Assembly (NCBI RefSeq): GCF_000695095.2
Contig: NZ_CP011454.1
Coordinates: 1,860,001-1,924,000 of the forward strand
DNA: 64,000 nucleotides
Direction of reading: 5' to 3'
Source of the DNA: Gemmatimonas phototrophica
GTDB taxonomy: Bacteria > Gemmatimonadota > Gemmatimonadetes > Gemmatimonadales > Gemmatimonadaceae
Positions 1-64,000 of the stretch are shown in pieces. Every line of letters starts with the position of its first letter. Position 1 is the stretch's first letter. The notes under the pieces were generated by a model. It worked only from the letters and a program-made list of their open reading frames with translations. It was not told the DNA's origin and ran no database searches. A program made the position numbers and the translations under genes.

Positions 1-871
1 GTTGGGCGTGTCGCGGGCCGAACTGGCGCGGTGGGTGGAGAGCGAGGGGCTTTCCTATCTCGAAGACCCCATGAATGCCTCCCGCGACTTCCTGCGCGGG
101 CGGGTCCGGCACGAACTGCTGCCGGCCATTGCCCAGGCCGCGCCGGCATTTGCCGAGGCCATGCTGGCCATCGGGGAGCGAGCGGCCCAGTGGCGGCGGG
201 ACGTTGAACGCCATTTGGACAGCTGCGGCGTGTCCCTGAACGCCGATGGCACCCGACTCACCGTCCCCACGCGGGTGCTGGAACAGACGACCGCCGAAGG
301 ACAGGCGGTCTTGTGGCCGGCGCTCTGTGCCCGGGTGGGCGTCACGCTCAACGCCAACGGAACCCGGGAAGCGGTCCGGTTTACCATGTCGCGGCGAAGT
401 GGTGCCCATATCAGTCTGGCTGGTGGGGCCACCATCGCTCGGCGCCGCGACGCACGTGGTGAACTGTTCGAGGTGCGTCGGGATGCGCCGCACCACGCGA
501 CCTGGACGGTGTACGACGGATCGTCCGATGCGCTGCCACCCCGGTTCGGGCGGTGGCGTTTTCGACGTCTCGGCGTGGAGCCTCTGGCCAAGGATGCCTG
601 GTGCATCGGGTTGCCCGCGGCCACACCGGTCGTCGTCCGGCCATGGAAGGAGGGCGATCGCATCAGAACGGCGGGGGCACCAGCAGGGAGGCGCGTGACT
701 CGGTATTTTACGGAGTCCCGGGTTCCCGTCCTGGATCGCCCCTTCTGGCCGGTGCTGCTGGTGGAGGGGGAGCCCCTGTGGATCCCAGGAGTTTGCCGCG
801 GTCTTGCGGCGCCGTCCCGGCCCGGAAGGCCGGAACTGATTTGGTACCGGTGTGAGCGCGAGTTTGACTGA
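1..871 (+). CDS. tilS: tRNA(Ile)-lysidine synthase, 3' part (truncated by window start)
   Basis: TilS attaches lysidine to C34 of the CAU-anticodon tRNA-Ile so that it reads AUA. Only the last 289 codons or so are visible; the frame is open to the window edge, so the N-terminal PP-loop ATPase domain lies outside. The visible part matches the substrate-binding and C-terminal TilS domains: a [10 protein letters not shown] stretch near residue 32, WKEGDRIR near 215, then the [12 protein letters not shown] and LWIPG segments that end TilS proteins. It overlaps the next gene, hpt, by 20 bases, so the two are probably co-translated. The tilS-hpt-ftsH order is the one found in Bacillus, which supports the call. 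The true start is not in the window. Confidence 0.85.
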
Positions 872-1424
872 GAGTTCCAGCCCTTCTGTTGATCCCCGTC
901 TGGACGGCCGAGCCGTCAAGCGCATCGTCTACGACGCTGCCGCCATTGAGCAGCGCGTGCAGGAACTGGGGGCGGACATCACGGCGGCCTACCCCGATGG
1001 GGACTTGCTGGTGCTTGGGCTGCTCAAGGGCAGCTTTATCTTTCTGAGTGATCTCGTGCGTCACGTGGCACGGCCGCTGCAGGTGGATTTTCTGGTCGCC
1101 TCGTCCTACGGCGATGCCATGGAATCCAGCGGCGTGGTACGTTTGCTCTACGATCCGGAAACGGAATTGGAAGGCAAACACATTCTACTTGTTGAAGACA
1201 TCGTGGATTCCGGCCGCACGCTCAACCGTCTCATCGAGCTGCTTGGTGAACGGAAGCCGCGCTCGCTGGAGATCTGCACGTTGTTGCACAAGCACATTGC
1301 GACTGAGCTCCATCACCCCACGCGGTTCATCGGGTTCGATGCCCCGCACGAATTTCTGGTCGGGTACGGGTTGGATCATGCCGAGAACTTTCGGCACCTG
1401 CCGTACGTGGCCAGTCTGCAGTAA
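852..1424 (+). CDS. hpt: Hypoxanthine phosphoribosyltransferase
   Basis: This cytosolic purine-salvage enzyme joins hypoxanthine or guanine to PRPP to give IMP or GMP. The 190-residue length is normal for the family. [10 protein letters not shown] (55-64) is the conserved loop near the pyrophosphate site, and [11 protein letters not shown] (114-124) is the type I PRPP-binding motif with its acidic pair. The C-terminal YVASL end also fits HPRT. The GTG start at 852 lies inside the end of tilS, and ftsH follows after 12 bases, so the three genes look like one transcription unit. Its salvage role fits with the nucleoside phosphorylase at 6.6 kb and deoB at the window end. Confidence 0.93.
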
Positions 1425-1436
1425 GGCGGTTATCCC

Positions 1437-3422
<1,986 letters not shown>

Positions 3423-3434
3423 GTTGTCGCCGCG

Positions 3435-5267
3435 TTGAACGCACCTCGTCGTTTTACCGTGCCGTACCCCATCGTCGCCGCAGTCGTGGCGACGATGGTG
3501 CTTTTGGGCATCTATCTGTCCACCGCCGCCCCCGATCTCACGTTTTGGGACGCCACGGAACTCATGGCGGCGGCGCACACGATGGGCATTCCCCATCCCC
3601 CCGGCACCCCGCTCTGGGTGTTGGTGGGGAAACTGGCGTCGATGCTCTTCAGCAGCGCCGCTCCGCCACGGGCCATTACCCTGCTGTCGGTGTGGAGTGC
3701 GGCGCTCACCGGTGGAGCGGCGGCGTACATGGCGGCCCGCTGGCTCGGCGCGCGAGGCGCGGTGGTGGCTGCCGTAAGTGCCGGCACCATGCTGACCGTC
3801 TGGAACAACGCGACCGAAACCGAAGTGTACGCGCTGTCGCTCCTGGTCAGCGTGCTCCTGCTCGTGACCGGGGAGTTCGCCGGGCGCCCCGATACGGACG
3901 ATCACGAGCGACGCCGCGCCCGGGCCCTCATGGCCTTTGTGTGTGGGTTGGCGGTGCCGCTGCATCTCACCGTGCTCGTGGCGTTGCCGGCAGCCGTGGC
4001 GTTCGCCTGGCGCGGACCGCGTCCCGTTTGGCGTGAGGTGGTGGCGTGGGTGGCCCTGGCCGCGTTGGGGCTGTCCGCCATTGCTGTGCTGCCGCTCTTC
4101 TCGGCGCAAAATCCCACCCTCGACTCCGGGAATCCCGAGAGCTGGCGGGCGTTGGTGTCGGTGTTGCGGCGCGAACAGTACGCCGTTGCTGGACTCTGGC
4201 CGCGTCAGGCGCCCCTCTGGTTGCAGTTGGGGAATGTCTTTCAGTGGTCCGACTGGCAGGTCGCCTACGGACTGCATCCGTTTCCCACGGCTCATCCGGT
4301 GCGCACGGCGCTCACGGTGCTTTGGGCGTGGCTGGCGGTACTTGGACTGCGTCGCCTGTGGCGGCATGACCCCCGGGTGGGGCGTGCCATGCTCCTGCTC
4401 GTGTTAAGCGCCTCGTTAGGTGTGGCACTGTGGCTCAACATGCGGGCCGGTCCCACCTTTGGCGTGGGACTGCTCCCCAAGGGCACGCCGCATGAGGCGC
4501 GGGAGCGCGACTATTTTTTTGTCCTTGCCTTCTGGGGCTGGGGACTGCTCGCGGGAGCGGGGCTGTCCGCCATAGCCAGTGCGCTGGGGCGCCGTCTCCC
4601 GGCACCGGTTGCCATGCTCCCACTGGCGCTGGTGGTCGTACCGCTGCTGGCCAATCGTGCCGTGGCCGATCGCTCCAGAGAGCCTGTTGCCTCGCTCCCC
4701 CGCACCTACGCCCGGCTCCTGCTTGATGCCGTGCCTCGTCGCGGGGTGCTCTTTGCTGGCGGGGACAACGACAGTTTTCCGCTCTGGTATTTGCAACAGG
4801 TGGAAGATTACCGCCCCGACGTCACCGTGATCACGGTCCCGCTGCTCGGAGCACAGTGGTATCGCGAGAGGTTGGCCGCCCAGCAGCTCCTCGAGGTCGC
4901 AGCCGTTGCGCGGTGGCCTGGGCAGGGCGCGGTCCTGCGTTCACTCGTGATACACGCGGAGGGTGCCCGACGCGCCGTTCGCGTGAGCACCCTGCTGGAA
5001 CGGTCGGATCGGCTGCAGCTGGACCCTGGGGGTGGGTGGGCGCTGCAGGGGCTGGTGTATGCGCCCGACCGTCAGCTTGGGGCGGGGCAGACGGGGCTCG
5101 ATCTGCCAGCCCTGCGGCGGCAGCGCAGCATGGTGCCCATGGGGGCGCTGGCGCCACTTCCCCCCGGTGCCGATCCGGCCGCGCAAACGGCGCAGGAACT
5201 GCTGCAGTGCACACAGGTGTTGGGCCCCGCCGACTCGTTACTTGTGTCGGGGTGTGGCGGTGTCTAA
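3435..5267 (+). CDS. DUF2723 (TMEM260-like) multi-pass membrane protein
   Basis: This is a 610-residue integral membrane protein with many hydrophobic segments through residue 420 and a soluble C-terminal third. The start matches DUF2723: one membrane helix (14-30), then APDLTFWDATE (32-42) with the acidic pair expected in GT-C type glycosyltransferases, followed by GIPHPPGTPLW (51-61). A further motif, GGDNDSFPLWYLQ, sits after the membrane part. Family knowledge: the human relative TMEM260 is an O-mannosyltransferase, and bacterial members are suspected lipid-linked sugar transferases. The substrate here is unknown. It starts with TTG 12 bases after ftsH and precedes yggS by 11 bases, so it may belong to the same transcript. 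Confidence 0.8.
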   Translation: MNAPRRFTVPYPIVAAVVATMVLLGIYLSTAAPDLTFWDATELMAAAHTMGIPHPPGTPLWVLVGKLASMLFSSAAPPRAITLLSVWSAALTGGAAAYMAARWLGARGAVVAAVSAGTMLTVWNNATETEVYALSLLVSVLLLVTGEFAGRPDTDDHERRRARALMAFVCGLAVPLHLTVLVALPAAVAFAWRGPRPVWREVVAWVALAALGLSAIAVLPLFSAQNPTLDSGNPESWRALVSVLRREQYAVAGLWPRQAPLWLQLGNVFQWSDWQVAYGLHPFPTAHPVRTALTVLWAWLAVLGLRRLWRHDPRVGRAMLLLVLSASLGVALWLNMRAGPTFGVGLLPKGTPHEARERDYFFVLAFWGWGLLAGAGLSAIASALGRRLPAPVAMLPLALVVVPLLANRAVADRSREPVASLPRTYARLLLDAVPRRGVLFAGGDNDSFPLWYLQQVEDYRPDVTVITVPLLGAQWYRERLAAQQLLEVAAVARWPGQGAVLRSLVIHAEGARRAVRVSTLLERSDRLQLDPGGGWALQGLVYAPDRQLGAGQTGLDLPALRRQRSMVPMGALAPLPPGADPAAQTAQELLQCTQVLGPADSLLVSGCGGV

Positions 5268-5278
5268 CCTTATGTGCT

Positions 5279-5986
5279 ATGCCAATTTCCGACCATGTCA
5301 CGGCCGTGTTGCGGGGGGCCGTTCAGGATGCGGTGGCGGAGGTGCGTACGCGCATCGCCGACGCCCGCGCCCGTGGCGGACATGGACAGGAAGTGACGCT
5401 GGTCGCGGTGACCAAAACGCACGGGCCAGAAGCGGTTGAAGCGGCCTATGCCGCGGGTGTCACCGATGTGGGTGAGAACCGCGTGCAGGAAGCGGAGGCC
5501 AAGATGGCGCAGGTCACGGTCCCGGTACGTTGGCACCTCATTGGACATCTGCAGCGCAACAAAGCCAGGAACGCTCTGCAATTTTCACTGATCCATGGCA
5601 TGGACAGTGAGCGGTTGGCGGTCGCGCTCCATGACGAGGCCACCAGGGCTGGGCAGTCGCTGGACGTGTTGGTACAGGTCAACGTGAGTGGCGAGACAAG
5701 CAAAAGCGGTGTGGCGCCGGTTGACGTTCCGGCGTTCGCGGAACGGCTGCACCGTCTGCCGGCGCTGCGAGTGCGCGGGGTCATGACCATGGCGCCCTTC
5801 GATGCCGACGAGCGGGTGTTGCGCGAGGTGTTCGCCGGCGCTCGCGCCGTTCGCACGGCGCTGCAATCGGCTGGTCATGCGGCGGAGTGGCTGAGTATGG
5901 GGATGTCCGGCGATTACGAAATCGCCGTGGAGGAAGGGGCCACGCATGTGCGCCTCGGTACTGTGCTTTTCGGCAGTCGGACCTGA
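5279..5986 (+). CDS. yggS: YggS/PLPBP family pyridoxal-phosphate homeostasis protein
   Basis: This cytosolic PLP-binding protein has a single alanine-racemase-like barrel and keeps vitamin B6 and amino-acid pools in balance; no catalytic reaction is firmly known. The 235 residues show LVAVTKTHG with the PLP lysine at K46, VGENRVQEA, the WHLIGHLQRNK block, and the C-terminal SMGMSGDYEIAVEEG phosphate-binding segment. The ATG at 5279 was chosen because family members begin about 40 residues before the lysine; the open frame continues upstream inside the previous gene but has no family similarity there. In Bacillus the orthologue ylmE also lies upstream of divIVA, as it does here. Confidence 0.92.
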   Translation: MPISDHVTAVLRGAVQDAVAEVRTRIADARARGGHGQEVTLVAVTKTHGPEAVEAAYAAGVTDVGENRVQEAEAKMAQVTVPVRWHLIGHLQRNKARNALQFSLIHGMDSERLAVALHDEATRAGQSLDVLVQVNVSGETSKSGVAPVDVPAFAERLHRLPALRVRGVMTMAPFDADERVLREVFAGARAVRTALQSAGHAAEWLSMGMSGDYEIAVEEGATHVRLGTVLFGSRT

Positions 5987-6003
5987 CGCACCCGGGATAG
6001 CGA

Positions 6004-6621
6004 ATGACCGACGAAAGTCACCAGGGGTTTCATCTCACCGCGCTTGATGCGCGTCGCTACGACTTTGGCAACGCGCTGCGGGGCTATGATCGCGCGCGCG
6101 TTGACCAGTTTCGTGAACAGGTCGCCGAAGAACTCGAGCGGTTGGCGCGCGCCAACCAAGAGCTCGACCAGAAGGCGCGCAATTTTCACGAGCAGCTCAA
6201 GTCGTTCCGGGAGCGCGACAAGGCGTTGAACGAGGCCCTCGTGAGTGCGCAGCAGCTGCGCGGAGACATCCGCGAGCAGGCCGAGCGCGAGGCGCAGCTC
6301 ATTGTGCGCGAGGCCCAACAGGAAGCAGACCGTCAATTGCAGTCGGTGCGCGACGAAGTCGCTCGTGCGCAGCAGGAACTGCAGGCCCTCTGGCGTACGC
6401 GGCGGTCGTACCTGGCCCAACTGCGCAACCAGCTGGAACGTCAGCTCGCTGAGCTCAGCTCCGCGGAGCAGGAGCCGGTCCCCGATTTCACCACACCGCG
6501 AACCGGTTCAGCGGTTGAGCCGGATCCGTCGGTGGTGAGCCAGATCCGTCAGCTGCCGCAACGGAACATGGCGCCAACGCCTTCCTGGCTCGATGCCATC
6601 GTGGAGGATGAACAGCGATGA
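6004..6621 (+). CDS. divIVA: DivIVA-domain coiled-coil protein
   Basis: DivIVA proteins bind curved membrane at poles and septa and recruit division, growth or polarity factors. In this 205-residue protein, [21 protein letters not shown] (about 11-31) is the DivIVA N-terminal membrane-targeting segment. It is followed by about 120 residues of Gln/Glu/Arg-rich coiled coil (40-160) and a Pro-containing acidic tail. It lies 17 bases after yggS and its stop overlaps the nucleoside phosphorylase start (ATGA type). The position between yggS and ileS copies the Firmicutes arrangement. DivIVA is uncommon in diderms; a polarity role alongside the MglA-type GTPase at 20.9 kb is plausible but only inferred. 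Confidence 0.85.
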
Positions 6622-7532
6622 GTGGTGCCGGGAAGGCTCCGCCGGCTTCGCGGCCGCAGCTGCAATACACGCAGGAACACAACGCCGTCGGACTCTCGCA
6701 TCCTGCCCTCGGGCTGCACGCGCGGGAGCGCATCGCGGCGTGTGCGCAGGCGGTGCGCGCGCGCTTTGCCAAGCCGGTGGAGGCCGCGATCATTCTGGGC
6801 ACTGGCCTCGGGGGATTGGCCGAGGAAATCCAGGTGGAGCAGGTCATCGACTACAGTGACCTCCCCAACTTTCCGCTCTCCACGGTCGAGTCCCACAAAG
6901 GCCGCTTGCTCTGTGGCACGCTGGGCGGGAAAACGATTATCGCCATGCAGGGCCGTTTTCACGCGTACGAGGGCTATTCGCTCCAGCAGGTCACCTTCCC
7001 GGTGCGCGTGCTTCGTGCGCTGGGGGCACAGACGCTGATTGTGAGCAACGCGTGCGGTGGGATGCATCCGTTGTGGGCGCCCGGTGATCTCATGCTCATC
7101 GCCGATCACATCAATCTGCTGGGCGACAATCCGCTCATCGGTCCGAATGACGAAACACTCGGACCGCGGTTTCCCGATATGTCGGAACCCTACGATGCCG
7201 GCCTGCGCACGCTGGCCCGCGCCGTGGCGCTGGAGCATGGGGTCGCGTTGCGCGAAGGCGTCTACGTGGCGGTGCAGGGGCCCAACCTCGAAACGCGCGC
7301 CGAGTACCGATTCCTGCGCGGTATCGGGGCCGATGTCGTGGGCATGAGCACGGTGCCGGAAGTCATTGTCGCGGTCCATGGCGGCATGCGGGTACTGGGT
7401 CTGTCGATCATCACCGATCAGTGCCTCCCCGATTCGCTCAAGCCAGCCCATCTCCCCGACATCATTGCGGTGGCGAAGGGGGCGGAGCCCAAGCTGTCGG
7501 CCGTGGTCAAGGGCGTGCTCGCCCAGCTGTAG
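6618..7532 (+). CDS. punA: Purine nucleoside phosphorylase (trimeric, inosine/guanosine type)
   Basis: The enzyme cleaves inosine and guanosine with phosphate to the free base and ribose 1-phosphate. At 304 residues it matches the trimeric PNP-I family. It shows the [14 protein letters not shown] phosphate-binding loop (about 55-68), [36 protein letters not shown], and the [25 protein letters not shown] block whose Glu and Asn contact the base. The first 40 residues are a family-atypical extension. The start overlaps the divIVA stop by four bases. Together with hpt and deoB in this window it makes a purine salvage set: base to nucleotide, and ribose 1-phosphate to ribose 5-phosphate. It is an insertion relative to the Bacillus divIVA-ileS order. 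Confidence 0.92.
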
Positions 7533-7567
7533 CACTTTCTGTTCGTCGCTTTCCTCTTCTGGTGACT

Positions 7568-10500
7568 ATGACGCAGGACGCCGTGCTGTACCCGTTGCTC
7601 CCCGAAACCAACGCTGACGCGCTTGAGCGCGGCATTCTCGCGCAGTGGGATACCGAGAAGCTGTTCGAACAATCGCAGGCAGCGCGTGCGAACGCGACGC
7701 CGTTCGTATTTTTCGAGGGCCCGCCAACAGCCAACGGACGTCCGGGCATTCACCACGTGTTTGCCCGCACCATCAAGGACCTGTTCTGCCGCCACCGCGC
7801 CATGCAGGGGTACTACGTGCCCCGCAAGGCCGGCTGGGATACGCACGGGTTGCCGGTGGAAATCGAGGTCGAAAAGGAGCTCCAGCGCGAAGAGGCGGAG
7901 CGGCAGGGCGTTGATCCCAGCGAGATCGCAAAGCTTGGCGGCAAGCAGCTCATCGAGCAGGTGGGCGTGGCGGAGTTCAACCGCCGGTGCCGCGAAAGCG
8001 TGTGGAAGTACCGCGGCGAATGGGAGAAGCTGTCGCACCGCACCGCCTATTGGCTCGACTACGACAATCCGTACGTCACGTACTCGCACGATTTCGTGGA
8101 GAGTGTGTGGTGGGCGCTACGCACGATGCACGAAAAGAGTTTGCTCGTGCGTGGCCACAAGATTCTGCCGTATTGCGCGCGCTGCGGCACGGCGCTGTCC
8201 AGTCACGAGGTGGCGCAGGGCTACGATGACGTCGAAGATCCCAGCGTCTACGTGGCGCTGGATCTGCTCGACGCCAACGGCAATCCGCCCGCCATGCGGC
8301 GACGCATCCTGGTGTGGACCACCACCCCCTGGACGCTGGTGTCCAACACCGCGCTGGCGGTGCACCCCGATCTCACCTACGCCGAGCTGCGCAAGAAGTC
8401 CGGGGCGGAATTCACCATCATCCTCGCGGAAGCGCGTGTGCCCGGTGTGCTGGGCGGCGACTGGGCCGATCGGTGGGATGTGGTTGGCACCATGAAGGGC
8501 ACCGACCTGGTCGGGCGTCGTTATCGTCGGCCACTCGACTGGGTCGAGTATCCGGCGGAAGGACAGCACGAAATCATCGTGCCCGAGGAGTTCGTGTCGG
8601 CCGAAGATGGCTCCGGCGTGGTGCACATGGCCCCCGCGTTCGGCGCCGACGACTATGCCGCCGGGCAGCGCCACGGGTTGGCGTTCGTGCAGCCGGTCAA
8701 TGCGCGCGGCGAGTTCGTGGAAGGCACGCCCGAAGTGGCTGGATTGTTCGTGAAGAAGGCCGATGCCCGCATTCTGGAAGTGCTCAAGGAACGGGATGTC
8801 CTGTGGAAGGCCAGCCAATTTGTGCACTCATATCCGCACTGCTGGCGCTGCGGCACGCCGCTGCTGTACTACGCGCGCGGCTCGTGGTTTGTGCGCACGA
8901 CGGCGCTGCGCGACGCGCTGCTCAGCCGCAACGCCAAGGTGAACTGGAATCCCACCGAGGTGGGCACTGGTCGCTTTGGCGAGTGGCTGTCCAACAACGT
9001 GGACTGGGCCATCTCGCGCGATCGCTACTGGGGCACGCCGTTGCCGGTGTGGGTCAACGATGAAGATCCGACCGACATCGACGTGATTGGCAGCTATGCC
9101 GACCTCGCCGAGCGCATTGGCCGTCCGCTGCCAGAGGATTTCGATCCGCACAAGCCGCACATCGACCAGTACACCTGGCCGGCCAAAAGCGGTACGGGTA
9201 CCATGCGCCGCGTCCCTGAAGTCATTGATACCTGGTTCGACTCAGGGTCCATGCCCTTCGCGCAGTGGCACTACCCGTTCGAGAACAAGGACATCGTGGC
9301 CGCGCAGTTCCCCGCCGACTTCATCTGCGAAGGCGTGGACCAGACGCGCGGGTGGTTCTATTCGCTGCTCGCCATTGCCACCACCCTGGGCGATGCGCTG
9401 CCAAACAATGGGCACGACCAGGCCGCACCGTATCGCAACGTGGTGGTGAATGACCTCGTGCTCGACGCGCAGGGACAGAAGATGTCCAAGTCGAAGGGCA
9501 ACGTGGTCAACCCGTGGGATGTCATGGAGCGCCACGGTGCCGACGCGGTACGGTTGTTCCTCGTGGCCTCGAGCCAGGTGTGGGTGCCGCGGCGCTTCGA
9601 CGAGAACGCCATTCGCGAAACGGCGGGGCGCTTCCTGCTCACGTTCCGCAACGTCTACAACGGCATCTTCGCGCAGTACGCCAACTTCGGATGGCAGCCC
9701 AGCGCGAACGATCCGGTCGTGGCGGAGCGTCCGGCGCTCGATCGCTGGATTCTGTCGCGGCTCACGCGGGTGGAGCGCGAAGTCAACGCACACCTCGACA
9801 ACTACGACGCCACGCTGGCGGCGCGTCGGGTCATGCAGTTCATGGACGACGATGTGTCCAAGTGGTACGTACGGCAAAGCCGCGCGCGCTTCTACGATGT
9901 GGAAAATGCCGACAACCGCGCGGCCTTTGCGACGTTGCATGAAGTACTCACCGTCACGTGCCGGCTGCTGGCGCCGTTTGCCCCGTTCATGACCGACGCG
10001 GTGCACCGGGCGCTGACCGGAACTTCGGTGCACCTCGCGCCGTACACGCGTGAGCACCCCACGCCGGTAGACGAAACGCTCGAGACAGCCATGGATGATC
10101 TCCGGACGCTGGCCGGGCTGGCGCACGCCGCGCGCGATGTGGCCGACGTGAAGGTGCGTCAGCCACTGCCGTCGCTGCAGTGCGTGGTGCCGGGCAATGT
10201 GGAGGCGGTGTCGGCGCTGGGCGGGCTGCTGGCGTCGGAGTTGAACGTGAAACGGGTGGAGTTTGTCACCTCGACCGACGCCCTGGTGTCGCTGGAGGCC
10301 AAGGCCAACTTTCGCACGCTGGGCAAGAAGTTCGGGAAGGAAACGCCGCTGGTGGCCGAAGCGGTCACGGCGTTGGCGGCCGATCAGCTGCGTCCGCTGG
10401 CGGCCGGGCAGTCCATTACCATCGAGGTTGCCGGGGCTGAGCGCTTGATTGCCCCGGAGGACGTCGCCATCATCCGGCGCGCGTCCGGCGCAGCGGTCGT

Positions 10501-10855
10501 TCAGGAGAACGGCGGGTACGGGGTCGCCCTCGACCCCACCATTACCCCCGAACTCCGCGAAGAAGGGTTGGCCCGGGAAGTCATCAGCCGGGTGCAGCGC
10601 CTTCGCAAGGAAGCGCAGTTGGCGGTCAGCGATCGCATTGTGTTGGCGGTGTCGGGAGATGTTGAGGTGGAAGGCGCCGTGGCTGCTCACCGCAGCCGTA
10701 TCGCTGAAGAGGTGCTCGCCGCGCGATTGCTGCTCGGCGATGAGGTGGGTTCGCCGCTCTCCGGCACTGGAGACGGCGCCATGTGGACCGCTACGCACGC
10801 TGGCGACGTCGATGGACGTTCGATCCGGCTTGCGCTCACCAAGGAAGGGTCGTGA
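7568..10855 (+). CDS. ileS: Isoleucyl-tRNA synthetase, long type (IleRS2-like) with GIHH in place of HIGH
   Basis: This class I synthetase charges tRNA-Ile and edits valine. Its 1095 residues exceed the roughly 940 of the E. coli type and match the longer IleRS2 group. The catalytic start reads PPTANGRPGIHH, with G60-I-H-H63 aligned to the class signature HIGH: the first and third positions are swapped. The CP1 editing domain follows with the WTTTPWTLVSNTALAV block near 255-270. KMSKS is intact at 638-642, followed by the anticodon-binding domain and a C-terminal extension that includes ELREEGLAREVISRVQRLRKE. Two Cys pairs (CARCG near 203 and CWRCG near 425) may bind zinc. The ATG at 7568 was chosen for fit to the family N-terminus. 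It overlaps the next gene by one base. Confidence 0.95.
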   Translation: MTQDAVLYPLLPETNADALERGILAQWDTEKLFEQSQAARANATPFVFFEGPPTANGRPGIHHVFARTIKDLFCRHRAMQGYYVPRKAGWDTHGLPVEIEVEKELQREEAERQGVDPSEIAKLGGKQLIEQVGVAEFNRRCRESVWKYRGEWEKLSHRTAYWLDYDNPYVTYSHDFVESVWWALRTMHEKSLLVRGHKILPYCARCGTALSSHEVAQGYDDVEDPSVYVALDLLDANGNPPAMRRRILVWTTTPWTLVSNTALAVHPDLTYAELRKKSGAEFTIILAEARVPGVLGGDWADRWDVVGTMKGTDLVGRRYRRPLDWVEYPAEGQHEIIVPEEFVSAEDGSGVVHMAPAFGADDYAAGQRHGLAFVQPVNARGEFVEGTPEVAGLFVKKADARILEVLKERDVLWKASQFVHSYPHCWRCGTPLLYYARGSWFVRTTALRDALLSRNAKVNWNPTEVGTGRFGEWLSNNVDWAISRDRYWGTPLPVWVNDEDPTDIDVIGSYADLAERIGRPLPEDFDPHKPHIDQYTWPAKSGTGTMRRVPEVIDTWFDSGSMPFAQWHYPFENKDIVAAQFPADFICEGVDQTRGWFYSLLAIATTLGDALPNNGHDQAAPYRNVVVNDLVLDAQGQKMSKSKGNVVNPWDVMERHGADAVRLFLVASSQVWVPRRFDENAIRETAGRFLLTFRNVYNGIFAQYANFGWQPSANDPVVAERPALDRWILSRLTRVEREVNAHLDNYDATLAARRVMQFMDDDVSKWYVRQSRARFYDVENADNRAAFATLHEVLTVTCRLLAPFAPFMTDAVHRALTGTSVHLAPYTREHPTPVDETLETAMDDLRTLAGLAHAARDVADVKVRQPLPSLQCVVPGNVEAVSALGGLLASELNVKRVEFVTSTDALVSLEAKANFRTLGKKFGKETPLVAEAVTALAADQLRPLAAGQSITIEVAGAERLIAPEDVAIIRRASGAAVVQENGGYGVALDPTITPELREEGLAREVISRVQRLRKEAQLAVSDRIVLAVSGDVEVEGAVAAHRSRIAEEVLAARLLLGDEVGSPLSGTGDGAMWTATHAGDVDGRSIRLALTKEGS

Positions 10856-11292
10856 TGGCCGAATCGAAGTCTGCGTCGACGAAGGACGCCACCAAGAAGC
10901 CCAAACCCATGCCCAAGAAGCAGCTCCAGCACTTCGAGAAGCGGCTGCTCGAAGAGCGGAAGCGCGTGCTCAAGGAGCTCGGCCACCACAGCGATACGCT
11001 GGGCCCCAACGGCGAGGCCAGCGAAGGGGACAACAGCGCCTACTCGTTCCACATGGCCGACCAGGGGACTGACGCCATGGAGCGCGAGAAGGCCTTCCTG
11101 TTTGCCTCCAAGGAAGGGCGCTTTCTGTTCCACATCGACCAGGCCCTCCGTCGGTTGTACAAGGCGCCGGAAATGTTCGGCAAGTGCCATCAGTGTGGCG
11201 AGGAAATCGCATTCGAGCGTCTCGATGCGCTGCCCAACGCCCGGTATTGCATCGCGTGCAAGCAGCGCGAGGAAGACTCGAAGAAGGGATGA
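10855..11292 (+). CDS. TraR/DksA-family C4 zinc-finger protein (YlyA-like)
   Basis: This 145-residue protein has a Lys-rich start, a helical region (22-45), and a C-terminal zinc finger of the DksA/TraR type: C111-x2-C114 and C132-x2-C135. Family members act on RNA polymerase through the secondary channel. The DksA acidic coiled-coil tip is not obvious here, so a direct ppGpp cofactor role is uncertain. The ATG at 10855 overlaps the ileS stop. In Bacillus, ylyA (a TraR/DksA-like gene) sits in the same place between ileS and lspA, and that synteny is the best guide to its identity. The stop is followed immediately by the first lspA. Confidence 0.85.
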   Translation: MAESKSASTKDATKKPKPMPKKQLQHFEKRLLEERKRVLKELGHHSDTLGPNGEASEGDNSAYSFHMADQGTDAMEREKAFLFASKEGRFLFHIDQALRRLYKAPEMFGKCHQCGEEIAFERLDALPNARYCIACKQREEDSKKG

Positions 11293-11293
11293 C

Positions 11294-11833
11294 GTGAAGG
11301 CGATCGTCGCGTTCCCCGTCTTCCTTGTCGTCGTCATTCTCGATCAGATCACCAAGTTGGTGGCCGAGAACACGATGGTCACCGCGGGTACCCCGAAGTC
11401 GGTCTTCGGGGAGTGGTTTCGCTTTGCCCTCGTGTACAACCCCGGGGCAGCCTTCGGGCTGAACCTGGGGCCGTACTCGCGGTGGATTTTCATGGGGCTC
11501 ACCTGTGGCGCGCTGGTGATCCTGGGCAAGTTGTATCAGCAGACGGAAGACGGTGACTTTCGTCGCGTCCTGGCCATTTCGCTGGTGGCGGCCGGCGCAG
11601 TCGGAAACGTCATTGACCGCATCCGATCGGAATTCGGTGTCGTGGACTTTATCGATATCGGTTTCGGGACCCATCGCTGGCCTACATTCAATGTGGCCGA
11701 TATTGCGGTGAGTAGCGGTGCCATCCTGCTCGCCCTCGTCCTCTGGCATGAGGAGCGCCGCGAGATCGCGGCGTTGGAAGCGGCGGCACGCGAAAACGCC
11801 GCCTCGTCTGACTCGCGCGACCTCGTTCCCTGA
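11294..11833 (+). CDS. lspA: Lipoprotein signal peptidase II, copy 1
   Basis: LspA is an inner-membrane aspartyl protease that removes the signal peptide from diacylglyceryl prolipoproteins. The 179 residues have four hydrophobic segments, the VYNPGAAFGL block, and both catalytic aspartates: N105-x2-D108-R and FNVAD with D136. The GTG start at 11294 directly follows the preceding stop; the longer upstream frame lies inside the zinc-finger gene and shows no similarity. The C-terminal 30 residues are a charged, Ala/Glu-rich cytosolic tail. A second complete lspA follows after 13 bases, so this is one half of a tandem pair. Both copies look active from their catalytic residues. Confidence 0.93.
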   Translation: MKAIVAFPVFLVVVILDQITKLVAENTMVTAGTPKSVFGEWFRFALVYNPGAAFGLNLGPYSRWIFMGLTCGALVILGKLYQQTEDGDFRRVLAISLVAAGAVGNVIDRIRSEFGVVDFIDIGFGTHRWPTFNVADIAVSSGAILLALVLWHEERREIAALEAAARENAASSDSRDLVP

Positions 11834-11846
11834 TCACTGTGCCGTC

Positions 11847-12431
11847 ATGAAGCCGAACACCCGGGCGCCCATTGCGCGCGCCGCTACCGCCAGCGCCGTC
11901 ATCAACGATGTGCCTACGGCGCCCATGACCCTGCGGTTCTGGGTGTTGGTGGTCGTGACCGTCGGGCTCGACTTCTTCACCAAGGCGCTGGCCGTGGAGC
12001 ACCTCGTGCCTCGGCACATGCCCCATCGCATTCTTGGTGATGTGGTGCGCTTTACCTTGGCCTACAACCCGGGGGCGGCCTTTGGCATGCACCTCGGACC
12101 TGGCTCCCGGTGGATCTTTGCCGCGCTGAGCATCGTGATTGTCGTCGTCCTCATGCGAGCCACGGCCGACCTCACCCGCATCTCGAAGGTGGCGGCGTTT
12201 GGGGTACCGGTGATCGTGGGCGGGGCCATTGGTAACCTGCTCGACCGCATTCGGCTCCGCGAAGGCGTCGTGGATTTCATCGATATCGGCATTGGGTCCG
12301 TGCGCTTCTGGACGTTCAACGTGGCCGATACGGCCGTGACCATTGGGGCGGCCTGTCTGGTCATTGCGCTCTGGCATGAAGACAAGGCGCAGCAGGATGT
12401 GCTCAAAGCACGGGAAGAGGCCACCTCGTGA
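11847..12431 (+). CDS. lspA: Lipoprotein signal peptidase II, copy 2 (tandem paralogue)
   Basis: This is a second complete signal peptidase II of 194 residues. It carries AYNPGAAFGM (72-81), NLLDRI with D133, and FNVAD with D161, so both catalytic aspartates and the family asparagine residues are present. It has a 26-residue N-terminal extension before the first membrane helix; a start at ATG 11925 would remove it. Sequence between the shared motifs differs clearly from copy 1 (LMRATADLTRI against LGKLYQQTEDG), so this is an old duplication rather than a recent repeat. It overlaps rluD by four bases. The copies may differ in substrates, or the second may supply resistance to an LspA inhibitor; neither can be told from sequence alone. 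Confidence 0.92.
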   Translation: MKPNTRAPIARAATASAVINDVPTAPMTLRFWVLVVVTVGLDFFTKALAVEHLVPRHMPHRILGDVVRFTLAYNPGAAFGMHLGPGSRWIFAALSIVIVVVLMRATADLTRISKVAAFGVPVIVGGAIGNLLDRIRLREGVVDFIDIGIGSVRFWTFNVADTAVTIGAACLVIALWHEDKAQQDVLKAREEATS

Positions 12432-13447
12432 GTGCTGGCCTGACGTTCTCGTTCACCGTGGCGGATAACGCCGGTGAGCGGTTGGATCTGCTGGTGGCCC
12501 GGCACGGTGACCTGTCGCGCACGCAGGCGGCCACCCTCATTGCCAACGGCACGGTCCTGGTGAATGGGGAGCGGCAGAAGGCCAGCTACCGCGCCGAACC
12601 GGAAGATGCGGTCGTGGTCACCGTCCCCCCGCCGCCCGGGCGTGATGTGGTGCCGGAGCAAATTCCGCTCGACATCGTGTACGAGGATGAACACCTCCTC
12701 GTGGTCAACAAGGCCGCCGGCATGGTGGTGCATCCGGCTCCGGGCAACTGGTCGGGTACGCTCGTGAACGCCCTGATGGGGCGCGGCGAACCGCTGGCCG
12801 AAGGGGGCGGGGAAGACCGGGCCGGGCTGGTGCACCGCCTCGACAAAGACACCTCCGGTCTGCTGGTGGTCGCCAAAACCGACGAGTCGCACCGTATTCT
12901 GAGCGGCGCGCTGGCGGCCCGGCAGGTTACCCGGCGCTATGTGGCCGTCTGCTGGGGACACCTGAATGCCGACTCGCTGACGGTGGATAAGCCGATCGCC
13001 CGTGATCCGCGAGACCGGACGCGTATGGCAATCGTCCAGACAGGGAAGGCAGCACGTACGGACTTCACACGGCTGGCCCGCTTCGACAGCGTGGACCTGC
13101 TGCGCGCGCACCTGCACACCGGGCGTACGCACCAGATCCGCATCCACCTGTCGAGTGTGGGACACCCGGTCATTGGTGATGACACCTATGGCGGGGGCGG
13201 GGGGCGCAAACTGGCCGGACTCCCTCCGCGTCGTCATTTCCTGCATGCCGCCTGGCTTCGCTTCAAGCACCCGGTGTCCGGGGCCATTGTCGATCTGCGG
13301 TCACCTCTGCCTACGGACTTACGGCAGTCGCTCGCCGCACTCAGTGACATGCCGGAACTCGCCACGCATCAGGACCCGCTCGATGTCTTCGGCTTCTACC
13401 ATACCGACGAATCCGTCGGAAGCGCCCGCGGGGCGGCTTCCGACTGA
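12428..13447 (+). CDS. rluD: RluD-type ribosomal large subunit pseudouridine synthase
   Basis: The enzyme converts uridines of 23S rRNA helix 69 to pseudouridine. The 339 residues show an N-terminal S4 RNA-binding domain (about 15-75) and a RsuA/RluA catalytic domain with DIVYEDEHLLVVNKAAGMVVHP. The signature HRLDKDTSG contains the catalytic D139, and LLRAHLHTGRTHQIRIHL follows. It starts with GTG four bases inside lspA copy 2. The lspA-rluD pairing is the same as in Bacillus (lspA-ylyB). Its last 65 bases overlap the start of the first chemosensory gene, which ties the housekeeping block to the chemosensory cluster. Confidence 0.94.
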   Translation: MSAGLTFSFTVADNAGERLDLLVARHGDLSRTQAATLIANGTVLVNGERQKASYRAEPEDAVVVTVPPPPGRDVVPEQIPLDIVYEDEHLLVVNKAAGMVVHPAPGNWSGTLVNALMGRGEPLAEGGGEDRAGLVHRLDKDTSGLLVVAKTDESHRILSGALAARQVTRRYVAVCWGHLNADSLTVDKPIARDPRDRTRMAIVQTGKAARTDFTRLARFDSVDLLRAHLHTGRTHQIRIHLSSVGHPVIGDDTYGGGGGRKLAGLPPRRHFLHAAWLRFKHPVSGAIVDLRSPLPTDLRQSLAALSDMPELATHQDPLDVFGFYHTDESVGSARGAASD

Positions 13448-13853
13448 GCTCTCCGACGACGACGATGACCACCGGCCGCAATGGCTGGTGGTCGCGTCGG
13501 CGGGCGTGTTGTGGGGCATACCCGTTGAGCAGGTTCGTGAGGTCGTCCGCCCGGCCGGCTTGCGCCCGGTCCCCGGATCGCCTGTCATCCAGGCCGGGAT
13601 CGTCAACGTGCGGGGCGCCATCGTCACAGCCTTGGACCTGCAGGCGCTCCGAACGGGAGAGCGTGCCGTTACGCCGGGATCAATCGTCTTGCTTCAGCAC
13701 GGGGCCCGGCCAATCGGGCTCGTCGTGGATACCGTGCACGATGTGCGAGGCGCGACGCCGGAGTCTCCGGATGCCCCCGCCGGCGTAACGGTTCTGGACG
13801 CGGTCGCGCTCTGCGCGCGGTATCTGCACTCAGCTGAGGAGAGAGCACGGTGA
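13383..13853 (+). CDS. cheW: CheW-like chemosensory coupling protein 1
   Basis: CheW links chemoreceptors to the CheA kinase in membrane arrays. This 156-residue protein is a single CheW domain: the WLVVASAGVLWGIPVEQVREVV start (about 36-57), the NVRGAIVTALDLQAL segment, and a late GLVVDTVHDV strand. ATG 13383 lies 65 bases inside rluD and gives a short acidic linker before the domain; a later start within that linker cannot be excluded. The stop overlaps the cheY start by four bases. It is the first gene of a chemosensory operon of about 14.7 kb. No receptor gene is in the window, so its partner is encoded elsewhere. Confidence 0.87.
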   Translation: MSSASTIPTNPSEAPAGRLPTELSDDDDDHRPQWLVVASAGVLWGIPVEQVREVVRPAGLRPVPGSPVIQAGIVNVRGAIVTALDLQALRTGERAVTPGSIVLLQHGARPIGLVVDTVHDVRGATPESPDAPAGVTVLDAVALCARYLHSAEERAR

Positions 13854-14215
13854 GCAAGACTGTTCTGATCTGCGACGACGCGATCTTCATGCGGACCATG
13901 GTGGGGGACATCCTCACACAGGCGGGCTTCGAGATTGTCGGTGAGGCCGAAACGGGGATGCAGGCGGTGGAGAAGTACAAGCACCTGCGCCCTGATCTGG
14001 TCACCATGGACATCGTGATGCCCGACATGGGCGGCATTGACGCGGTGCGCGAAATCACGAAGCTCGACCCACAGGCTCGCGTGCTCATGTGCAGCGCCAT
14101 GGGCCAGCAGGCGTTGGTGGTGGAAGCCATTCAGGCCGGCGCCAAGGATTTTGTTGTGAAGCCGTTCCAGCCGAGCCGGGTGCTGGAAGCGGTGAACCGC
14201 GTGCTCGCCGCATAA
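13850..14215 (+). CDS. cheY: CheY-like single-domain response regulator
   Basis: This is a stand-alone receiver domain of 121 residues. The acidic pocket (D9-D10), the phospho-acceptor D54 in TMDIVMPDMGG, S82 in LMCSAMG, and the lysine K104 in VVKPF are all present, so it should be phosphorylatable by the CheA next to it. There is no output domain, as in chemotaxis CheY. The GTG start overlaps the CheW stop (GTGA), which implies coupled translation. The output target is unknown; because no flagellar motor gene is present here, it may act on the polarity module (GTPase and TPR proteins) of the same operon. That link is inferred. Confidence 0.93.
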   Translation: MSKTVLICDDAIFMRTMVGDILTQAGFEIVGEAETGMQAVEKYKHLRPDLVTMDIVMPDMGGIDAVREITKLDPQARVLMCSAMGQQALVVEAIQAGAKDFVVKPFQPSRVLEAVNRVLAA

Positions 14216-14226
14216 GAGCGGTTCCC

Positions 14227-16200
14227 ATGGACGCGGCGCGCTATGCGGCGTTGTTTCAGGCCGAGGCGCGCGAGCATCTCGCCGAACTCGACGCCGCGCT
14301 GCTCGCGCTGGAGGCGTCGGTGCGCGACGGAGCGGATGCGGTGGTCACCAGTGCGCACGTGGCCACCCTGTTTCGTGGTATGCACACGATCAAGGGCATG
14401 GCCGGATCCATGGGCTACACGGCCGTGGAGAAAGTGTCGCACGCCCTCGAGTCCCGGTGCGAGCCACTTCGCAGTGGGGATGAGCCGCTACACGCCGATC
14501 TACTGGCCCTGATCTTTGAAGGCACCGATGTGCTGCGCACCGCCATCGATGACGCCGCGCGGGGGGTCGAGACCCCATCCGCCACGATTGGCTCGCTGCT
14601 CGTGCGACTACGCCGTCCGGTGTCCACCGGCGCAGCGCCTGTAGGCGGCACACCAAGCGTAGTGTCTGCCGATTCTGCGACACGAGTGGGGATGGCCGAT
14701 TCGGCACCTGACGTGGCGAACGTGCGGCATGTGGACGTGCGCCTCGTCAGCGATTGTCCGCTGAAGGGTGTGCGGGCCATGCTGGTGCTGGCCAAGCTCG
14801 GACCGTTGGGGCAGGTACGCGCCACGCACCCCGAGCAATCCCGCTGGCAGGAGGACGGCTTCGACGGCGTCTTCCGGGTGACGCTGGTGAGCGACGCGGC
14901 CGAAGACACCCTCGTACAAGCCGCCATGGCCGCCGGCGATGTGTCACGCGTGCAGGTCCGGTTGCCGGCGCTCACGTCGCAGGTGGCGCGACAGGCGGCC
15001 GATGCGGCCAGTGTGCCAGAGGCCACGCGTACCGTGCGCATTGATGCGCGGCGCCTAGATACGCTGCTCGATCTGGTGGGCGAACTGGTCATTACCCGCG
15101 ACCGGTTGCTGCGGGCCATTGAGGCCGAGGATCATCCCGACCGAGACGTGCAGCGGGCGGCTCGTGATGCGGCCCGCCTGGTGAGTGCCATGCAGGACGA
15201 AGTGCTGCAGGCACGACTGCTGCCGGTTGGACAAGTATTTGATCGGTTTCCGCGACTGGTACGCGATGTCTCGCGTGAACTGGGGAAAGACGTGTCTTTC
15301 GTCATGGAAGGCCGCGAAATCGAACTGGATCGTTCGCTGCTCGACGCTATTGGCGACCCCATTCTGCACCTGCTGCGGAACGCGCTCGACCATGGCATTG
15401 AAGAGCCGGCCGTGCGTGAGGCGGCGGGCAAAGCACCGCGTGGTGAACTCATTCTGCGCGCGGCCCGCGATCGGGCCGCCGTGATCATTCAGGTGCAGGA
15501 TGACGGACGCGGCATTCATCGCGAGACGGTGCTGCACCGCGCGCTGGAGCAGGGACTGGTGCCACCGGACACCGCGGTGCTCACCGATGAACTGCTGCTG
15601 CAGGTCATCGCCCATCCCGGCTTCTCCACCGCCCGACGGGTCACCAACCTCTCCGGTCGCGGCGTGGGAGTGGATGTCGTGAACACGCGCGTGCGCGCGC
15701 TGGGCGGTCAACTGGAAATCGAATCCATCGAAGGCCTGGGCACGGTGGTGACGCTGCGGTTGCCGGTCACGCTGGCCATTACCCGTGCGTTGCTGGTGGA
15801 GGTCCGCGGCAGCACCTTTGCGCTGCCGGCCACCCATGTGGAAGAGGCCATGGAGTATCACGAATCCCTGCGGGTGCATCACGCCGGTGGGCCTGCCGTC
15901 ACCATTCGTGACGAAGTTGTTCCGCTCGTGGCGCTCGGTGAACGGTTTGGGCTGGTTCGCTCGTCAACGTTGGAGAACGTGAATGCTTCCGCCCCCGGCA
16001 GTGGTGTGGATCAGCATCTCGCAATCGTGGAGGCCGGGGGACGCCGGGTGGCGTTGCTCGTGGATGCCTTGGTAGCACAGCAGGACATTGTCGTGAAGCC
16101 GCTCGATGTGGTACGCGGAGCCTCCCCGTGGTTCAGCGGAGCAACCGTGCTGGGTGATGGCAGCCCCGCGCTGATCATTGATGTACCGAGTGTCGTATAA
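14227..16200 (+). CDS. cheA: Chemosensory histidine kinase CheA
   Basis: This cytosolic array kinase has 657 residues. The domain order is P1 HPt with phospho-H53 in GMHTIKGMAGSMGY, a P2-like segment (about 170-245), and the P3 dimerisation helices with LDLVGELVITRDRLLRAI (281-298). The P4 ATPase has LLRNALDHGIE (N box), DDGRGI (G1) and SGRGVGVDVV (G2). The C-terminal P5 CheW-like domain begins near RALLVEVRGSTFALP. All catalytic boxes are intact. ATG 14227 was chosen because the HPt helix starts there; the frame extends upstream into cheY without similarity. The P1 domain should donate phosphate to the adjacent CheY and to CheB. Confidence 0.95.
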   Translation: MDAARYAALFQAEAREHLAELDAALLALEASVRDGADAVVTSAHVATLFRGMHTIKGMAGSMGYTAVEKVSHALESRCEPLRSGDEPLHADLLALIFEGTDVLRTAIDDAARGVETPSATIGSLLVRLRRPVSTGAAPVGGTPSVVSADSATRVGMADSAPDVANVRHVDVRLVSDCPLKGVRAMLVLAKLGPLGQVRATHPEQSRWQEDGFDGVFRVTLVSDAAEDTLVQAAMAAGDVSRVQVRLPALTSQVARQAADAASVPEATRTVRIDARRLDTLLDLVGELVITRDRLLRAIEAEDHPDRDVQRAARDAARLVSAMQDEVLQARLLPVGQVFDRFPRLVRDVSRELGKDVSFVMEGREIELDRSLLDAIGDPILHLLRNALDHGIEEPAVREAAGKAPRGELILRAARDRAAVIIQVQDDGRGIHRETVLHRALEQGLVPPDTAVLTDELLLQVIAHPGFSTARRVTNLSGRGVGVDVVNTRVRALGGQLEIESIEGLGTVVTLRLPVTLAITRALLVEVRGSTFALPATHVEEAMEYHESLRVHHAGGPAVTIRDEVVPLVALGERFGLVRSSTLENVNASAPGSGVDQHLAIVEAGGRRVALLVDALVAQQDIVVKPLDVVRGASPWFSGATVLGDGSPALIIDVPSVV

Positions 16201-16261
16201 AGCAGTCCCTGTAGTGCAGACTGGTGGTAGGAACGATGGCAGCAAGGGCGAGGAACCACTC

Positions 16262-16942
16262 ATGGCGGAAATGACCATGCAGGACAACGAGGTGGGCCAA
16301 TCACAGCCCGACGGTGCACCGCGCTCGGTGGTGCGTTCGCTGAAGGGCATTCAGCTGGACGCCTTGCGCGAAATTGCCAACATGGGCGCGGGGCATGCGG
16401 CAACAGCGCTCTCGCAGATGACCGGCAGTACGATCATGATCAAGGTGCCGGCCATCAGCGTGGCCAGCATTGAAGAGCTGCCGGCGCAGTTTGCTCCCCA
16501 TGAGGAGCCCGTGGCAGCCGTCATGATGCACATGCTCGGCGATCTCACCGGACGTACGTTGCTGGTGTTTCCCAAGCCGACGGTCATGCGACTGGCGGAG
16601 CTCATGCTGCGACGCCCGGTCGGGTCGTCGGTCGCCTTCAGCGAACTCGAGTCGTCGGCCATCAAGGAAACCGGCAATATTCTGAGTGGTGCGTACATGA
16701 ACGCGCTAAGTGATTTTCTGGGCATGTTGCTGCTGCCGTCGCCCCCCACGCTGGTGATCGATATGTCCACCGCCGTGCTGGCGAGCGCCTTCGGAGAATT
16801 CGCTCCCGATCCCGACTCCGTCCTCTGTGTGGAGAGCGAGTTTCTGTTGCGTGAGACGGATCTCACGCTGCGGGGATTCTTCCTGTTGCTCCCCGATCCG
16901 GCGTCGCTGCAGGTCATGCTGCGCGCGCTCCGTCTGGCGTGA
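16262..16942 (+). CDS. cheC: CheC-type CheY-P phosphatase
   Basis: CheC removes phosphate from CheY-P and, in Bacillus, is stimulated by binding CheD. The 226-residue protein carries both phosphatase motifs: E37-x2-N40 in LREIANMGAGHAA followed by P63, and E136-x2-N139 in IKETGNILSGAYMNA followed by a proline pair near 161-162. Spacing from Asn to Pro fits the family pattern at each site, so both active sites look usable. The ATG at 16262 follows a GCGAGGAA ribosome-binding sequence; an upstream in-frame ATG at 16178 would overlap cheA. A cheD gene is present in the same operon, so the CheC-CheD adaptation couple is probably retained. Confidence 0.9.
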   Translation: MAEMTMQDNEVGQSQPDGAPRSVVRSLKGIQLDALREIANMGAGHAATALSQMTGSTIMIKVPAISVASIEELPAQFAPHEEPVAAVMMHMLGDLTGRTLLVFPKPTVMRLAELMLRRPVGSSVAFSELESSAIKETGNILSGAYMNALSDFLGMLLLPSPPTLVIDMSTAVLASAFGEFAPDPDSVLCVESEFLLRETDLTLRGFFLLLPDPASLQVMLRALRLA

Positions 16943-16961
16943 CGTTCGTCAGACCACGCGG

Positions 16962-19643
16962 ATGAACGCCAGTCAGAACGCTTCCGATGTTGGACTCCTG
17001 CGCACGCTGGTCGATCGCATCGACCCGCGTGATCCAGGAGCGTTCAACAATCTGGGGGTGCTGTATCACACGCGCGGCCTGCACGCCGAGGCCGTGGATG
17101 CCTTTCTGCGCGCGTTGGCCATTGACCCGCGCATGCGCACGGCCGCACGGAATCTTGAACTGGCTGCCGCGCTGCCCGGCGCCTGCGATGCGCGTCGGCA
17201 GCGGCTGGACGAGCGCATTGCGCAGAATCCCGATGATCGGTCTGCCTTGCGCGATCTGGCGCAGCTGACGCGGCTCATTGGCCACACGGCCGATGCCATT
17301 CGTCAGCTCGATGCCCTGATCGCCGAAGATCCCGATGACGCGGACGCGCTCTTCGAGCGCGGGCTCATTGAACAACGCGCCGGCGATCTGCGGCGAGCCC
17401 AACGCTGGTTTGAGCGCGCCGTCAATGCCGGAACGCTCGGCAACGCCCGGCTGCATCTCGCCGAAGTGCTGTATCAGCGTGGACAGAACGAGCAGGCCAT
17501 GGAAGTGCTGGATCAGCTGCTTGCGCAGCACCCCGAGCACGCCGATGCGCATCTGCTGCGAGGGTTCGTGCTTGGCGACATGGGGCACCACGAATCCGCC
17601 ATTGCCGCGTCCCGTCGCGCCGCACAGCTCAACCCGGCGCTGGAAGCGCTGCAGGGCGATCTGGTGATTGAACCCGCGCCGGGCGCCTCGGCTGTCGAAA
17701 CGCGCGTGCTGTCGGTGGAGCCCGATGGCGCCCTCGCGCGCTACGGTTTGGGACTGGCTTTCCGGCAGCGCGGATACTTTCGCGAGGCCCGGCAGGAGTT
17801 CAACCGGGCCTTCGCGCAGGGGGAAGATCCGCGTCTGGTCCAGCACGCCCTCGCGGAACTGGATCTGCTCGATGGCGATTCCACCTCTGCCCGCTCGCGC
17901 TACGAAGCGCTGCTCAGCGACGAGGAATCCGCACGCTGCTGGAACGAACATGGTGTCGCGCTGCATCAGGCGGGTGATGTGGCGGCCGCGGCGGACAGCT
18001 ATCGGCGTTCGTTGCGCATCGATCCGCGCCACGCCATTGCCTACAACAACCTTGGCGTGGCCCTAGCGGATCGCGGTGACAGCACCGCCGCGCGGGAAGC
18101 CTTCACGCGCGCGGCCGAATTGGATCCCACCTTGGTCCTGGCCCGACTGAATCTGGCCCGGTGGCAGGCCAGGCATCGCGATCCCATGGCCGCTCTCGCC
18201 CTGCTGCGGGAGCTGGCGGAATTTCATCCGGGTGAGGCCGAAGTGTGGCACACGCTGGGGCGTGTGCTGGTGCAGATGCAGCGTCCCGAAGAAGCGCGTG
18301 ACGCCCTCGTCAAAGCCGTGGAGGTGCGCTCCACGCATGCCGAAGCCCGGTATGCCCTGGCGCAGGTGTTGGAAGCGTTGGGTGACCAGGACGGTGCAGT
18401 GCGTGAAACGCAGCAGGCCCTTACGCTGTCCCCCGTCCGCAAGGATGCCCGATTGTCGGTGGGGATCGACCTGCAGCGGGAATGCCCTGACGCCGTAGGC
18501 CCCGTTGATTTGCTCAGCCTGTTGGGCGGTACACCGCTCACCGGGGTCGAGCTGGGCGACGACGCGGTGGATCGTCTGTTGCCCGAGCAACCGCATGCCG
18601 TCGTCCCCGTTCCGGCACTGGAGGAACGGGTCGCCGCCGCCTGTACTGCGGCCGATGACTTTGCGGTGCGTACGCTGCACGGCGAAGCGGTTGAGCGCTA
18701 TCGCGATGCGCGCACGCTGCTCGATCAGGCCATGAGTACGGCCCCCGCCGACTCCCTCATGGCCCTCTGGCATCGCGCCGCCCTTGGGGAAGCCCGCTCC
18801 TGCTGTCTGCTGCAGAAGGCGGCCGAGGCATTGCCCCTCTTGCGTCGCGTGGTGGCCTGGATGCCGGACGCGCCGGAAGCCCTGGTGCTCTATGCCGCGG
18901 CCTTGGCCGATCATGATGGGACGGCGCTGCGCGACGAGGCCCGGAGTGCCTTGCTGCGCATCATGCGACAGGATCTGGAGAGCGCCGCGATGCTGCACTT
19001 TGCCGGCGATATCGCGCTGCAGTTGCGTGATGAATCGTTGGCCCTTGGCTTCTATCGCCGGGCGCTGGCCAATGACCCCATGCGCCCCACCCCGCGTGTG
19101 GCCATCGCGCGTTTGTTGCGGGAGCGCGGCGATCTGTTGGCGGCCCGTCTCGAACTGGTGGCGGCGCTCACCGCTGTTCCGCACTGGCGCGAGGCCCTCG
19201 TGGAGCTCGCGCGGGTGCATCAGGATGCCGGCCGGCATGCGGACGCGCGTCTGGTGCTCGCCGACCATCTGCGCCGCATTCCCACCGATCTCGACGCACT
19301 GACCCTGTTGGCCGAAGTTCTCGTGGCCGAAGGGCGTACCGACGACGCGCGGGTGGCCGTGGAGCGATTGCTGCGCCACGACCCCGACCACGCGCCGGCT
19401 CTCTGGCTGGACGGTGTGCTGCTCACGGATCAATCGCGTCTGCGCGATGCCATGGCGCGATGGACACGCCTGTCGCAACTCGCGGATGCTGAACCGTATC
19501 GCTCGCGGGCACGTGCGGCGCTCGCCCGGGCCCCCCTCGCTCGCGATGCCGAAGAACATGACATCGTGTTTGACCTCGCCATCATCCCCGACGCTCCTTC
19601 TCCCGCCGTGCGTGTGGACGAGCCGGTGGTAAACGTCGCGTGA
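16962..19643 (+). CDS. Large tetratricopeptide-repeat protein of the chemosensory operon
   Basis: This 893-residue protein is made almost entirely of TPR helices. Recognisable repeats include AFNNLGVLYHTRGLHAEAVD (27-46), AIAYNNLGVALADRGDSTAA and VWHTLGRVLVQMQRPEEA. A less regular stretch of about 90 residues near 530-620 divides an N-terminal from a C-terminal repeat array. No signal peptide or membrane segment is visible, so it is probably cytosolic. It lies between cheC and a DUF4388 gene, near an MglA-type GTPase. In Myxococcus the TPR protein SgmX is an MglA effector that activates type IV pili. A comparable scaffold role is a reasonable hypothesis, not shown by sequence. Start ATG 16962 follows cheC by 19 bases. 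Confidence 0.82.
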   Translation: MNASQNASDVGLLRTLVDRIDPRDPGAFNNLGVLYHTRGLHAEAVDAFLRALAIDPRMRTAARNLELAAALPGACDARRQRLDERIAQNPDDRSALRDLAQLTRLIGHTADAIRQLDALIAEDPDDADALFERGLIEQRAGDLRRAQRWFERAVNAGTLGNARLHLAEVLYQRGQNEQAMEVLDQLLAQHPEHADAHLLRGFVLGDMGHHESAIAASRRAAQLNPALEALQGDLVIEPAPGASAVETRVLSVEPDGALARYGLGLAFRQRGYFREARQEFNRAFAQGEDPRLVQHALAELDLLDGDSTSARSRYEALLSDEESARCWNEHGVALHQAGDVAAAADSYRRSLRIDPRHAIAYNNLGVALADRGDSTAAREAFTRAAELDPTLVLARLNLARWQARHRDPMAALALLRELAEFHPGEAEVWHTLGRVLVQMQRPEEARDALVKAVEVRSTHAEARYALAQVLEALGDQDGAVRETQQALTLSPVRKDARLSVGIDLQRECPDAVGPVDLLSLLGGTPLTGVELGDDAVDRLLPEQPHAVVPVPALEERVAAACTAADDFAVRTLHGEAVERYRDARTLLDQAMSTAPADSLMALWHRAALGEARSCCLLQKAAEALPLLRRVVAWMPDAPEALVLYAAALADHDGTALRDEARSALLRIMRQDLESAAMLHFAGDIALQLRDESLALGFYRRALANDPMRPTPRVAIARLLRERGDLLAARLELVAALTAVPHWREALVELARVHQDAGRHADARLVLADHLRRIPTDLDALTLLAEVLVAEGRTDDARVAVERLLRHDPDHAPALWLDGVLLTDQSRLRDAMARWTRLSQLADAEPYRSRARAALARAPLARDAEEHDIVFDLAIIPDAPSPAVRVDEPVVNVA

Positions 19644-19653
19644 GAGACTGACC

Positions 19654-20778
19654 ATGGCACTCGAAGGCCGACTTCGCGATCTCGCCCTCACCGAGGTGCT
19701 GCAGCTGCTCGCGTTGGGGCGCAAAACCGGGGTGCTGCATTGCCACGCCCCATTGCAGGGGCGGCGAGCCCAGATTGCCTTCAACAGCGGCGCCATCATT
19801 GACGCCGATGTCGCGGGAGTGGATCGGGTCAACGATCTTGCCGCGCCACGCCGTCGCACGTCGGACCGCACCGCCATGGAAGACGCGGTGCAGGATGTCT
19901 TGCTCTGGCGCGACGGTACGTTCCGGTTTGCTCCGGGCGAACGGCCCACGCACGACACCACCGTGCGCCTGGCGGTCGAACCGCTGCTCATGGACGCGGC
20001 CATGCGCGCCGAGGTGTGGCGGCACATTGAATCGCGGGTTCCCCATGCCCGCGTCATTCCCGCGTTTGTTGAGGTGGAGCCGCAGCAATTGCCGCTGTTG
20101 CGCCTCTCGCCGCCCCAGTGGGAAATCCTTACCTGTGTGGACGGGCAGCGCGATCTGATGGCGCTGGCCACGGCCATGCAGCGCGACGTCACCGAAGTGG
20201 CCAAGCTGGTCTTTGATCTCATGGGATCGGGACTCCTGACGCTGCGGGAAGGGCAGACGGCGCCGCGCCAGAACCCCACCCCTCCGGCCACTCCCGCCGT
20301 CCCGACGGTCATCCCGGCCCCGCCCGGTACCGATTCGGCGTTCACCCCCGGGAGTGCCACCGCCGTAACGGCGCCGGACCTGTGGATCCCGTCGTTGAGC
20401 GGGGGGCTGCCCGCACAGCCCTTTGGCGACCTCGACGAAGACTCGCTCTTTGATCCCATCGCCCTCGGCGTACTCACCCCGGAGGGGCTGCCGAGACAAA
20501 ACACACCGTGGCCTCCGGCGGCGTCGGTTGCGCCAACCCCCATTGAACCGTCCTTCCCGGGAGAGCAGCAGGAGGTCGTGGCGACGGGTGCCACGCTGAC
20601 GCAGGATGGACGGATGTTGTGCCAGCAGGGTGACGAACTGGCACGCGCTGGCGATCTTGTGGGAGCGATGGCGCACTGGAACGCGGCCTTGCGGGCACCC
20701 GCTCCTTTGCCGAACGCCGAACGCGTTCGCGAGGCGGTGGCCCTGGCTGCTCGATTGCACGCGCTGCTGCACTCCTGA
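19654..20778 (+). CDS. DUF4388 (PATAN-type) regulatory protein
   Basis: The 374-residue protein begins with a DUF4388 domain (about 1-110), marked by LEGRLRDLALTEVLQLLALGRKTGVLHC, the usual N-terminus of PatA/PATAN-type proteins. A probable winged-helix segment follows (about 150-205, ending in FDLMGSGLLTLREG). Then come a proline-rich, probably disordered linker (about 207-295) and a short C-terminal helical pair that looks like one TPR. DUF4388 is common next to receiver domains, MglA-type GTPases and chemosensory genes and is thought to mediate protein interactions; no enzymatic activity is known. A second DUF4388 gene occurs at 23310. The start follows the TPR gene by 10 bases. Confidence 0.82.
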   Translation: MALEGRLRDLALTEVLQLLALGRKTGVLHCHAPLQGRRAQIAFNSGAIIDADVAGVDRVNDLAAPRRRTSDRTAMEDAVQDVLLWRDGTFRFAPGERPTHDTTVRLAVEPLLMDAAMRAEVWRHIESRVPHARVIPAFVEVEPQQLPLLRLSPPQWEILTCVDGQRDLMALATAMQRDVTEVAKLVFDLMGSGLLTLREGQTAPRQNPTPPATPAVPTVIPAPPGTDSAFTPGSATAVTAPDLWIPSLSGGLPAQPFGDLDEDSLFDPIALGVLTPEGLPRQNTPWPPAASVAPTPIEPSFPGEQQEVVATGATLTQDGRMLCQQGDELARAGDLVGAMAHWNAALRAPAPLPNAERVREAVALAARLHALLHS

Positions 20779-20843
20779 GTCGGGGTGCGGGAACGCATCG
20801 TCCAGGAGGAGGACGCGCCGGTGATGTTGCCGGCGTATGGCGA

Positions 20844-20853
20844 GGGAGAGGAG
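20844..20853 (+). promoter_or_regulatory. Strong ribosome-binding site that sets the mglA start
   Basis: GGGAGAGGAG ends seven bases before ATG 20861. It is the best Shine-Dalgarno match in the chemosensory operon and favours 20861 over the in-frame upstream ATG at 20837. Most neighbours rely on stop-start overlap instead, so this gene may be translated independently. Confidence 0.7.
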
Positions 20854-20860
20854 CGGGCGC

Positions 20861-21574
20861 ATGCCCATTGTCGATCACGCCACACGGCTGATCACCTGCA
20901 AGCTGGTCTATTACGGGCCCGGTCGGTCCGGCAAGACGACGAATCTCACGTACCTGCATTCGGCGTTGCCGAGCGGGCAGGTGGGATCACTCACGTCGCT
21001 TGCCACCCGTCGCGACCGCACGCTCTTCTTTGACTATCTCCCAGTGGACCTGGGGACCGTGGGGGCGTACAAAGTGCGCTTCCAGCTCTATACCGTCCCC
21101 GGGCAGCCGTACTACAAGGCCATCCGGCAGCTCGTGCTGCAGGGCGCTGACGGTGTGGCGTTCGTAGCCGACAGCCAGCGCCACCGGTGGGACGACAACA
21201 TCGAAAGCCTGCAGGACATGCACGCCAACCTGGCCGAGCACGGGGTTGATGCGCGAGACCTGCCCATCGTCCTGCAATACAACAAGCAGGATCTGCCGCC
21301 GTCACTGGCGGCCAGTGTGGCTGATCTCTCGGCGGCGCTCAACTTTCGTGGGGTTCCCGAGTTTGCCGCCGATGCCCTGAACGGGGTTGGGGTGTTTGAT
21401 TCGCTGCGTTCGCTTGGTCGCAAGGTGCTGCGCCGTCTTGGCGCCGAAGATGGCACACCGGCCGGACAGCGAGCCAATGCCGCGCTGCGCACGCCCGCGT
21501 ATGCGCCGGCGCTGACGGAGGGATCGTTGGAAGGAGCCGTGGCTGAACCGCAGGGATCCGGAGTGGCTGCGTGA
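20861..21574 (+). CDS. mglA: MglA-type small Ras-like GTPase
   Basis: MglA GTPases set front-rear polarity and switch motility machinery in Myxococcus and relatives. This 237-residue protein matches MglA closely: Walker A GPGRSGKT (19-26), the switch-like segment RTLFFDYLPVDLG (53-65), YTVPGQPYY with Q82 at the catalytic glutamine position, VFVADSQ-type FVADSQR (101-107), and the guanine motif NKQD (141-144). The first 195 or so residues form the GTPase; the last 40 are a low-complexity extension absent from M. xanthus MglA. No MglB (roadblock) GAP gene is in the window. It overlaps the next gene, an unusual DnaA-like ATPase, by four bases. A link from CheA/CheY to this GTPase is inferred from the operon. 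Confidence 0.93.
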   Translation: MPIVDHATRLITCKLVYYGPGRSGKTTNLTYLHSALPSGQVGSLTSLATRRDRTLFFDYLPVDLGTVGAYKVRFQLYTVPGQPYYKAIRQLVLQGADGVAFVADSQRHRWDDNIESLQDMHANLAEHGVDARDLPIVLQYNKQDLPPSLAASVADLSAALNFRGVPEFAADALNGVGVFDSLRSLGRKVLRRLGAEDGTPAGQRANAALRTPAYAPALTEGSLEGAVAEPQGSGVAA

Positions 21575-23310
21575 GCACCTCCATGGATCGCACCCTGCGA
21601 TTCGACACCTTCGTGGTTGGCGCCTCCAATCGACTGGCCGTCTCAGCGGCACGCGCGGTAGCCGAAGCGCCCGGGCAGGCGTACAACCCGCTGTTCATCT
21701 ACGGCGGGTCCGGGCTCGGCAAGACCCACCTCGTGGCGGCCATTGCACATCGTGCGCGTGAGATGCAGTCGGCGCTGCGCGTACGGTTCTCGTCGGGAGA
21801 AGAAGTCGCGGAGCTGTTGCATCAGGCCGTGGCGTCGGGACAGCCGCAGCAGTTCCTCGAAGAGTTCGGTGAGGTGGATCTGCTCATCCTCGACGATGTG
21901 CAGTTCCTCACCGGCCAGAAGGAAACGCAGAGCGAACTGCTCCGGCTGTTGAACGTGCTGCTCACCCGTGGACAACAGCTGGTGCTGACCAGTGATCGTC
22001 AGCCGTCGGAAATTCCCGATGTGGATCAGCGACTGCTGTCGCGGCTGAGTGGTGGACTGGTCGTGGATGTCGGCGCCCCCGACTTCGAAATGCGCCTGGC
22101 CATTCTGCGCAATGTCGCGGGCGATCGACAGGTCGATTTTGGCGACGGCGTGCTCGATGAAGTGGCCCGCTTGCCCTTTGGCAATGTCCGCGAGCTCAAG
22201 GGCGCGCTGAACAAGATCACGGCGTATCAGCAACTCGACGGCACGGCGGTGTTGGCCACCGATGTGCGAGCGGTGCTGGGCGTGACCGTCGCACCCCTCC
22301 CGCCCACCCCGCCGGATCGCATTCAGGCCATCATTCCCAACGGCACCGACTACGAAGGCTTTCTGGCCGACGTGCTGCACGAGGTCGAGGAGCGGGTGGA
22401 GCCGTGGCGCGTCCAGATCGGCGAAGCGATCGCCACGTATCGCCCGGAAGGGTGGAACGTGGGCGTGCTGGAGCGCGCCATGACGCTCCCTCAGGCGCCT
22501 GAGGTGGACGGGCTGCTGCGGGCTTATGCCGCGGCCGTCGAGCATATGCGCGGGTTGGAAGCGCAGGCCGCCAGTTTTGACGCGTCATGGCGTGGACACG
22601 CCGCCTTCCGGAATGTCGAAGCCATTCCCGCAGCACAGCAGTTGGTGCAGCAGGCGATCGCCTCGGCCTTGCCACTTCCTCAGCCGTCGCCGGGCTTTAC
22701 CCGCGCCGCCCTGCAGGTTGGCCCGGATAACCAACTCGCCGTGCGCGCCCTCGACGCGGTCGTGGAGCAGCCAGGGAAGGGCTACAATCCCTTGCTGCTG
22801 CACGGCCCCGCCGGCAGCGGCAAAACGCATTTTGCCCACGCCATTGGCAACGCGGTCAAAGAACGCTGGCCCCGCCTCGCGGTGGCCTGCGTATCGGCCA
22901 AGGTGTTTGTCGAAGAGTATATCGCGGCCATGCAGGAAGGCGGCGTGGAACGGTGGCGTTTGCGCTACCGGCACGCGGATCTGTTCATTCTCGATGACTT
23001 GCAGGTGCTCGAAGGCAAGGAACGCACGCAGGAAGAGCTCTTCCACCTCTTCAATCAGCTCGTCGGGCGCAACGCGCAGGTCGTGCTGACCAGCACGCGG
23101 GCCCCCAAGGAGATGATGGGGTTGGCCGACCGGTTGCGTTCACGGTTTGAAGGCGGACTCGTGGTGGTGCTGCCGGCCCGCGAGCGTCAGCGCCTGGAGC
23201 AGCTGGCCGGACGCACGCCGGGTGAGCCGGACCGATTCTTTGAAGATCAGGAAAAGACCATGTGGCACTGGCCCGACCTGGGCGGGCGCCTCATTGAGGA
23301 GTACCGGTAA
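21571..23310 (+). CDS. Tandem DnaA-type AAA+ ATPase without a DNA-binding domain
   Basis: This 579-residue protein contains two DnaA-like ATPase modules. Module 1 (about 10-240) is a complete DnaA domain III: FDTFVVGASNRLA, Walker A GGSGLGKT (45-52), Walker B LLILDD (104-109), a box VII arginine in RLLSRLSGG (R158), and sensor 2 in GNVRELKGAL (204-213). A helical region (255-335) links it to module 2 (about 374-550), with Walker A GPAGSGKT (412-419), Walker B LFILDD (471-476) and RLRSRFEGGL (521-530), but no sensor 2 lid motif. Neither the DnaA N-terminal domain nor the C-terminal DnaA-box helix-turn-helix is present. It is therefore not the replication initiator. It overlaps mglA and touches the next DUF4388 gene. 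Function unknown. Confidence 0.85.
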   Translation: MSTSMDRTLRFDTFVVGASNRLAVSAARAVAEAPGQAYNPLFIYGGSGLGKTHLVAAIAHRAREMQSALRVRFSSGEEVAELLHQAVASGQPQQFLEEFGEVDLLILDDVQFLTGQKETQSELLRLLNVLLTRGQQLVLTSDRQPSEIPDVDQRLLSRLSGGLVVDVGAPDFEMRLAILRNVAGDRQVDFGDGVLDEVARLPFGNVRELKGALNKITAYQQLDGTAVLATDVRAVLGVTVAPLPPTPPDRIQAIIPNGTDYEGFLADVLHEVEERVEPWRVQIGEAIATYRPEGWNVGVLERAMTLPQAPEVDGLLRAYAAAVEHMRGLEAQAASFDASWRGHAAFRNVEAIPAAQQLVQQAIASALPLPQPSPGFTRAALQVGPDNQLAVRALDAVVEQPGKGYNPLLLHGPAGSGKTHFAHAIGNAVKERWPRLAVACVSAKVFVEEYIAAMQEGGVERWRLRYRHADLFILDDLQVLEGKERTQEELFHLFNQLVGRNAQVVLTSTRAPKEMMGLADRLRSRFEGGLVVVLPARERQRLEQLAGRTPGEPDRFFEDQEKTMWHWPDLGGRLIEEYR

Positions 23311-25073
23311 TGGCCATTCGCGGTAATCTCAGCGAAGCGAGCCTCGCCGACGTGCTGCAATTGCTGGCACTCGGGCAGAAAACCGGCTGCCTCAGTATTG
23401 CGCGTGACGGCAGCTTCGGGACCATCCATTTCGCGGATGGCCGCGTGGTGCACGCGTCCATCGTGAATCGGCGTGATCGGCTTGGCGATCGCCTCGTGCG
23501 CCTTGGCGCCGTCGAGGCGGATGAACTGGCCCGCCTGTCTGCGCGGGTAGGACCACAGGATGATCGTGACCTGGCCAAGGCGCTGCTGGCGGGAGAGCGC
23601 ATCGACCGTGAGTTGCTCGTTCAGGTCTATCGCACGCAGGTCGAAGAAGCCGTCTACCATCTTTTCAGCTGGTCGCAAGGCACCTTCACCTTCGAGCCGG
23701 ACGACGAGATTTCGCTGGATACGCCACTCTTTTCCATCAGCGCCGACTCCCTGTTGCTCGAAGGGGCGCGCCGCGTGGATGAGTGGTCGCTGATCGAAAA
23801 GAAGGTCCCATCGTTCGATCTCATCTTCGAGGCCGACGCCGCCCGTGTCACTGCACGGGAAGTGCCGCTGTCAGTGGAGCAGGAACGCATCCTGCCGCTG
23901 CTCGACGGCACGCACGATGTGCACGCCATCCTTGAACGGTCCGGCCTCAGTGAATTTGATGCCGGCAAGGCGCTCTACGGGCTCCTGTCGGCCGGGTATG
24001 CGCAACGCGTCGGACGCAGTGCCGCGCGGCGTCAGCCACCGCCGGAGAGCCGGGTGGCGGAACATCGCAATCTCGGCATTGCCTTCTACAAGACCGGCAT
24101 GCTCGATGAGGCGTCGCGCGAGTTCCGTCGGGTGCTGGAGCTGCGCGACTCCGACGGGATCTCCCGGTTCTACATCGGACTGGTTCACGCGCGGCGCGGT
24201 GAATGGGCCGACGCCGTGAGCACGTTTGCCCGCGCGGCGCAGGAGCCCGACGCCCCCTCGGCGGTGTTGCACAATCTGGCGTTCGCGCTCGAGCGTACCG
24301 GCGAGCACGCACAGGCGTCATTGGCACTCGACGAAGCCCTGCGCCGTGCGGCGGGCATGCCGGATCCCCGGCTGGCGCTGTCCCGCGCCACGAGTTTGCT
24401 GGAGGCCGGCGATCTGGGCGGTGCCGAAGCCCAGCTGGCCGAGGCTCGGGCACTCTGGGGCGCCCGTCAACCGTCCGCGGCATGGTTTCATGCAGCCGGC
24501 CTCGCGGCGGCACTGGGTGGGGACAGCTTGCGTGCGGCGGCACTGCTGGAAGAAGGGCTCGCGGTCTATCCGCACGCCGTGCCGTTGCACAACAATCTGT
24601 CGGTGGTGCAGGAGCGGCGCGGGAGCTATGAGCTGGCAGCGCGCACGCTGGAGCATGCCCTGCTCGAAGACGCCAATTGCGCGCACCTGCACAAGAACCT
24701 CGGCGACTATCTGTATCGCGCCCAGCGGTACGATGAAGCCTTCGATGCGTTTACGCGAGTGGTCCGCCTGGCGCCGGCGCATGGCCCCGATGTCTATCTC
24801 AAGCTGGGCAACATCCACTATCGTCGTGGAGCCCTTGACGCGGCGCACGACGCGTGGGAGCAGGCGCTCGTGCTGGATCCTGAGAATCGGATTGTGAAAG
24901 CCAATCTCTCGGCGCTGCCGCGGACCGCGCCAGCTGAGGTGGTCGAAACCGCCATCATTGGCGCGGCCGTCGCGGCCGTGCATGCCGTGGAGACTTCGGG
25001 CACCGATGCGGCCGCCGTGCCGACGGCGGCCGAAGGGGACGATGCCATGGCGGCGTTTGGGATGGACGCATGA
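23310..25073 (+). CDS. DUF4388 protein with C-terminal TPR array
   Basis: This 587-residue protein has an N-terminal DUF4388 domain (about 1-130; IRGNLSEASLADVLQLLALGQKTG) and a probable second PATAN or winged-helix part (about 130-240, including LLDGTHDVHAILERSGLSE). Six or more TPRs follow from residue 250 to 535, for example HRNLGIAFYKTGMLDEASREF, then a short Ala-rich tail. It looks cytosolic. It shares the DUF4388 start with the gene at 19654, so the operon encodes two related scaffolds, one short and one fused to TPRs. The ATG overlaps the last base of the DnaA-like gene stop and its own stop overlaps cheD, which indicates coupled expression. No enzymatic function is visible. Confidence 0.83.
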   Translation: MAIRGNLSEASLADVLQLLALGQKTGCLSIARDGSFGTIHFADGRVVHASIVNRRDRLGDRLVRLGAVEADELARLSARVGPQDDRDLAKALLAGERIDRELLVQVYRTQVEEAVYHLFSWSQGTFTFEPDDEISLDTPLFSISADSLLLEGARRVDEWSLIEKKVPSFDLIFEADAARVTAREVPLSVEQERILPLLDGTHDVHAILERSGLSEFDAGKALYGLLSAGYAQRVGRSAARRQPPPESRVAEHRNLGIAFYKTGMLDEASREFRRVLELRDSDGISRFYIGLVHARRGEWADAVSTFARAAQEPDAPSAVLHNLAFALERTGEHAQASLALDEALRRAAGMPDPRLALSRATSLLEAGDLGGAEAQLAEARALWGARQPSAAWFHAAGLAAALGGDSLRAAALLEEGLAVYPHAVPLHNNLSVVQERRGSYELAARTLEHALLEDANCAHLHKNLGDYLYRAQRYDEAFDAFTRVVRLAPAHGPDVYLKLGNIHYRRGALDAAHDAWEQALVLDPENRIVKANLSALPRTAPAEVVETAIIGAAVAAVHAVETSGTDAAAVPTAAEGDDAMAAFGMDA

Positions 25074-25552
25074 CGACGCTGATCAACGTGCCCATTGCCG
25101 ATCTCGCGGTGGCCACGGCCGACAGTACGCTGGTGACCACCGGGCTGGGGTCCTGCGTGGCGATCGCGCTGCACGACGCCCGGCAGCAGGTGGGCGCTCT
25201 GGCGCACGTGTTGTTGCCGCATGCCGCGCTGTCGTCACAGGCGCCGCGTGAGGGAAAGTTTCCCTCCACCGCTGTGCCGGCCATGCTGGCGCGCATGCGC
25301 GCCCTCGGGGCCACCGGGGAGATTCACGCGCGGCTGATTGGCGGGGCATCCATGTTCGGACCGCTGTTGCCGGCCGGCGCCGTGGGACTCGGGGTCCGCA
25401 ACGTGAAAGCGGCGCGACAGGCCTGCGCCGACCACGCTGTCCCCATCGTTGGTGAAGAGGTTGGCGGGACCATGGGCCGGTCGGTGTATTTCCATGTCGG
25501 CACGGGGGCCGTGCAGGTGCGCACGGTGCGAGGTGATCATGTCGAGCTGTGA
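25070..25552 (+). CDS. cheD: Chemoreceptor glutamine deamidase CheD
   Basis: CheD deamidates glutamines in chemoreceptors and, where CheC exists, binds and stimulates it. The 160 residues contain the catalytic cysteine C29 in TTGLGSCVAIALHD, the histidine H46 in LAHVLLPH, the GKFPSTAVPAML segment with the third active-site residue, and ARLIGGASMF. It overlaps the DUF4388-TPR gene by four bases and cheB by 14. CheD with CheB shows that the cognate receptors, encoded elsewhere, are covalently modified. No methyltransferase CheR is visible in the window. Confidence 0.94.
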   Translation: MTTLINVPIADLAVATADSTLVTTGLGSCVAIALHDARQQVGALAHVLLPHAALSSQAPREGKFPSTAVPAMLARMRALGATGEIHARLIGGASMFGPLLPAGAVGLGVRNVKAARQACADHAVPIVGEEVGGTMGRSVYFHVGTGAVQVRTVRGDHVEL

Positions 25553-26675
25553 ACCAGGATTCGGTGCCGCCTCTCCTCGCGACCCGCGCCGAACGGTTCT
25601 TGTAGTGGACGACAGCGCCTTCATGCGCAAGCTGGTGAGTGAGGTGGTGGAATCCAGCGGTGAGTTTCGCGTCGTGGGGACGGCGCGCGACGGACAGGAT
25701 GCGCTGAAGCAGGTGGCAACGCTCAATCCCGATCTCGTCACGCTCGATGTGGACATGCCGGGACTCGACGGTCTGGCGGCGCTTGAGTTTCTCATGCGTG
25801 ACCATCCCCGACCGGTGGTGATGTTGAGTGCCGGTGGTAGCGATGGTGGGGCCGATGCCACTTTGCGCGCCCTTGAACGCGGCGCCGTGGACTTCGTGCG
25901 AAAGCCGTCGGGGGCGATCAGTCTCGATCTGGATCTGGTGCAGGAGCAGCTGCTGCAGGCCCTGCGGGCGGCGGCCACGGTGCAGGTGACGTCGCATCCG
26001 TTGTTGGCCTCGGGACACACGCCCGCACCACCGCGCGCGGTGCCGGCGCAGATTCCGCTGGCCGGTGCGCCCGCGCGCGTGGTGTGCATTGCCGCGAGTA
26101 CCGGAGGGCCCGCGGCACTCGCGCAGCTGCTGCCGGCGCTGCCCGCCTGGAACGACACGGCCGTGCTCATTGTGCAGCATATGCCACCGGGCTTTACCGG
26201 CAGCTTTGCCCGACGCCTCGATGCCGCGTCAGCCCTCACCGTGCACGAAGCCACCGACGGCGCGCCGTTGCGGGCCGGGCATGCCTACGTCGCGCCGGGC
26301 GGGCTGCACCTGCGGGTGCAGGGGCCGCGTGAAGTGCCCCGTCTCGTGCTGAGCAATGATCCCAGCGTATGGGGGGTGCGCCCCGCGGCCGATCCGCTCT
26401 TTCACTCCGCCGCGAGCGTCTACGGCGCACAAGCGGTGGGGTTGGTACTCACCGGCATGGGACGCGACGGCGCCGAAGGGTTGCGTGCCATTCGCACGGC
26501 GGGCGGGCGTGGCATCGTGCAGGATCATGCGTCGGCCATCGTCCCGGGGATGCCCGATGCGGCCCGCCAGTTGGCCGGCGCCGACGCCGTGGCCTCATTG
26601 CAGGACCTGGCAGCGGTCGTGGTCGCGCAGGTGGACGCCTTGCAGCAACGGCCGCCTCTCCAGGAATCCGCATGA
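25539..26675 (+). CDS. cheB: Protein-glutamate methylesterase CheB
   Basis: CheB removes methyl groups from chemoreceptors and is activated by CheA phosphorylation. The 378 residues comprise a receiver domain (about 18-140; D24-D25, phospho-acceptor D70 in TLDVDMPGLDG, K122 in FVRKPSG) and a methylesterase domain (about 178-365). The latter has the triad S187 in IAASTGG, H214 in VQHMPPGFTGSFARRL and D310 in TGMGRDGAEG. All catalytic residues are present. ATG 25539 overlaps the end of cheD by 14 bases; the frame continues upstream into cheD without similarity. It lies 10 bases before a second CheW-like gene. Confidence 0.95.
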   Translation: MSSCEPGFGAASPRDPRRTVLVVDDSAFMRKLVSEVVESSGEFRVVGTARDGQDALKQVATLNPDLVTLDVDMPGLDGLAALEFLMRDHPRPVVMLSAGGSDGGADATLRALERGAVDFVRKPSGAISLDLDLVQEQLLQALRAAATVQVTSHPLLASGHTPAPPRAVPAQIPLAGAPARVVCIAASTGGPAALAQLLPALPAWNDTAVLIVQHMPPGFTGSFARRLDAASALTVHEATDGAPLRAGHAYVAPGGLHLRVQGPREVPRLVLSNDPSVWGVRPAADPLFHSAASVYGAQAVGLVLTGMGRDGAEGLRAIRTAGGRGIVQDHASAIVPGMPDAARQLAGADAVASLQDLAAVVVAQVDALQQRPPLQESA

Positions 26676-26685
26676 GACCCCCCCG

Positions 26686-27168
26686 GTGACCCACACCTTT
26701 CGCTCCATCAGCGGCCTCGCCTCCCGGCGTCGTGCGCGCCCGGCTGTGGAGCGGGCGACCTTTGTGGTGGCGGCCATTGGTGCCTCACGCCTCGCCTTTC
26801 CCGTGGAATGGGTGGAGCGGGTGCTGCGCAACACCACGGACAGCGCCGACGCTCCCCTCGCGTACGGGCATCGTGCGCTCACGGTCTGTGATGTGGCCGC
26901 GTCCCTCGGCCTGACGGCGGCGCCGGTGCCGTCGGTAACCCGCCGTGTGCTGGTGCTCCGTGATGCCTCGCTCGCCGCCGATGGGTGCGCCGTCCTGGTG
27001 GATAGCGTCCATGAGGTCTTCGCGGTGGAAATCGCGCATATTCGCCCGGTGACCGACGGTGCGACGGCCGATATCGCGCGGCACTCCGCCATTCGTGGCG
27101 TCTTCGAACGCGACGCACACGAGGTGTGGGTGCTGGATCCGTCACGACTGCTGCGAGAGGTTGCGTGA
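26686..27168 (+). CDS. CheW-like domain protein 2
   Basis: This 160-residue protein consists of a basic N-terminal tail (about 1-28) and one CheW-like domain. FVVAAIGASRLAFPVEWVERVLR (about 27-49) matches the first CheW strands, and CAVLVDSVHEVFAV matches the late VD-V-E segment. Its similarity to the first CheW is low, so it may couple a different receptor or act as a diverged partner of CheA. The GTG start at 26686 was chosen because it follows the cheB stop by 10 bases; no ATG lies in frame there. The stop overlaps the next GTG by four bases. Confidence 0.75.
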   Translation: MTHTFRSISGLASRRRARPAVERATFVVAAIGASRLAFPVEWVERVLRNTTDSADAPLAYGHRALTVCDVAASLGLTAAPVPSVTRRVLVLRDASLAADGCAVLVDSVHEVFAVEIAHIRPVTDGATADIARHSAIRGVFERDAHEVWVLDPSRLLREVA

Positions 27169-28124
27169 ATCCGCACGACTCGGGGACACCGCGCCACATG
27201 CCGGCGCATCAGGCGTATACCCTCGCGGAACGGCTGCAGGCATTGCGGGAGGCCCTCGATCAAGCCTGCCAGGCGCACACGCTGCAGCCCGTCACCCCCG
27301 ATCAGCGCGAACTGCTCAAGCAGCAGATCATCGCGCTCTTCCGCGAGGCGGACGCCGCGCTGCAGCAGGCGCAGGCCATGAAGGAGGCGGTGAAGGGGCT
27401 GGCCGACCAATGGAAGCATCTGGACGGGCGCGGCGTGGGGACCGTTCCCGGCGCGGGTGCCGAGGTGCACCGACCGACGCCGGTGGCGTCAACCACCGTG
27501 TCCGCCACGACCGGGCGCGTCGATCATCTGGGCGCCTCCACCTTTCTTGAGAAAGGGTGGAGCAAGCTGGCGCTGCTGGATGCCCCTGGCGCCGAAGCGG
27601 CGTTCAGGCGGGCGCTCGACTTGGCCCCGGGGAGCCTCGAAGCGCAGTCGTTGCTGTGCTGGGCGCAGATGCAGCAGGAGAACTACGATGCCGCTCTGCT
27701 GACGCTGCAGTCGGTCTTGTCGCTTGATCCCCATAACGCCCTGGCCCACGCAAACCTGGGGTATATCTGCCTCCGGCGGAAAGCGTATGGGGAAGCCATT
27801 GAGCACCTCTCCACCGTCATCCGCGCCGACGCCGATCGCCGCGCCGTACTCTACGCCCACCTGTATCTGGGCATGGTGTACCGGGAGCGGGAGATGTACG
27901 ACGACGCCGAGGCGTTCTTTATGCGCGCTCTGGAACTGGGACCCAACCTGCTGCAGGCGTGGTACGAGCTCGGACGGGCCCGGTGGTTTGCCGGCCGCCC
28001 GGATGAGGCGAGGCAGGCGTGGAAAACGGGGAGCGAGGCGAACAAGTTCAGTCCATGGGGCAAACGCTGCGCGGAGGTGCTGCAGATGGTGGAGCAGGGG
28101 GGCGCGCCCTCCCGCGAGGGATAG
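27165..28124 (+). CDS. Small TPR protein closing the chemosensory operon
   Basis: This 319-residue protein has an N-terminal helical, Gln-rich segment (about 18-85, probably coiled coil), a Thr/Pro linker, and four to five TPRs (about 120-300), including AHANLGYICLRRKAYGEAIEHL and LGMVYREREMYDDAEAFFMRAL. No signal peptide is seen. The GTG at 27165 overlaps the CheW-2 stop (GTGA); ATG 27198 is an alternative start. It is the third TPR-bearing gene of the cluster. Its role is unknown, but the repeated association of TPR proteins with Che and MglA genes suggests an adaptor. Confidence 0.78.
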   Translation: MNPHDSGTPRHMPAHQAYTLAERLQALREALDQACQAHTLQPVTPDQRELLKQQIIALFREADAALQQAQAMKEAVKGLADQWKHLDGRGVGTVPGAGAEVHRPTPVASTTVSATTGRVDHLGASTFLEKGWSKLALLDAPGAEAAFRRALDLAPGSLEAQSLLCWAQMQQENYDAALLTLQSVLSLDPHNALAHANLGYICLRRKAYGEAIEHLSTVIRADADRRAVLYAHLYLGMVYREREMYDDAEAFFMRALELGPNLLQAWYELGRARWFAGRPDEARQAWKTGSEANKFSPWGKRCAEVLQMVEQGGAPSREG

Positions 28125-28141
28125 CGCGCGGCGTTTGGCGC

Positions 28142-29101
28142 ATGGTCGCGCGCGGGCTGGGCCTATTCAGTCGTGCCCTGATGTTGCTGGTGGTGGTGGC
28201 GGGAGCGGGCGCGGCCCAGCCGTCAACGGCAAGCGGCGTTCGTCTCGATGGCGGCCGGTTTACTGTGGTGGCGCAACCGCGCGACGAACGACTGGCCCGC
28301 TCGCTCCTGCAGGAAGCGCAGCGCCGCGACACGTTCCCCGGTCTTCCCCGGCCTCGCGAGCGGGTGCTCATTGCCATCGCGCCCGATGCCCCGACGCTAC
28401 GCGCCTGGGTTGGCCCCAATGCCCCCGAGTGGGGGGCCGCCTTTGCCTTTCCCGACCAACGCAAGATTGTCATGCAGGGGAGCCGCGCCAATTCCGACGC
28501 AGGCGATCCGCGTGTGGTCCTGCGTCATGAACTGGCCCACCTGGCGCTCTACGAAGCCATGGGGCGATTGCCCCCCCGCTGGTTCAACGAAGGCTACGCC
28601 AGCGTGGCTGCGGGAGAATGGACGCGGGAACAGGCGTTCGAAACATCGTTGGGTATGGTCTGGCGCACATTGCCAACGCTGGAGCAGCTGGAGCAAGGCT
28701 TTGCCGGAGGCGGCATGGAGGCCTCCTGGAGCTACGCCATGGCGCACCGGGTGGTGAGCGAACTGGAGACGCTGGGGGGCCCCGCCGGTCTTGCCAACCT
28801 GCTGGCGTATTGGAAGGAGACCGGCTCGCTGGAGAAGGGGATCCGGTCGGCGTATGGCATGACCGGTGACGGCTTCGAGAAGCACTGGCGGGCTCAGACG
28901 CGCTCGCGATATGGCGCCCTCGCCTTCGTCACGAACATGTCGTTGATCGTGGGGTTCTTCTCGCTGGTCATGGTGCCGCTCTTCATCCAGCGCCGGCGAC
29001 GGGACCGCGTCAAGCTCGAGGCCATGCGGGCCGCTGACGCGCAGCAGGAACGTGAAGCCCGCGAGAGCGCCCTGCAGGCCATTCTGGAAGGGGCAACCTG
29101 A
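28142..29101 (+). CDS. Membrane-anchored gluzincin-type metalloprotease
   Basis: The 319-residue protein has a signal peptide or anchor (about 8-25, LFSRALMLLVVVAGAGAA), an extracytoplasmic domain with the zinc motif HELAH (about 131-135) followed by WFNEGYA, whose Glu is the likely third zinc ligand, and a C-terminal membrane helix (about 262-282). A basic stop-transfer RRRRDR and a charged cytosolic tail end the protein. The layout fits peptidase MA-like proteases. Start ATG 28142 lies 17 bases after the TPR gene; a longer frame into that gene exists but would bury the signal sequence. The substrate is unknown. Position at the end of the chemosensory run may be coincidental. Confidence 0.82.
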   Translation: MVARGLGLFSRALMLLVVVAGAGAAQPSTASGVRLDGGRFTVVAQPRDERLARSLLQEAQRRDTFPGLPRPRERVLIAIAPDAPTLRAWVGPNAPEWGAAFAFPDQRKIVMQGSRANSDAGDPRVVLRHELAHLALYEAMGRLPPRWFNEGYASVAAGEWTREQAFETSLGMVWRTLPTLEQLEQGFAGGGMEASWSYAMAHRVVSELETLGGPAGLANLLAYWKETGSLEKGIRSAYGMTGDGFEKHWRAQTRSRYGALAFVTNMSLIVGFFSLVMVPLFIQRRRRDRVKLEAMRAADAQQEREARESALQAILEGAT

Positions 29102-29146
29102 CCGCCGGTCCTTGCCGGACGGGCGCTTTCCTCAGTATCCTCCCGC

Positions 29147-29317
29147 ATGACCTCGAACGACACCCCGCGCTCGCGCCCCCTCCTGTTCTGGGGGCTGGCG
29201 GCTGCCTCCCTCCTGCTCGGCTACGTGGACCTTGCCCGTGGCGGCGAGACCATTGCTCCGATCCTGCTGGTCCTGGGGTATTGCGTGTTGGTACCGCTGG
29301 CCATTTTCAAGGGCTGA
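29147..29317 (+). CDS. Small two-helix membrane protein, 56 residues
   Basis: A short ATG frame encodes 56 residues: a hydrophilic start (MTSNDTPRSR), a hydrophobic helix (about 11-26), a short polar turn (DLARGGET), a second helix (about 36-53), and a Lys-Gly end. Two membrane-spanning helices with a hairpin topology are predicted. It starts 45 bases after the metalloprotease gene. I do not recognise a family. The clean hydrophobic pattern and high GC at third codon positions support a real gene; no strong ribosome-binding site is visible. Confidence 0.6.
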   Translation: MTSNDTPRSRPLLFWGLAAASLLLGYVDLARGGETIAPILLVLGYCVLVPLAIFKG

Positions 29318-29465
29318 CGGCTCGGGGGCTCGCGTTTTCCTACCGATGGCAGGGACCAACCCCCGCCGAAACGTGACAATCCGGTTAAAGTTCGTCTCAA
29401 TCAGGAACCGTCCCCGCCGCACGATGTAGTTTATTTCAGCGGGCGGTCCTGGCGAGGCGTAACAC

Positions 29466-29539
29466 GGGCGAATAGCTCAGCTGGTTAGAGCACCTGTCTT
29501 ACACACAGGGGGTCGGGGGTTCGAATCCCTCTTCGCCCA
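29466..29539 (+). tRNA. tRNA-Val (anticodon UAC)
   Basis: This is a complete cloverleaf of 74 bases. The acceptor stem pairs GGGCGAA with TTCGCCC, the D arm is GCTC/GAGC, and the anticodon stem is CCTGT/ACAGG with loop CTTACAC (anticodon TAC, reading GUA and probably other Val codons). The T arm is GGGGG/CCCTC with the TTCGAAT loop. The discriminator base is A and the 3' CCA is not encoded. It stands alone between the small membrane protein and a secreted TPR gene. A weak GGCAA/TTGCC hairpin lies about 20 bases downstream and may help termination. Confidence 0.96.
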
Positions 29540-29698
29540 TCCCGTCTCCTCGGGGCTGGCAAAAGCTTGCCGACCGCCGCAGGTAGCCGCAGTTTCCCAG
29601 CTTCACCCCCCCAGACCCGCGTGACTTCGCCGTCAACGGGTTGTTCCATCCCCCGGGTTTTCCTGTACCACGGCTCAGTTGCGGAGGTTACGACATTG

Positions 29699-31399
29699 AT
29701 GTCACGGCATTTCCAGGCGATCGCAGGGATCGGTTTGGCCCTCGGAGGCACGCTGGTGCCCTCGGTGGCTTCGGCCCAGTACAACCGGGTCCCCGATCCG
29801 AATGCGAAGCGCGTCATGGTGGCGGTGTTCCGCAGCGGCGAGAAGGGCCTGGGGGTGCAGGCTGCCGACGCGGTACGCTCGCGCATGAACAGCGAGTTCC
29901 CGTTCAAGCAAGTCTATGTACTGCCCAAGCAGGACATCACGGCCACGCTTGAAGCCTCAGGCTTCCCGGTAACGGAAGCGCTCGAGCCGCACGACCAGAA
30001 GGCTCTCGCCACCCTGCTGCGCGCGGACGAATACGTCACCGGCACGGTGAGCAAGACCGCCACGGGTGTAAAGGTGGAGGCCAGCTTGGTGCTGGCCCGC
30101 GACAACTCGCTCGTGCAGCCGCTAGGTACGTATGAGGCCAAGAGCGTCGGTGACGCGTCCAGCCTCATTGCCAAGGAGCTCAAGGAAGCGCGCAAGCAGC
30201 TCGAGTTCGAGCAGAAGTGTACCAACGCCGGCCGTCAGGGCCAGTATGACGCCGCGATCGCGGCGGCCAAGGAAGGCATCACGGCCTACCCCAAGGCCAC
30301 GCTGACGCGCATCTGCTGGGCCAATGTGCTCATCACGCAGAAGGCGCCGGCCGCGCAGCAGCTCGAGATCGCCAAGGAAATCACGAGCATCGATCCCAAG
30401 AGCCGTCCGGGTCTCGCCATTCTGGCCCAGTCGTACCGTGACACCAATCAGGGCGACTCGGCGGTCGTGACGCTCACGCGTCTGCTGGCCACTGACCCCA
30501 AGAACCCGCGTCTGCAGAAGGACGTGGTGGACGCGCTGGTCGTGCTGGCCAACCCCAAGGTGGCCCGCCCGGTGATCGACGAAGCCGTGCAGGCCAACCC
30601 GGGTGACCCGGAACTGCTCAAGCTGCGCTGGTTCATCCTGCTCGCCACCCGCGAGTTCAAGGAAGCCTTTGCGCAGGGCGACGAGCTGGTCAAGCTCGAC
30701 ACGTCCTTCGCTGACACCACGTACTTCATCCGGACGGCGCGCGCCTACACGGCCGACAGCCAGTTCCAGAAGGCGGCGGAGACGGCCGCGAAGGGTGTGG
30801 CGAAGTTCCCCACGAATTCGGCGCTGATCTACGAGCAAATCGTCGGACTCCGTGCGGCGGGCCAGAACCAGCAGGCCCTCGAAGCGCTCGACAAGGCCAT
30901 TGCGGCCAAGCAGCCGGTTGAAGACGCGTCGACGCTCCGCATCACGCTCCTCAAGGACCTTGGCAAGGCCGACGAAGTACTGCCGGCCATCAAGGCGGCC
31001 ATCGCCGCCGGTGATACCACCTCCAACCTGCGTCTCCTTGCCCTGCAGAGCGGCAATGAGGCGTACCGGAAGGCGGCAGGCAGCAAGAGCCTCGAAGACT
31101 TCGCGGTGGCGGTGGATGTGCTCAAGTACGCGGAGTCGGTCGCGCCCAACACCCTGAAGGCGCAGGCGCAGTTCCTGCTCGGCGCCACGTATGTACAGTT
31201 CGGACAGGCGAAGCTGTCGGCGGCCGATGCGGCCAAGAGCTGCCCGTTGACCAAGGAAGCCAAGGACTTGTTCGTGGAAGCCCAGATCATGCTGCCGCGT
31301 GGTGGCTCGTTCGCCCCGGAACAGATGCGCACCCTCATGGGGGCCGTCATGCAGCTTGATCCTGCCGCGGACGCACGTCTCAAGGTGTACTGCAAGTAA
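29699..31399 (+). CDS. Secreted TPR-rich protein
   Basis: The 566-residue protein has a signal peptide ending near AQY (about residues 1-24). A region at about 35-150 then resembles a periplasmic domain that measures out a small alpha/beta fold (VMVAVFRSGEKGLGVQAADAV), and TPR-like helical repeats run from 165 to 540. Two cysteines near 176 and 204 and one near the end may form disulphides after export. The GGAGG ribosome-binding site lies 11 bases before ATG 29699 and 8 bases before an in-frame TTG at 29696; the protein differs by one residue between them. It is a single-gene unit: upstream is a tRNA and downstream is a strong terminator. The function is unknown; periplasmic assembly or scaffolding is a guess. 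Confidence 0.78.
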   Translation: MSRHFQAIAGIGLALGGTLVPSVASAQYNRVPDPNAKRVMVAVFRSGEKGLGVQAADAVRSRMNSEFPFKQVYVLPKQDITATLEASGFPVTEALEPHDQKALATLLRADEYVTGTVSKTATGVKVEASLVLARDNSLVQPLGTYEAKSVGDASSLIAKELKEARKQLEFEQKCTNAGRQGQYDAAIAAAKEGITAYPKATLTRICWANVLITQKAPAAQQLEIAKEITSIDPKSRPGLAILAQSYRDTNQGDSAVVTLTRLLATDPKNPRLQKDVVDALVVLANPKVARPVIDEAVQANPGDPELLKLRWFILLATREFKEAFAQGDELVKLDTSFADTTYFIRTARAYTADSQFQKAAETAAKGVAKFPTNSALIYEQIVGLRAAGQNQQALEALDKAIAAKQPVEDASTLRITLLKDLGKADEVLPAIKAAIAAGDTTSNLRLLALQSGNEAYRKAAGSKSLEDFAVAVDVLKYAESVAPNTLKAQAQFLLGATYVQFGQAKLSAADAAKSCPLTKEAKDLFVEAQIMLPRGGSFAPEQMRTLMGAVMQLDPAADARLKVYCK

Positions 31400-31420
31400 T
31401 CAGCACCAGCTGGTTAGTAC

Positions 31421-31459
31421 GGGCCCGCCGTCTACGCGACGGCGGGCCCGTTCTTTTTT
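31421..31459 (+). terminator. Strong intrinsic terminator after the TPR gene
   Basis: A perfect 12-bp stem, GGGCCCGCCGTC (31421-31432) with GACGGCGGGCCC (31438-31449), closes a five-base loop and is followed by GTTCTTTTTT. It is the only textbook rho-independent terminator in the window and separates the secreted TPR gene from the dcw cluster. Confidence 0.93.
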
Positions 31460-31546
31460 CACTCGGGAAAATCAGGATGGACCGTTGCGCCATCACATCC
31501 GTGCGAGTGTACGGGTAATGCACATTTTTGCACGCGTCGCCATCTG

Positions 31547-31576
31547 TTGACGCTGCCGTCTGTTTCTCACTATCAT
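31547..31576 (+). promoter_or_regulatory. Likely sigma-70-type promoter of the dcw cluster
   Basis: TTGACG (31547-31552) and TATCAT (31571-31576) are separated by 18 bases, immediately downstream of the strong terminator and about 84 bases before the rsmH start. The location is the only place where a promoter for the division cluster is required. It is predicted from sequence alone; it could be tested by transcript start mapping. Confidence 0.55.
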
Positions 31577-31659
31577 GCCCGTCGCGACGCTCTTCTACGC
31601 GCCCGTCGAGGCGCCTTTGCCGTATCCATGACGCGCCTGTTCGTTTGCCCAATCCGCGC

Positions 31660-32610
31660 GTGAGCCCGAATCGAACGCCCTCAGCGGCGCGCGTCGGCGC
31701 GTATCACGTTCCCGTGCTGTTGCACGAAATTGAGGATCTGCTCGCCAACGCCTCCACGGTGCTCGACTGCACCCTGGGCGGGGGTGGGCACTCGGCTGCC
31801 TTCCTTGAGCGCGGCATGCGGGTAACCGGGGTGGACCGGGACCCGCGGGCGCTGGCCTCTGCGCGTGAGCGGCTGGCCGACTACGAACGGGCTGGGCAGT
31901 TCCGGGCCCTGCTTGGCAACTATGCCGATCTCAGCGGGGCCGGCCTGGCCGACGTGGAGAAGTTCGACGGCATTCTGCTGGATCTTGGTGTGTCGTCCCA
32001 CCAGTTCGACGACCTGTCGCGCGGCTTTTCGTTCCGCGAAGGTGCCCCGCTGGACATGCGTATGGGGACCGACGCCGATCTCGATGCGGCCGAACTGCTC
32101 AATACCATCGACGAGGTGGATCTGTCGGCGCTCCTGCGGGCGTACGCCGACGAGCCGCGCGCCGCGCGCATGGCCCGGGAGATCATCCGCCGTCGTGAGA
32201 GGCGCCCCTTTGCTACCGCCGACGATCTGGTGGATGCCATTCGGGCCGTTTTGGGACCGCGCAGCGGCGCCCCCGATTTCGCGCGCATCTTTCAGGCCGT
32301 GCGTATTGCCGTGAACGATGAACTGGCCGGCCTCGAGCGCGCGCTGCCCGCGCTTCGCGAGCGGCTCACGCCCGGAGGCGTGCTGGCCATCATCTCGTAC
32401 CACTCGGGTGAAGACCGCTTGGTGAAGAACGCGTTTCGTGACTGGAGCGCCAGCTGCACCTGCCCGCCACGGCTCATGATGTGCGCGTGCCGTGGTGTGC
32501 CGCTGGGGGAGACCCTGACGCGGCGTCCCGTCAATGCCACCGATGACGAAGTGGAGTCGAATACGCGCGCCCGCAGTGCCCGCCTCCGTGCGTGGAGGCT
32601 GGCCCGTTAA
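31660..32610 (+). CDS. rsmH: 16S rRNA (cytosine-1402-N4)-methyltransferase RsmH
   Basis: RsmH methylates N4 of C1402 in 16S rRNA. The 316-residue protein shows YHVPVLLHEIEDLL, the SAM-binding DCTLGGGGHSAAFLE and GVDRDPRALA, DGILLDLGVSSHQFD, and the C-terminal AIISYHSGEDRLVKNAF block. GTG 31660 is used; a TTG at 31645 is an alternative. It is the first gene of the dcw cluster. The transcription factor gene mraZ, which normally precedes it, is absent, so the cluster is controlled differently here. The stop TAA overlaps the next start (TAATG). Confidence 0.95.
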   Translation: MSPNRTPSAARVGAYHVPVLLHEIEDLLANASTVLDCTLGGGGHSAAFLERGMRVTGVDRDPRALASARERLADYERAGQFRALLGNYADLSGAGLADVEKFDGILLDLGVSSHQFDDLSRGFSFREGAPLDMRMGTDADLDAAELLNTIDEVDLSALLRAYADEPRAARMAREIIRRRERRPFATADDLVDAIRAVLGPRSGAPDFARIFQAVRIAVNDELAGLERALPALRERLTPGGVLAIISYHSGEDRLVKNAFRDWSASCTCPPRLMMCACRGVPLGETLTRRPVNATDDEVESNTRARSARLRAWRLAR

Positions 32611-32963
32611 TGGCTGCCACGCGCCGCACCAGCACCCGCAAAACGCGAACCCCGCTCAAAGGGCGGGCGCTGGTGGCTATCGGTCTGGCGATTTTTTTCA
32701 TCATCACTACGGCGATCGTGACGCGGCGTTCGACGGGGATCGAGACGGCGCGGCAATTGGGCCGGTTGCGTGAAGAGCAGCGCACACTCCTGGCGCAGGA
32801 AAAGTTCTTTGAAAACGAACTCCGGAAAGCCACCAGTCGCCGCTCAGTGGTGCAGGAAGCGCAGAAGCGTTTGAACATGATTCGCCCCTCCGAAGCGCAG
32901 GTACGCTTTCTGGTAGCGCCAGCCGGGAGTGCCGCCGCGCCGGACAGTGTGGAGCAACCATGA
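32610..32963 (+). CDS. ftsL: FtsL-like division protein
   Basis: This is a short bitopic membrane protein of 117 residues: a basic cytosolic start (about 1-24), one membrane helix (about 25-42), a coiled coil (about 52-92) and a Pro/Ala tail. That architecture and the place between rsmH and ftsI identify FtsL, which with FtsQ and FtsB activates septal peptidoglycan synthesis. FtsL sequences are poorly conserved, so the call rests on topology and context. The start overlaps the rsmH stop and the gene overlaps ftsI by four bases. Confidence 0.8.
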   Translation: MAATRRTSTRKTRTPLKGRALVAIGLAIFFIITTAIVTRRSTGIETARQLGRLREEQRTLLAQEKFFENELRKATSRRSVVQEAQKRLNMIRPSEAQVRFLVAPAGSAAAPDSVEQP

Positions 32964-35059
32964 CCAGCACCGTAGAGCCCGAAGGGCACGCGCTCAGTCG
33001 CGGCCGCGCGTCGTTTGTGCATATCACGCTGGTGCTCTTTGCGGCGGCCGTCGTGGCCCGCTCGGCCCAGCTGCAGGTGGTGGAGCATGCACATTGGCAG
33101 CAGGAAGCCGAGCGGCAGCATGTGAGGGACGTGGCCGTCACGCCGCCGCGTGGCGCCATCCTGGATGCCACCGGCGTGGTGCTCGTGGAAACACGCGAGC
33201 AGATGCACATCGCGGTGGAGCCGCATAACCTTGGCGAGTTCAAGCGCAAAGGGGCAGACGGCAAAACGCGCACGCTTGATTCGCGGACCATTCTGCGCAA
33301 GGCGCTGAAGGATTTGCGCGTGCCCGACATGTGGATCAAGCGGTCCTTCGACCGCAAGAAATACAAGTGGGTGGAGATCCCACAGAAGTTTGCCCCCGCC
33401 GACGTGCAGCGCCTGCAGAACGTCAAAGGTGTCAAGCTGATCTCCAGTCTCAATCGCATCAACTCCACGCCGCAGGGGCTGGCCGGTATCGTGGGCGTGG
33501 CGTCCACGGCCACCGGTGCGCGCAGCGGCTTGGAGAGCGAGTTGGACGAGTTGCTGCGCGGACAGGCCGGACTCGATTCAGTGGTGCGCGATGGCGTCGG
33601 CGGTCGGATCGGGTCGCCCATGCTGTCGGCGATCGCGGCGCGACCTGGGCACAACGTTACGCTCACGATCAATCAGCAGCTGCAGGAAATCGCCGAAGAA
33701 GCGTTGGCGAATGCGCGCGCGCGCACCGACGCCACCGGCGGTGATGTGCTCATTCTCGATCCGCGGGACGGCGCCGTATTGGCCATTGCCGGTATTCGCA
33801 ACGGCAAGGCGGCGTATACCGGTAACGGACTCACCGAGGCCTTCGAGCCCGGGTCGGTCATGAAGCCGTTCATCGTGGCGCGGTTGCTCGATTTGCAGCG
33901 CGTGACGCCGGATGAGGTGTTTAATACCTACAACGGCAAGTGGAAGCTCGGCCGCAAGGTGTACGACGATACACACAAAGCCGAGCAGATGACGTTGCGT
34001 GATGTCGTGCGCTTCTCCAGCAACATCGGCACGGTGCAGGCCTCGCTCAAACTATCGGATGGCGAAGAATACGAGGCGCTTCGCGACTTCGGCTTCGGGG
34101 TCCCCACGGGGATCTCCTATCCGTCAGAATCACGCGGCGACGTGAAGCGCCCGCCGTACTCGCAGCTCAATCATGCGCAGATGTCCATTGGGTATGCCAT
34201 GAGCGCCACGCCGCTGCAGATCGCCACGGCGTATGCCGCGATTGCCAATGGCGGTGAGCTGTTGGAGCCGGCGTTGGTGCGTGAGGTGCGCGACGCCGAT
34301 GGCAAGCTGGTGCACCGCCACACACGCACCGTGGTGCGCCGCGTCATCTCGACGGAAGTGTCGGAGATCATGCGGGACATGCTCAAGAGCGTGGTGGATA
34401 GCGGCACATCTACCGCGGCCGACATGCAGCAGTTTGATGTAGGCGGAAAGTCGGGGACGGCGCGGCGCGTGCGGGACAACGGTCGCGGCTATGAGCTCGG
34501 CAAATACAACTCGAGTTTTGCCGGCATGTTTCCGGTGGAGAAGCCGCAGTACGTCATCGTCGCCCGTCTCATCGATCCCCAAGGCACGTACTACGGTGGC
34601 TTGGTCTCGGGCACCATGGTGAACGATCTGCTGCAGTCGGCCATTGCCACTCGTGACGCGTCGCTCGACCGCGGCGAACTGGCCCGGCTCGCGCGCCCGG
34701 TGCAGGCACCGCTCCCCAAGCCTCGCACTCCCGAACAGCAGCGCATCGCCGAGCGTGACTCGGCGCGCTTCGATTCGCTCAAGGCGCCAGCGCCACCCAA
34801 AGTAGAACCCGTGCCCATGCCCTCGCGCATCGTCGTGGACCTGCCTTTTGCTGCGAAGAGTGGGGCACGTCGTAAGATCACATCCGACATACGCACCGTG
34901 CCTTCGGTGTACGGATTGTCGGCGCGACAGGCGGCGCGCACTCTGTACGCCGCCGGCTTTCAGGTGAGCGTGGTGGACGGCAGCAGCGTGCGCACCCGTC
35001 CCGCTGCGGGGGCTGCGCTCCGCGCGGGATCCACCGTGCAACTCGAGTCTCCCCGGTGA
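32960..35059 (+). CDS. ftsI: Septal penicillin-binding protein (FtsI/SpoVD type) with C-terminal PASTA domain
   Basis: This class B transpeptidase cross-links septal peptidoglycan. The 699 residues comprise a membrane helix (about 20-38), a PBP dimer domain beginning near TPPRGAILDATG, and the transpeptidase domain with S299-x2-K302 (EPGSVMKPF), S353-S-N355 and K497-S-G499. A low-complexity Pro linker is followed by one PASTA domain (about 640-699; VPSVYGLSARQAARTLYAAGF). PASTA on the division PBP is typical of Firmicutes and Actinobacteria rather than most diderms. A basic loop near 95-135 is longer than usual. It overlaps ftsL by four bases and precedes murE by seven. Confidence 0.94.
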   Translation: MTSTVEPEGHALSRGRASFVHITLVLFAAAVVARSAQLQVVEHAHWQQEAERQHVRDVAVTPPRGAILDATGVVLVETREQMHIAVEPHNLGEFKRKGADGKTRTLDSRTILRKALKDLRVPDMWIKRSFDRKKYKWVEIPQKFAPADVQRLQNVKGVKLISSLNRINSTPQGLAGIVGVASTATGARSGLESELDELLRGQAGLDSVVRDGVGGRIGSPMLSAIAARPGHNVTLTINQQLQEIAEEALANARARTDATGGDVLILDPRDGAVLAIAGIRNGKAAYTGNGLTEAFEPGSVMKPFIVARLLDLQRVTPDEVFNTYNGKWKLGRKVYDDTHKAEQMTLRDVVRFSSNIGTVQASLKLSDGEEYEALRDFGFGVPTGISYPSESRGDVKRPPYSQLNHAQMSIGYAMSATPLQIATAYAAIANGGELLEPALVREVRDADGKLVHRHTRTVVRRVISTEVSEIMRDMLKSVVDSGTSTAADMQQFDVGGKSGTARRVRDNGRGYELGKYNSSFAGMFPVEKPQYVIVARLIDPQGTYYGGLVSGTMVNDLLQSAIATRDASLDRGELARLARPVQAPLPKPRTPEQQRIAERDSARFDSLKAPAPPKVEPVPMPSRIVVDLPFAAKSGARRKITSDIRTVPSVYGLSARQAARTLYAAGFQVSVVDGSSVRTRPAAGAALRAGSTVQLESPR

Positions 35060-35066
35060 TTGCCCA

Positions 35067-36643
<1,577 letters not shown>

Positions 36644-36647
<4 letters not shown>

Positions 36648-38053
36648 CCAGCGGCTTGAAGGCTGGCACGGCATTCGCGGCCGTACCGGCCGTGACGCCT
36701 TCCATGGCGCACCCGTATTGGACGTTCGAGCGGGTAGCACAGGCGCTCGGCACGGGCCCCAGTATGCCCAATGCCCTCGCCGGCGTGAGTACGGATACGC
36801 GCCACATCGGACGTGGCGATCTGTTTGTCGCGTTGCGCGGCGAGCACTTTGACGCGCACGATTTTCTCGCCCAGGCCCGTGAGGCCGGCGCCGCCGCGTT
36901 TGTGGTGAGCGATGCCACCAAGGCCGTTGGATTGGGGGTCCCCACCTATGTCGTCCCCGACACCCTCGTCGCGCTGGGGCAACTCGCCACCGCGTGGCGC
37001 AAGGCGTGGGGGCGCAGCGTCATTGCGGTTGCCGGTTCCAATGGAAAAACCAGCACCAAGGAACTGCTCAAGGCGGCGTTCTCGCGCACGTTTGCCGTGC
37101 ATGCCACCACGGGCAATCTGAACAACCTCATTGGCGTCCCGCTCACGTTGCTGGCCATCCCCAGCGACGCTGAGGTAGCCATTGTGGAGTTGGGCACCAA
37201 CACCCCGGGGGAAGTGGCCACCCTGCGCGCCATGACCGCTCCTGATGTCGCGGTGCTCACCAGCATTGGCGAGGAACATCTGGAGGGCCTCGGCGATCTC
37301 GCCGGCGTGTTGCGCGAAGAGAGTGATGTGTTTCATGGCGTCACGCTGGCCATCATTCCGGCCGCCCATCCCGAAGTGGAACCACTCGCCCACAGCCGTG
37401 CCCGCGCGGTGATCAGCGCCGGGCTGACCGGACAGGGTGTGGTGCCCGAAGCCTGGGGGCTGGACGCCGAAGGACGACCGTGGCTGGATGTGGACGGCAC
37501 CCGCATTGCGCTGCCACTGCGCGGGGCGCATCAAGCGGCCAACGCCATGCTGGCCATTGCGGCGGCGCAGGCCTGCGGGGTGCCGCTCGCGCAGGCTGCC
37601 GAAGGACTGGCCGCCATGCCCGTGCCCAGCATGCGTGGCGTGTGGGAAACATTGGGCTCGGCCACGCTCATCAACGATGCGTACAACGCCAATCCTGCCT
37701 CCATGCGCGCCGCCATTGCCTTGCTGGGTGATGTGGGGCAGGGGAGGCAGCGCGTGGCCATTCTCGGGTCCATGCGTGAACTCGGTGCTCAGGCGGCGCA
37801 GCAGCATCGCGAGGTGGCACAGGCGGCGCTGGCCTCACCGGCCGATCTCGTCGTTGGCGTTGGCGACTTTGCAGCCGCGTTGACGGAGCTGGCTCCCAAC
37901 GACCAGCGCGTGGTCGTCAGCAACGACCTTGACGCCCTGTGGCCGCTGCTCGCACCACGACTGCACACGAACGCCGTTATTCTCCTCAAGGCGTCACGAG
38001 GAATGCGTCTCGAACGCCTCGTGCCGCAGCTCACCGCCTGGGCCACCGCGTAA
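36644..38053 (+). CDS. murF: UDP-MurNAc-tripeptide:D-Ala-D-Ala ligase
   Basis: MurF completes the cytosolic pentapeptide precursor by adding D-Ala-D-Ala. The 469 residues show VSTDTRHIGRGDLFVALRGE, the ATP site VAGSNGKTSTK (about 129-139), LNNLIGVPLTLL, ELGTNTPGEV, and INDAYNANPASMRAA in the C-terminal half. An N-terminal extension of about 25 residues precedes the Mur domain; a later ATG at 36704 (MAHPYW) is possible. It overlaps the murE stop by four bases and is followed by mraY after nine bases. The alr gene supplying D-alanine lies at 62.5 kb, and no ddl gene is in the window. Confidence 0.95.
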
Positions 38054-38062
38054 CCAAACAGC

Positions 38063-39205
38063 GTGCTCTACTACCTGCTGCAACCGCTCGCACGTGATGG
38101 TGGCGTGCTGAACCTGCTCAACTACATCACCTTCCGGGCGACGGCGGCATTCGTCACGGCGCTGTTACTCTGCTTTGTCTTCGGACCGGCCATCATTCGG
38201 CGGCTGCAGGCCATGGCGGTGCATCAGGTGGTGCGTGCCGGTACCCCCGACTCCCATGCGGGGAAGGGCACCACGCCCACCATGGGCGGGATCATCATTC
38301 TGGTCGCGACGTTTCTCCCGGTGCTGCTCTGGGCGCGTCTCGACAATCGCTACGTGGTGCTGGCGGTCGCCGTGACGGCATGGATGGGAGTCATTGGGTT
38401 CCTCGACGACTATCTCAAGCTCAAGCAGAAGCGCGAAGGGCTCAAGAACGAAGGGCTCGTCGAACGGTACAAGCTGGCCGGACAGATCACCTGCGGACTT
38501 GGCCTCGGCACGTACCTTCTGCTCGATCCCATCTCGACGCTCCCCGGCGCCAGCACCACGCTGCCGTTCTTCAAATACATCCTGGTCGTGCCGGCCGTGG
38601 CGTGGGCCGCCTGGTTGTACATCCCGTGGGTCACGTTCATCCTCACCGGCGTCAGCAACGCGGTGAATCTCACCGATGGCCTGGATGGCTTGTCGTCGGG
38701 GCTGGTGGCCATTGCCGTGCTCACGCTGGGCATCTTCGCCTATCTGATTGGGCGCGTCGATACCAGCGCACACCTCCTCATTTTCTATCTGAGAGGGGCC
38801 GGTGAGCTCACGGTCTTTTGCGCGGCCATCGTGGGCGCCTGCATAGGGTTTCTGTGGTACAACGCCCATCCGGCGCAGGTGTTCATGGGGGACACCGGCT
38901 CATTGGCGCTAGGCGGAGCGGTTGGTGCCGTGGCCATTCTGCTCAAGAGCGAGTTTCTGCTGCTCTTCGTGGGTGCGGTGTTCTTCGCCGAAACGGTGTC
39001 GGTCATTCTGCAGCGGACGGTGTTCAAGTATCGCCGACGGAAGTTCGGTCTGGAGTACGCGCAAAAGCACCGGGTGTTTCTTCGCGCGCCGTTGCATCAC
39101 CACTTCGAGATGAAGGGGTGGCCGGAAACGCAGGTGGTGATCCGCTTCTGGATCATTGGTATTCTGTGCGCCTTTGTGGCGCTCAGCACCCTCAAGCTCC
39201 GTTAA
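38063..39205 (+). CDS. mraY: Phospho-MurNAc-pentapeptide transferase MraY
   Basis: MraY moves phospho-MurNAc-pentapeptide to undecaprenyl phosphate, giving lipid I. The 380-residue protein has about ten membrane helices and the family signatures GTPDSHAGKGTTPTMGG, the aspartates of FLDDYLKLK, NLTDGLDGLSSG, FMGDTGSLALGG and the histidine-rich APLHHHFEMKGWPE. The GTG at 38063 starts VLYYLL, which matches the typical MraY beginning. It sits between murF and murD as in most dcw clusters. Confidence 0.96.
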   Translation: MLYYLLQPLARDGGVLNLLNYITFRATAAFVTALLLCFVFGPAIIRRLQAMAVHQVVRAGTPDSHAGKGTTPTMGGIIILVATFLPVLLWARLDNRYVVLAVAVTAWMGVIGFLDDYLKLKQKREGLKNEGLVERYKLAGQITCGLGLGTYLLLDPISTLPGASTTLPFFKYILVVPAVAWAAWLYIPWVTFILTGVSNAVNLTDGLDGLSSGLVAIAVLTLGIFAYLIGRVDTSAHLLIFYLRGAGELTVFCAAIVGACIGFLWYNAHPAQVFMGDTGSLALGGAVGAVAILLKSEFLLLFVGAVFFAETVSVILQRTVFKYRRRKFGLEYAQKHRVFLRAPLHHHFEMKGWPETQVVIRFWIIGILCAFVALSTLKLR

Positions 39206-39215
39206 CGGGGGCACC

Positions 39216-40649
39216 ATGGCGCACTCCCTCGCTCCACACGAAGTCGCCGCCCTCGTGGCGCGTAGACTGGCGGAACGTACCGGCGAATTTGCCGTGATCG
39301 GGCTGGGACGCAGTGGCGTCGCCGCGTCACGCCTCCTTCGGAAGGCTGGCATCTCGGTGTACGCCTCCGATGCCTCGGCCACCGACGCCGTGCGCACCAC
39401 GGCGGCCGAGCTCGAGCGCGATGGGGCCAGCGTGGATGTCGGGCTGCACAATCTCGAGCGCATCGCCCACGCCGCCGTTGTCGTGGTGAGCCCGGGGGTA
39501 CCGCCGGGCGCGCCGCCTCTGGTCGCGGCGCGAAAGGCCGGGCTGCCTATTGTGAGTGAGGTGGAGGTGGCCCTCCGTCTCATGCCGCAGTTGCGCTACA
39601 TCGCCACCACGGGCACCAATGGAAAGACCACCACCACCGCGCTCGTCGGCCATCTGCTGCGCGCGCTGGGCCACGATGCCGCGGATGTGGGCAACATTGG
39701 TACGCCGGTGTCCGAACTGGCACTGCGTGACGCCCCCCCCACCTGGGCCGCGCTGGAGATGTCGAGTTTCCAGCTGCACGACACCCCGGGCGTCACGCCC
39801 GACGTGGGCATCCTCACCACGCTCAGCCCCGATCACCTCGATCGCTACGATAGCGTGACGGAGTACTACGCCGACAAGAAGCTGCTGTTCGCCAATGCCG
39901 CCGTGCCATCACGATGGGTCACGACGGCCGACAGCACCGACGTGCACCAGCTGGTGCGTGGCGTGCAGGGGAACTGGTATCACTTCTCCACGCAGCGTAG
40001 CGATGTGGATGCGTGGTATGACCGCGATCGCGGTGAGTTGCACGTGCTGGGGGCACCGCTCATGGCGCGTCGCGATGTGGCGCTGGCCGGTGACCACAAC
40101 GTGGCCAATGTGCTGGCCGCTGTGCTGGCGGTCATGGTGGCCGATACCGAACACCGGACGCCGCATGCACGGGCCGTGCTGGCCAAAGCCGTGCGCGAGT
40201 TCCGCGCGCTGGCACATCGGCTCGAGCCGGTGGGGGATCGCCACGGCGTCCTCTGGCTCAACGACTCGAAGGCCACCAACGTGGCGTCCACGCAAGTGGC
40301 CATCGATGGCATGACCCGCCCTACCGTGCTGCTGCTCGGAGGACGGCACAAAGGCGAACCGTACACGTCACTGGCCCCGTCGCTGCGTCAGCATGCGCGC
40401 GTTGTGGTGGCCTACGGCGAAGCGGGCGCACAAATCGAAGCCGATCTTGCGCCTGCCTTGGGAGATGCCGTGCCGGTGGTGCTCATGCCCATGGGCAGCA
40501 CCTTTGACCAGGTGGTGTCGCGGGCGCGCTCCCTCGCGAAGGCCGGGGATGCGCTCCTGCTGTCACCGGCGTGCTCGAGCTACGACATGTTCCGCAATTA
40601 TGAGGAACGCGGGCGCGCTTTTGCGCGCCTTGCCGAGGCGCTGACATGA
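39216..40649 (+). CDS. murD: UDP-MurNAc-L-Ala:D-glutamate ligase
   Basis: MurD adds D-glutamate as the second stem residue. The 477 residues show an N-terminal nucleotide-binding fold (FAVIGLGRSGVAASRLL), the ATPase TTGTNGKTTTT (about 131), NIGTPVSELAL, LEMSSFQLHDT, LSPDHLDRYDS and, in the last domain, WLNDSKATNVASTQVAIDG. ATG 39216 lies 10 bases after mraY; the frame reads further upstream into mraY without similarity. It overlaps ftsW by four bases. Confidence 0.95.
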   Translation: MAHSLAPHEVAALVARRLAERTGEFAVIGLGRSGVAASRLLRKAGISVYASDASATDAVRTTAAELERDGASVDVGLHNLERIAHAAVVVVSPGVPPGAPPLVAARKAGLPIVSEVEVALRLMPQLRYIATTGTNGKTTTTALVGHLLRALGHDAADVGNIGTPVSELALRDAPPTWAALEMSSFQLHDTPGVTPDVGILTTLSPDHLDRYDSVTEYYADKKLLFANAAVPSRWVTTADSTDVHQLVRGVQGNWYHFSTQRSDVDAWYDRDRGELHVLGAPLMARRDVALAGDHNVANVLAAVLAVMVADTEHRTPHARAVLAKAVREFRALAHRLEPVGDRHGVLWLNDSKATNVASTQVAIDGMTRPTVLLLGGRHKGEPYTSLAPSLRQHARVVVAYGEAGAQIEADLAPALGDAVPVVLMPMGSTFDQVVSRARSLAKAGDALLLSPACSSYDMFRNYEERGRAFARLAEALT

Positions 40650-41887
40650 CCGTCATGGGGGCGGATTTCTCATCGGATATGGCGCCGTCGCCGTCGGCGC
40701 GCGGGGCAAGTCTGGCCGGCACGCGCGAGCGCTGGCGCATGTCCATTGAGGCCCGGGCGTTGGTGCTGGTCACGGCCGTGCTGGTCACCTTCGGACTGGC
40801 GGTGCTGTACAGCGCCAGCGCGCTCGTGGCGGGCAACAGCGGCAGTCCCGGCTACCATTTCGTAGTGCGCCAGGGACTCGGTGTGCTCGTTGGCGCGGTG
40901 GCGTTTGCGGTGCTTGCCAAGCTGGATGCCGAGATCTGGCGCCGCTTGGCGTGGCCCATCATGATCATCAGCATTCTCTTGATGATTCTCGTGGTCCTCC
41001 CCGGGACCGAAGCCATTACCGGCAAGTTCAACGGCTCTCGCCGCGCGCTGTTTGGTGGCTCCATCCAACCGTCAGAGATTGCCAAGTTTGCCATCCTGGT
41101 GTGGACCCCCATGCTGTTGGTGAAGAAGGGGGCACGCGTGAAGGATGTCCGCAAAGGGTTACTGCCATTTGCCGTGGTCATTGGCAGTCTGTGTGTCCTC
41201 GCCATCCTCGAGCCCGACTACTCAGTCGCGATGATGTTCTGCTTGCTGATGGCGGTGCTGTTATTTGTTGGCGGGGCGCGTATTGCACACTTCGTTTTCT
41301 TCGGCGCGGTGGGAGCCCTGCTGTTGGGCGTGATCATTTCCGACAGTCGGTACGTACGGGAGCGGCTGCGCAGCTTCTCGGCGGGCGAGCAGGCATCAGC
41401 CAACCGCAAGAGCCCAACGGGCGACCAGCAGTACCAGTCACTCGTTGCCGTCGGCTCCGGTGGCGTGCTGGGGGTCGGTTTTGGCCAGGGGAATCAACAG
41501 CGTGGCTGGCTCCCTCTCGCCTACAACGACTTCATCGGCTCCATCGTCGGCGAAGAGTTTGGCTTTCTCGGGTTGGCGGGCATCACGATACTGTTCGCGC
41601 TGTACGGCTGGCTCGGGTTCCGCATTGCTCGCGAGGCTCGAAGTCCCTTTCTCACGCTCGTCGCCGTTGGGTTGACGTTCACCACCGTCTTCACGGCCTG
41701 CATCCATTTGGGGGTCGTGATTGGCATGCTGCCCAACACCGGCCTGACGCTGCCATTCGTGAGCTACGGTCGTTCCAACCTGGTCATCACGCTGGCCATG
41801 ACGGGCATTCTGGTGAACATCGGCAGTGCCCGCGAACGCGTGTATGGTGTGTCGGCCACCGACCCGCTGGTTTCCCCGTCGCTGTGA
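40646..41887 (+). CDS. ftsW: Septal peptidoglycan polymerase FtsW
   Basis: FtsW is the SEDS-family glycosyltransferase that polymerises lipid II at the septum with FtsI. The 413 residues have a cytosolic start of about 35 residues and roughly ten membrane helices. Signatures include LYSASALVAGNSG, NGSRRALFGGSIQPSEIAKFAI, LEPDYSVAMMF, the large loop YQSLVAVGSGGVLGVGFGQGNQQ with WLPLAYNDFIGSIVGEEFGF, and the C-terminal GLTLPFVSYGRSNL. Its place between murD and murG favours FtsW over RodA. It starts inside the murD stop. Confidence 0.94.
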   Translation: MTVMGADFSSDMAPSPSARGASLAGTRERWRMSIEARALVLVTAVLVTFGLAVLYSASALVAGNSGSPGYHFVVRQGLGVLVGAVAFAVLAKLDAEIWRRLAWPIMIISILLMILVVLPGTEAITGKFNGSRRALFGGSIQPSEIAKFAILVWTPMLLVKKGARVKDVRKGLLPFAVVIGSLCVLAILEPDYSVAMMFCLLMAVLLFVGGARIAHFVFFGAVGALLLGVIISDSRYVRERLRSFSAGEQASANRKSPTGDQQYQSLVAVGSGGVLGVGFGQGNQQRGWLPLAYNDFIGSIVGEEFGFLGLAGITILFALYGWLGFRIAREARSPFLTLVAVGLTFTTVFTACIHLGVVIGMLPNTGLTLPFVSYGRSNLVITLAMTGILVNIGSARERVYGVSATDPLVSPSL

Positions 41888-41897
41888 TGCACGGGGC

Positions 41898-42998
41898 ATG
41901 AGTACCCGCATCTTCTTTGCTGGTGGAGGGACGGGCGGGCACCTCTATCCGGGGCTCGCCATCGCGCGCGCCATGGTGCGTCTCAATCCGCAGGTCTCCC
42001 CGCATTTCATCGGGGCGCGTCGCGGCATTGAACGCGATGTGTTGCCCACCACCGAATTTCCGTACACGCTGCTCGAACTGCACCCGCTGTATCGACAGCA
42101 GCCGTGGAACAACTGGAAGACGGTGGCCGGAGCTGTGAGCGCGTGGCGGGCCATCTCCGCGCTCGCTCACGAGCAGCAACCGGCCGCAGTGGTTGGCACC
42201 GGTGGCTACGCGGCGGGAGTGGCCCTCGCCTGGGGACGCGCCCACGGTGTGCCCACGATGCTTCACGAACCGGACAGTCATCCGGGGCTCACCACGCGGG
42301 CGTTCGCGGGTGGCGCCCGGGCGCTGTACCTCGGGTTTCCGGAAGCAGCCACCCGACTCACGGCTGGCACGCGCACTGACGTGCAGCCACTGGGGTGTCC
42401 CATTGAGCCGCCGCCAACGCCACGGATCTCGCGGGCCGAGGCGCGCCGTGTCTGGGATCTGCCCGAGGACGCGTTTGTCGTGCTCGCCTTTGGGGGCAGT
42501 CAGGGGGCGCGTGCGCTCAACGAGGTGGTGGCCGCCTGGATTGATCGTGGCTTGCCAGACAACGTGGCCGTTATCTGGGGCACCGGAAAACAGCAGGCCG
42601 CCGCGTACCTTGATCGTGAGCGGCACATGGTGCGCGTGCGACCGTATCTGACACCCATTGCGGATGCCTATGCGGCCGCCGATCTGGCGGTGGCCCGCGC
42701 TGGTGCCATGTCCATTGCCGAACTGTGTGCGTGGGGCGTTCCACAGTTGCTCATTCCACTTCCCACCGCGGCGCAGGATCATCAATCCCACAATGCGCGC
42801 GCCACGGCTGCCGTGGGCGCGGCCCTGCATGTGCCACAAGCGCAATTCAGCGTGGATCTGCTTGACAGCACCGTGCGCGAACTCGTGCGGGATCCGGCGC
42901 GGCTACAGGCCATGCGGACCGCTGCCGCCGGGCGCGCGCATCCCGGCGCGGCCGACGCCATTGCGCGGCACATTCTGCAGATCGTGACGTCCCGCTGA
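41898..42998 (+). CDS. murG: UDP-GlcNAc:lipid I N-acetylglucosaminyltransferase MurG
   Basis: MurG makes lipid II on the cytosolic membrane face. The 366-residue GT-B enzyme has the lipid-binding glycine loop GGGTGGHLYPG (9-19), the second loop GTGGYAAGVAL, VLAFGGSQGARALNEVV, and DLAVARAGAMSIAELCAWGVPQLLIPLP at the UDP-GlcNAc site. The family histidine after the first loop (H15) is present. ATG 41898 is 10 bases after ftsW. A 63-base gap with a small GC hairpin separates it from murC. Confidence 0.95.
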   Translation: MSTRIFFAGGGTGGHLYPGLAIARAMVRLNPQVSPHFIGARRGIERDVLPTTEFPYTLLELHPLYRQQPWNNWKTVAGAVSAWRAISALAHEQQPAAVVGTGGYAAGVALAWGRAHGVPTMLHEPDSHPGLTTRAFAGGARALYLGFPEAATRLTAGTRTDVQPLGCPIEPPPTPRISRAEARRVWDLPEDAFVVLAFGGSQGARALNEVVAAWIDRGLPDNVAVIWGTGKQQAAAYLDRERHMVRVRPYLTPIADAYAAADLAVARAGAMSIAELCAWGVPQLLIPLPTAAQDHQSHNARATAAVGAALHVPQAQFSVDLLDSTVRELVRDPARLQAMRTAAAGRAHPGAADAIARHILQIVTSR

Positions 42999-43061
42999 CC
43001 TTCCGGTGACGACTGACGGCGCGCGCTTCTGACGCCGCGCCTTCGTCGCCATATTTCACCG

Positions 43062-44510
43062 ATGGCTCACTCGGACGTCTCCCCCCAGCAGGACTCGCCC
43101 TCGCGGTCCGTTCTCCTCGACGCTACGGACCCGCGTCCGGTGCATTTCGTTGGCATTGCCGGCGCCGGCATGAGTGCACTTGCCGAATTGCTCGCACGCC
43201 GCGGGGTCATCATCCAGGGGACCGACGCCAATCCCGGCGGGGCACCGGATCTGGCCAAGTATGGCATTACCGTTCGCGAGCACGATGCCGCCATGGTAGC
43301 CGCGGCGCGCGCGCTGGTCTATTCGTCAGCCATTCCCGTCTCGCATCCCGAAATGGTGGCCGCGCGCGCGGCCGGCATTCCCGTCATTCGTCGCGCGGAA
43401 GCGCTGGCCGATGCGGTGAGTGGCGGTACGCTGGTGGGTATTGCCGGCACGCACGGCAAAACCACCACGACGGTCATGACCACGGAAGCGCTGGTCAGCG
43501 CCGGTCACGATCCCACGGGGGTCGTGGGCGGGCGCGTGGGCTTGTGGGGCGGTAACCTGCGGCTGGGTGGCAAAACGTTCGTGGTGGAAGCCGACGAGTA
43601 TGATCGGTCGTTTCTGGCGCTTGAGCCGGAGGTGGCCGTCGTGTTGAACGTGGAAGCGGATCATCTCGACATCTACCGCGATCTCGACGACATCACGCGC
43701 GCGTTCGAGATGTATCTGTCACCGGCCAGGGCGCTGGTGCGCTGTGCCGACGATGCGGGGGCGATGTCGCTGCGCGTGGCATCGAGCCGCGAGGTCATTG
43801 CGTATTCCGCCACCGCCCCTGGGACGGCGCCATCGGCGCATGCCGGCGATGCCCGACTGATTGCCGACGCGCTGGTGCTCGATACCGCCGGTTCGCGCTT
43901 CACCGTGCGGTTTGACGGCGAAGCGCTGGGCGATGTTCAGTTGGCGGTGCCAGGGGTGCACAATGTGCGCAACGCGCTGGCGGCCATTGGCGCCGGATTG
44001 GCGCTCGGGGCGACGGTCCCTGCCATGGCCCCCGGTCTGGCGGCCTTCCGCGGGGTGGAGCGTCGCTTTCAGCGTCTCGGCAGCGAGCGTGGCATTGAGG
44101 TGGTGGATGACTACGCGCATCACCCCACCGAAGTGCAGGCCACCATTGCGGCAGCCCGCCATGCCTTCCCTGGGCGCCGATTGGTACTGGCCTTTCAGCC
44201 CCATCTCTATTCGCGCACGCGCGACCTGCAGGTGGAATTCGCGGACGCGCTGAGCGCCGCGGATGTGCTGATGCTCTGCGATATCTACGGCGCCCGGGAG
44301 CAGCCTGAGCCCGGCGTGACCTCGGCGTTGATTGGCAACCGCGTTTCACCATCTGTCCTGCGCTGGCAGGGGCCTCGCGCCGATGCCGCGGCGGCGGCCT
44401 ACGGCATGGTCCAGGAAGGCGATGTGGTGGTCACCATGGGCGCCGGCGACATCACCCGTACCGGACCGGAACTGCTCGATCGTTTGCGCGCGACGGCTTC
44501 ACACCACTGA
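43062..44510 (+). CDS. murC: UDP-MurNAc:L-alanine ligase
   Basis: MurC adds L-alanine to UDP-MurNAc, the first peptide step. The 482 residues show VHFVGIAGAGMSALAELL, SSAIPVSHPE, IAGTHGKTTTT (about 128), EADEYDRSFL, LNVEADHLDIY, VDDYAHHPTEVQAT and FQPHLYSRT. The start is ATG 43062. Murein genes before and after it are in the same orientation, and the 63-base gap upstream has no convincing promoter. In many genomes murB follows murC; here ftsQ follows after five bases and murB is missing from the window. Confidence 0.95.
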   Translation: MAHSDVSPQQDSPSRSVLLDATDPRPVHFVGIAGAGMSALAELLARRGVIIQGTDANPGGAPDLAKYGITVREHDAAMVAAARALVYSSAIPVSHPEMVAARAAGIPVIRRAEALADAVSGGTLVGIAGTHGKTTTTVMTTEALVSAGHDPTGVVGGRVGLWGGNLRLGGKTFVVEADEYDRSFLALEPEVAVVLNVEADHLDIYRDLDDITRAFEMYLSPARALVRCADDAGAMSLRVASSREVIAYSATAPGTAPSAHAGDARLIADALVLDTAGSRFTVRFDGEALGDVQLAVPGVHNVRNALAAIGAGLALGATVPAMAPGLAAFRGVERRFQRLGSERGIEVVDDYAHHPTEVQATIAAARHAFPGRRLVLAFQPHLYSRTRDLQVEFADALSAADVLMLCDIYGAREQPEPGVTSALIGNRVSPSVLRWQGPRADAAAAAYGMVQEGDVVVTMGAGDITRTGPELLDRLRATASHH

Positions 44511-44515
44511 GTCGC

Positions 44516-45280
44516 GTGGCCACTCGTACGCTCACTCCCTCCGCCACGACGGCGGACTCATCCAACGATGGCACGCGGCCCCTCTGGTGGCGTGTGCTGC
44601 GCCGGGTGCTGTTAGTGGCGCTTGTTGGCGGGGTGCTGGCCAGTCCCTGGTGGGGACCGCGGTGGCTCTCCACCCTCGAGTTCTTCCGGGTTCGGCGAGT
44701 GGTGTTCGAAGGCATGCGCTATACGCCCCGCAGTGAGGCCATGGCGTTGCTTAAGGTGGACACCACGCAGTCGGTGTGGCAGCCACTGCCGCCGCTGGCG
44801 GGGCGGTTGCAGGACCATCCCCTGGTGCAGAGTGTAACGGTCGAGCGGCAGTTGCCGGGCACCATGCTGGTCCGGGTCGTCGAACGCGAACCCGTGGCGC
44901 TGGTGCGTCGCAAGGGAGGGCGGCTGGACCCGGTGGACGGGGCAGGGCACCGCTTGCCCATTGATCCCACCGAGGTGCCCATGGATGTGCCGCTGTCGGT
45001 TTCGGCCGACAGTACCCTGATGCACCTCCTGGAGGGGCTCCGGAGCTCCGAACCCGGACTCTTTGCCCGAGTGGAGCGCGCCGACCGGGTCAAATCGGGC
45101 ACAGCGCCCGATGAATTTCGCATCAAGCTCGACGCATTTGTGGTTCGGACCACCCCCGAGGTGACCGTAGCCCGCTTCAAGGACATATTACCGGTGGAAG
45201 CCGACCTCGCGCGCAACCGCCTGCGCGCCGTGGAGCTCGACCTGCGCTTCCGTAACCAGGTGATCGCCAGACAGCCATGA
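44516..45280 (+). CDS. ftsQ: Division protein FtsQ (POTRA domain)
   Basis: FtsQ/DivIB is a bitopic inner-membrane protein that links early and late division proteins. The 254 residues have a cytosolic start of about 22 residues, one membrane helix (about 23-42), a POTRA domain beginning FFRVRRVVFEGMRYTPRSEA, and a second beta domain with HPLVQSVTVERQLPGTMLVRVVEREPVALV. The GTG start follows murC by five bases, and the stop overlaps ftsA by four. The sequence is weakly conserved, but position and POTRA make the call good. Confidence 0.88.
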   Translation: MATRTLTPSATTADSSNDGTRPLWWRVLRRVLLVALVGGVLASPWWGPRWLSTLEFFRVRRVVFEGMRYTPRSEAMALLKVDTTQSVWQPLPPLAGRLQDHPLVQSVTVERQLPGTMLVRVVEREPVALVRRKGGRLDPVDGAGHRLPIDPTEVPMDVPLSVSADSTLMHLLEGLRSSEPGLFARVERADRVKSGTAPDEFRIKLDAFVVRTTPEVTVARFKDILPVEADLARNRLRAVELDLRFRNQVIARQP

Positions 45281-46533
45281 CGTCCGAACCCATTGTAGCC
45301 GCCCTCGATATTGGCACCGCCCACACCACCGCCCTCGTGGCCGCGGTCCATGGGGATGTGCCGCGTGCGCCGCGGTTGAAGGTGCTCGGCGTGGGCACGA
45401 CGCGCACCATGGGATTGCGACGCGGTGTCGTGAGTGACATCGAGGAAGCCACCCGCTCCATCCGGCAGGCGGTCGAAGAAGCGTGTCGTGTGGCCGGTGT
45501 GCAGCCCGACGGCTTGTATGTGGGCATCGCCGGCGAACATGTGCGGGCCATGTGCTCCACCGGTGTGGTGGCCATCAGCGGCGATGAAATCACGCGCCCC
45601 GATGTGGAGCGCGTCAACGAAGTGGCGCGTGCCATGGCCATTCCGCAGGACCGCGAACTGCTGCACGCCATTCCGCAGGAGTATCGCGTGGACAAGGCCG
45701 ACGGCATTCGTGACCCCGTGGGCATGATCGGAACGCGGCTCGAGACGGAGATGTATCTCGTCACGATCGGCAGCTCGCCGGCCATGAACCTGCGCAAGGC
45801 CATCGAACGCGCCGGCTACAAGACGCGCGAGCTGGTGCTCGAGCCGTTGGCCAGTGCATTGGCGGTCCTCACCGAGGAAGAGAAAGAATTGGGGGTCGTG
45901 CTGGTGGAACTGGGCGCCGGTACCACCGATCTGGCCATCTTCCACGAAGGAAAAATCCGGCATCTTGGCACCATCCCGTATGGCGGCAACAACGTCACCA
46001 GCGATCTGGTGCAGGGGCTGGGCATTACGCAGCACGATGCCGAGCAGCTCAAGGAAGCGTACGGGTGTGCCTACGAGCCGCTCATCGATCCGGAGCAGGT
46101 CATCGCCATGCCGGCGTCTGGGTCGCACGGGGAACGCCACATCTCGCGCGAGCTCATGACACACATCATCCATCAGCGCATGGATGAGATCTTCGACAAG
46201 GTCGTGCGCGAAGTGCAGCAGGCCGGTTTCAAGGGCAAGCTCAACGCCGGCATTGTGCTGACCGGCGGTGGCGCTTCGCTCGAAGGTATCAACGAACTCG
46301 CGGCCGATGTCTTTGGCCTCGGCGTGCGCATTGGCGTACCCGGCGCCAAGCTCGATGGGCTGGTGGAGAACGTTGCCGATCCGCGCTTTGCCACCGTGAC
46401 CGGACTGGCCTTGTACGGCGCACATCGCGCAGCTCTGGGCGGCGTCGTTTCGCGCCGTACGTCTCTCAGCGGCGGTGGTGGGGTGGACAAGTTCGCGTCA
46501 CGTGTAAAAACCTGGCTGCAGGACTTTTTCTAG
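45277..46533 (+). CDS. ftsA: Division actin homologue FtsA
   Basis: FtsA tethers FtsZ filaments to the membrane. The 418 residues carry the actin-like phosphate loops DIGTAHTTALVA (about 9-20) and VELGAGTTDLAIF, the SHS2 (1C) insertion near 85-165 with VYVGIAGEHVRAM-type sequence, the adenosine loop TGGGASLEGI, and a C-terminal amphipathic helix (VKTWLQDFF) for membrane attachment. It overlaps ftsQ. In most clusters ftsZ comes next; here about 3.5 kb containing a peptidase gene and a regulatory gap lie between. Confidence 0.95.
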   Translation: MTSEPIVAALDIGTAHTTALVAAVHGDVPRAPRLKVLGVGTTRTMGLRRGVVSDIEEATRSIRQAVEEACRVAGVQPDGLYVGIAGEHVRAMCSTGVVAISGDEITRPDVERVNEVARAMAIPQDRELLHAIPQEYRVDKADGIRDPVGMIGTRLETEMYLVTIGSSPAMNLRKAIERAGYKTRELVLEPLASALAVLTEEEKELGVVLVELGAGTTDLAIFHEGKIRHLGTIPYGGNNVTSDLVQGLGITQHDAEQLKEAYGCAYEPLIDPEQVIAMPASGSHGERHISRELMTHIIHQRMDEIFDKVVREVQQAGFKGKLNAGIVLTGGGASLEGINELAADVFGLGVRIGVPGAKLDGLVENVADPRFATVTGLALYGAHRAALGGVVSRRTSLSGGGGVDKFASRVKTWLQDFF

Positions 46534-46549
46534 TCGCATCAGCAGGGAG

Positions 46550-46574
46550 GCCGCCGCCTGCATGCGCCGGCGGC
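46550..46574 (+). terminator. GC hairpin after ftsA (weak terminator candidate)
   Basis: GCCGCCG (46550-46556) can pair with CGGCGGC (46568-46574) across an 11-base loop, 17 bases after the ftsA stop. No T-run follows, so intrinsic termination is doubtful; it may be a pause or processing site between ftsA and the peptidase gene. Confidence 0.25.
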
Positions 46575-46663
46575 ACGTTCGTCTTGACGGTGGTAGCCGA
46601 ACGCCGGTCCGCAATGTTGCGTAAAGGAGAAGATACTCTTTTCGCACCCATCTACCGGCCCCC

Positions 46664-49552
46664 GTGTCCACTCTCACTGCCACTCTTCGGCGCTGCGTCA
46701 CCGGTCTGCTCATTGCCGCGCCGCTCAGTATTCCCGCCCAGCAGCTCACGCTCGATACGCGTGATCCCGCCCAGAAGCAGGATCCCACTTTTGAGCAGAG
46801 CATCAAGGAATGGCTGGCCAATGCCAAGCATTCCAGCCCCCTGGTAGATCACCTGCCACTGGTGCCCGGCATTCCTACGCCGCGTGATGTACTCGGCTAT
46901 CACGTGGGCGCGCCCCGCATCCTCACGTATTACGACAAGCAGCTCGCCTACTATCGTGCACTTGAAAAGGCGACGCCACGCGTCAAGGTCGAAACCATTG
47001 GCCGCTCTGACGAAGGACGCGAGCTGGTCGTGGTCTGGATCTCCAGCGAAGCCAACATGCAGAAGGTCGCGCAGAACCGCGCCAACCTGAAGCGCATCGC
47101 CGATCCGCGCGGCATGACGGAGGACCAGGTCAAGTCCTTGTTGGCGCAGACCAAGCCGCATTATCACCTCATGGGCGGACTGCACTCGGGAGAAACGGGC
47201 CCCTCCGAAACACTCATGGAGCTTGCCTACCGACTTGCTGCTGAGACGTCGCCCATTATCAGTCAGATCCGCGAACAGCTGTATGTCTCCATCACGCCGG
47301 CGGCCGATGCCGATGGGCGTGATCGCAACGTCGATTGGTTCCTGCGCAACCTCTCCATGGCGCAGCCTACCGTGACGGCGCAGGCACCGAGTGCGGCGGC
47401 GCCCAATGACACCACACGCCGCGCGCCGGCGGCCCCCACCGCTCCCGCTCCGGGTGGCTTTGCGGGCGGACAGGTGCCGTACTGGGGCAAGTACGTGTAT
47501 CACGACAACAATCGCGACATCAACATCAAGTTGGTGCAGATGCGCGCGATCATTGATTGGTATTTCACCGCGTACCCGCCCATCATGCACGACCTGCATG
47601 AAGCGCAGCCGTTGCTCTATACGTACACCGGTGGACCGCCGCAGAACCCCAATCTCGATCCCATTCTGTTCGCCGAACTGCCGTGGTTCGGCAATTGGGA
47701 AATGGCGCAGATGACCAAGTGGGGCATGCCCGGCGTGTACACGCACGCCTTCATGGATGGCTGGTCGCCCGGCTATCTCGGCTCGGTGGCGTACAACCAC
47801 AACGGCCTCATGAAGATGTACGAAACACAGTCGGGGCGAGACCTCGACAGCACCGCGATGGCCAACGCGCGCCGTGGCATGGCGGTGGGGGCGGCTTCTG
47901 CGAGTGGTGGTTTTGGCGGGCGCGCTGGTGCCATCCCAACGGGTCGGGGCGGCGCGCAGGATCGCGAGTGGTATCGCGGCAATCCCATTGGCTTCAACGA
48001 CATTGCCACGTTCACCCGTCGCTCCAACGCCAACTACATGCAGACCGGCGTCATCTCGGCGTTGCAGCTGGCCAGCATGTTCCCGCAAACGGTGCTGGAG
48101 AACTTCTACATCAAGACGCGGAACAGCATCGAAGAAGGGAAGAACAAGGCGCCATACGGATTCGTCATCCCGGTGCAGCGCGACATGACGCGCGTGATCG
48201 AAATGGTGAACCTGCTGCGGGTGCAGCGGATCGAAATCGGTCAGGCCACGGCACCGGTGAAGGTGGGCAACACCACGTATCCTGCCGGTTCGTACATCAT
48301 CAAGCGCGATCAGCCGTATGGCCGCCTCGCCAAGAATTTGCTGGAGAAGCAGCAGTATCCTGACGCGCGACTGAACACGTACGACGACAGCGGCTGGAGC
48401 ATGGGCTTTGCCATGGGCGTCGATGTACTGGAAGTCGGCGACTCCAGCATTCTCAAGACTCCGGTCACCAACGTTGATCGCGCCATTGCCAAGGGGACAC
48501 TCGCGGGCACCGGTGGCAACACCATTGCCGTGGCGCATCTGGGCAGCAACCACATGGTCACCTTCCGCTATCTCCTGCGCAGCGTGCCCATGAAGGTGGC
48601 AGAGCAGGGCTTTGCCGCCGGCGATACCACGTATCCGGCAGGATCGTTCCTTATCGAGGCCAAGCACGCGACGGTGGTACGCAAGCTGGTGGATTCGCTC
48701 GGTCTCACGGCGGCATATCTGCCGTCGGTGCCGACCGTGCGAACGCACAATGCCGAGGCGCCACGGGTGGCCATCTATTCGCAGTGGAGCGGCACGCAGA
48801 ACCTCGGCTGGTATCGGCTCACGTTTGACGAATTCAAGATCCCCTTCACGCTCGTCTACAAGGAGCGGCTGATGCAGGGCAACCTGCGCCGGGATTTCGA
48901 TGTCATTCTGATGGCCGAGCAAAATCTGTCGAAGACCACGGTGATGCAGGCGCCCGCCGCGCGCCCCGTGCCGTACAAGAAGGACCCCAAGTACCCGTTC
49001 CTGGGCATGTACGGCGAGACGGACAACATCACGGGTGGCTTTGGCCAGAAGGGCGTTGATGCCGTAGCCAGCTTCTTAGAGGAAGGCGGCACACTGATCG
49101 CCATTGGCGAGAGCGCGCGACTGCCCATCGAGTTTGGCTGGGCGCGCACGGTGGACAAGACCCCGGTGGTGGGGCTCACGGCGCAGCGGCCGCTGGTGGA
49201 AGCCACCATTACGCGCCCGGAGCATCCGGTGTTCTACGGGTTCGGCAAGACGACCATTCCCGTGAAGTACGTGGGCGGCACCCCGTTCAAGGTGGGGATC
49301 GCGGATGAAGGGAACGTACTGGCGCGCTACGTGGGGGGGGACAAGGCCGTGTTGTCAGGGCTGATGACCGGCGCCGACTCTCTCAGGAGCCGCCCGTTCG
49401 CGGTGGATGTACCGCAGGCGGTAAACGGACGTGGTCGGGTGATCCTGTTTGCGAACAACCCCATTTACCGCTGGCAGAACCACGGGGAGTTCAACATGGT
49501 CTTCAACAGCCTGATCAACTGGAACGACGTGGTGGGGCCCAAGAAGCCGTAG
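46664..49552 (+). CDS. Secreted M14-type zinc carboxypeptidase-like protein
   Basis: This 962-residue protein has a signal peptide (about 1-26, ending IPAQQ). The N-terminal half resembles peptidase M14: the zinc pair H-x2-E in GGLHSGETGPSE (about 173-176), NRDINIKLVQMRA, and HDLHEAQPLLYTYTG (about 307-320), with an Ala/Pro-rich insertion at 235-270. The C-terminal half (about 690-960) is a separate alpha/beta region of unknown role. The GTG start at 46664 is chosen because it opens the signal peptide; an AAAGGAGA sequence lies 35 bases upstream, too far for a normal ribosome-binding site. Family members of this size occur in Gemmatimonadota and Bacteroidota. Whether it trims murein peptides is unknown, but its place between ftsA and ftsZ is suggestive. 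Confidence 0.83.
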   Translation: MSTLTATLRRCVTGLLIAAPLSIPAQQLTLDTRDPAQKQDPTFEQSIKEWLANAKHSSPLVDHLPLVPGIPTPRDVLGYHVGAPRILTYYDKQLAYYRALEKATPRVKVETIGRSDEGRELVVVWISSEANMQKVAQNRANLKRIADPRGMTEDQVKSLLAQTKPHYHLMGGLHSGETGPSETLMELAYRLAAETSPIISQIREQLYVSITPAADADGRDRNVDWFLRNLSMAQPTVTAQAPSAAAPNDTTRRAPAAPTAPAPGGFAGGQVPYWGKYVYHDNNRDINIKLVQMRAIIDWYFTAYPPIMHDLHEAQPLLYTYTGGPPQNPNLDPILFAELPWFGNWEMAQMTKWGMPGVYTHAFMDGWSPGYLGSVAYNHNGLMKMYETQSGRDLDSTAMANARRGMAVGAASASGGFGGRAGAIPTGRGGAQDREWYRGNPIGFNDIATFTRRSNANYMQTGVISALQLASMFPQTVLENFYIKTRNSIEEGKNKAPYGFVIPVQRDMTRVIEMVNLLRVQRIEIGQATAPVKVGNTTYPAGSYIIKRDQPYGRLAKNLLEKQQYPDARLNTYDDSGWSMGFAMGVDVLEVGDSSILKTPVTNVDRAIAKGTLAGTGGNTIAVAHLGSNHMVTFRYLLRSVPMKVAEQGFAAGDTTYPAGSFLIEAKHATVVRKLVDSLGLTAAYLPSVPTVRTHNAEAPRVAIYSQWSGTQNLGWYRLTFDEFKIPFTLVYKERLMQGNLRRDFDVILMAEQNLSKTTVMQAPAARPVPYKKDPKYPFLGMYGETDNITGGFGQKGVDAVASFLEEGGTLIAIGESARLPIEFGWARTVDKTPVVGLTAQRPLVEATITRPEHPVFYGFGKTTIPVKYVGGTPFKVGIADEGNVLARYVGGDKAVLSGLMTGADSLRSRPFAVDVPQAVNGRGRVILFANNPIYRWQNHGEFNMVFNSLINWNDVVGPKKP

Positions 49553-49578
49553 TTGGGCCGGAGACCGTACCACCCAAC

Positions 49579-49643
49579 ACCACAAACCCGAACCGCATAA
49601 CCCGAAACTGATCAGTTCCGGGTTGTGGGTTCGGGTTTGTGGT
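49579..49643. repeat. Long near-perfect palindrome after the M14 peptidase gene
   Basis: ACCACAAACCCGAACC (49579-49594) is the exact reverse complement of 49628-49643; inside it AACCCG (49599-49604) pairs with CGGGTT (49619-49624), and the centre is the palindrome AACTGATCAGTT (49606-49617). The whole 65 bases fold into one hairpin 27 bases after the stop codon. There is no T-run, so it may be a transcript-stabilising or terminating hairpin or a dispersed palindromic element. Confidence 0.8.
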
Positions 49644-49821
49644 TCACGGTTGCATGGCGACCCATCGATTTTTCCGTGGCGCTCTTCCGATGTTCGCCGG
49701 CCCACCGACGAACCGCGAAATGCCCCTGTACATCGTGTTCAGACGGCGTTGATCACATCGGGGAATTGTTCACACGGCAATCGCCATGTCAAATGTCACG
49801 AACCATCGCGAGTTGCTTTTC

Positions 49822-49830
49822 TGTGGATAA
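49822..49830 (-). promoter_or_regulatory. Perfect DnaA box upstream of ftsZ
   Basis: TGTGGATAA on the plus strand is the exact reverse complement of the consensus DnaA box TTATCCACA. It lies about 70 bases upstream of the predicted ftsZ -35 element. A weaker TTGTTCACA (7 of 9) is at 49766-49774. Binding is not proven; a single box is far from an origin. Confidence 0.45.
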
Positions 49831-49897
49831 CTATTGGCCGAATTTGTGACGCTCCGGACCGTCGGCAAAAAGCGCCAACTTCAACAAAATCCAGTGC

Positions 49898-49925
49898 TTG
49901 CGCGTGGCAATCGAACGTGTATTCT
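49898..49925 (+). promoter_or_regulatory. Likely ftsZ promoter
   Basis: TTGCGC (49898-49903) and TATTCT (49920-49925) are spaced by 16 bases. Transcription would begin near 49932, leaving a leader of about 165 bases before ftsZ. It is the best sigma-70-like pair in the gap; prediction only. Confidence 0.45.
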
Positions 49926-50098
49926 AGGGGAGCTTCCGTACCACGAACTGCTTCCTCCACATTTGCACATTGGTCAGGAGCGCGGTCCACCAACGCCGGT
50001 GGAGCTCGCCGCAACCTGACCGCGAGGCGTCCCCTCACCCCGGATGCCTGCGTCATTCACTCCTTGCGCCGGCCAGCCTGTTTATGGAACTCCCCCGG

Positions 50099-51358
50099 AT
50101 GACCTTCGAGTTCGAAGAGAGCGGATCCCAGAACGCTCGCATGAAAGTGGTGGGCGTTGGCGGTGGCGGCGGCAACGCCGTGAACCGCATGATCGAGGAA
50201 CACCTCGAAGGGGTGGAATTCATCTCGGTCAACACCGACGCGCAGGCCCTCATGAATTCGAAGGCCGACGTCAAGATTCAGATCGGCAAGAAGCTCACGC
50301 GTGGTCTCGGTGCCGGTGCCCGTCCTGAAATCGGGCGTCAGGCCATTGAAGAGAACCGCGAAGACACCAAGCGTGTGCTCGGCAATGCCGACCTCGTGTT
50401 CATCACCTGCGGCATGGGTGGCGGTACAGGCACGGGCGCCGCACCGGTGGTGTGCCAGCTGGCGCGCGAGGCTGGCGCCCTCACCGTTGGCATCGTGACG
50501 CGTCCCTTCCTCTTCGAAGGGCGCAAGCGTATGCGTCAGGCCGAAGAAGGCATCAACGAAATGCGCAAGCATGTGGACACGATGATCATCGTGCCCAACG
50601 AGCGCTTGCTGGCGGTCGTGGGCAAGGGCATCCCATTCCACGAAGCCCTCAAGAAGGCCGACGAAGTTCTGCTGCACGCCACGCAGGGCATCTCCGTGCT
50701 CATCAGCGAAACGGGTATGGTGAACGTCGACTTCGCCGACGTCCGCACCGTGATGCAGAACGGCGGGTCGGCACTCATGGGCACCGGCATCGGGCGCGGC
50801 GAAAACCGCGCCACCGAAGCGGCCCAGCAGGCCATTGCCTCGCCGCTGCTCGACAACGTCTCCATCTCCGGCGCCACGGGCGTGCTGGTCAACATCACCG
50901 GCGGTGAGGATCTCACGCTCGGCGAAGTGCACCAGATCAACGACATCGTGCATGACGCCGTGGGCGACGACGCCGAGATCATCTTCGGGGCCGTGCATGA
51001 GCCGGCCATGATGGGGGAGATCCGGGTCACGGTCATTGCCACCGGCTTTGATCGCTATTTGCAGGGGACTCAGCCAACGGTAGCGGCCCCGGCTGTCACA
51101 AATAGCCCCTACGCCCCTTCCCCCCGGGCCGCGGCTGCCCCACATTCTGATGTTCAGACCGGTGGAGCCAAAGCCCCGTCCGTGTTGCCATTCCCCACCG
51201 GCACCCGGCCCGCGGCGAGACCTCCAGTTCCACCAGCTCGTCCTGCCTGGGAAGGGGTGCCCCCGCGCGCCCCGCGTGTTCCACCGACTACCACATCGTC
51301 CAGCCCTGAGCTCGACGATATGGAAATCCCGACGTTCATACGGAGACAGATGGATTGA
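50099..51358 (+). CDS. ftsZ: Cell division tubulin homologue FtsZ
   Basis: FtsZ forms the cytokinetic ring. The 419 residues have the GTPase domain with [18 protein letters not shown], the tubulin signature GGGTGTG (107-113), the T7 synergy region [16 protein letters not shown], and [10 protein letters not shown] closing the core. A Pro/Ala-rich linker of about 85 residues leads to the conserved C-terminal peptide [14 protein letters not shown], which binds FtsA. ATG 50099 (MTFEFEES) is preferred because similarity begins there; ATG 50084, five codons earlier, is possible. The stop overlaps the M23 peptidase start by four bases. Confidence 0.96.
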
Positions 51359-52626
51359 CTTCCTCGCGAAAGCTGCTCGTCGCCGCCGGTTGCCTGGGCA
51401 TCGGAGCGGCTGTTATCGCGCTGGGACGTCCCGTTCAAGAGCGCCCCGCGGCCAGTGTTCTGGCGGCGGGGCCTCGTGTTTCCGTTGCTGCCCGCTGGCG
51501 TACCAAGACCGACACTATCCGTCGGGGGGAACCGCTCTCCGCGGCCCTTGAGCGGGCCGGGCTGGCACCGAAAGAGGCCGCTGAAGCCCTGAGTGTCGCC
51601 TCCGCGCTCGACCCCACCAAGGTCCGGGCTGGCGCCACCATTACCACCAAGGTGGACCCGGACTCCGGCGCCTCCGAAGTCGTGCTGCAACTGGCCATCG
51701 ATCGCGTAGTGCGCTTCACGCGCTCGTTCGGCAGTACCTGGGTTGAGAAGGAAGAAAAGCTCCAGTGGACCACGGATACCGTTGTCGTTGGCGGAGTCAT
51801 CACTTCCAGCCTCACCTCGGCCATTGCCGCCGGCGCGGATGCCTTCCCGGAGCGGCAGCGTACTGAGCTCGCCTATGCCTTGGCCGATATCCTGGAGTAC
51901 CGCGTCGATCTCAGCCGTGATCTGCAAAAGAACGACTCGGTCCGTGTACTGGTGGAGCGTCAGAGGGCTCCCAACGGCCTTGTTCGTCCGGGCAACATCA
52001 TTGCCGCTCGCCTGACCGTGGCCGGCAAGCCCGTGGAAACCATGCGCTTCACGCAGGGCACCCGGGTGGCCTATTTCGATGGCGAAGGGAAGTCCATGCG
52101 CGCGGCCTTCCTGCGAGCGCCGCTCGCCTTCCGTCGCATTTCCAGTGTGTTCGGCCTCCGGCGCCATCCCATTCTGGGCACCGTGCGCCGGCATCAGGGC
52201 ATGGACTACGCCGCGGCGTCGGGAACGCCCGTCCGCGCGTTGGGCAACGGCCGCGTGATCTTTGCCGGCTGGAAGGGTGGGTACGGCAAGACCATCGAAA
52301 TCCGGCACACCAACGGTGTGGTCACCCGCTACGGGCATTTGCGCGCCATCAACGTGCGCTCCGGACAGTCGGTCAGCATCTCGCAAACGGTCGGGCAAGT
52401 GGGTACCACCGGGCTGTCCACGGCGCCGCATTTGCACTTCGAAGTGTTGGTGAAAGGCGTGCACAAAGATCCCCGCATTGCCCTGCGCAACGAGACCGGT
52501 GAACCGCTCGCCGCCGCACAGCGTAGCACCTTCGCCCAACTCAAGGCCCGGCTGTTCGCCCAGCTCGATCAGCCCGCCGCGGCGACGGCCGTTCGCAGCG
52601 GCGCCCAGCGCCCCAGCGGCGACTGA
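51355..52626 (+). CDS. M23 murein endopeptidase (MepM/NlpD-like)
   Basis: This 423-residue exported protein has an N-terminal hydrophobic segment (about 7-24), an alpha/beta region with a LysM-like or opacity-associated motif ([17 protein letters not shown]), and a C-terminal LytM (M23) domain (about 255-370). The zinc residues sit in [13 protein letters not shown] and in [11 protein letters not shown], so it should be catalytically active on peptidoglycan cross-links. It starts with TTG inside the ftsZ stop and is therefore translationally coupled to ftsZ, pointing to septal splitting. A basic, Ala-rich tail of about 50 residues follows the LytM domain. Confidence 0.9.
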
Positions 52627-52703
52627 TTTACTCCCCGCCGCCTCGCCACGAGCAAATCTCGCTGGCACTGCGTAACAGCACGGGAGTCGTTGCTCCCACC
52701 GGT

Positions 52704-52733
52704 GGGGCAGGAGAATCACCATTCTTCTGCCCC
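52704..52733 (+). terminator. Hairpin after the M23 gene (terminator candidate)
   Basis: GGGGCAGGAGAAT (52704-52716) pairs with ATTCTTCTGCCCC (52721-52733), 13 bp with one G-U, over a CACC loop. A smaller GGGAG/CTCCC hairpin precedes it. No T-run follows, but it sits in the 148-base gap that ends the dcw cluster. Confidence 0.4.
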
Positions 52734-52774
52734 GCGCCCTTTCTCTGGTCCGCGCCCCCTGTGAGCGTTTCTTC

Positions 52775-54655
52775 GTGATTCGTTGGCTCATTGCCGTAGC
52801 CCTTGGCCTGCTGGCGGCGTGGTTCGCCTACGGACGTTCCGTGGGGACGGCACGTTCGCCACAGTCGGCACTGACCTGGTTGCTGGCGCTCCTGCGCGGC
52901 GCTGCCGTTACGGTTGTGGCGGCGCTGTTGCTGTCGGCCCCCCTGGGGCGGGCCACCCCGCGGGCGCCGTTGGTGGCCATCGATGTGTCGGCCTCATGGC
53001 GACGCGCAGTGGGCGATGAAAGCACCTATGTGCGCACCTGGCGCCAGCAATTGGCCGACTCGGTATTTGCCGGGCTGCCGGGTGATGCGCCCGTGGTCTT
53101 CGTGGGCGATTCGCTGCGCGACGCCAGTACCACGGACGCAGCACAGCTTACTCCGCAGGATCTGTCCACACGTTTACGGCCGGCCGTGGACCGTGCCGCC
53201 TCGTTGGGACGCAGTTTGGTCCTGGTCACCGACGGCGAAGTCGATGACGCCGACGCCCTGTCTGAAGCGCCTCCGGGATCGCGAGTGCTGCGCCTCGCAC
53301 ACGCGCCACGACGTGACGTTGGGCTGGCCGATCTTGCGGTGCCGGTGTCCGCCACAGGCGCCGACACTATCGCCATCGCCGCCACGGTCGCCGCCGGAGG
53401 TGTGGCGACCCCCGACGGTACGCTGCACATCCGTCTTGATGGTACCGAAGTCGCCACCGCTGCCGTCCCGGCGCTGGCGCCCTATGCGAACACCCGTATC
53501 GCCATTCCGGTCGTTGTGCCACGCGGCGACCGCACTGCCATCGTGCAGGCGGTCCTCGACATTGCGAGTGATGTGGAGCTGCGGAACGATACGCTCACGG
53601 TGGCCATGGATGTGGGTGACAAACCCACCGCCGTGTTTGTTTCCACCGCGCCCGATATCGACGTGCGGGAAGTGCTCACGGTTCTCCGCGGCGCCCTCGA
53701 TGTGCCCACCCGGGCCTACCTGCGCATCGCACCCAATGTGTGGCGCGTGGAAGGCTCACTCGCCCCGATCAGCGAAGCCGAGGTCAAGGTGCGCGCGGCT
53801 GCGGCCGGCATGCTGATCGTGCACGGCGACACCGCCTGGCGACCGGCACCGTCGGCATCGGCGACGACCGCGCGGGCTCTCTGGGTGCCAGCTCCCCCCA
53901 CCCAGATTGCGCGCGCCGGGGAATTGACGCGCACGCCCGAGTGGTACGCGGCCGCGGCCCCGCCGTCGCCGCTCATGGCGGCGCTTTCGGCCCTGCCGTT
54001 TGATTCGTTGCCCCCGGTCACGCTGGCCGGACCGGCGCAGGGTACGGAAACCGTGCTCACCATGCGCCTTGGCAAGCGTGGGGACGCGCAGCCCGCCATC
54101 GCGACGCGCGAGGCGGGTGGTACGCGCACCGTGGTCATTTCGGGCTCCGGCTACGCCGGATGGTCGCTGCGGGCCGGCCGCAATCGCGACGCGTTCACGG
54201 CGCTGTGGGGGGCTATATTCGACTGGGTCTCCGCTGGTCGTGGCGACCTGCGCGCGGCACGGCCGGTACCGGGAGTGCAGCGCGCTGGTGAGCCGGTGAT
54301 GTGGCGTCGCGGAGGAGCCGACTCGGTGGTCCCGGTGCGGCTTGCCAGGCGGGCCTCGGCGGGCGCCTCCCGTGATTCCGTGGCGGTACGCTTCGGGACA
54401 CGCTACGAGGCCACGTCGGCCATGATTCCGGCTGGTGTGTACGATGTGCAGGCAGCAGGGGGGGCCAGTGTGCTGGTGGTCAACGCGTCACGTGAATGGG
54501 TGCCCAGAGCGCCCGGCGTGCAGGCGGGGCCGTTGGCGCGAGGCGTCGCCGGCTCTGATGCGCCCCGTCTTGCCGACGCGGGCTGGCCGTTTGTGCTGGC
54601 GCTGTTGTTGCTGTGCGCGGAATGGCTCGCGCGTCGCGCCGCAGGGCAGCGTTAA
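52775..54655 (+). CDS. Membrane protein with von Willebrand-like N-terminal domain
   Basis: The 626-residue protein has two membrane helices at the start (about 3-19 and 35-55), a large presumably periplasmic region, and one C-terminal helix (about 600-615) followed by a basic end. A VWA-like fold begins at LVAIDVSASW with D70-x-S-x-S74 resembling a MIDAS metal site, and LVLVTDGEVDD supplies the next strand. The middle resembles beta-rich domains of BatA/BatB-type or CcmH-like membrane proteins, and a gatase-like segment may be present, but no family is certain. GTG 52775 starts the first helix. It is 38 bases from ftsY and may share its transcript. Function unknown. Confidence 0.7.
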   Translation: MIRWLIAVALGLLAAWFAYGRSVGTARSPQSALTWLLALLRGAAVTVVAALLLSAPLGRATPRAPLVAIDVSASWRRAVGDESTYVRTWRQQLADSVFAGLPGDAPVVFVGDSLRDASTTDAAQLTPQDLSTRLRPAVDRAASLGRSLVLVTDGEVDDADALSEAPPGSRVLRLAHAPRRDVGLADLAVPVSATGADTIAIAATVAAGGVATPDGTLHIRLDGTEVATAAVPALAPYANTRIAIPVVVPRGDRTAIVQAVLDIASDVELRNDTLTVAMDVGDKPTAVFVSTAPDIDVREVLTVLRGALDVPTRAYLRIAPNVWRVEGSLAPISEAEVKVRAAAAGMLIVHGDTAWRPAPSASATTARALWVPAPPTQIARAGELTRTPEWYAAAAPPSPLMAALSALPFDSLPPVTLAGPAQGTETVLTMRLGKRGDAQPAIATREAGGTRTVVISGSGYAGWSLRAGRNRDAFTALWGAIFDWVSAGRGDLRAARPVPGVQRAGEPVMWRRGGADSVVPVRLARRASAGASRDSVAVRFGTRYEATSAMIPAGVYDVQAAGGASVLVVNASREWVPRAPGVQAGPLARGVAGSDAPRLADAGWPFVLALLLLCAEWLARRAAGQR

Positions 54656-54692
54656 CGGCTGACTTTATCGCTTTCTTTCAGGTTGCAGGCAT

Positions 54693-55622
54693 ATGGCTCG
54701 ACTGTTCCGCCGAAAGGATGACGTTCCCAAGCGCTCTCTCTGGCAGCGCATCAAGGACGTGGTGCGCACCGATGTGTCCGTGCTGTTCAAGGGGGTGGAC
54801 GAAGGCTCCCTCGAGGCACTGGAAACACTGCTCATTGAGAGCGATTTCGGCGTCCCCACCTCGTTGGCGCTGGTGGCCGAAGTGGAGCGTCGCCACAAGC
54901 GCGGCGACGTAAAATCGGAAAGCGAGTTTCGCCAGGCGCTCGCCGATGGCGTTGAAGCGGCGCTGCGGAAGGGGAACAGCGACCCGGCGTTGCGTACCAA
55001 TCCGGGCGGGCCCACCGTGGTGCTGGTGATTGGTGTCAACGGGGCCGGGAAAACCACCTTCATTGGCAAGCTGTCCGCCGCGTTTCGCGCTGAAGGCAAA
55101 CGCGTGCTGCTGGGCGCCGCCGATACCTTTCGCGCCGGAGCCATTGATCAGTTGCGCGTCTGGTCTGAGCGCGCCGGCGTCGATTTCGTGGGCGGCGCCC
55201 CCGGGAGTGATCCGGCCAGCGTGGCGTTCGACGCCGTCGACGCCGGTGTCACCCGCGGGGTGGACGTGATCATCGTCGATACGGCGGGACGGCTGCACAC
55301 GAGTGACGACCTGATGACGGAGTTGCGCAAGATTCACCGGGTGATTGGCAAACGACTCCCCGACGCGCCGCACGAAATTCTGCTCGTACTCGACGGCACC
55401 ATCGGTCAGAACGCGCTGTCGCAGGCGCGCACCTTCTCGGCCGCGGTACCCGTGACCGGCATTGTAGTCACCAAACTCGATGGCACGGCCAAGGGGGGCA
55501 TTGTGGTGGCGGTGCACGAGGCGCTCGACGTGCCCATCAAGTTCGTTGGGCTGGGCGAACAGATCGGCGATCTGGAGCCGTTCGACGCCGGTGATTACGC
55601 ACGGGAGCTGGTCGAGACGTGA
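54693..55622 (+). CDS. ftsY: Signal recognition particle receptor FtsY
   Basis: FtsY docks SRP-ribosome complexes at the inner membrane. The 309 residues lack the long acidic A domain of E. coli and begin with a short basic, amphipathic segment (MARLFRRKDD) typical of compact FtsY. The N domain (about 15-95) precedes the G domain, with GVNGAGKT (114-121), DTFRAGA (144-150), DTAGR (196-200) and TKLDGTAKGG. The final DLEPFD segment is the FtsY end. It overlaps recG by four bases. Confidence 0.95.
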   Translation: MARLFRRKDDVPKRSLWQRIKDVVRTDVSVLFKGVDEGSLEALETLLIESDFGVPTSLALVAEVERRHKRGDVKSESEFRQALADGVEAALRKGNSDPALRTNPGGPTVVLVIGVNGAGKTTFIGKLSAAFRAEGKRVLLGAADTFRAGAIDQLRVWSERAGVDFVGGAPGSDPASVAFDAVDAGVTRGVDVIIVDTAGRLHTSDDLMTELRKIHRVIGKRLPDAPHEILLVLDGTIGQNALSQARTFSAAVPVTGIVVTKLDGTAKGGIVVAVHEALDVPIKFVGLGEQIGDLEPFDAGDYARELVET

Positions 55623-57748
55623 CGTTCCGCGGCGACTCGGATGCGCAGGAGCGTCGGCGACGCCCGCCCGCGCGCCCGGCGCCGCGACTGACGTTGGACA
55701 CCCCGGTTACGTACCTCAAGGGGATCGGATCGGCGCGTGCCACGCTGCTGGCCAAGCTGGGCATTACGATGGCGGGCGATCTGCTGCGGCATGTCCCCCA
55801 TCGCTACGAAGATGCCACCACGGTCACGCCATTGGCCAATGCGGACGTGGGCGCCGACGTCACCGTACTCGGGCGGGTGATCGCCAAAGGCGTGCTGCCA
55901 ACCCGCAAAGGGCTGCGTGTCTTCCAGGCGGTGATTCAGGACGCCACCGGCATGCTGGAAATCGCCTGGCCGGGACAGCCGTTTCTCGATCGCACCATCA
56001 ACAAGGACGACTGGCTGCTGTGCACCGGACCGGTGCGCTTTTTTCACGGACGTCGGCTCCAGCCGCGCGAGTTCGTCAACCTCGGTCCCGAGGAAGAAGG
56101 GACCGGTGAAGGGCGAGTGCTGGCGGTCTATCCCGGTACCGAAGGACTGTCCGTTCGCTTGCTGCGGGCCATGGTGCAGCAGCATCTCGATGCGCTGTTG
56201 CCACTGGTGCAGGAGCCGCTCCCGCCCGAGGTGCTGCAGGCGGCCGATGTCCCGTCGTTGCGCGATGCCATGCGCATGGTGCATCGACCGACCAGTGTGG
56301 CAGAAGCCGTGCGCGGACGTTCGCGGCTGGCCTTCGAAGAACTGCTCTGTGTGCAACTGCTGCATCGTCGGGCCAACATGATGGCGCGTGACGCGCGCGG
56401 TGGCCGGCAGTTCACGAACAGGCGGCAACTCACCAGTCAGTTGCGCACGGCGCTCCCCTATACGCTCACGCACGCGCAGGTGCGCGCCATCCGTGAAATT
56501 GTGCAGGATATGGAGAGCCCGCGGCGCATGCATCGCCTCTTGCAGGGGGATGTCGGTGCCGGCAAAACGGTGGTGGCGGTATTCAGCGCCCTGCTGGCCA
56601 TGGAGAACGGGGCGCAGGTGGCACTCATGGCCCCCACGGAACTGCTGGCGGAACAGCACGCGCGCAGTATTGGTACCCTGCTCGCTCCGCTGGGCATTAC
56701 ACCGCTGTTGCTCACCGGGCGACTGCCAGCCGGCGAGAAGCGACTCGCCCTCACGCGATTGGCCAGTCCTGACGCCGTCCTCGTGATCGGCACCCACGCG
56801 CTGTTGCAACCGGATGTACGCTTTGGCAATCTGGGGCTCGTCATCATCGATGAGCAGCACCGCTTTGGGGTGGAGCAACGCGCCGTGCTGAGCGGCAAAG
56901 GGGAAACACCCGATGTGCTGCTCATGAGTGCGACGCCCATTCCGCGTTCGCTCGCGCTCACCATGTATGGCGATCTCGATGTGAGCGTGCTCGACGAGCG
57001 TCCCCCCGGACGGCAGCCCGTTACCACGGTCGTGCGGCCGGAAAGTGGACGCGCCAAGGTGTTCGAGTTTGCCAATACGCAACTCGATGCCGGGCGACAG
57101 GTCTACGTGGTGTACCCGCTCATTGAAACAAGCGAGAAGATCGATCTCAAGGCGGCGACAGTCATGTACGAGGCCTTGGTCACCGGTCCATTCGCCGCGC
57201 GACAGGTAGCCTTGCTGCACGGGCGATTGCCGGCCGAAGAGCGGGACGCCATTATGCGCCGGTTTGTGCAGGGAGAGGTACAGGTGCTCGTGGCCACAAC
57301 GGTCATCGAGGTGGGGATTGATGTCGGCAATGCCACCGTCATGATCATTGAGCATCCCGAACGCTTCGGACTTTCGCAATTGCATCAGCTGCGTGGGCGG
57401 GTGGGACGGGGCGGCGAACAATCGTATTGTGTGTTGCTGGGAGATGTCGGCACCGAGGCTGCCGAACGCCTGAGCATGTTCGCGTCCACGGAGGATGGAT
57501 TCGAGATCGCACGCGCCGACCTGCAACTGCGTGGCATGGGCGATCTGTTCGGGGCAAAGCAACACGGGCTACCGGCGTTTCGGATTGCCGATCCGTTGCG
57601 GGACGAAGCGCTCAACGAAACCGCGCGAACCGTGGCAGACCGTCTCCTTCGTGACGATCCCTTGCTGGAACTACCCGCGCACCATGCGCTGCGGCACCAG
57701 TTGACGGTGGGCTACGCCCGTGCCCTCGAACTCTTTCAGATTGGCTGA
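55619..57748 (+). CDS. recG: ATP-dependent DNA helicase RecG
   Basis: RecG remodels stalled forks and Holliday junctions. The 709 residues have the N-terminal wedge (OB) domain (LANADVGADVTVLGRV), helicase motif I GDVGAGKT (about 310-317), motif II DEQH (about 411), SATPIPRS, and the second RecA domain with VATTVIEVGIDVGNAT and LRGRVGRGGEQSYC. The TRG motif region is at the C-terminus (ERLSMFASTEDGFEIARADL). The GTG start is four bases inside ftsY. It ends the run; a 231-base gap follows. Confidence 0.95.
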   Translation: MTFRGDSDAQERRRRPPARPAPRLTLDTPVTYLKGIGSARATLLAKLGITMAGDLLRHVPHRYEDATTVTPLANADVGADVTVLGRVIAKGVLPTRKGLRVFQAVIQDATGMLEIAWPGQPFLDRTINKDDWLLCTGPVRFFHGRRLQPREFVNLGPEEEGTGEGRVLAVYPGTEGLSVRLLRAMVQQHLDALLPLVQEPLPPEVLQAADVPSLRDAMRMVHRPTSVAEAVRGRSRLAFEELLCVQLLHRRANMMARDARGGRQFTNRRQLTSQLRTALPYTLTHAQVRAIREIVQDMESPRRMHRLLQGDVGAGKTVVAVFSALLAMENGAQVALMAPTELLAEQHARSIGTLLAPLGITPLLLTGRLPAGEKRLALTRLASPDAVLVIGTHALLQPDVRFGNLGLVIIDEQHRFGVEQRAVLSGKGETPDVLLMSATPIPRSLALTMYGDLDVSVLDERPPGRQPVTTVVRPESGRAKVFEFANTQLDAGRQVYVVYPLIETSEKIDLKAATVMYEALVTGPFAARQVALLHGRLPAEERDAIMRRFVQGEVQVLVATTVIEVGIDVGNATVMIIEHPERFGLSQLHQLRGRVGRGGEQSYCVLLGDVGTEAAERLSMFASTEDGFEIARADLQLRGMGDLFGAKQHGLPAFRIADPLRDEALNETARTVADRLLRDDPLLELPAHHALRHQLTVGYARALELFQIG

Positions 57749-57757
57749 TCGTCCCAA

Positions 57758-57790
57758 ACCGCCGTGGCTGTTCCGAGCCGCTGTGGCGGT
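57758..57790 (+). terminator. Hairpin after recG (weak terminator candidate)
   Basis: ACCGCC (57758-57763) and GGCGGT (57785-57790) pair around an inner GGCT/AGCC stem, nine bases after the recG stop. No T-run follows. The 231-base gap to the histidine kinase otherwise shows nothing convincing. Confidence 0.25.
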
Positions 57791-57979
57791 CCGCCCGTGA
57801 GCTACGTCACCGCAGAGATCGGCGAACACGTGCGACTCTTCTGTATCGCGAAAGTAGGTGGGACGGGTGGCGGTTGGCTTGTGGTGGTTCGCGGGCGCCG
57901 TCGGTAACGTCAGACGACAGGGAGTGCACAACGCGCCGATGCCGGCCGGCTGGCACAGTGGGCGGCACTGAGAGGTCTT

Positions 57980-60091
57980 GTGACAGCTGGGGCAACACAT
58001 CGCGTGCGCTCAATCAGCGCGGCGCTCATGGTGGGCATCGCGGGGGTGATGGTGGCCATCGCCTTCGACCGGTGGTACGCGCAGTCGCTCATTGCGCGCG
58101 AGGGCGACCGTATTCAGGCGCTGGCCGCGCCCTATACCAAGCAAATCTCCGGCTTTTTTGATCGGCGGGTCAGTCGTCTCGATGCGTTGCGCGCCTTCGT
58201 GGAGGCCGAACCCGCCATGCCAAGCCTCAACGCCGATTTCCCGACCTTCGCGGAGGGCTTGAGCAGCGCGGCGTCGGGGGTGCGGGCGTTTCAGCTGGTC
58301 CGCAAGGGGCGCATTATGCGCTCGTGGCCCGACTTTGACGATTCGTTGCTGGTGGGCGTGGACCTGTACCAGCACCCCAATCCGGAAGTGTCGGACGGCG
58401 TTCGCCGGGCCATGCAGACTCCATCGGTCGTCCTCACAGGGCCCATCAGTCTGCTGCAGGGCGGCGTGGGGTTCATTGCCCGCCAGCAGTTGCGTCCGTT
58501 CGGCCCGGAAGGGCCGGACATGGTGGCCATGGTGCTTGACCTGGAGTCGATGATCAGCGAGGCGGCACTGGCCACCATTCCGGCCAGCATCGCCTATGCG
58601 CTCCATGATCACCGGGGGCGACTGCTGGTGGGGCGTGACTCCATTGCAGCGCCCATCCGCGTCGTACTCCCTATTGCCGATGTGTCGTGGACGTTGCGAA
58701 TGGCGCCCGCGGCTGGCTGGCGGGCGGCGGTTGAAACGGAACTCCGCACCACGCGCACGGCCTCCGCACTGCTGTGGGTGATGCTGATGTACATCAGCCT
58801 CACCATCATCACCCGCCAGCGGGCGTTGGCGGGGGCCGTGGAAGATCGGACCCGCGAGCTTGAACAGGCCAACGCCGAGTTGCGGCGCGAAGTCGCGGAA
58901 CGACTGCAGCTCGAAGAGCGGCTGCTCCATTCGCAAAAAATGGAGGCCGTGGGGACGCTGGCCGGCGGAATTGCGCACGATTTCAACAACCTGCTGACGG
59001 CCATTACCGGCTTTGCGCAGCTCTCCGACCAGCACTCCGCTGAACTGCAGGAACGCACCCCCAGCGACGATGAGCGCGAACAGCTGCAGGAGCTGCGCAC
59101 TGATCTCGGGGAAATCCTCAAGGCCGCCGACCGCGCTTCACTGCTCACGTCCCAACTGCTCGCCTTCAGCCGGCGCCAGAAGGTCACACTCGATCGCCAT
59201 GACGTGAACGGCATCGTGCATGATCTGGAGCGCATGCTGCAGCGGCTCATCGGGGAACGGGTGGATCTGCTCACCGAGGTGGAAGCGGGACCGCTCTGCG
59301 TGCTGGTTGACAATGGTCAGCTGTCGCAAGTGCTCATGAATCTGGTGGTCAATGCGCGTGACGCCCTGCCATCGGGGGGCACGGTCCGCATTGCCACCCG
59401 CCCACTGCATATCGGGGAGGACCCTGCGGAACCCTTTCGCGCGTTGCCTCCGGGCGAATGGGTGGTGATCGAGGTGCAGGATACCGGCGTTGGCATGTCC
59501 CCGGAGATCATGTCCCGCATATTCGAGCCGTTTTTCACCACCAAGCACATCGGCGATGGAACCGGGCTTGGCCTTTCCATGGTGTACGGAATTGTCACGC
59601 AGGCCGGAGGGCAGGTGTTCGTGGACAGCACCCCCGGCGTGGGCACGACGGTGTCGGTGGTCCTGCCGCGCATCATGGGCGCCCCGCAACCGGTCGCACT
59701 GGAACCGGAAATGTCCCGCCGCTCTGATGGCGAACTGGTACTCGTGGTGGAAGACGAGGCCGGCCTGCGACGACTCGTCGGGGAAATCCTGCGGCGCAAG
59801 GGCTTCCGGGTGGAAGTGGCCCCCGATGGTCGCGACGCCCTGGAGCTGCTCACACAGATCGACACCATGCCTGATCTCGTGCTGACGGATGTGGTCATGC
59901 CGCGCATGGGTGGATGGGAACTGGCCGCCGCCCTCGAACAGCGGGGGGTCCTGGTGCCGGTGCTGTTCATGTCCGGCTATCAGGATGGCGAGGAGATGCC
60001 TGACGATGCCCGGTACACCTACATCGCCAAGCCCTTTACCCCGGATGCCCTGGTGGACCGGGTACGAGCGGCCCTCGGCCTGCCGGTGTAG
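57980..60091 (+). CDS. CHASE-domain hybrid histidine kinase with C-terminal receiver
   Basis: This 703-residue membrane sensor has a first helix (about 14-32), a periplasmic CHASE domain (about 45-235, including VVLTGPISLLQGGVGFIARQQL), a second helix (about 258-275) and a coiled coil. The HisKA/HWE-free kinase core follows, with H333 in GTLAGGIAHDFNNLLTAITGF, N box VVNARDAL, DTGVGM and GTGLGLSMVYGI. A receiver domain at about 580-700 has phospho-acceptor D637 in VLTDVVMPRMGG and a lysine in YIAKPFTP. No output domain is attached, so phosphate must pass to another protein. CHASE domains sense small extracellular ligands; the ligand is unknown. GTG 57980 is used. Confidence 0.9.
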   Translation: MTAGATHRVRSISAALMVGIAGVMVAIAFDRWYAQSLIAREGDRIQALAAPYTKQISGFFDRRVSRLDALRAFVEAEPAMPSLNADFPTFAEGLSSAASGVRAFQLVRKGRIMRSWPDFDDSLLVGVDLYQHPNPEVSDGVRRAMQTPSVVLTGPISLLQGGVGFIARQQLRPFGPEGPDMVAMVLDLESMISEAALATIPASIAYALHDHRGRLLVGRDSIAAPIRVVLPIADVSWTLRMAPAAGWRAAVETELRTTRTASALLWVMLMYISLTIITRQRALAGAVEDRTRELEQANAELRREVAERLQLEERLLHSQKMEAVGTLAGGIAHDFNNLLTAITGFAQLSDQHSAELQERTPSDDEREQLQELRTDLGEILKAADRASLLTSQLLAFSRRQKVTLDRHDVNGIVHDLERMLQRLIGERVDLLTEVEAGPLCVLVDNGQLSQVLMNLVVNARDALPSGGTVRIATRPLHIGEDPAEPFRALPPGEWVVIEVQDTGVGMSPEIMSRIFEPFFTTKHIGDGTGLGLSMVYGIVTQAGGQVFVDSTPGVGTTVSVVLPRIMGAPQPVALEPEMSRRSDGELVLVVEDEAGLRRLVGEILRRKGFRVEVAPDGRDALELLTQIDTMPDLVLTDVVMPRMGGWELAAALEQRGVLVPVLFMSGYQDGEEMPDDARYTYIAKPFTPDALVDRVRAALGLPV

Positions 60092-60208
60092 CCTGCGGCA
60101 GTCCCTCCGGCTGCCCTCTGCGTGCATTATTCACCGCAGTCGTACGGGCCCGGTTGGCTGGTAGTGCCGGCGCGCGTCCTTGTCTGTCCGCTCTCACCTG
60201 CCGGATCC

Positions 60209-61510
60209 GTGAACAAGTCCACCACTCGCATTGCCGATCTCAAGCACCATGTAGGTGCCACCGTAACGGTGCGCGCCTGGGTCACTCACCTTCGTTCCAA
60301 GGGCAAGCTCGGATTCGCCGTCATGCGCGATGGAACGGGCATCATGCAGGCCGTGGTGGTGAAGGCCGAGGTGTCGGAGGCCGCGTGGGAGTCCTTCACG
60401 CAGCTGACGCAGGAAGCGAGTGTCGCACTGGTGGGCGAAGTTCGGGCCGATGCGCGTGCACCCGGTGGCTTTGAAATGGGCGTAAAGGAGCTCACGCTCA
60501 TTGGGGCGAGTCCGCTCGATTACCCCATTCAGCCCAAGGAACACGGCATCGACTTCCTGCTCGACAACCGCACCTTCTGGCTGCGCAGTCAGCGGCAAGG
60601 CGCCATCATGCGCGTGCGACACGAGCTGGAACAGGCCGTGCACGACTTCTTTTATTCCCGGGATTTCATTCGTTGTGACACGCCCATTCTGACGGCCGCC
60701 ATTGGCGAACGCGCTGGGCTCTTCAGCACCGAATACTTCGAAGAAGGCCCCGCGTACCTTGCGCAGACCGGACAGTTGTACGGCGAAGCGCTCGCGGCAT
60801 CGCTGGGACGTATCTACACGTTCGGGCCGACGTTCCGCGCCGAAAAGAGCAAGACGCGCCGCCATCTCACCGAGTTCTGGATGATTGAACCGGAAATGGC
60901 GTGGTACGACCAGGACGACAACATGGATCTGCAGGAGGACTTCGTCCGCTATCTGGTGGAGCGCGTCCTCGAGCGGCGACAGGAAGAGCTCAAGGTGCTG
61001 GAACGTGACACCAGCAAACTGGATTGCGTGTCGCAGCCGTTCATGCGTCTCGACTACGGAGACGCGGTGAAGTTGGCCCAGAGCAAGGGCAGCGATATCA
61101 CGTGGGGGGACGATTTGGGCGCGCCCGACGAAGCGCTCATTGTAGACGAGTACCAGCGCCCCGTCTTCGTGGTGAATTACCCGAAGGAAGCGAAGGCGTT
61201 TTACATGAAGGAAAACCCGGCCGATCCGCGCACGGTGCGCTGCGCCGATCTGCTGGCGCCCGAAGGCCGCGGCGAAATCATTGGCGGGTCACAGCGAGAA
61301 GATGACTACGACAAGATTCTCGCCCGCCTGACCCACGAAGGGCTCCCCGTTGAGGCTTACGGCTGGTATCTCGATCTTCGCAAGTACGGGACCTTCACGC
61401 ATTCCGGCTTCGGCCTCGGCCTTGAGCGCACCATCGCCTGGATTTGCGGCATCGAACATATCCGCGAGTGCATCCCCTTCCCGCGGTTGATGGGGCGGAT
61501 TGCGCCGTAA
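60209..61510 (+). CDS. asnS: Asparaginyl-tRNA synthetase
   Basis: This class IIb synthetase charges tRNA-Asn. The 433 residues have an OB-fold anticodon domain (about 15-100; VTVRAWVTHLRSKGKLGFAVMRD) and a catalytic domain with motif 2 FRAEKSKTRRHLTEFWMIEPE (split here by its conserved loop) and motif 3 GFGLGLERTIAW. HLTEFWMIEPEMA separates AsnRS from AspRS. GTG 60209 was chosen where similarity begins; an upstream in-frame ATG at 60122 would add 29 residues without likeness. It is convergent with mazG, with a long palindrome between. Confidence 0.93.
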   Translation: MNKSTTRIADLKHHVGATVTVRAWVTHLRSKGKLGFAVMRDGTGIMQAVVVKAEVSEAAWESFTQLTQEASVALVGEVRADARAPGGFEMGVKELTLIGASPLDYPIQPKEHGIDFLLDNRTFWLRSQRQGAIMRVRHELEQAVHDFFYSRDFIRCDTPILTAAIGERAGLFSTEYFEEGPAYLAQTGQLYGEALAASLGRIYTFGPTFRAEKSKTRRHLTEFWMIEPEMAWYDQDDNMDLQEDFVRYLVERVLERRQEELKVLERDTSKLDCVSQPFMRLDYGDAVKLAQSKGSDITWGDDLGAPDEALIVDEYQRPVFVVNYPKEAKAFYMKENPADPRTVRCADLLAPEGRGEIIGGSQREDDYDKILARLTHEGLPVEAYGWYLDLRKYGTFTHSGFGLGLERTIAWICGIEHIRECIPFPRLMGRIAP

Positions 61511-61516
61511 AGGTGG

Positions 61517-61648
61517 CAACTGACAACTGATTACTTGAACTGACTACTGAAAACTCTGACTGAGAACTGACAACTCATCGCGGTGCGGAACGTTGTCAGT
61601 TGTGAGTGGGAGTTTTCAGTTGTCAGTTCGAGTTCTCAGTTGTTAGTC
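61517..61648. repeat. Long imperfect palindrome built from AACTGA words, between asnS and mazG
   Basis: The left arm (about 61518-61577) repeats AACTGACAACTGA-like words; the right arm (about 61592-61648) is largely its reverse complement (for example GAGAACTGACAACTCA against 61592-61607). The loop is GC-rich. It fills the gap between two convergent genes and could terminate both, or be a mobile palindromic element. Confidence 0.75.
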
Positions 61649-62452
61649 CTACTTCTCCCCCCGCTTCACCGCGTCCCAGTACTTGTCCTGCTCCTCCAGC
61701 GACAACGCGGTCAACGTGCGGCCATCCGCTGCCGCCAGCCGCTCCATCGTCGCGTAGCGCCGCACGAACTTCGCATTGGTGCGGTCCAGCGCCAGCGCTC
61801 CGTGCACCCCGGTCTTGCGGCACAGATTCACGACGGCAAAGAGCAGGTCACCCAGCTCGGCCTCAAAGGCATCGCGGTCTTGTACGGTACCGGTATCGGG
61901 ATCCACCAACTGTGCCACCTCCTCCACTTCCTCCCGTACTTTGGCGAGGGGGCCCAAGGCATTGTCCCAATCAAAGCCCACCCCCGCAGCGCGATCCTGC
62001 AGCCGGTGCGCGCGGTGCAATGACGGGAGCCCCGCCGGCAGCCCCTCCTCAAGCGTGGAGCGATTGGCCTTCTGCGCCTTCATGCTTTCCCACGGCCGCT
62101 TGATCCCATCGCCGTACAGGTGCGGATGCCGCGCATGCATCTTGGCGATGAGCGCTCCCGCGACATCCTGCATGGTGAATGCTCCCCGGTCTTCGGCCAC
62201 GACCGCGTGAAAAAGTACCTGCAGCAGCAGGTCCCCCAACTCGTCGCGCAGCACCGCGTCGTCGCCACCGGCAATGGCGTCATCCACTTCGTGCGCTTCT
62301 TCAATCAGATAGGGGCGGAGCGTGGTGTGGGTCTGGACCCGGTCCCAGTCGCAGCGGGCCCGCAGATCCTTCATGAGGGCCAGCGCGTCATCGAGCGAGC
62401 GCGGGGCAGGGGAGTTCTCCCCAGTGGGACCTTCGGAAGACGAGGCGTCCAT
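61649..62452 (-). CDS. mazG: Nucleoside triphosphate pyrophosphohydrolase MazG
   Basis: MazG cleaves NTPs to NMP and pyrophosphate, clearing abnormal nucleotides and, in E. coli, lowering ppGpp. It is the only minus-strand gene in the window. The 267 residues hold two MazG domains: the first with LRPYLIEEAHEVDDAI and LRDELGDLLLQVLFH, the second with VREEVEEVAQ and FEAELGDLLFAVVNLCRK, giving the metal-binding EExxE and ExxD sets twice. The ATG at 62452 (reading leftward) opens a short Ser/Pro-rich lead. It is divergent from alr across 39 bases and convergent with asnS. Confidence 0.94.
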   Translation of the reverse strand: MDASSSEGPTGENSPAPRSLDDALALMKDLRARCDWDRVQTHTTLRPYLIEEAHEVDDAIAGGDDAVLRDELGDLLLQVLFHAVVAEDRGAFTMQDVAGALIAKMHARHPHLYGDGIKRPWESMKAQKANRSTLEEGLPAGLPSLHRAHRLQDRAAGVGFDWDNALGPLAKVREEVEEVAQLVDPDTGTVQDRDAFEAELGDLLFAVVNLCRKTGVHGALALDRTNAKFVRRYATMERLAAADGRTLTALSLEEQDKYWDAVKRGEK

Positions 62453-62491
62453 CGTTGTGCGGGCTGCGTGAAAGCGCTTAGGATTGCCGGT

Positions 62492-63667
62492 ATGGCTGCC
62501 TCGCCAATATACCCGACCCGCGACGACGATTTCGCTCGCGCCTGGCTCGATGTCGACCTCGGCGCCCTGCGCCACAACGCCGGCGTTCTGCGTGCGCGGG
62601 CCGGCGTGCCGTTGCTGCCCATGGTAAAGGCCAATGGCTATGGGGTGGGAGCAGTGGCTGTCGCCCGGGCACTGGGTATGGCCTTTGACGACCAGCCCGC
62701 ACTCGCCGACGCCCCCTGGGGGCTGGGGATCGCGTCGCTCGACGAAGCGGAACTGCTTCGCGAGGCGGGCTGCCTGGGGCGCATCGTCTGCCTGCAACCC
62801 CTGCTGCCCAACGAGTTGGTACGCGCGCACGCGTTGGGGGTTACCCCGGCATTGCATCGCGCCGCCGATATCGCCCGGTGGACCACCCTCGGGGCACCGG
62901 AGGCACTGGCGCCCTACCACCTGTCCGTGGATACCGGCATGGCCCGAGCCGGTATTCGGTGGGACGAGGTGGATTCGCTCCGCGATGCCATGCGACAGGC
63001 GCCCCCTCAGGGCGTCTTTACACACTTTCACTCCGCCGACGAATCGCTCGCTTCACGCGACGAACAGGACGGCCGTTTTGCCGACGCCCTGGCGGTCTTG
63101 CACGATGTCCTCCCCCCTGACGTCCTGCGGCACAGCGACAACAGCGGTGCGATTGCCAGCCGCCACGCCGGGTCACCGGGGCATCTCGCCCGTCCCGGTA
63201 TTGCCCTCTATGCCGGACTGTTCAGTGAGGAGCTCGGACTGCAGCCGGTGGTGCACCTGCGGGCCCGGATTATCGATCTCCGCGCGGTTCACGAGGGGGA
63301 GTCGGTATCTTACGGCGCAACCTGGCGGGCGCCCGGCCCACGCCGGATCGCCACCATTGCCTGCGGCTATGCCGATGGCTATCGGCGGCATCTTTCCAAC
63401 GCCGGCATGGTACTCATCAACGGAGTGCGCTGTCCGGTCGCGGGACGGGTCACCATGGACATGATCATGGTGGATGTCACCGCCGTGGACTGCGACCTGG
63501 GACAGGTGGCTACGCTGCTCGGGTACGACGGACAGGACTGTCTGACCGTCGAAACCGTGGCCGGGCTGGCTGGCGTGTCTCCTTACGAGTTGCTCGTCGG
63601 GCTCACTCTGCGGGTACCGGCGGTCTACCATGCCTCCATTCGTTCTTCCATTCCATCCTCGGTCTGA
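62492..63667 (+). CDS. alr: Alanine racemase
   Basis: Alr interconverts L- and D-alanine with PLP, supplying D-Ala for the peptidoglycan stem made by the dcw genes. The 391-residue protein has the PLP lysine K46 in MVKANGYGVGA, LHRAADIARW-type sequence, and RPGIALYAG near the substrate site. The second catalytic tyrosine is in SVSYGATW, and the fold closes with GRVTMDMIMVDVT. ATG 62492 is used; a GTG at 62468 is an in-frame alternative. It shares a 39-base divergent gap with mazG and precedes deoB by 12 bases. Confidence 0.94.
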   Translation: MAASPIYPTRDDDFARAWLDVDLGALRHNAGVLRARAGVPLLPMVKANGYGVGAVAVARALGMAFDDQPALADAPWGLGIASLDEAELLREAGCLGRIVCLQPLLPNELVRAHALGVTPALHRAADIARWTTLGAPEALAPYHLSVDTGMARAGIRWDEVDSLRDAMRQAPPQGVFTHFHSADESLASRDEQDGRFADALAVLHDVLPPDVLRHSDNSGAIASRHAGSPGHLARPGIALYAGLFSEELGLQPVVHLRARIIDLRAVHEGESVSYGATWRAPGPRRIATIACGYADGYRRHLSNAGMVLINGVRCPVAGRVTMDMIMVDVTAVDCDLGQVATLLGYDGQDCLTVETVAGLAGVSPYELLVGLTLRVPAVYHASIRSSIPSSV

Positions 63668-63679
63668 ATCGCGCCTCGC

Positions 63680-64000
63680 ATGACAGCAACACCCCCCACC
63701 ACAGTCTCCGCTGCCGATCCGGCGCTGCGACGGGCCATCATTGTCATTCTTGATGGCGTTGGTTGCGGTGCCGCGCCCGATACCGAGGCCTATGGTGATA
63801 CCGGGAGCGACACCCTCGGCAACGTGGCGCGGGCGGTAGGGGGGCTCTCGCTCCCGAACCTGCAGCAACTGGGGCTGGGGACGGCAACGGACGTACAGGG
63901 GGTCCCTCCCGTCCCCCGTCCGGCCGGTGCCTGCGGGGTCATGTTGCCGCGGTCGGCTGGCAAGGACTCCACCACCGGTCATTGGGAGATCGCCGGTTTG
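63680..64000 (+). CDS. deoB: Phosphopentomutase, 5' part (cut by window end)
   Basis: DeoB interconverts ribose 1-phosphate and ribose 5-phosphate, which links nucleoside phosphorolysis to central metabolism. Only the first 107 codons are visible and the frame runs off the window. Visible marks are the metal-site aspartate D25 in IIVILDGVGCGAAPD, DTGSDTLGNVARAVGGLSLPNLQ (split by position), and GKDSTTGHWEIAG (94-106), whose threonine region is the phosphothreonine loop of this alkaline-phosphatase-like family. ATG 63680 lies 12 bases after alr. It complements hpt and the nucleoside phosphorylase elsewhere in the window. Confidence 0.92.
   Translation, partial: MTATPPTTVSAADPALRRAIIVILDGVGCGAAPDTEAYGDTGSDTLGNVARAVGGLSLPNLQQLGLGTATDVQGVPPVPRPAGACGVMLPRSAGKDSTTGHWEIAGL

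Follow-up and report, generated by a model that had tools for sequence, protein, structure and literature searches.

The window, a stretch of 64,000 nucleotides of Gemmatimonas phototrophica DNA, carries within a chemosensory/MglA gene cluster a gene for a protein with two DnaA-type AAA+ modules. At the level of sequence, it was confirmed as a DnaA-type AAA+ protein without the DNA-binding domain. We put forward, with confidence that stays somewhat below even, that a tandem, stripped initiator-type AAA+ protein was recruited once, before the split of two phyla, as the ATP-driven core of a PATAN–TPR/chemosensory output complex. It would represent a class of signaling/polarity ATPases, to which the MglA input was added in most lineages.

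The gene is an open reading frame with a GTG start. Two Bac_DnaA AAA+ stretches were recognized in its product (Pfam PF00308, E value of 1.2e-100 for the whole protein), the NCBIfam DnaA model TIGR00362 matched it twice (5.8e-132), and the closest solved structures were those of DnaA, with 8bv3 aligned over query residues 9–225 (4e-52). Among the families shown for the window protein and 12 homologues (13 aligned sequences), no Pfam match to the DNA-binding domain IV of DnaA was present, and domain I is absent, the AAA+ module beginning inside the first 10 residues. The lack of domain IV ruled out a replication initiator. The following features were assigned to the protein:

21571–23310, + strand: tandem DnaA-type AAA+ protein of 579 aa (Pfam, NCBIfam, orthologues)
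21586–22275, + strand: module 1, a complete DnaA domain III with Walker A and B, sensor 1, box VII Arg finger and sensor-2 Arg; Glu at the ISM position equivalent to E. coli R245
22342–22665, + strand: helical linker between the modules, FLxDV...W....EGY.T..LE...F..P.R..EA, with no Pfam match
22684–23175, + strand: module 2, a DnaA core with Walker A and B, Arg finger RLRSRFEGGL and DnaA-like ISM (I451, R485), the lid being lost in the genus
23251–23307, + strand: C-terminal Trp tail EKTMWHWPDLGGRLIEEYR, including W567

Module 1 carries every mark of the DnaA-type AAA+ profile, namely Walker A GGSGLGKT (aa 45–52), Walker B LDDVQ, box VII RLLSRLSGGL and sensor-2 NVREL, exactly as the initial annotation had it; its reading of two such modules without a DNA-binding domain was likewise borne out by Pfam and TIGR00362. 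In module 2, Walker A GPAGSGKT, Walker B LDDLQ and RLRSRFEGGL are followed by a stop short of the lid, so that sensor 2 is missing. That description, also given in the initial annotation, fits the window protein but not its relatives, which carry a lid with S-V-R-E; the lid is absent only from most of the window's genus, and it was within that genus that the loss occurred. The helical linker (approximately aa 258–365) and the C-terminal tail EKxxWxWPxxxxRxIEE are both conserved, and the window has a single instance of the Trp-tail motif. A single-sequence AlphaFold model of the protein reached a pLDDT of 41 and a pTM of 0.27, too low to be informative.

Orthologues approximately 40–88% identical to the window protein were found throughout the phylum, in about 150 of the 298 Gemmatimonadota genomes sampled (a count of the listed matches), which ruled out a chance pattern or a pseudogene. 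The gene occurs in families f1–f5 in the two-module form and in families f6 and f9 in a single-module form; families f7, f8, and f11, as sampled, had canonical DnaA only. A second, separate phylum is represented by two genomes, each of which also encodes the tandem. A profile built from 19 homologues and applied with a cut-off of 1e-95 gave no positive genome among 189 Myxococcota (the Sorangium phylum), 148 Nitrospirota and 148 genomes of the Geobacter phylum; the same profile scored true tandem homologues at 1e-163 to 1e-206, and single-module forms would fall near the cut-off. A scan of viral contigs returned short, single-module-sized DnaA-like matches and no tandem form.

In an unrooted tree of the modules, the module-1 sequences all grouped together (support 96/92), as did the module-2 sequences (98/99); both groups included the second phylum, and canonical DnaA stood separately. 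Each module has a single origin and hence the tandem arose once; the simplest reading of the tree would place this event ahead of the split of the two phyla. The usual form in the relatives comprises module 1, the helical linker, module 2 with the lid, and the C-terminal tail. Family f5 has lost both Walker A and Walker B of module 2. In families f6 and f9, module 2 is gone entirely, and the protein of approximately 400 aa, still encoded in the same operon, has retained module 1 along with the linker and the tail; module 2 as an essential part was ruled out on these grounds. Full, half-dead, and single-module forms constitute a natural experiment on the loss of parts in a two-module AAA+ switch. 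In one genome (G340), there are two paralogues, at loci L177 and L178, and a separate mglA copy precedes each of them; module 2 is degenerate in the manner of f5 in one paralogue, and the contig ends within the other.

Selection on individual residues was followed in 86 aligned homologues, 77 of them two-module. The Walker Lys K51 and Asp108 of module 1 are invariant (86/86 each), and so is W567 of the tail (86/86), whereas the module-1 equivalent of the arginine finger R285 of E. coli is kept in 80/86 and the sensor-2 Arg in 78/86. Module-1 sites are eroded in some lineages (L061, L062, L181, L188, and L190–L192), hence ATP hydrolysis may not be universal. Module 2 has lost its Walker Lys in 14 of the 77 two-module proteins, which are not 14 independent events, as 10 come from one family; among those from elsewhere are L074 and the apparently related pair L024 and L042. 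Repeated decay of the module-2 ATP sites, together with the loss of the module-1 sensor 2 or finger in some proteins, is what one would expect from an ATP-binding, non-hydrolyzing scaffold in which the AAA+ modules are only an assembly surface. We consider such a scaffold improbable, as the module-1 set of Walker A/B, finger, and sensor 2 was kept in most lineages over two phyla.

The two modules also differ in the ISM. Module 2 has Ile or Val at the position of E. coli V211 in 70/77 proteins and mostly Arg at that of R245; module 1 has mostly His and Glu, with Glu at the ISM arginine position in 69/86. In all 14 proteins without the module-2 Walker Lys, the two box VII arginines, the ISM Arg, and Ile at the V211 position are still present. 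Such module-specific retention suggests different jobs of the two modules: module 1 seems to be the nucleotide-binding core and module 2 a surface that keeps the finger and the ISM. V211 and R245 of E. coli DnaA have established roles in ssDNA binding, and their retention, even after the decay of the ATP site, would suit a module 2 that binds single-stranded nucleic acid via the ISM and links the nucleoid to the signaling complex. We rate this idea lower still than the scaffold: f6 and f9 dropped module 2 yet stayed in the operon, the ISM residues may be retained for packing, and the operon has no DNA-metabolism gene.

The genetic context of the tandem gene in the window is given below:

13002–13853, + strand: CheW, with the domain in the C-terminal half of the ORF and the true start later
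13850–14215, + strand: CheY-like receiver
14089–16200, + strand: CheA kinase with Hpt, P2, dimerization, HATPase and CheW parts; start approximate
16178–16942, + strand: CheC-like phosphatase; start approximate
16827–19643, + strand: large TPR protein; start approximate
19654–20778, + strand: DUF4388 (PATAN) protein
20861–21574, + strand: MglA-type small GTPase (YYGPGRSGKTTN, YTVPGQ)
23310–25073, + strand: DUF4388 (PATAN)–TPR protein, the most constant neighbor of the tandem gene
25070–25552, + strand: CheD
25449–26675, + strand: CheB; start approximate
26356–27168, + strand: CheW-like protein; start approximate
27126–28124, + strand: TPR protein, conserved with the locus
28019–29101, + strand: peptidase MA-like protein that stays at the locus also in the absence of che and mglA

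The order of genes is therefore cheW-cheY-cheA-cheC-TPR-DUF4388-mglA, the tandem gene, and DUF4388-TPR-cheD-cheB-cheW-TPR-peptidase MA. The end of mglA at 21574 overlaps the GTG of the tandem gene by 4 bp, and the DUF4388-TPR gene, starting at 23310, overlaps its stop by 1 bp, as had been described. From the spacing and overlaps, we infer that the che/mglA/tandem-gene cluster forms a single operon, in which no replication or DNA-metabolism gene is present. Approximately 40 additional residues extend the MglA of the window at its C terminus. The cluster is flanked by the DivIVA/ileS/lspA/rluD stretch (6004–6621) and the mraW/ftsI cell-wall cluster (31528–35059), and the DivIVA–rluD synteny is also present in the f5 loci. 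An ExeA-like AAA ATPase gene was seen in the Che cluster of both phyla (L049:15161-15961 and L184:2751-3593) and was not found in the operon of the window.

Across the relatives, the DUF4388-TPR gene lies directly downstream of the tandem gene in 40/40 long loci (L045–L084), mostly at −1 to +1 bp and at 120 bp at most. The mglA gene is directly upstream in 30/30 long loci of families f1–f4, often with the 4-bp overlap, and it is found upstream in all f6 and f9 loci whose contig covers that part. By conserved adjacency, the gene thus belongs to the Che/MglA operon in f1–f4, f6, and f9, with f5 as the exception. The claim that the gene is embedded in a chemosensory/MglA operon stood up, both in the window and in the homologues, which do not usually occur outside such loci. 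All ten f5 loci have neither mglA nor cheA, and the tandem gene still abuts DUF4388-TPR in the order rluD, tandem gene, DUF4388-TPR, peptidase MA. The shared flanks, rluD and peptidase MA, suggest that the f5 locus is the same locus after loss. The peptidase MA-like gene (28019–29101), which persists in loci devoid of che and mglA, may contribute to the same function as the tandem gene. In L069 and L189, cheY, TPR, DUF4388, mglA, and the DnaA-type gene are kept with no cheA in the stretch, which suggests a gradual loss of Che. In the second phylum, one copy stands behind cheY-cheA-ExeA-like-cheC-TPR-DUF4388 without mglA, another two genes behind a DUF4388 gene, and another behind a TPR gene. 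These contexts, with those of f5, imply that the association with Che/PATAN/TPR either predates the one with MglA or does not depend on it.

They also bear on the relation of the tandem protein to the GTPase. The constant position of mglA in f1–f4, f6, and f9 would favor an effector or regulator of MglA that senses MglA-GTP or acts as a GAP or exchange factor, passing the state of the GTPase to the ATPase cycle. In relatives from other genera, mglA is often preceded by a TPR gene and two Roadblock genes; the absence from the window operon of the two Roadblock genes which relatives have between DUF4388 and mglA points the same way, but two Roadblock proteins are still encoded elsewhere in the G. 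phototrophica genome. Moreover, of 80 other mglA genes, mostly from Myxococcota, Desulfuromonadota, Nitrospirota, and NC10, none had a DnaA module in its flanking sequence (10 kb at most). The earlier suggestion of a switch for the GTPase was not supported as the primary role, given the 10/10 f5 loci and the second-phylum copy without mglA, and for the same reason we hold an effector or regulator of MglA to be doubtful.

In the reading that we favor, although at just short of an even chance, a chemosensory/polarity pathway has co-opted an AAA+ ATPase derived from DnaA as a nucleotide-dependent adaptor. Hda acts on DnaA through an arginine finger-type action, which offers a model for the action of module 2 on module 1. 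Module 1 would be the one to bind ATP; its site would be completed and regulated by the module-2 finger of that molecule or of a neighboring one, in the manner of Hda on DnaA. The forms without module 2 in f6 and f9 imply that the role of finger donor cannot be general. The ATP/ADP state would then change oligomerization and, in turn, the docking of the tail and linker on the PATAN–TPR protein; that the tail binds this protein is our guess from adjacency. CheA/CheY and MglA would feed into the adaptor complex in most lineages, and the output would probably be the control of surface motility or of a polar machine, e.g., type IV pili. Seven T2SSE-type ATPases scored above the cut-off in the G. 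phototrophica genome, a kind of match that does not tell type IV pili apart from type II secretion.

The choice of the PATAN–TPR protein as the partner draws on published systems as well. PATAN (DUF4388) proteins were reported near mglA/mglB genes (PMC4316618), a cyanobacterial PATAN response regulator was reported to bind the pilus motor PilB1 (PMC7690835), and in M. xanthus the effector of MglA is the TPR protein SgmX, which acts on or places PilB (PMC11580455). On these grounds, the DnaA-type protein may serve to adapt or load the PATAN–TPR protein in an ATP-dependent way.

Comparison with the known systems began with DnaA itself. The tandem protein shares with DnaA domain III (PF00308, TIGR00362; 8bv3, 2z4r, 1l8q) the common AAA+ fold, Walker A/B, box VII, sensor 2, and the ISM, and the match is strong over both modules. 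It differs in having two modules per chain, no domains I and IV, an added linker and Trp tail, and a signaling operon, and its modules branch apart from canonical DnaA in the tree. The profile check proposed in the initial annotation gave DnaA as the strongest family, with Hda below its cut-off and DnaC/DnaI weaker.

Hda (TIGR03420) is likewise a DnaA-type AAA+ protein without the DNA-binding domain and with the arginine finger kept. In contrast to Hda, the tandem protein has two modules, other neighbors, and no clamp-binding motif outside a single homologue (L180, 1/86); its score of 151 bits is below the curated cut-off of 194.8. The score and the missing clamp motif ruled out membership in Hda. 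A regulator acting on DnaA in an Hda-like manner, coupling chromosome replication to polarity, seems to us very unlikely. In its favor, no separate Hda was found in the G. phototrophica genome, and among solved structures the closest relatives other than initiators are AAA+ domains of the Hda type. The one homologue in question, from the two-genome phylum (L180:9424-11517, − strand), starts with MSAGNQLQLFLNPNFTF, in which QLQLF (within QLQLFL) resembles the beta-clamp-binding motif at the place of that of Hda, but the other 85 homologues have no such motif. The operon partners are signaling genes, and several deep families as well as some genomes of the same family have dnaA but not the tandem gene. 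The binding of DnaA and replication–polarity coupling, also raised in the initial annotation, gained no evidence: a full canonical dnaA with GGRDHSTV lies at contig position ~490 of the same genome, apart from the operon.

DnaC/DnaI and IstB are AAA+ proteins of the initiator clade with the ISM as well, but they matched far more weakly than DnaA, and the tandem gene has neither a helicase nor a transposase neighbor. The MglA–MglB system of M. xanthus with SgmX/FrzS/SopA resembles the locus in its MglA-type GTPase, Roadblock proteins (in the relatives), TPR proteins, Che input, and PATAN nearby; a DnaA-like protein is not described there in the open literature searched, and the search at the 1e-95 cut-off detected none among 189 Sorangium-phylum genomes. 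Our search of largely open-access papers found no description that connects a DnaA-like protein to MglA, PATAN/DUF4388, or chemosensory genes. FlhF/FlhG, MipZ, and ParC are P-loop NTPase switches for position or polarity, but they belong to the SRP GTPase and MinD–ParA P-loop classes and not to the DnaA-type AAA+.

If the proposal is true, a phylum-wide, ancient DnaA-derived protein in Che/MglA operons would show the reuse of a motor for cell signaling, and it would give a handle on the control of surface behavior in Gemmatimonadota-type bacteria. To our knowledge, the known DnaA relatives act on DNA, helicases, transposases, or DnaA itself. The tandem ATPase was kept very long beside chemosensory and polarity genes, in one phylum and a tiny second one, and this suggests that a part of the replication machine was reused for signaling. 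The fold of the tandem protein is that of the DnaA initiator clade; its architecture and setting are new.
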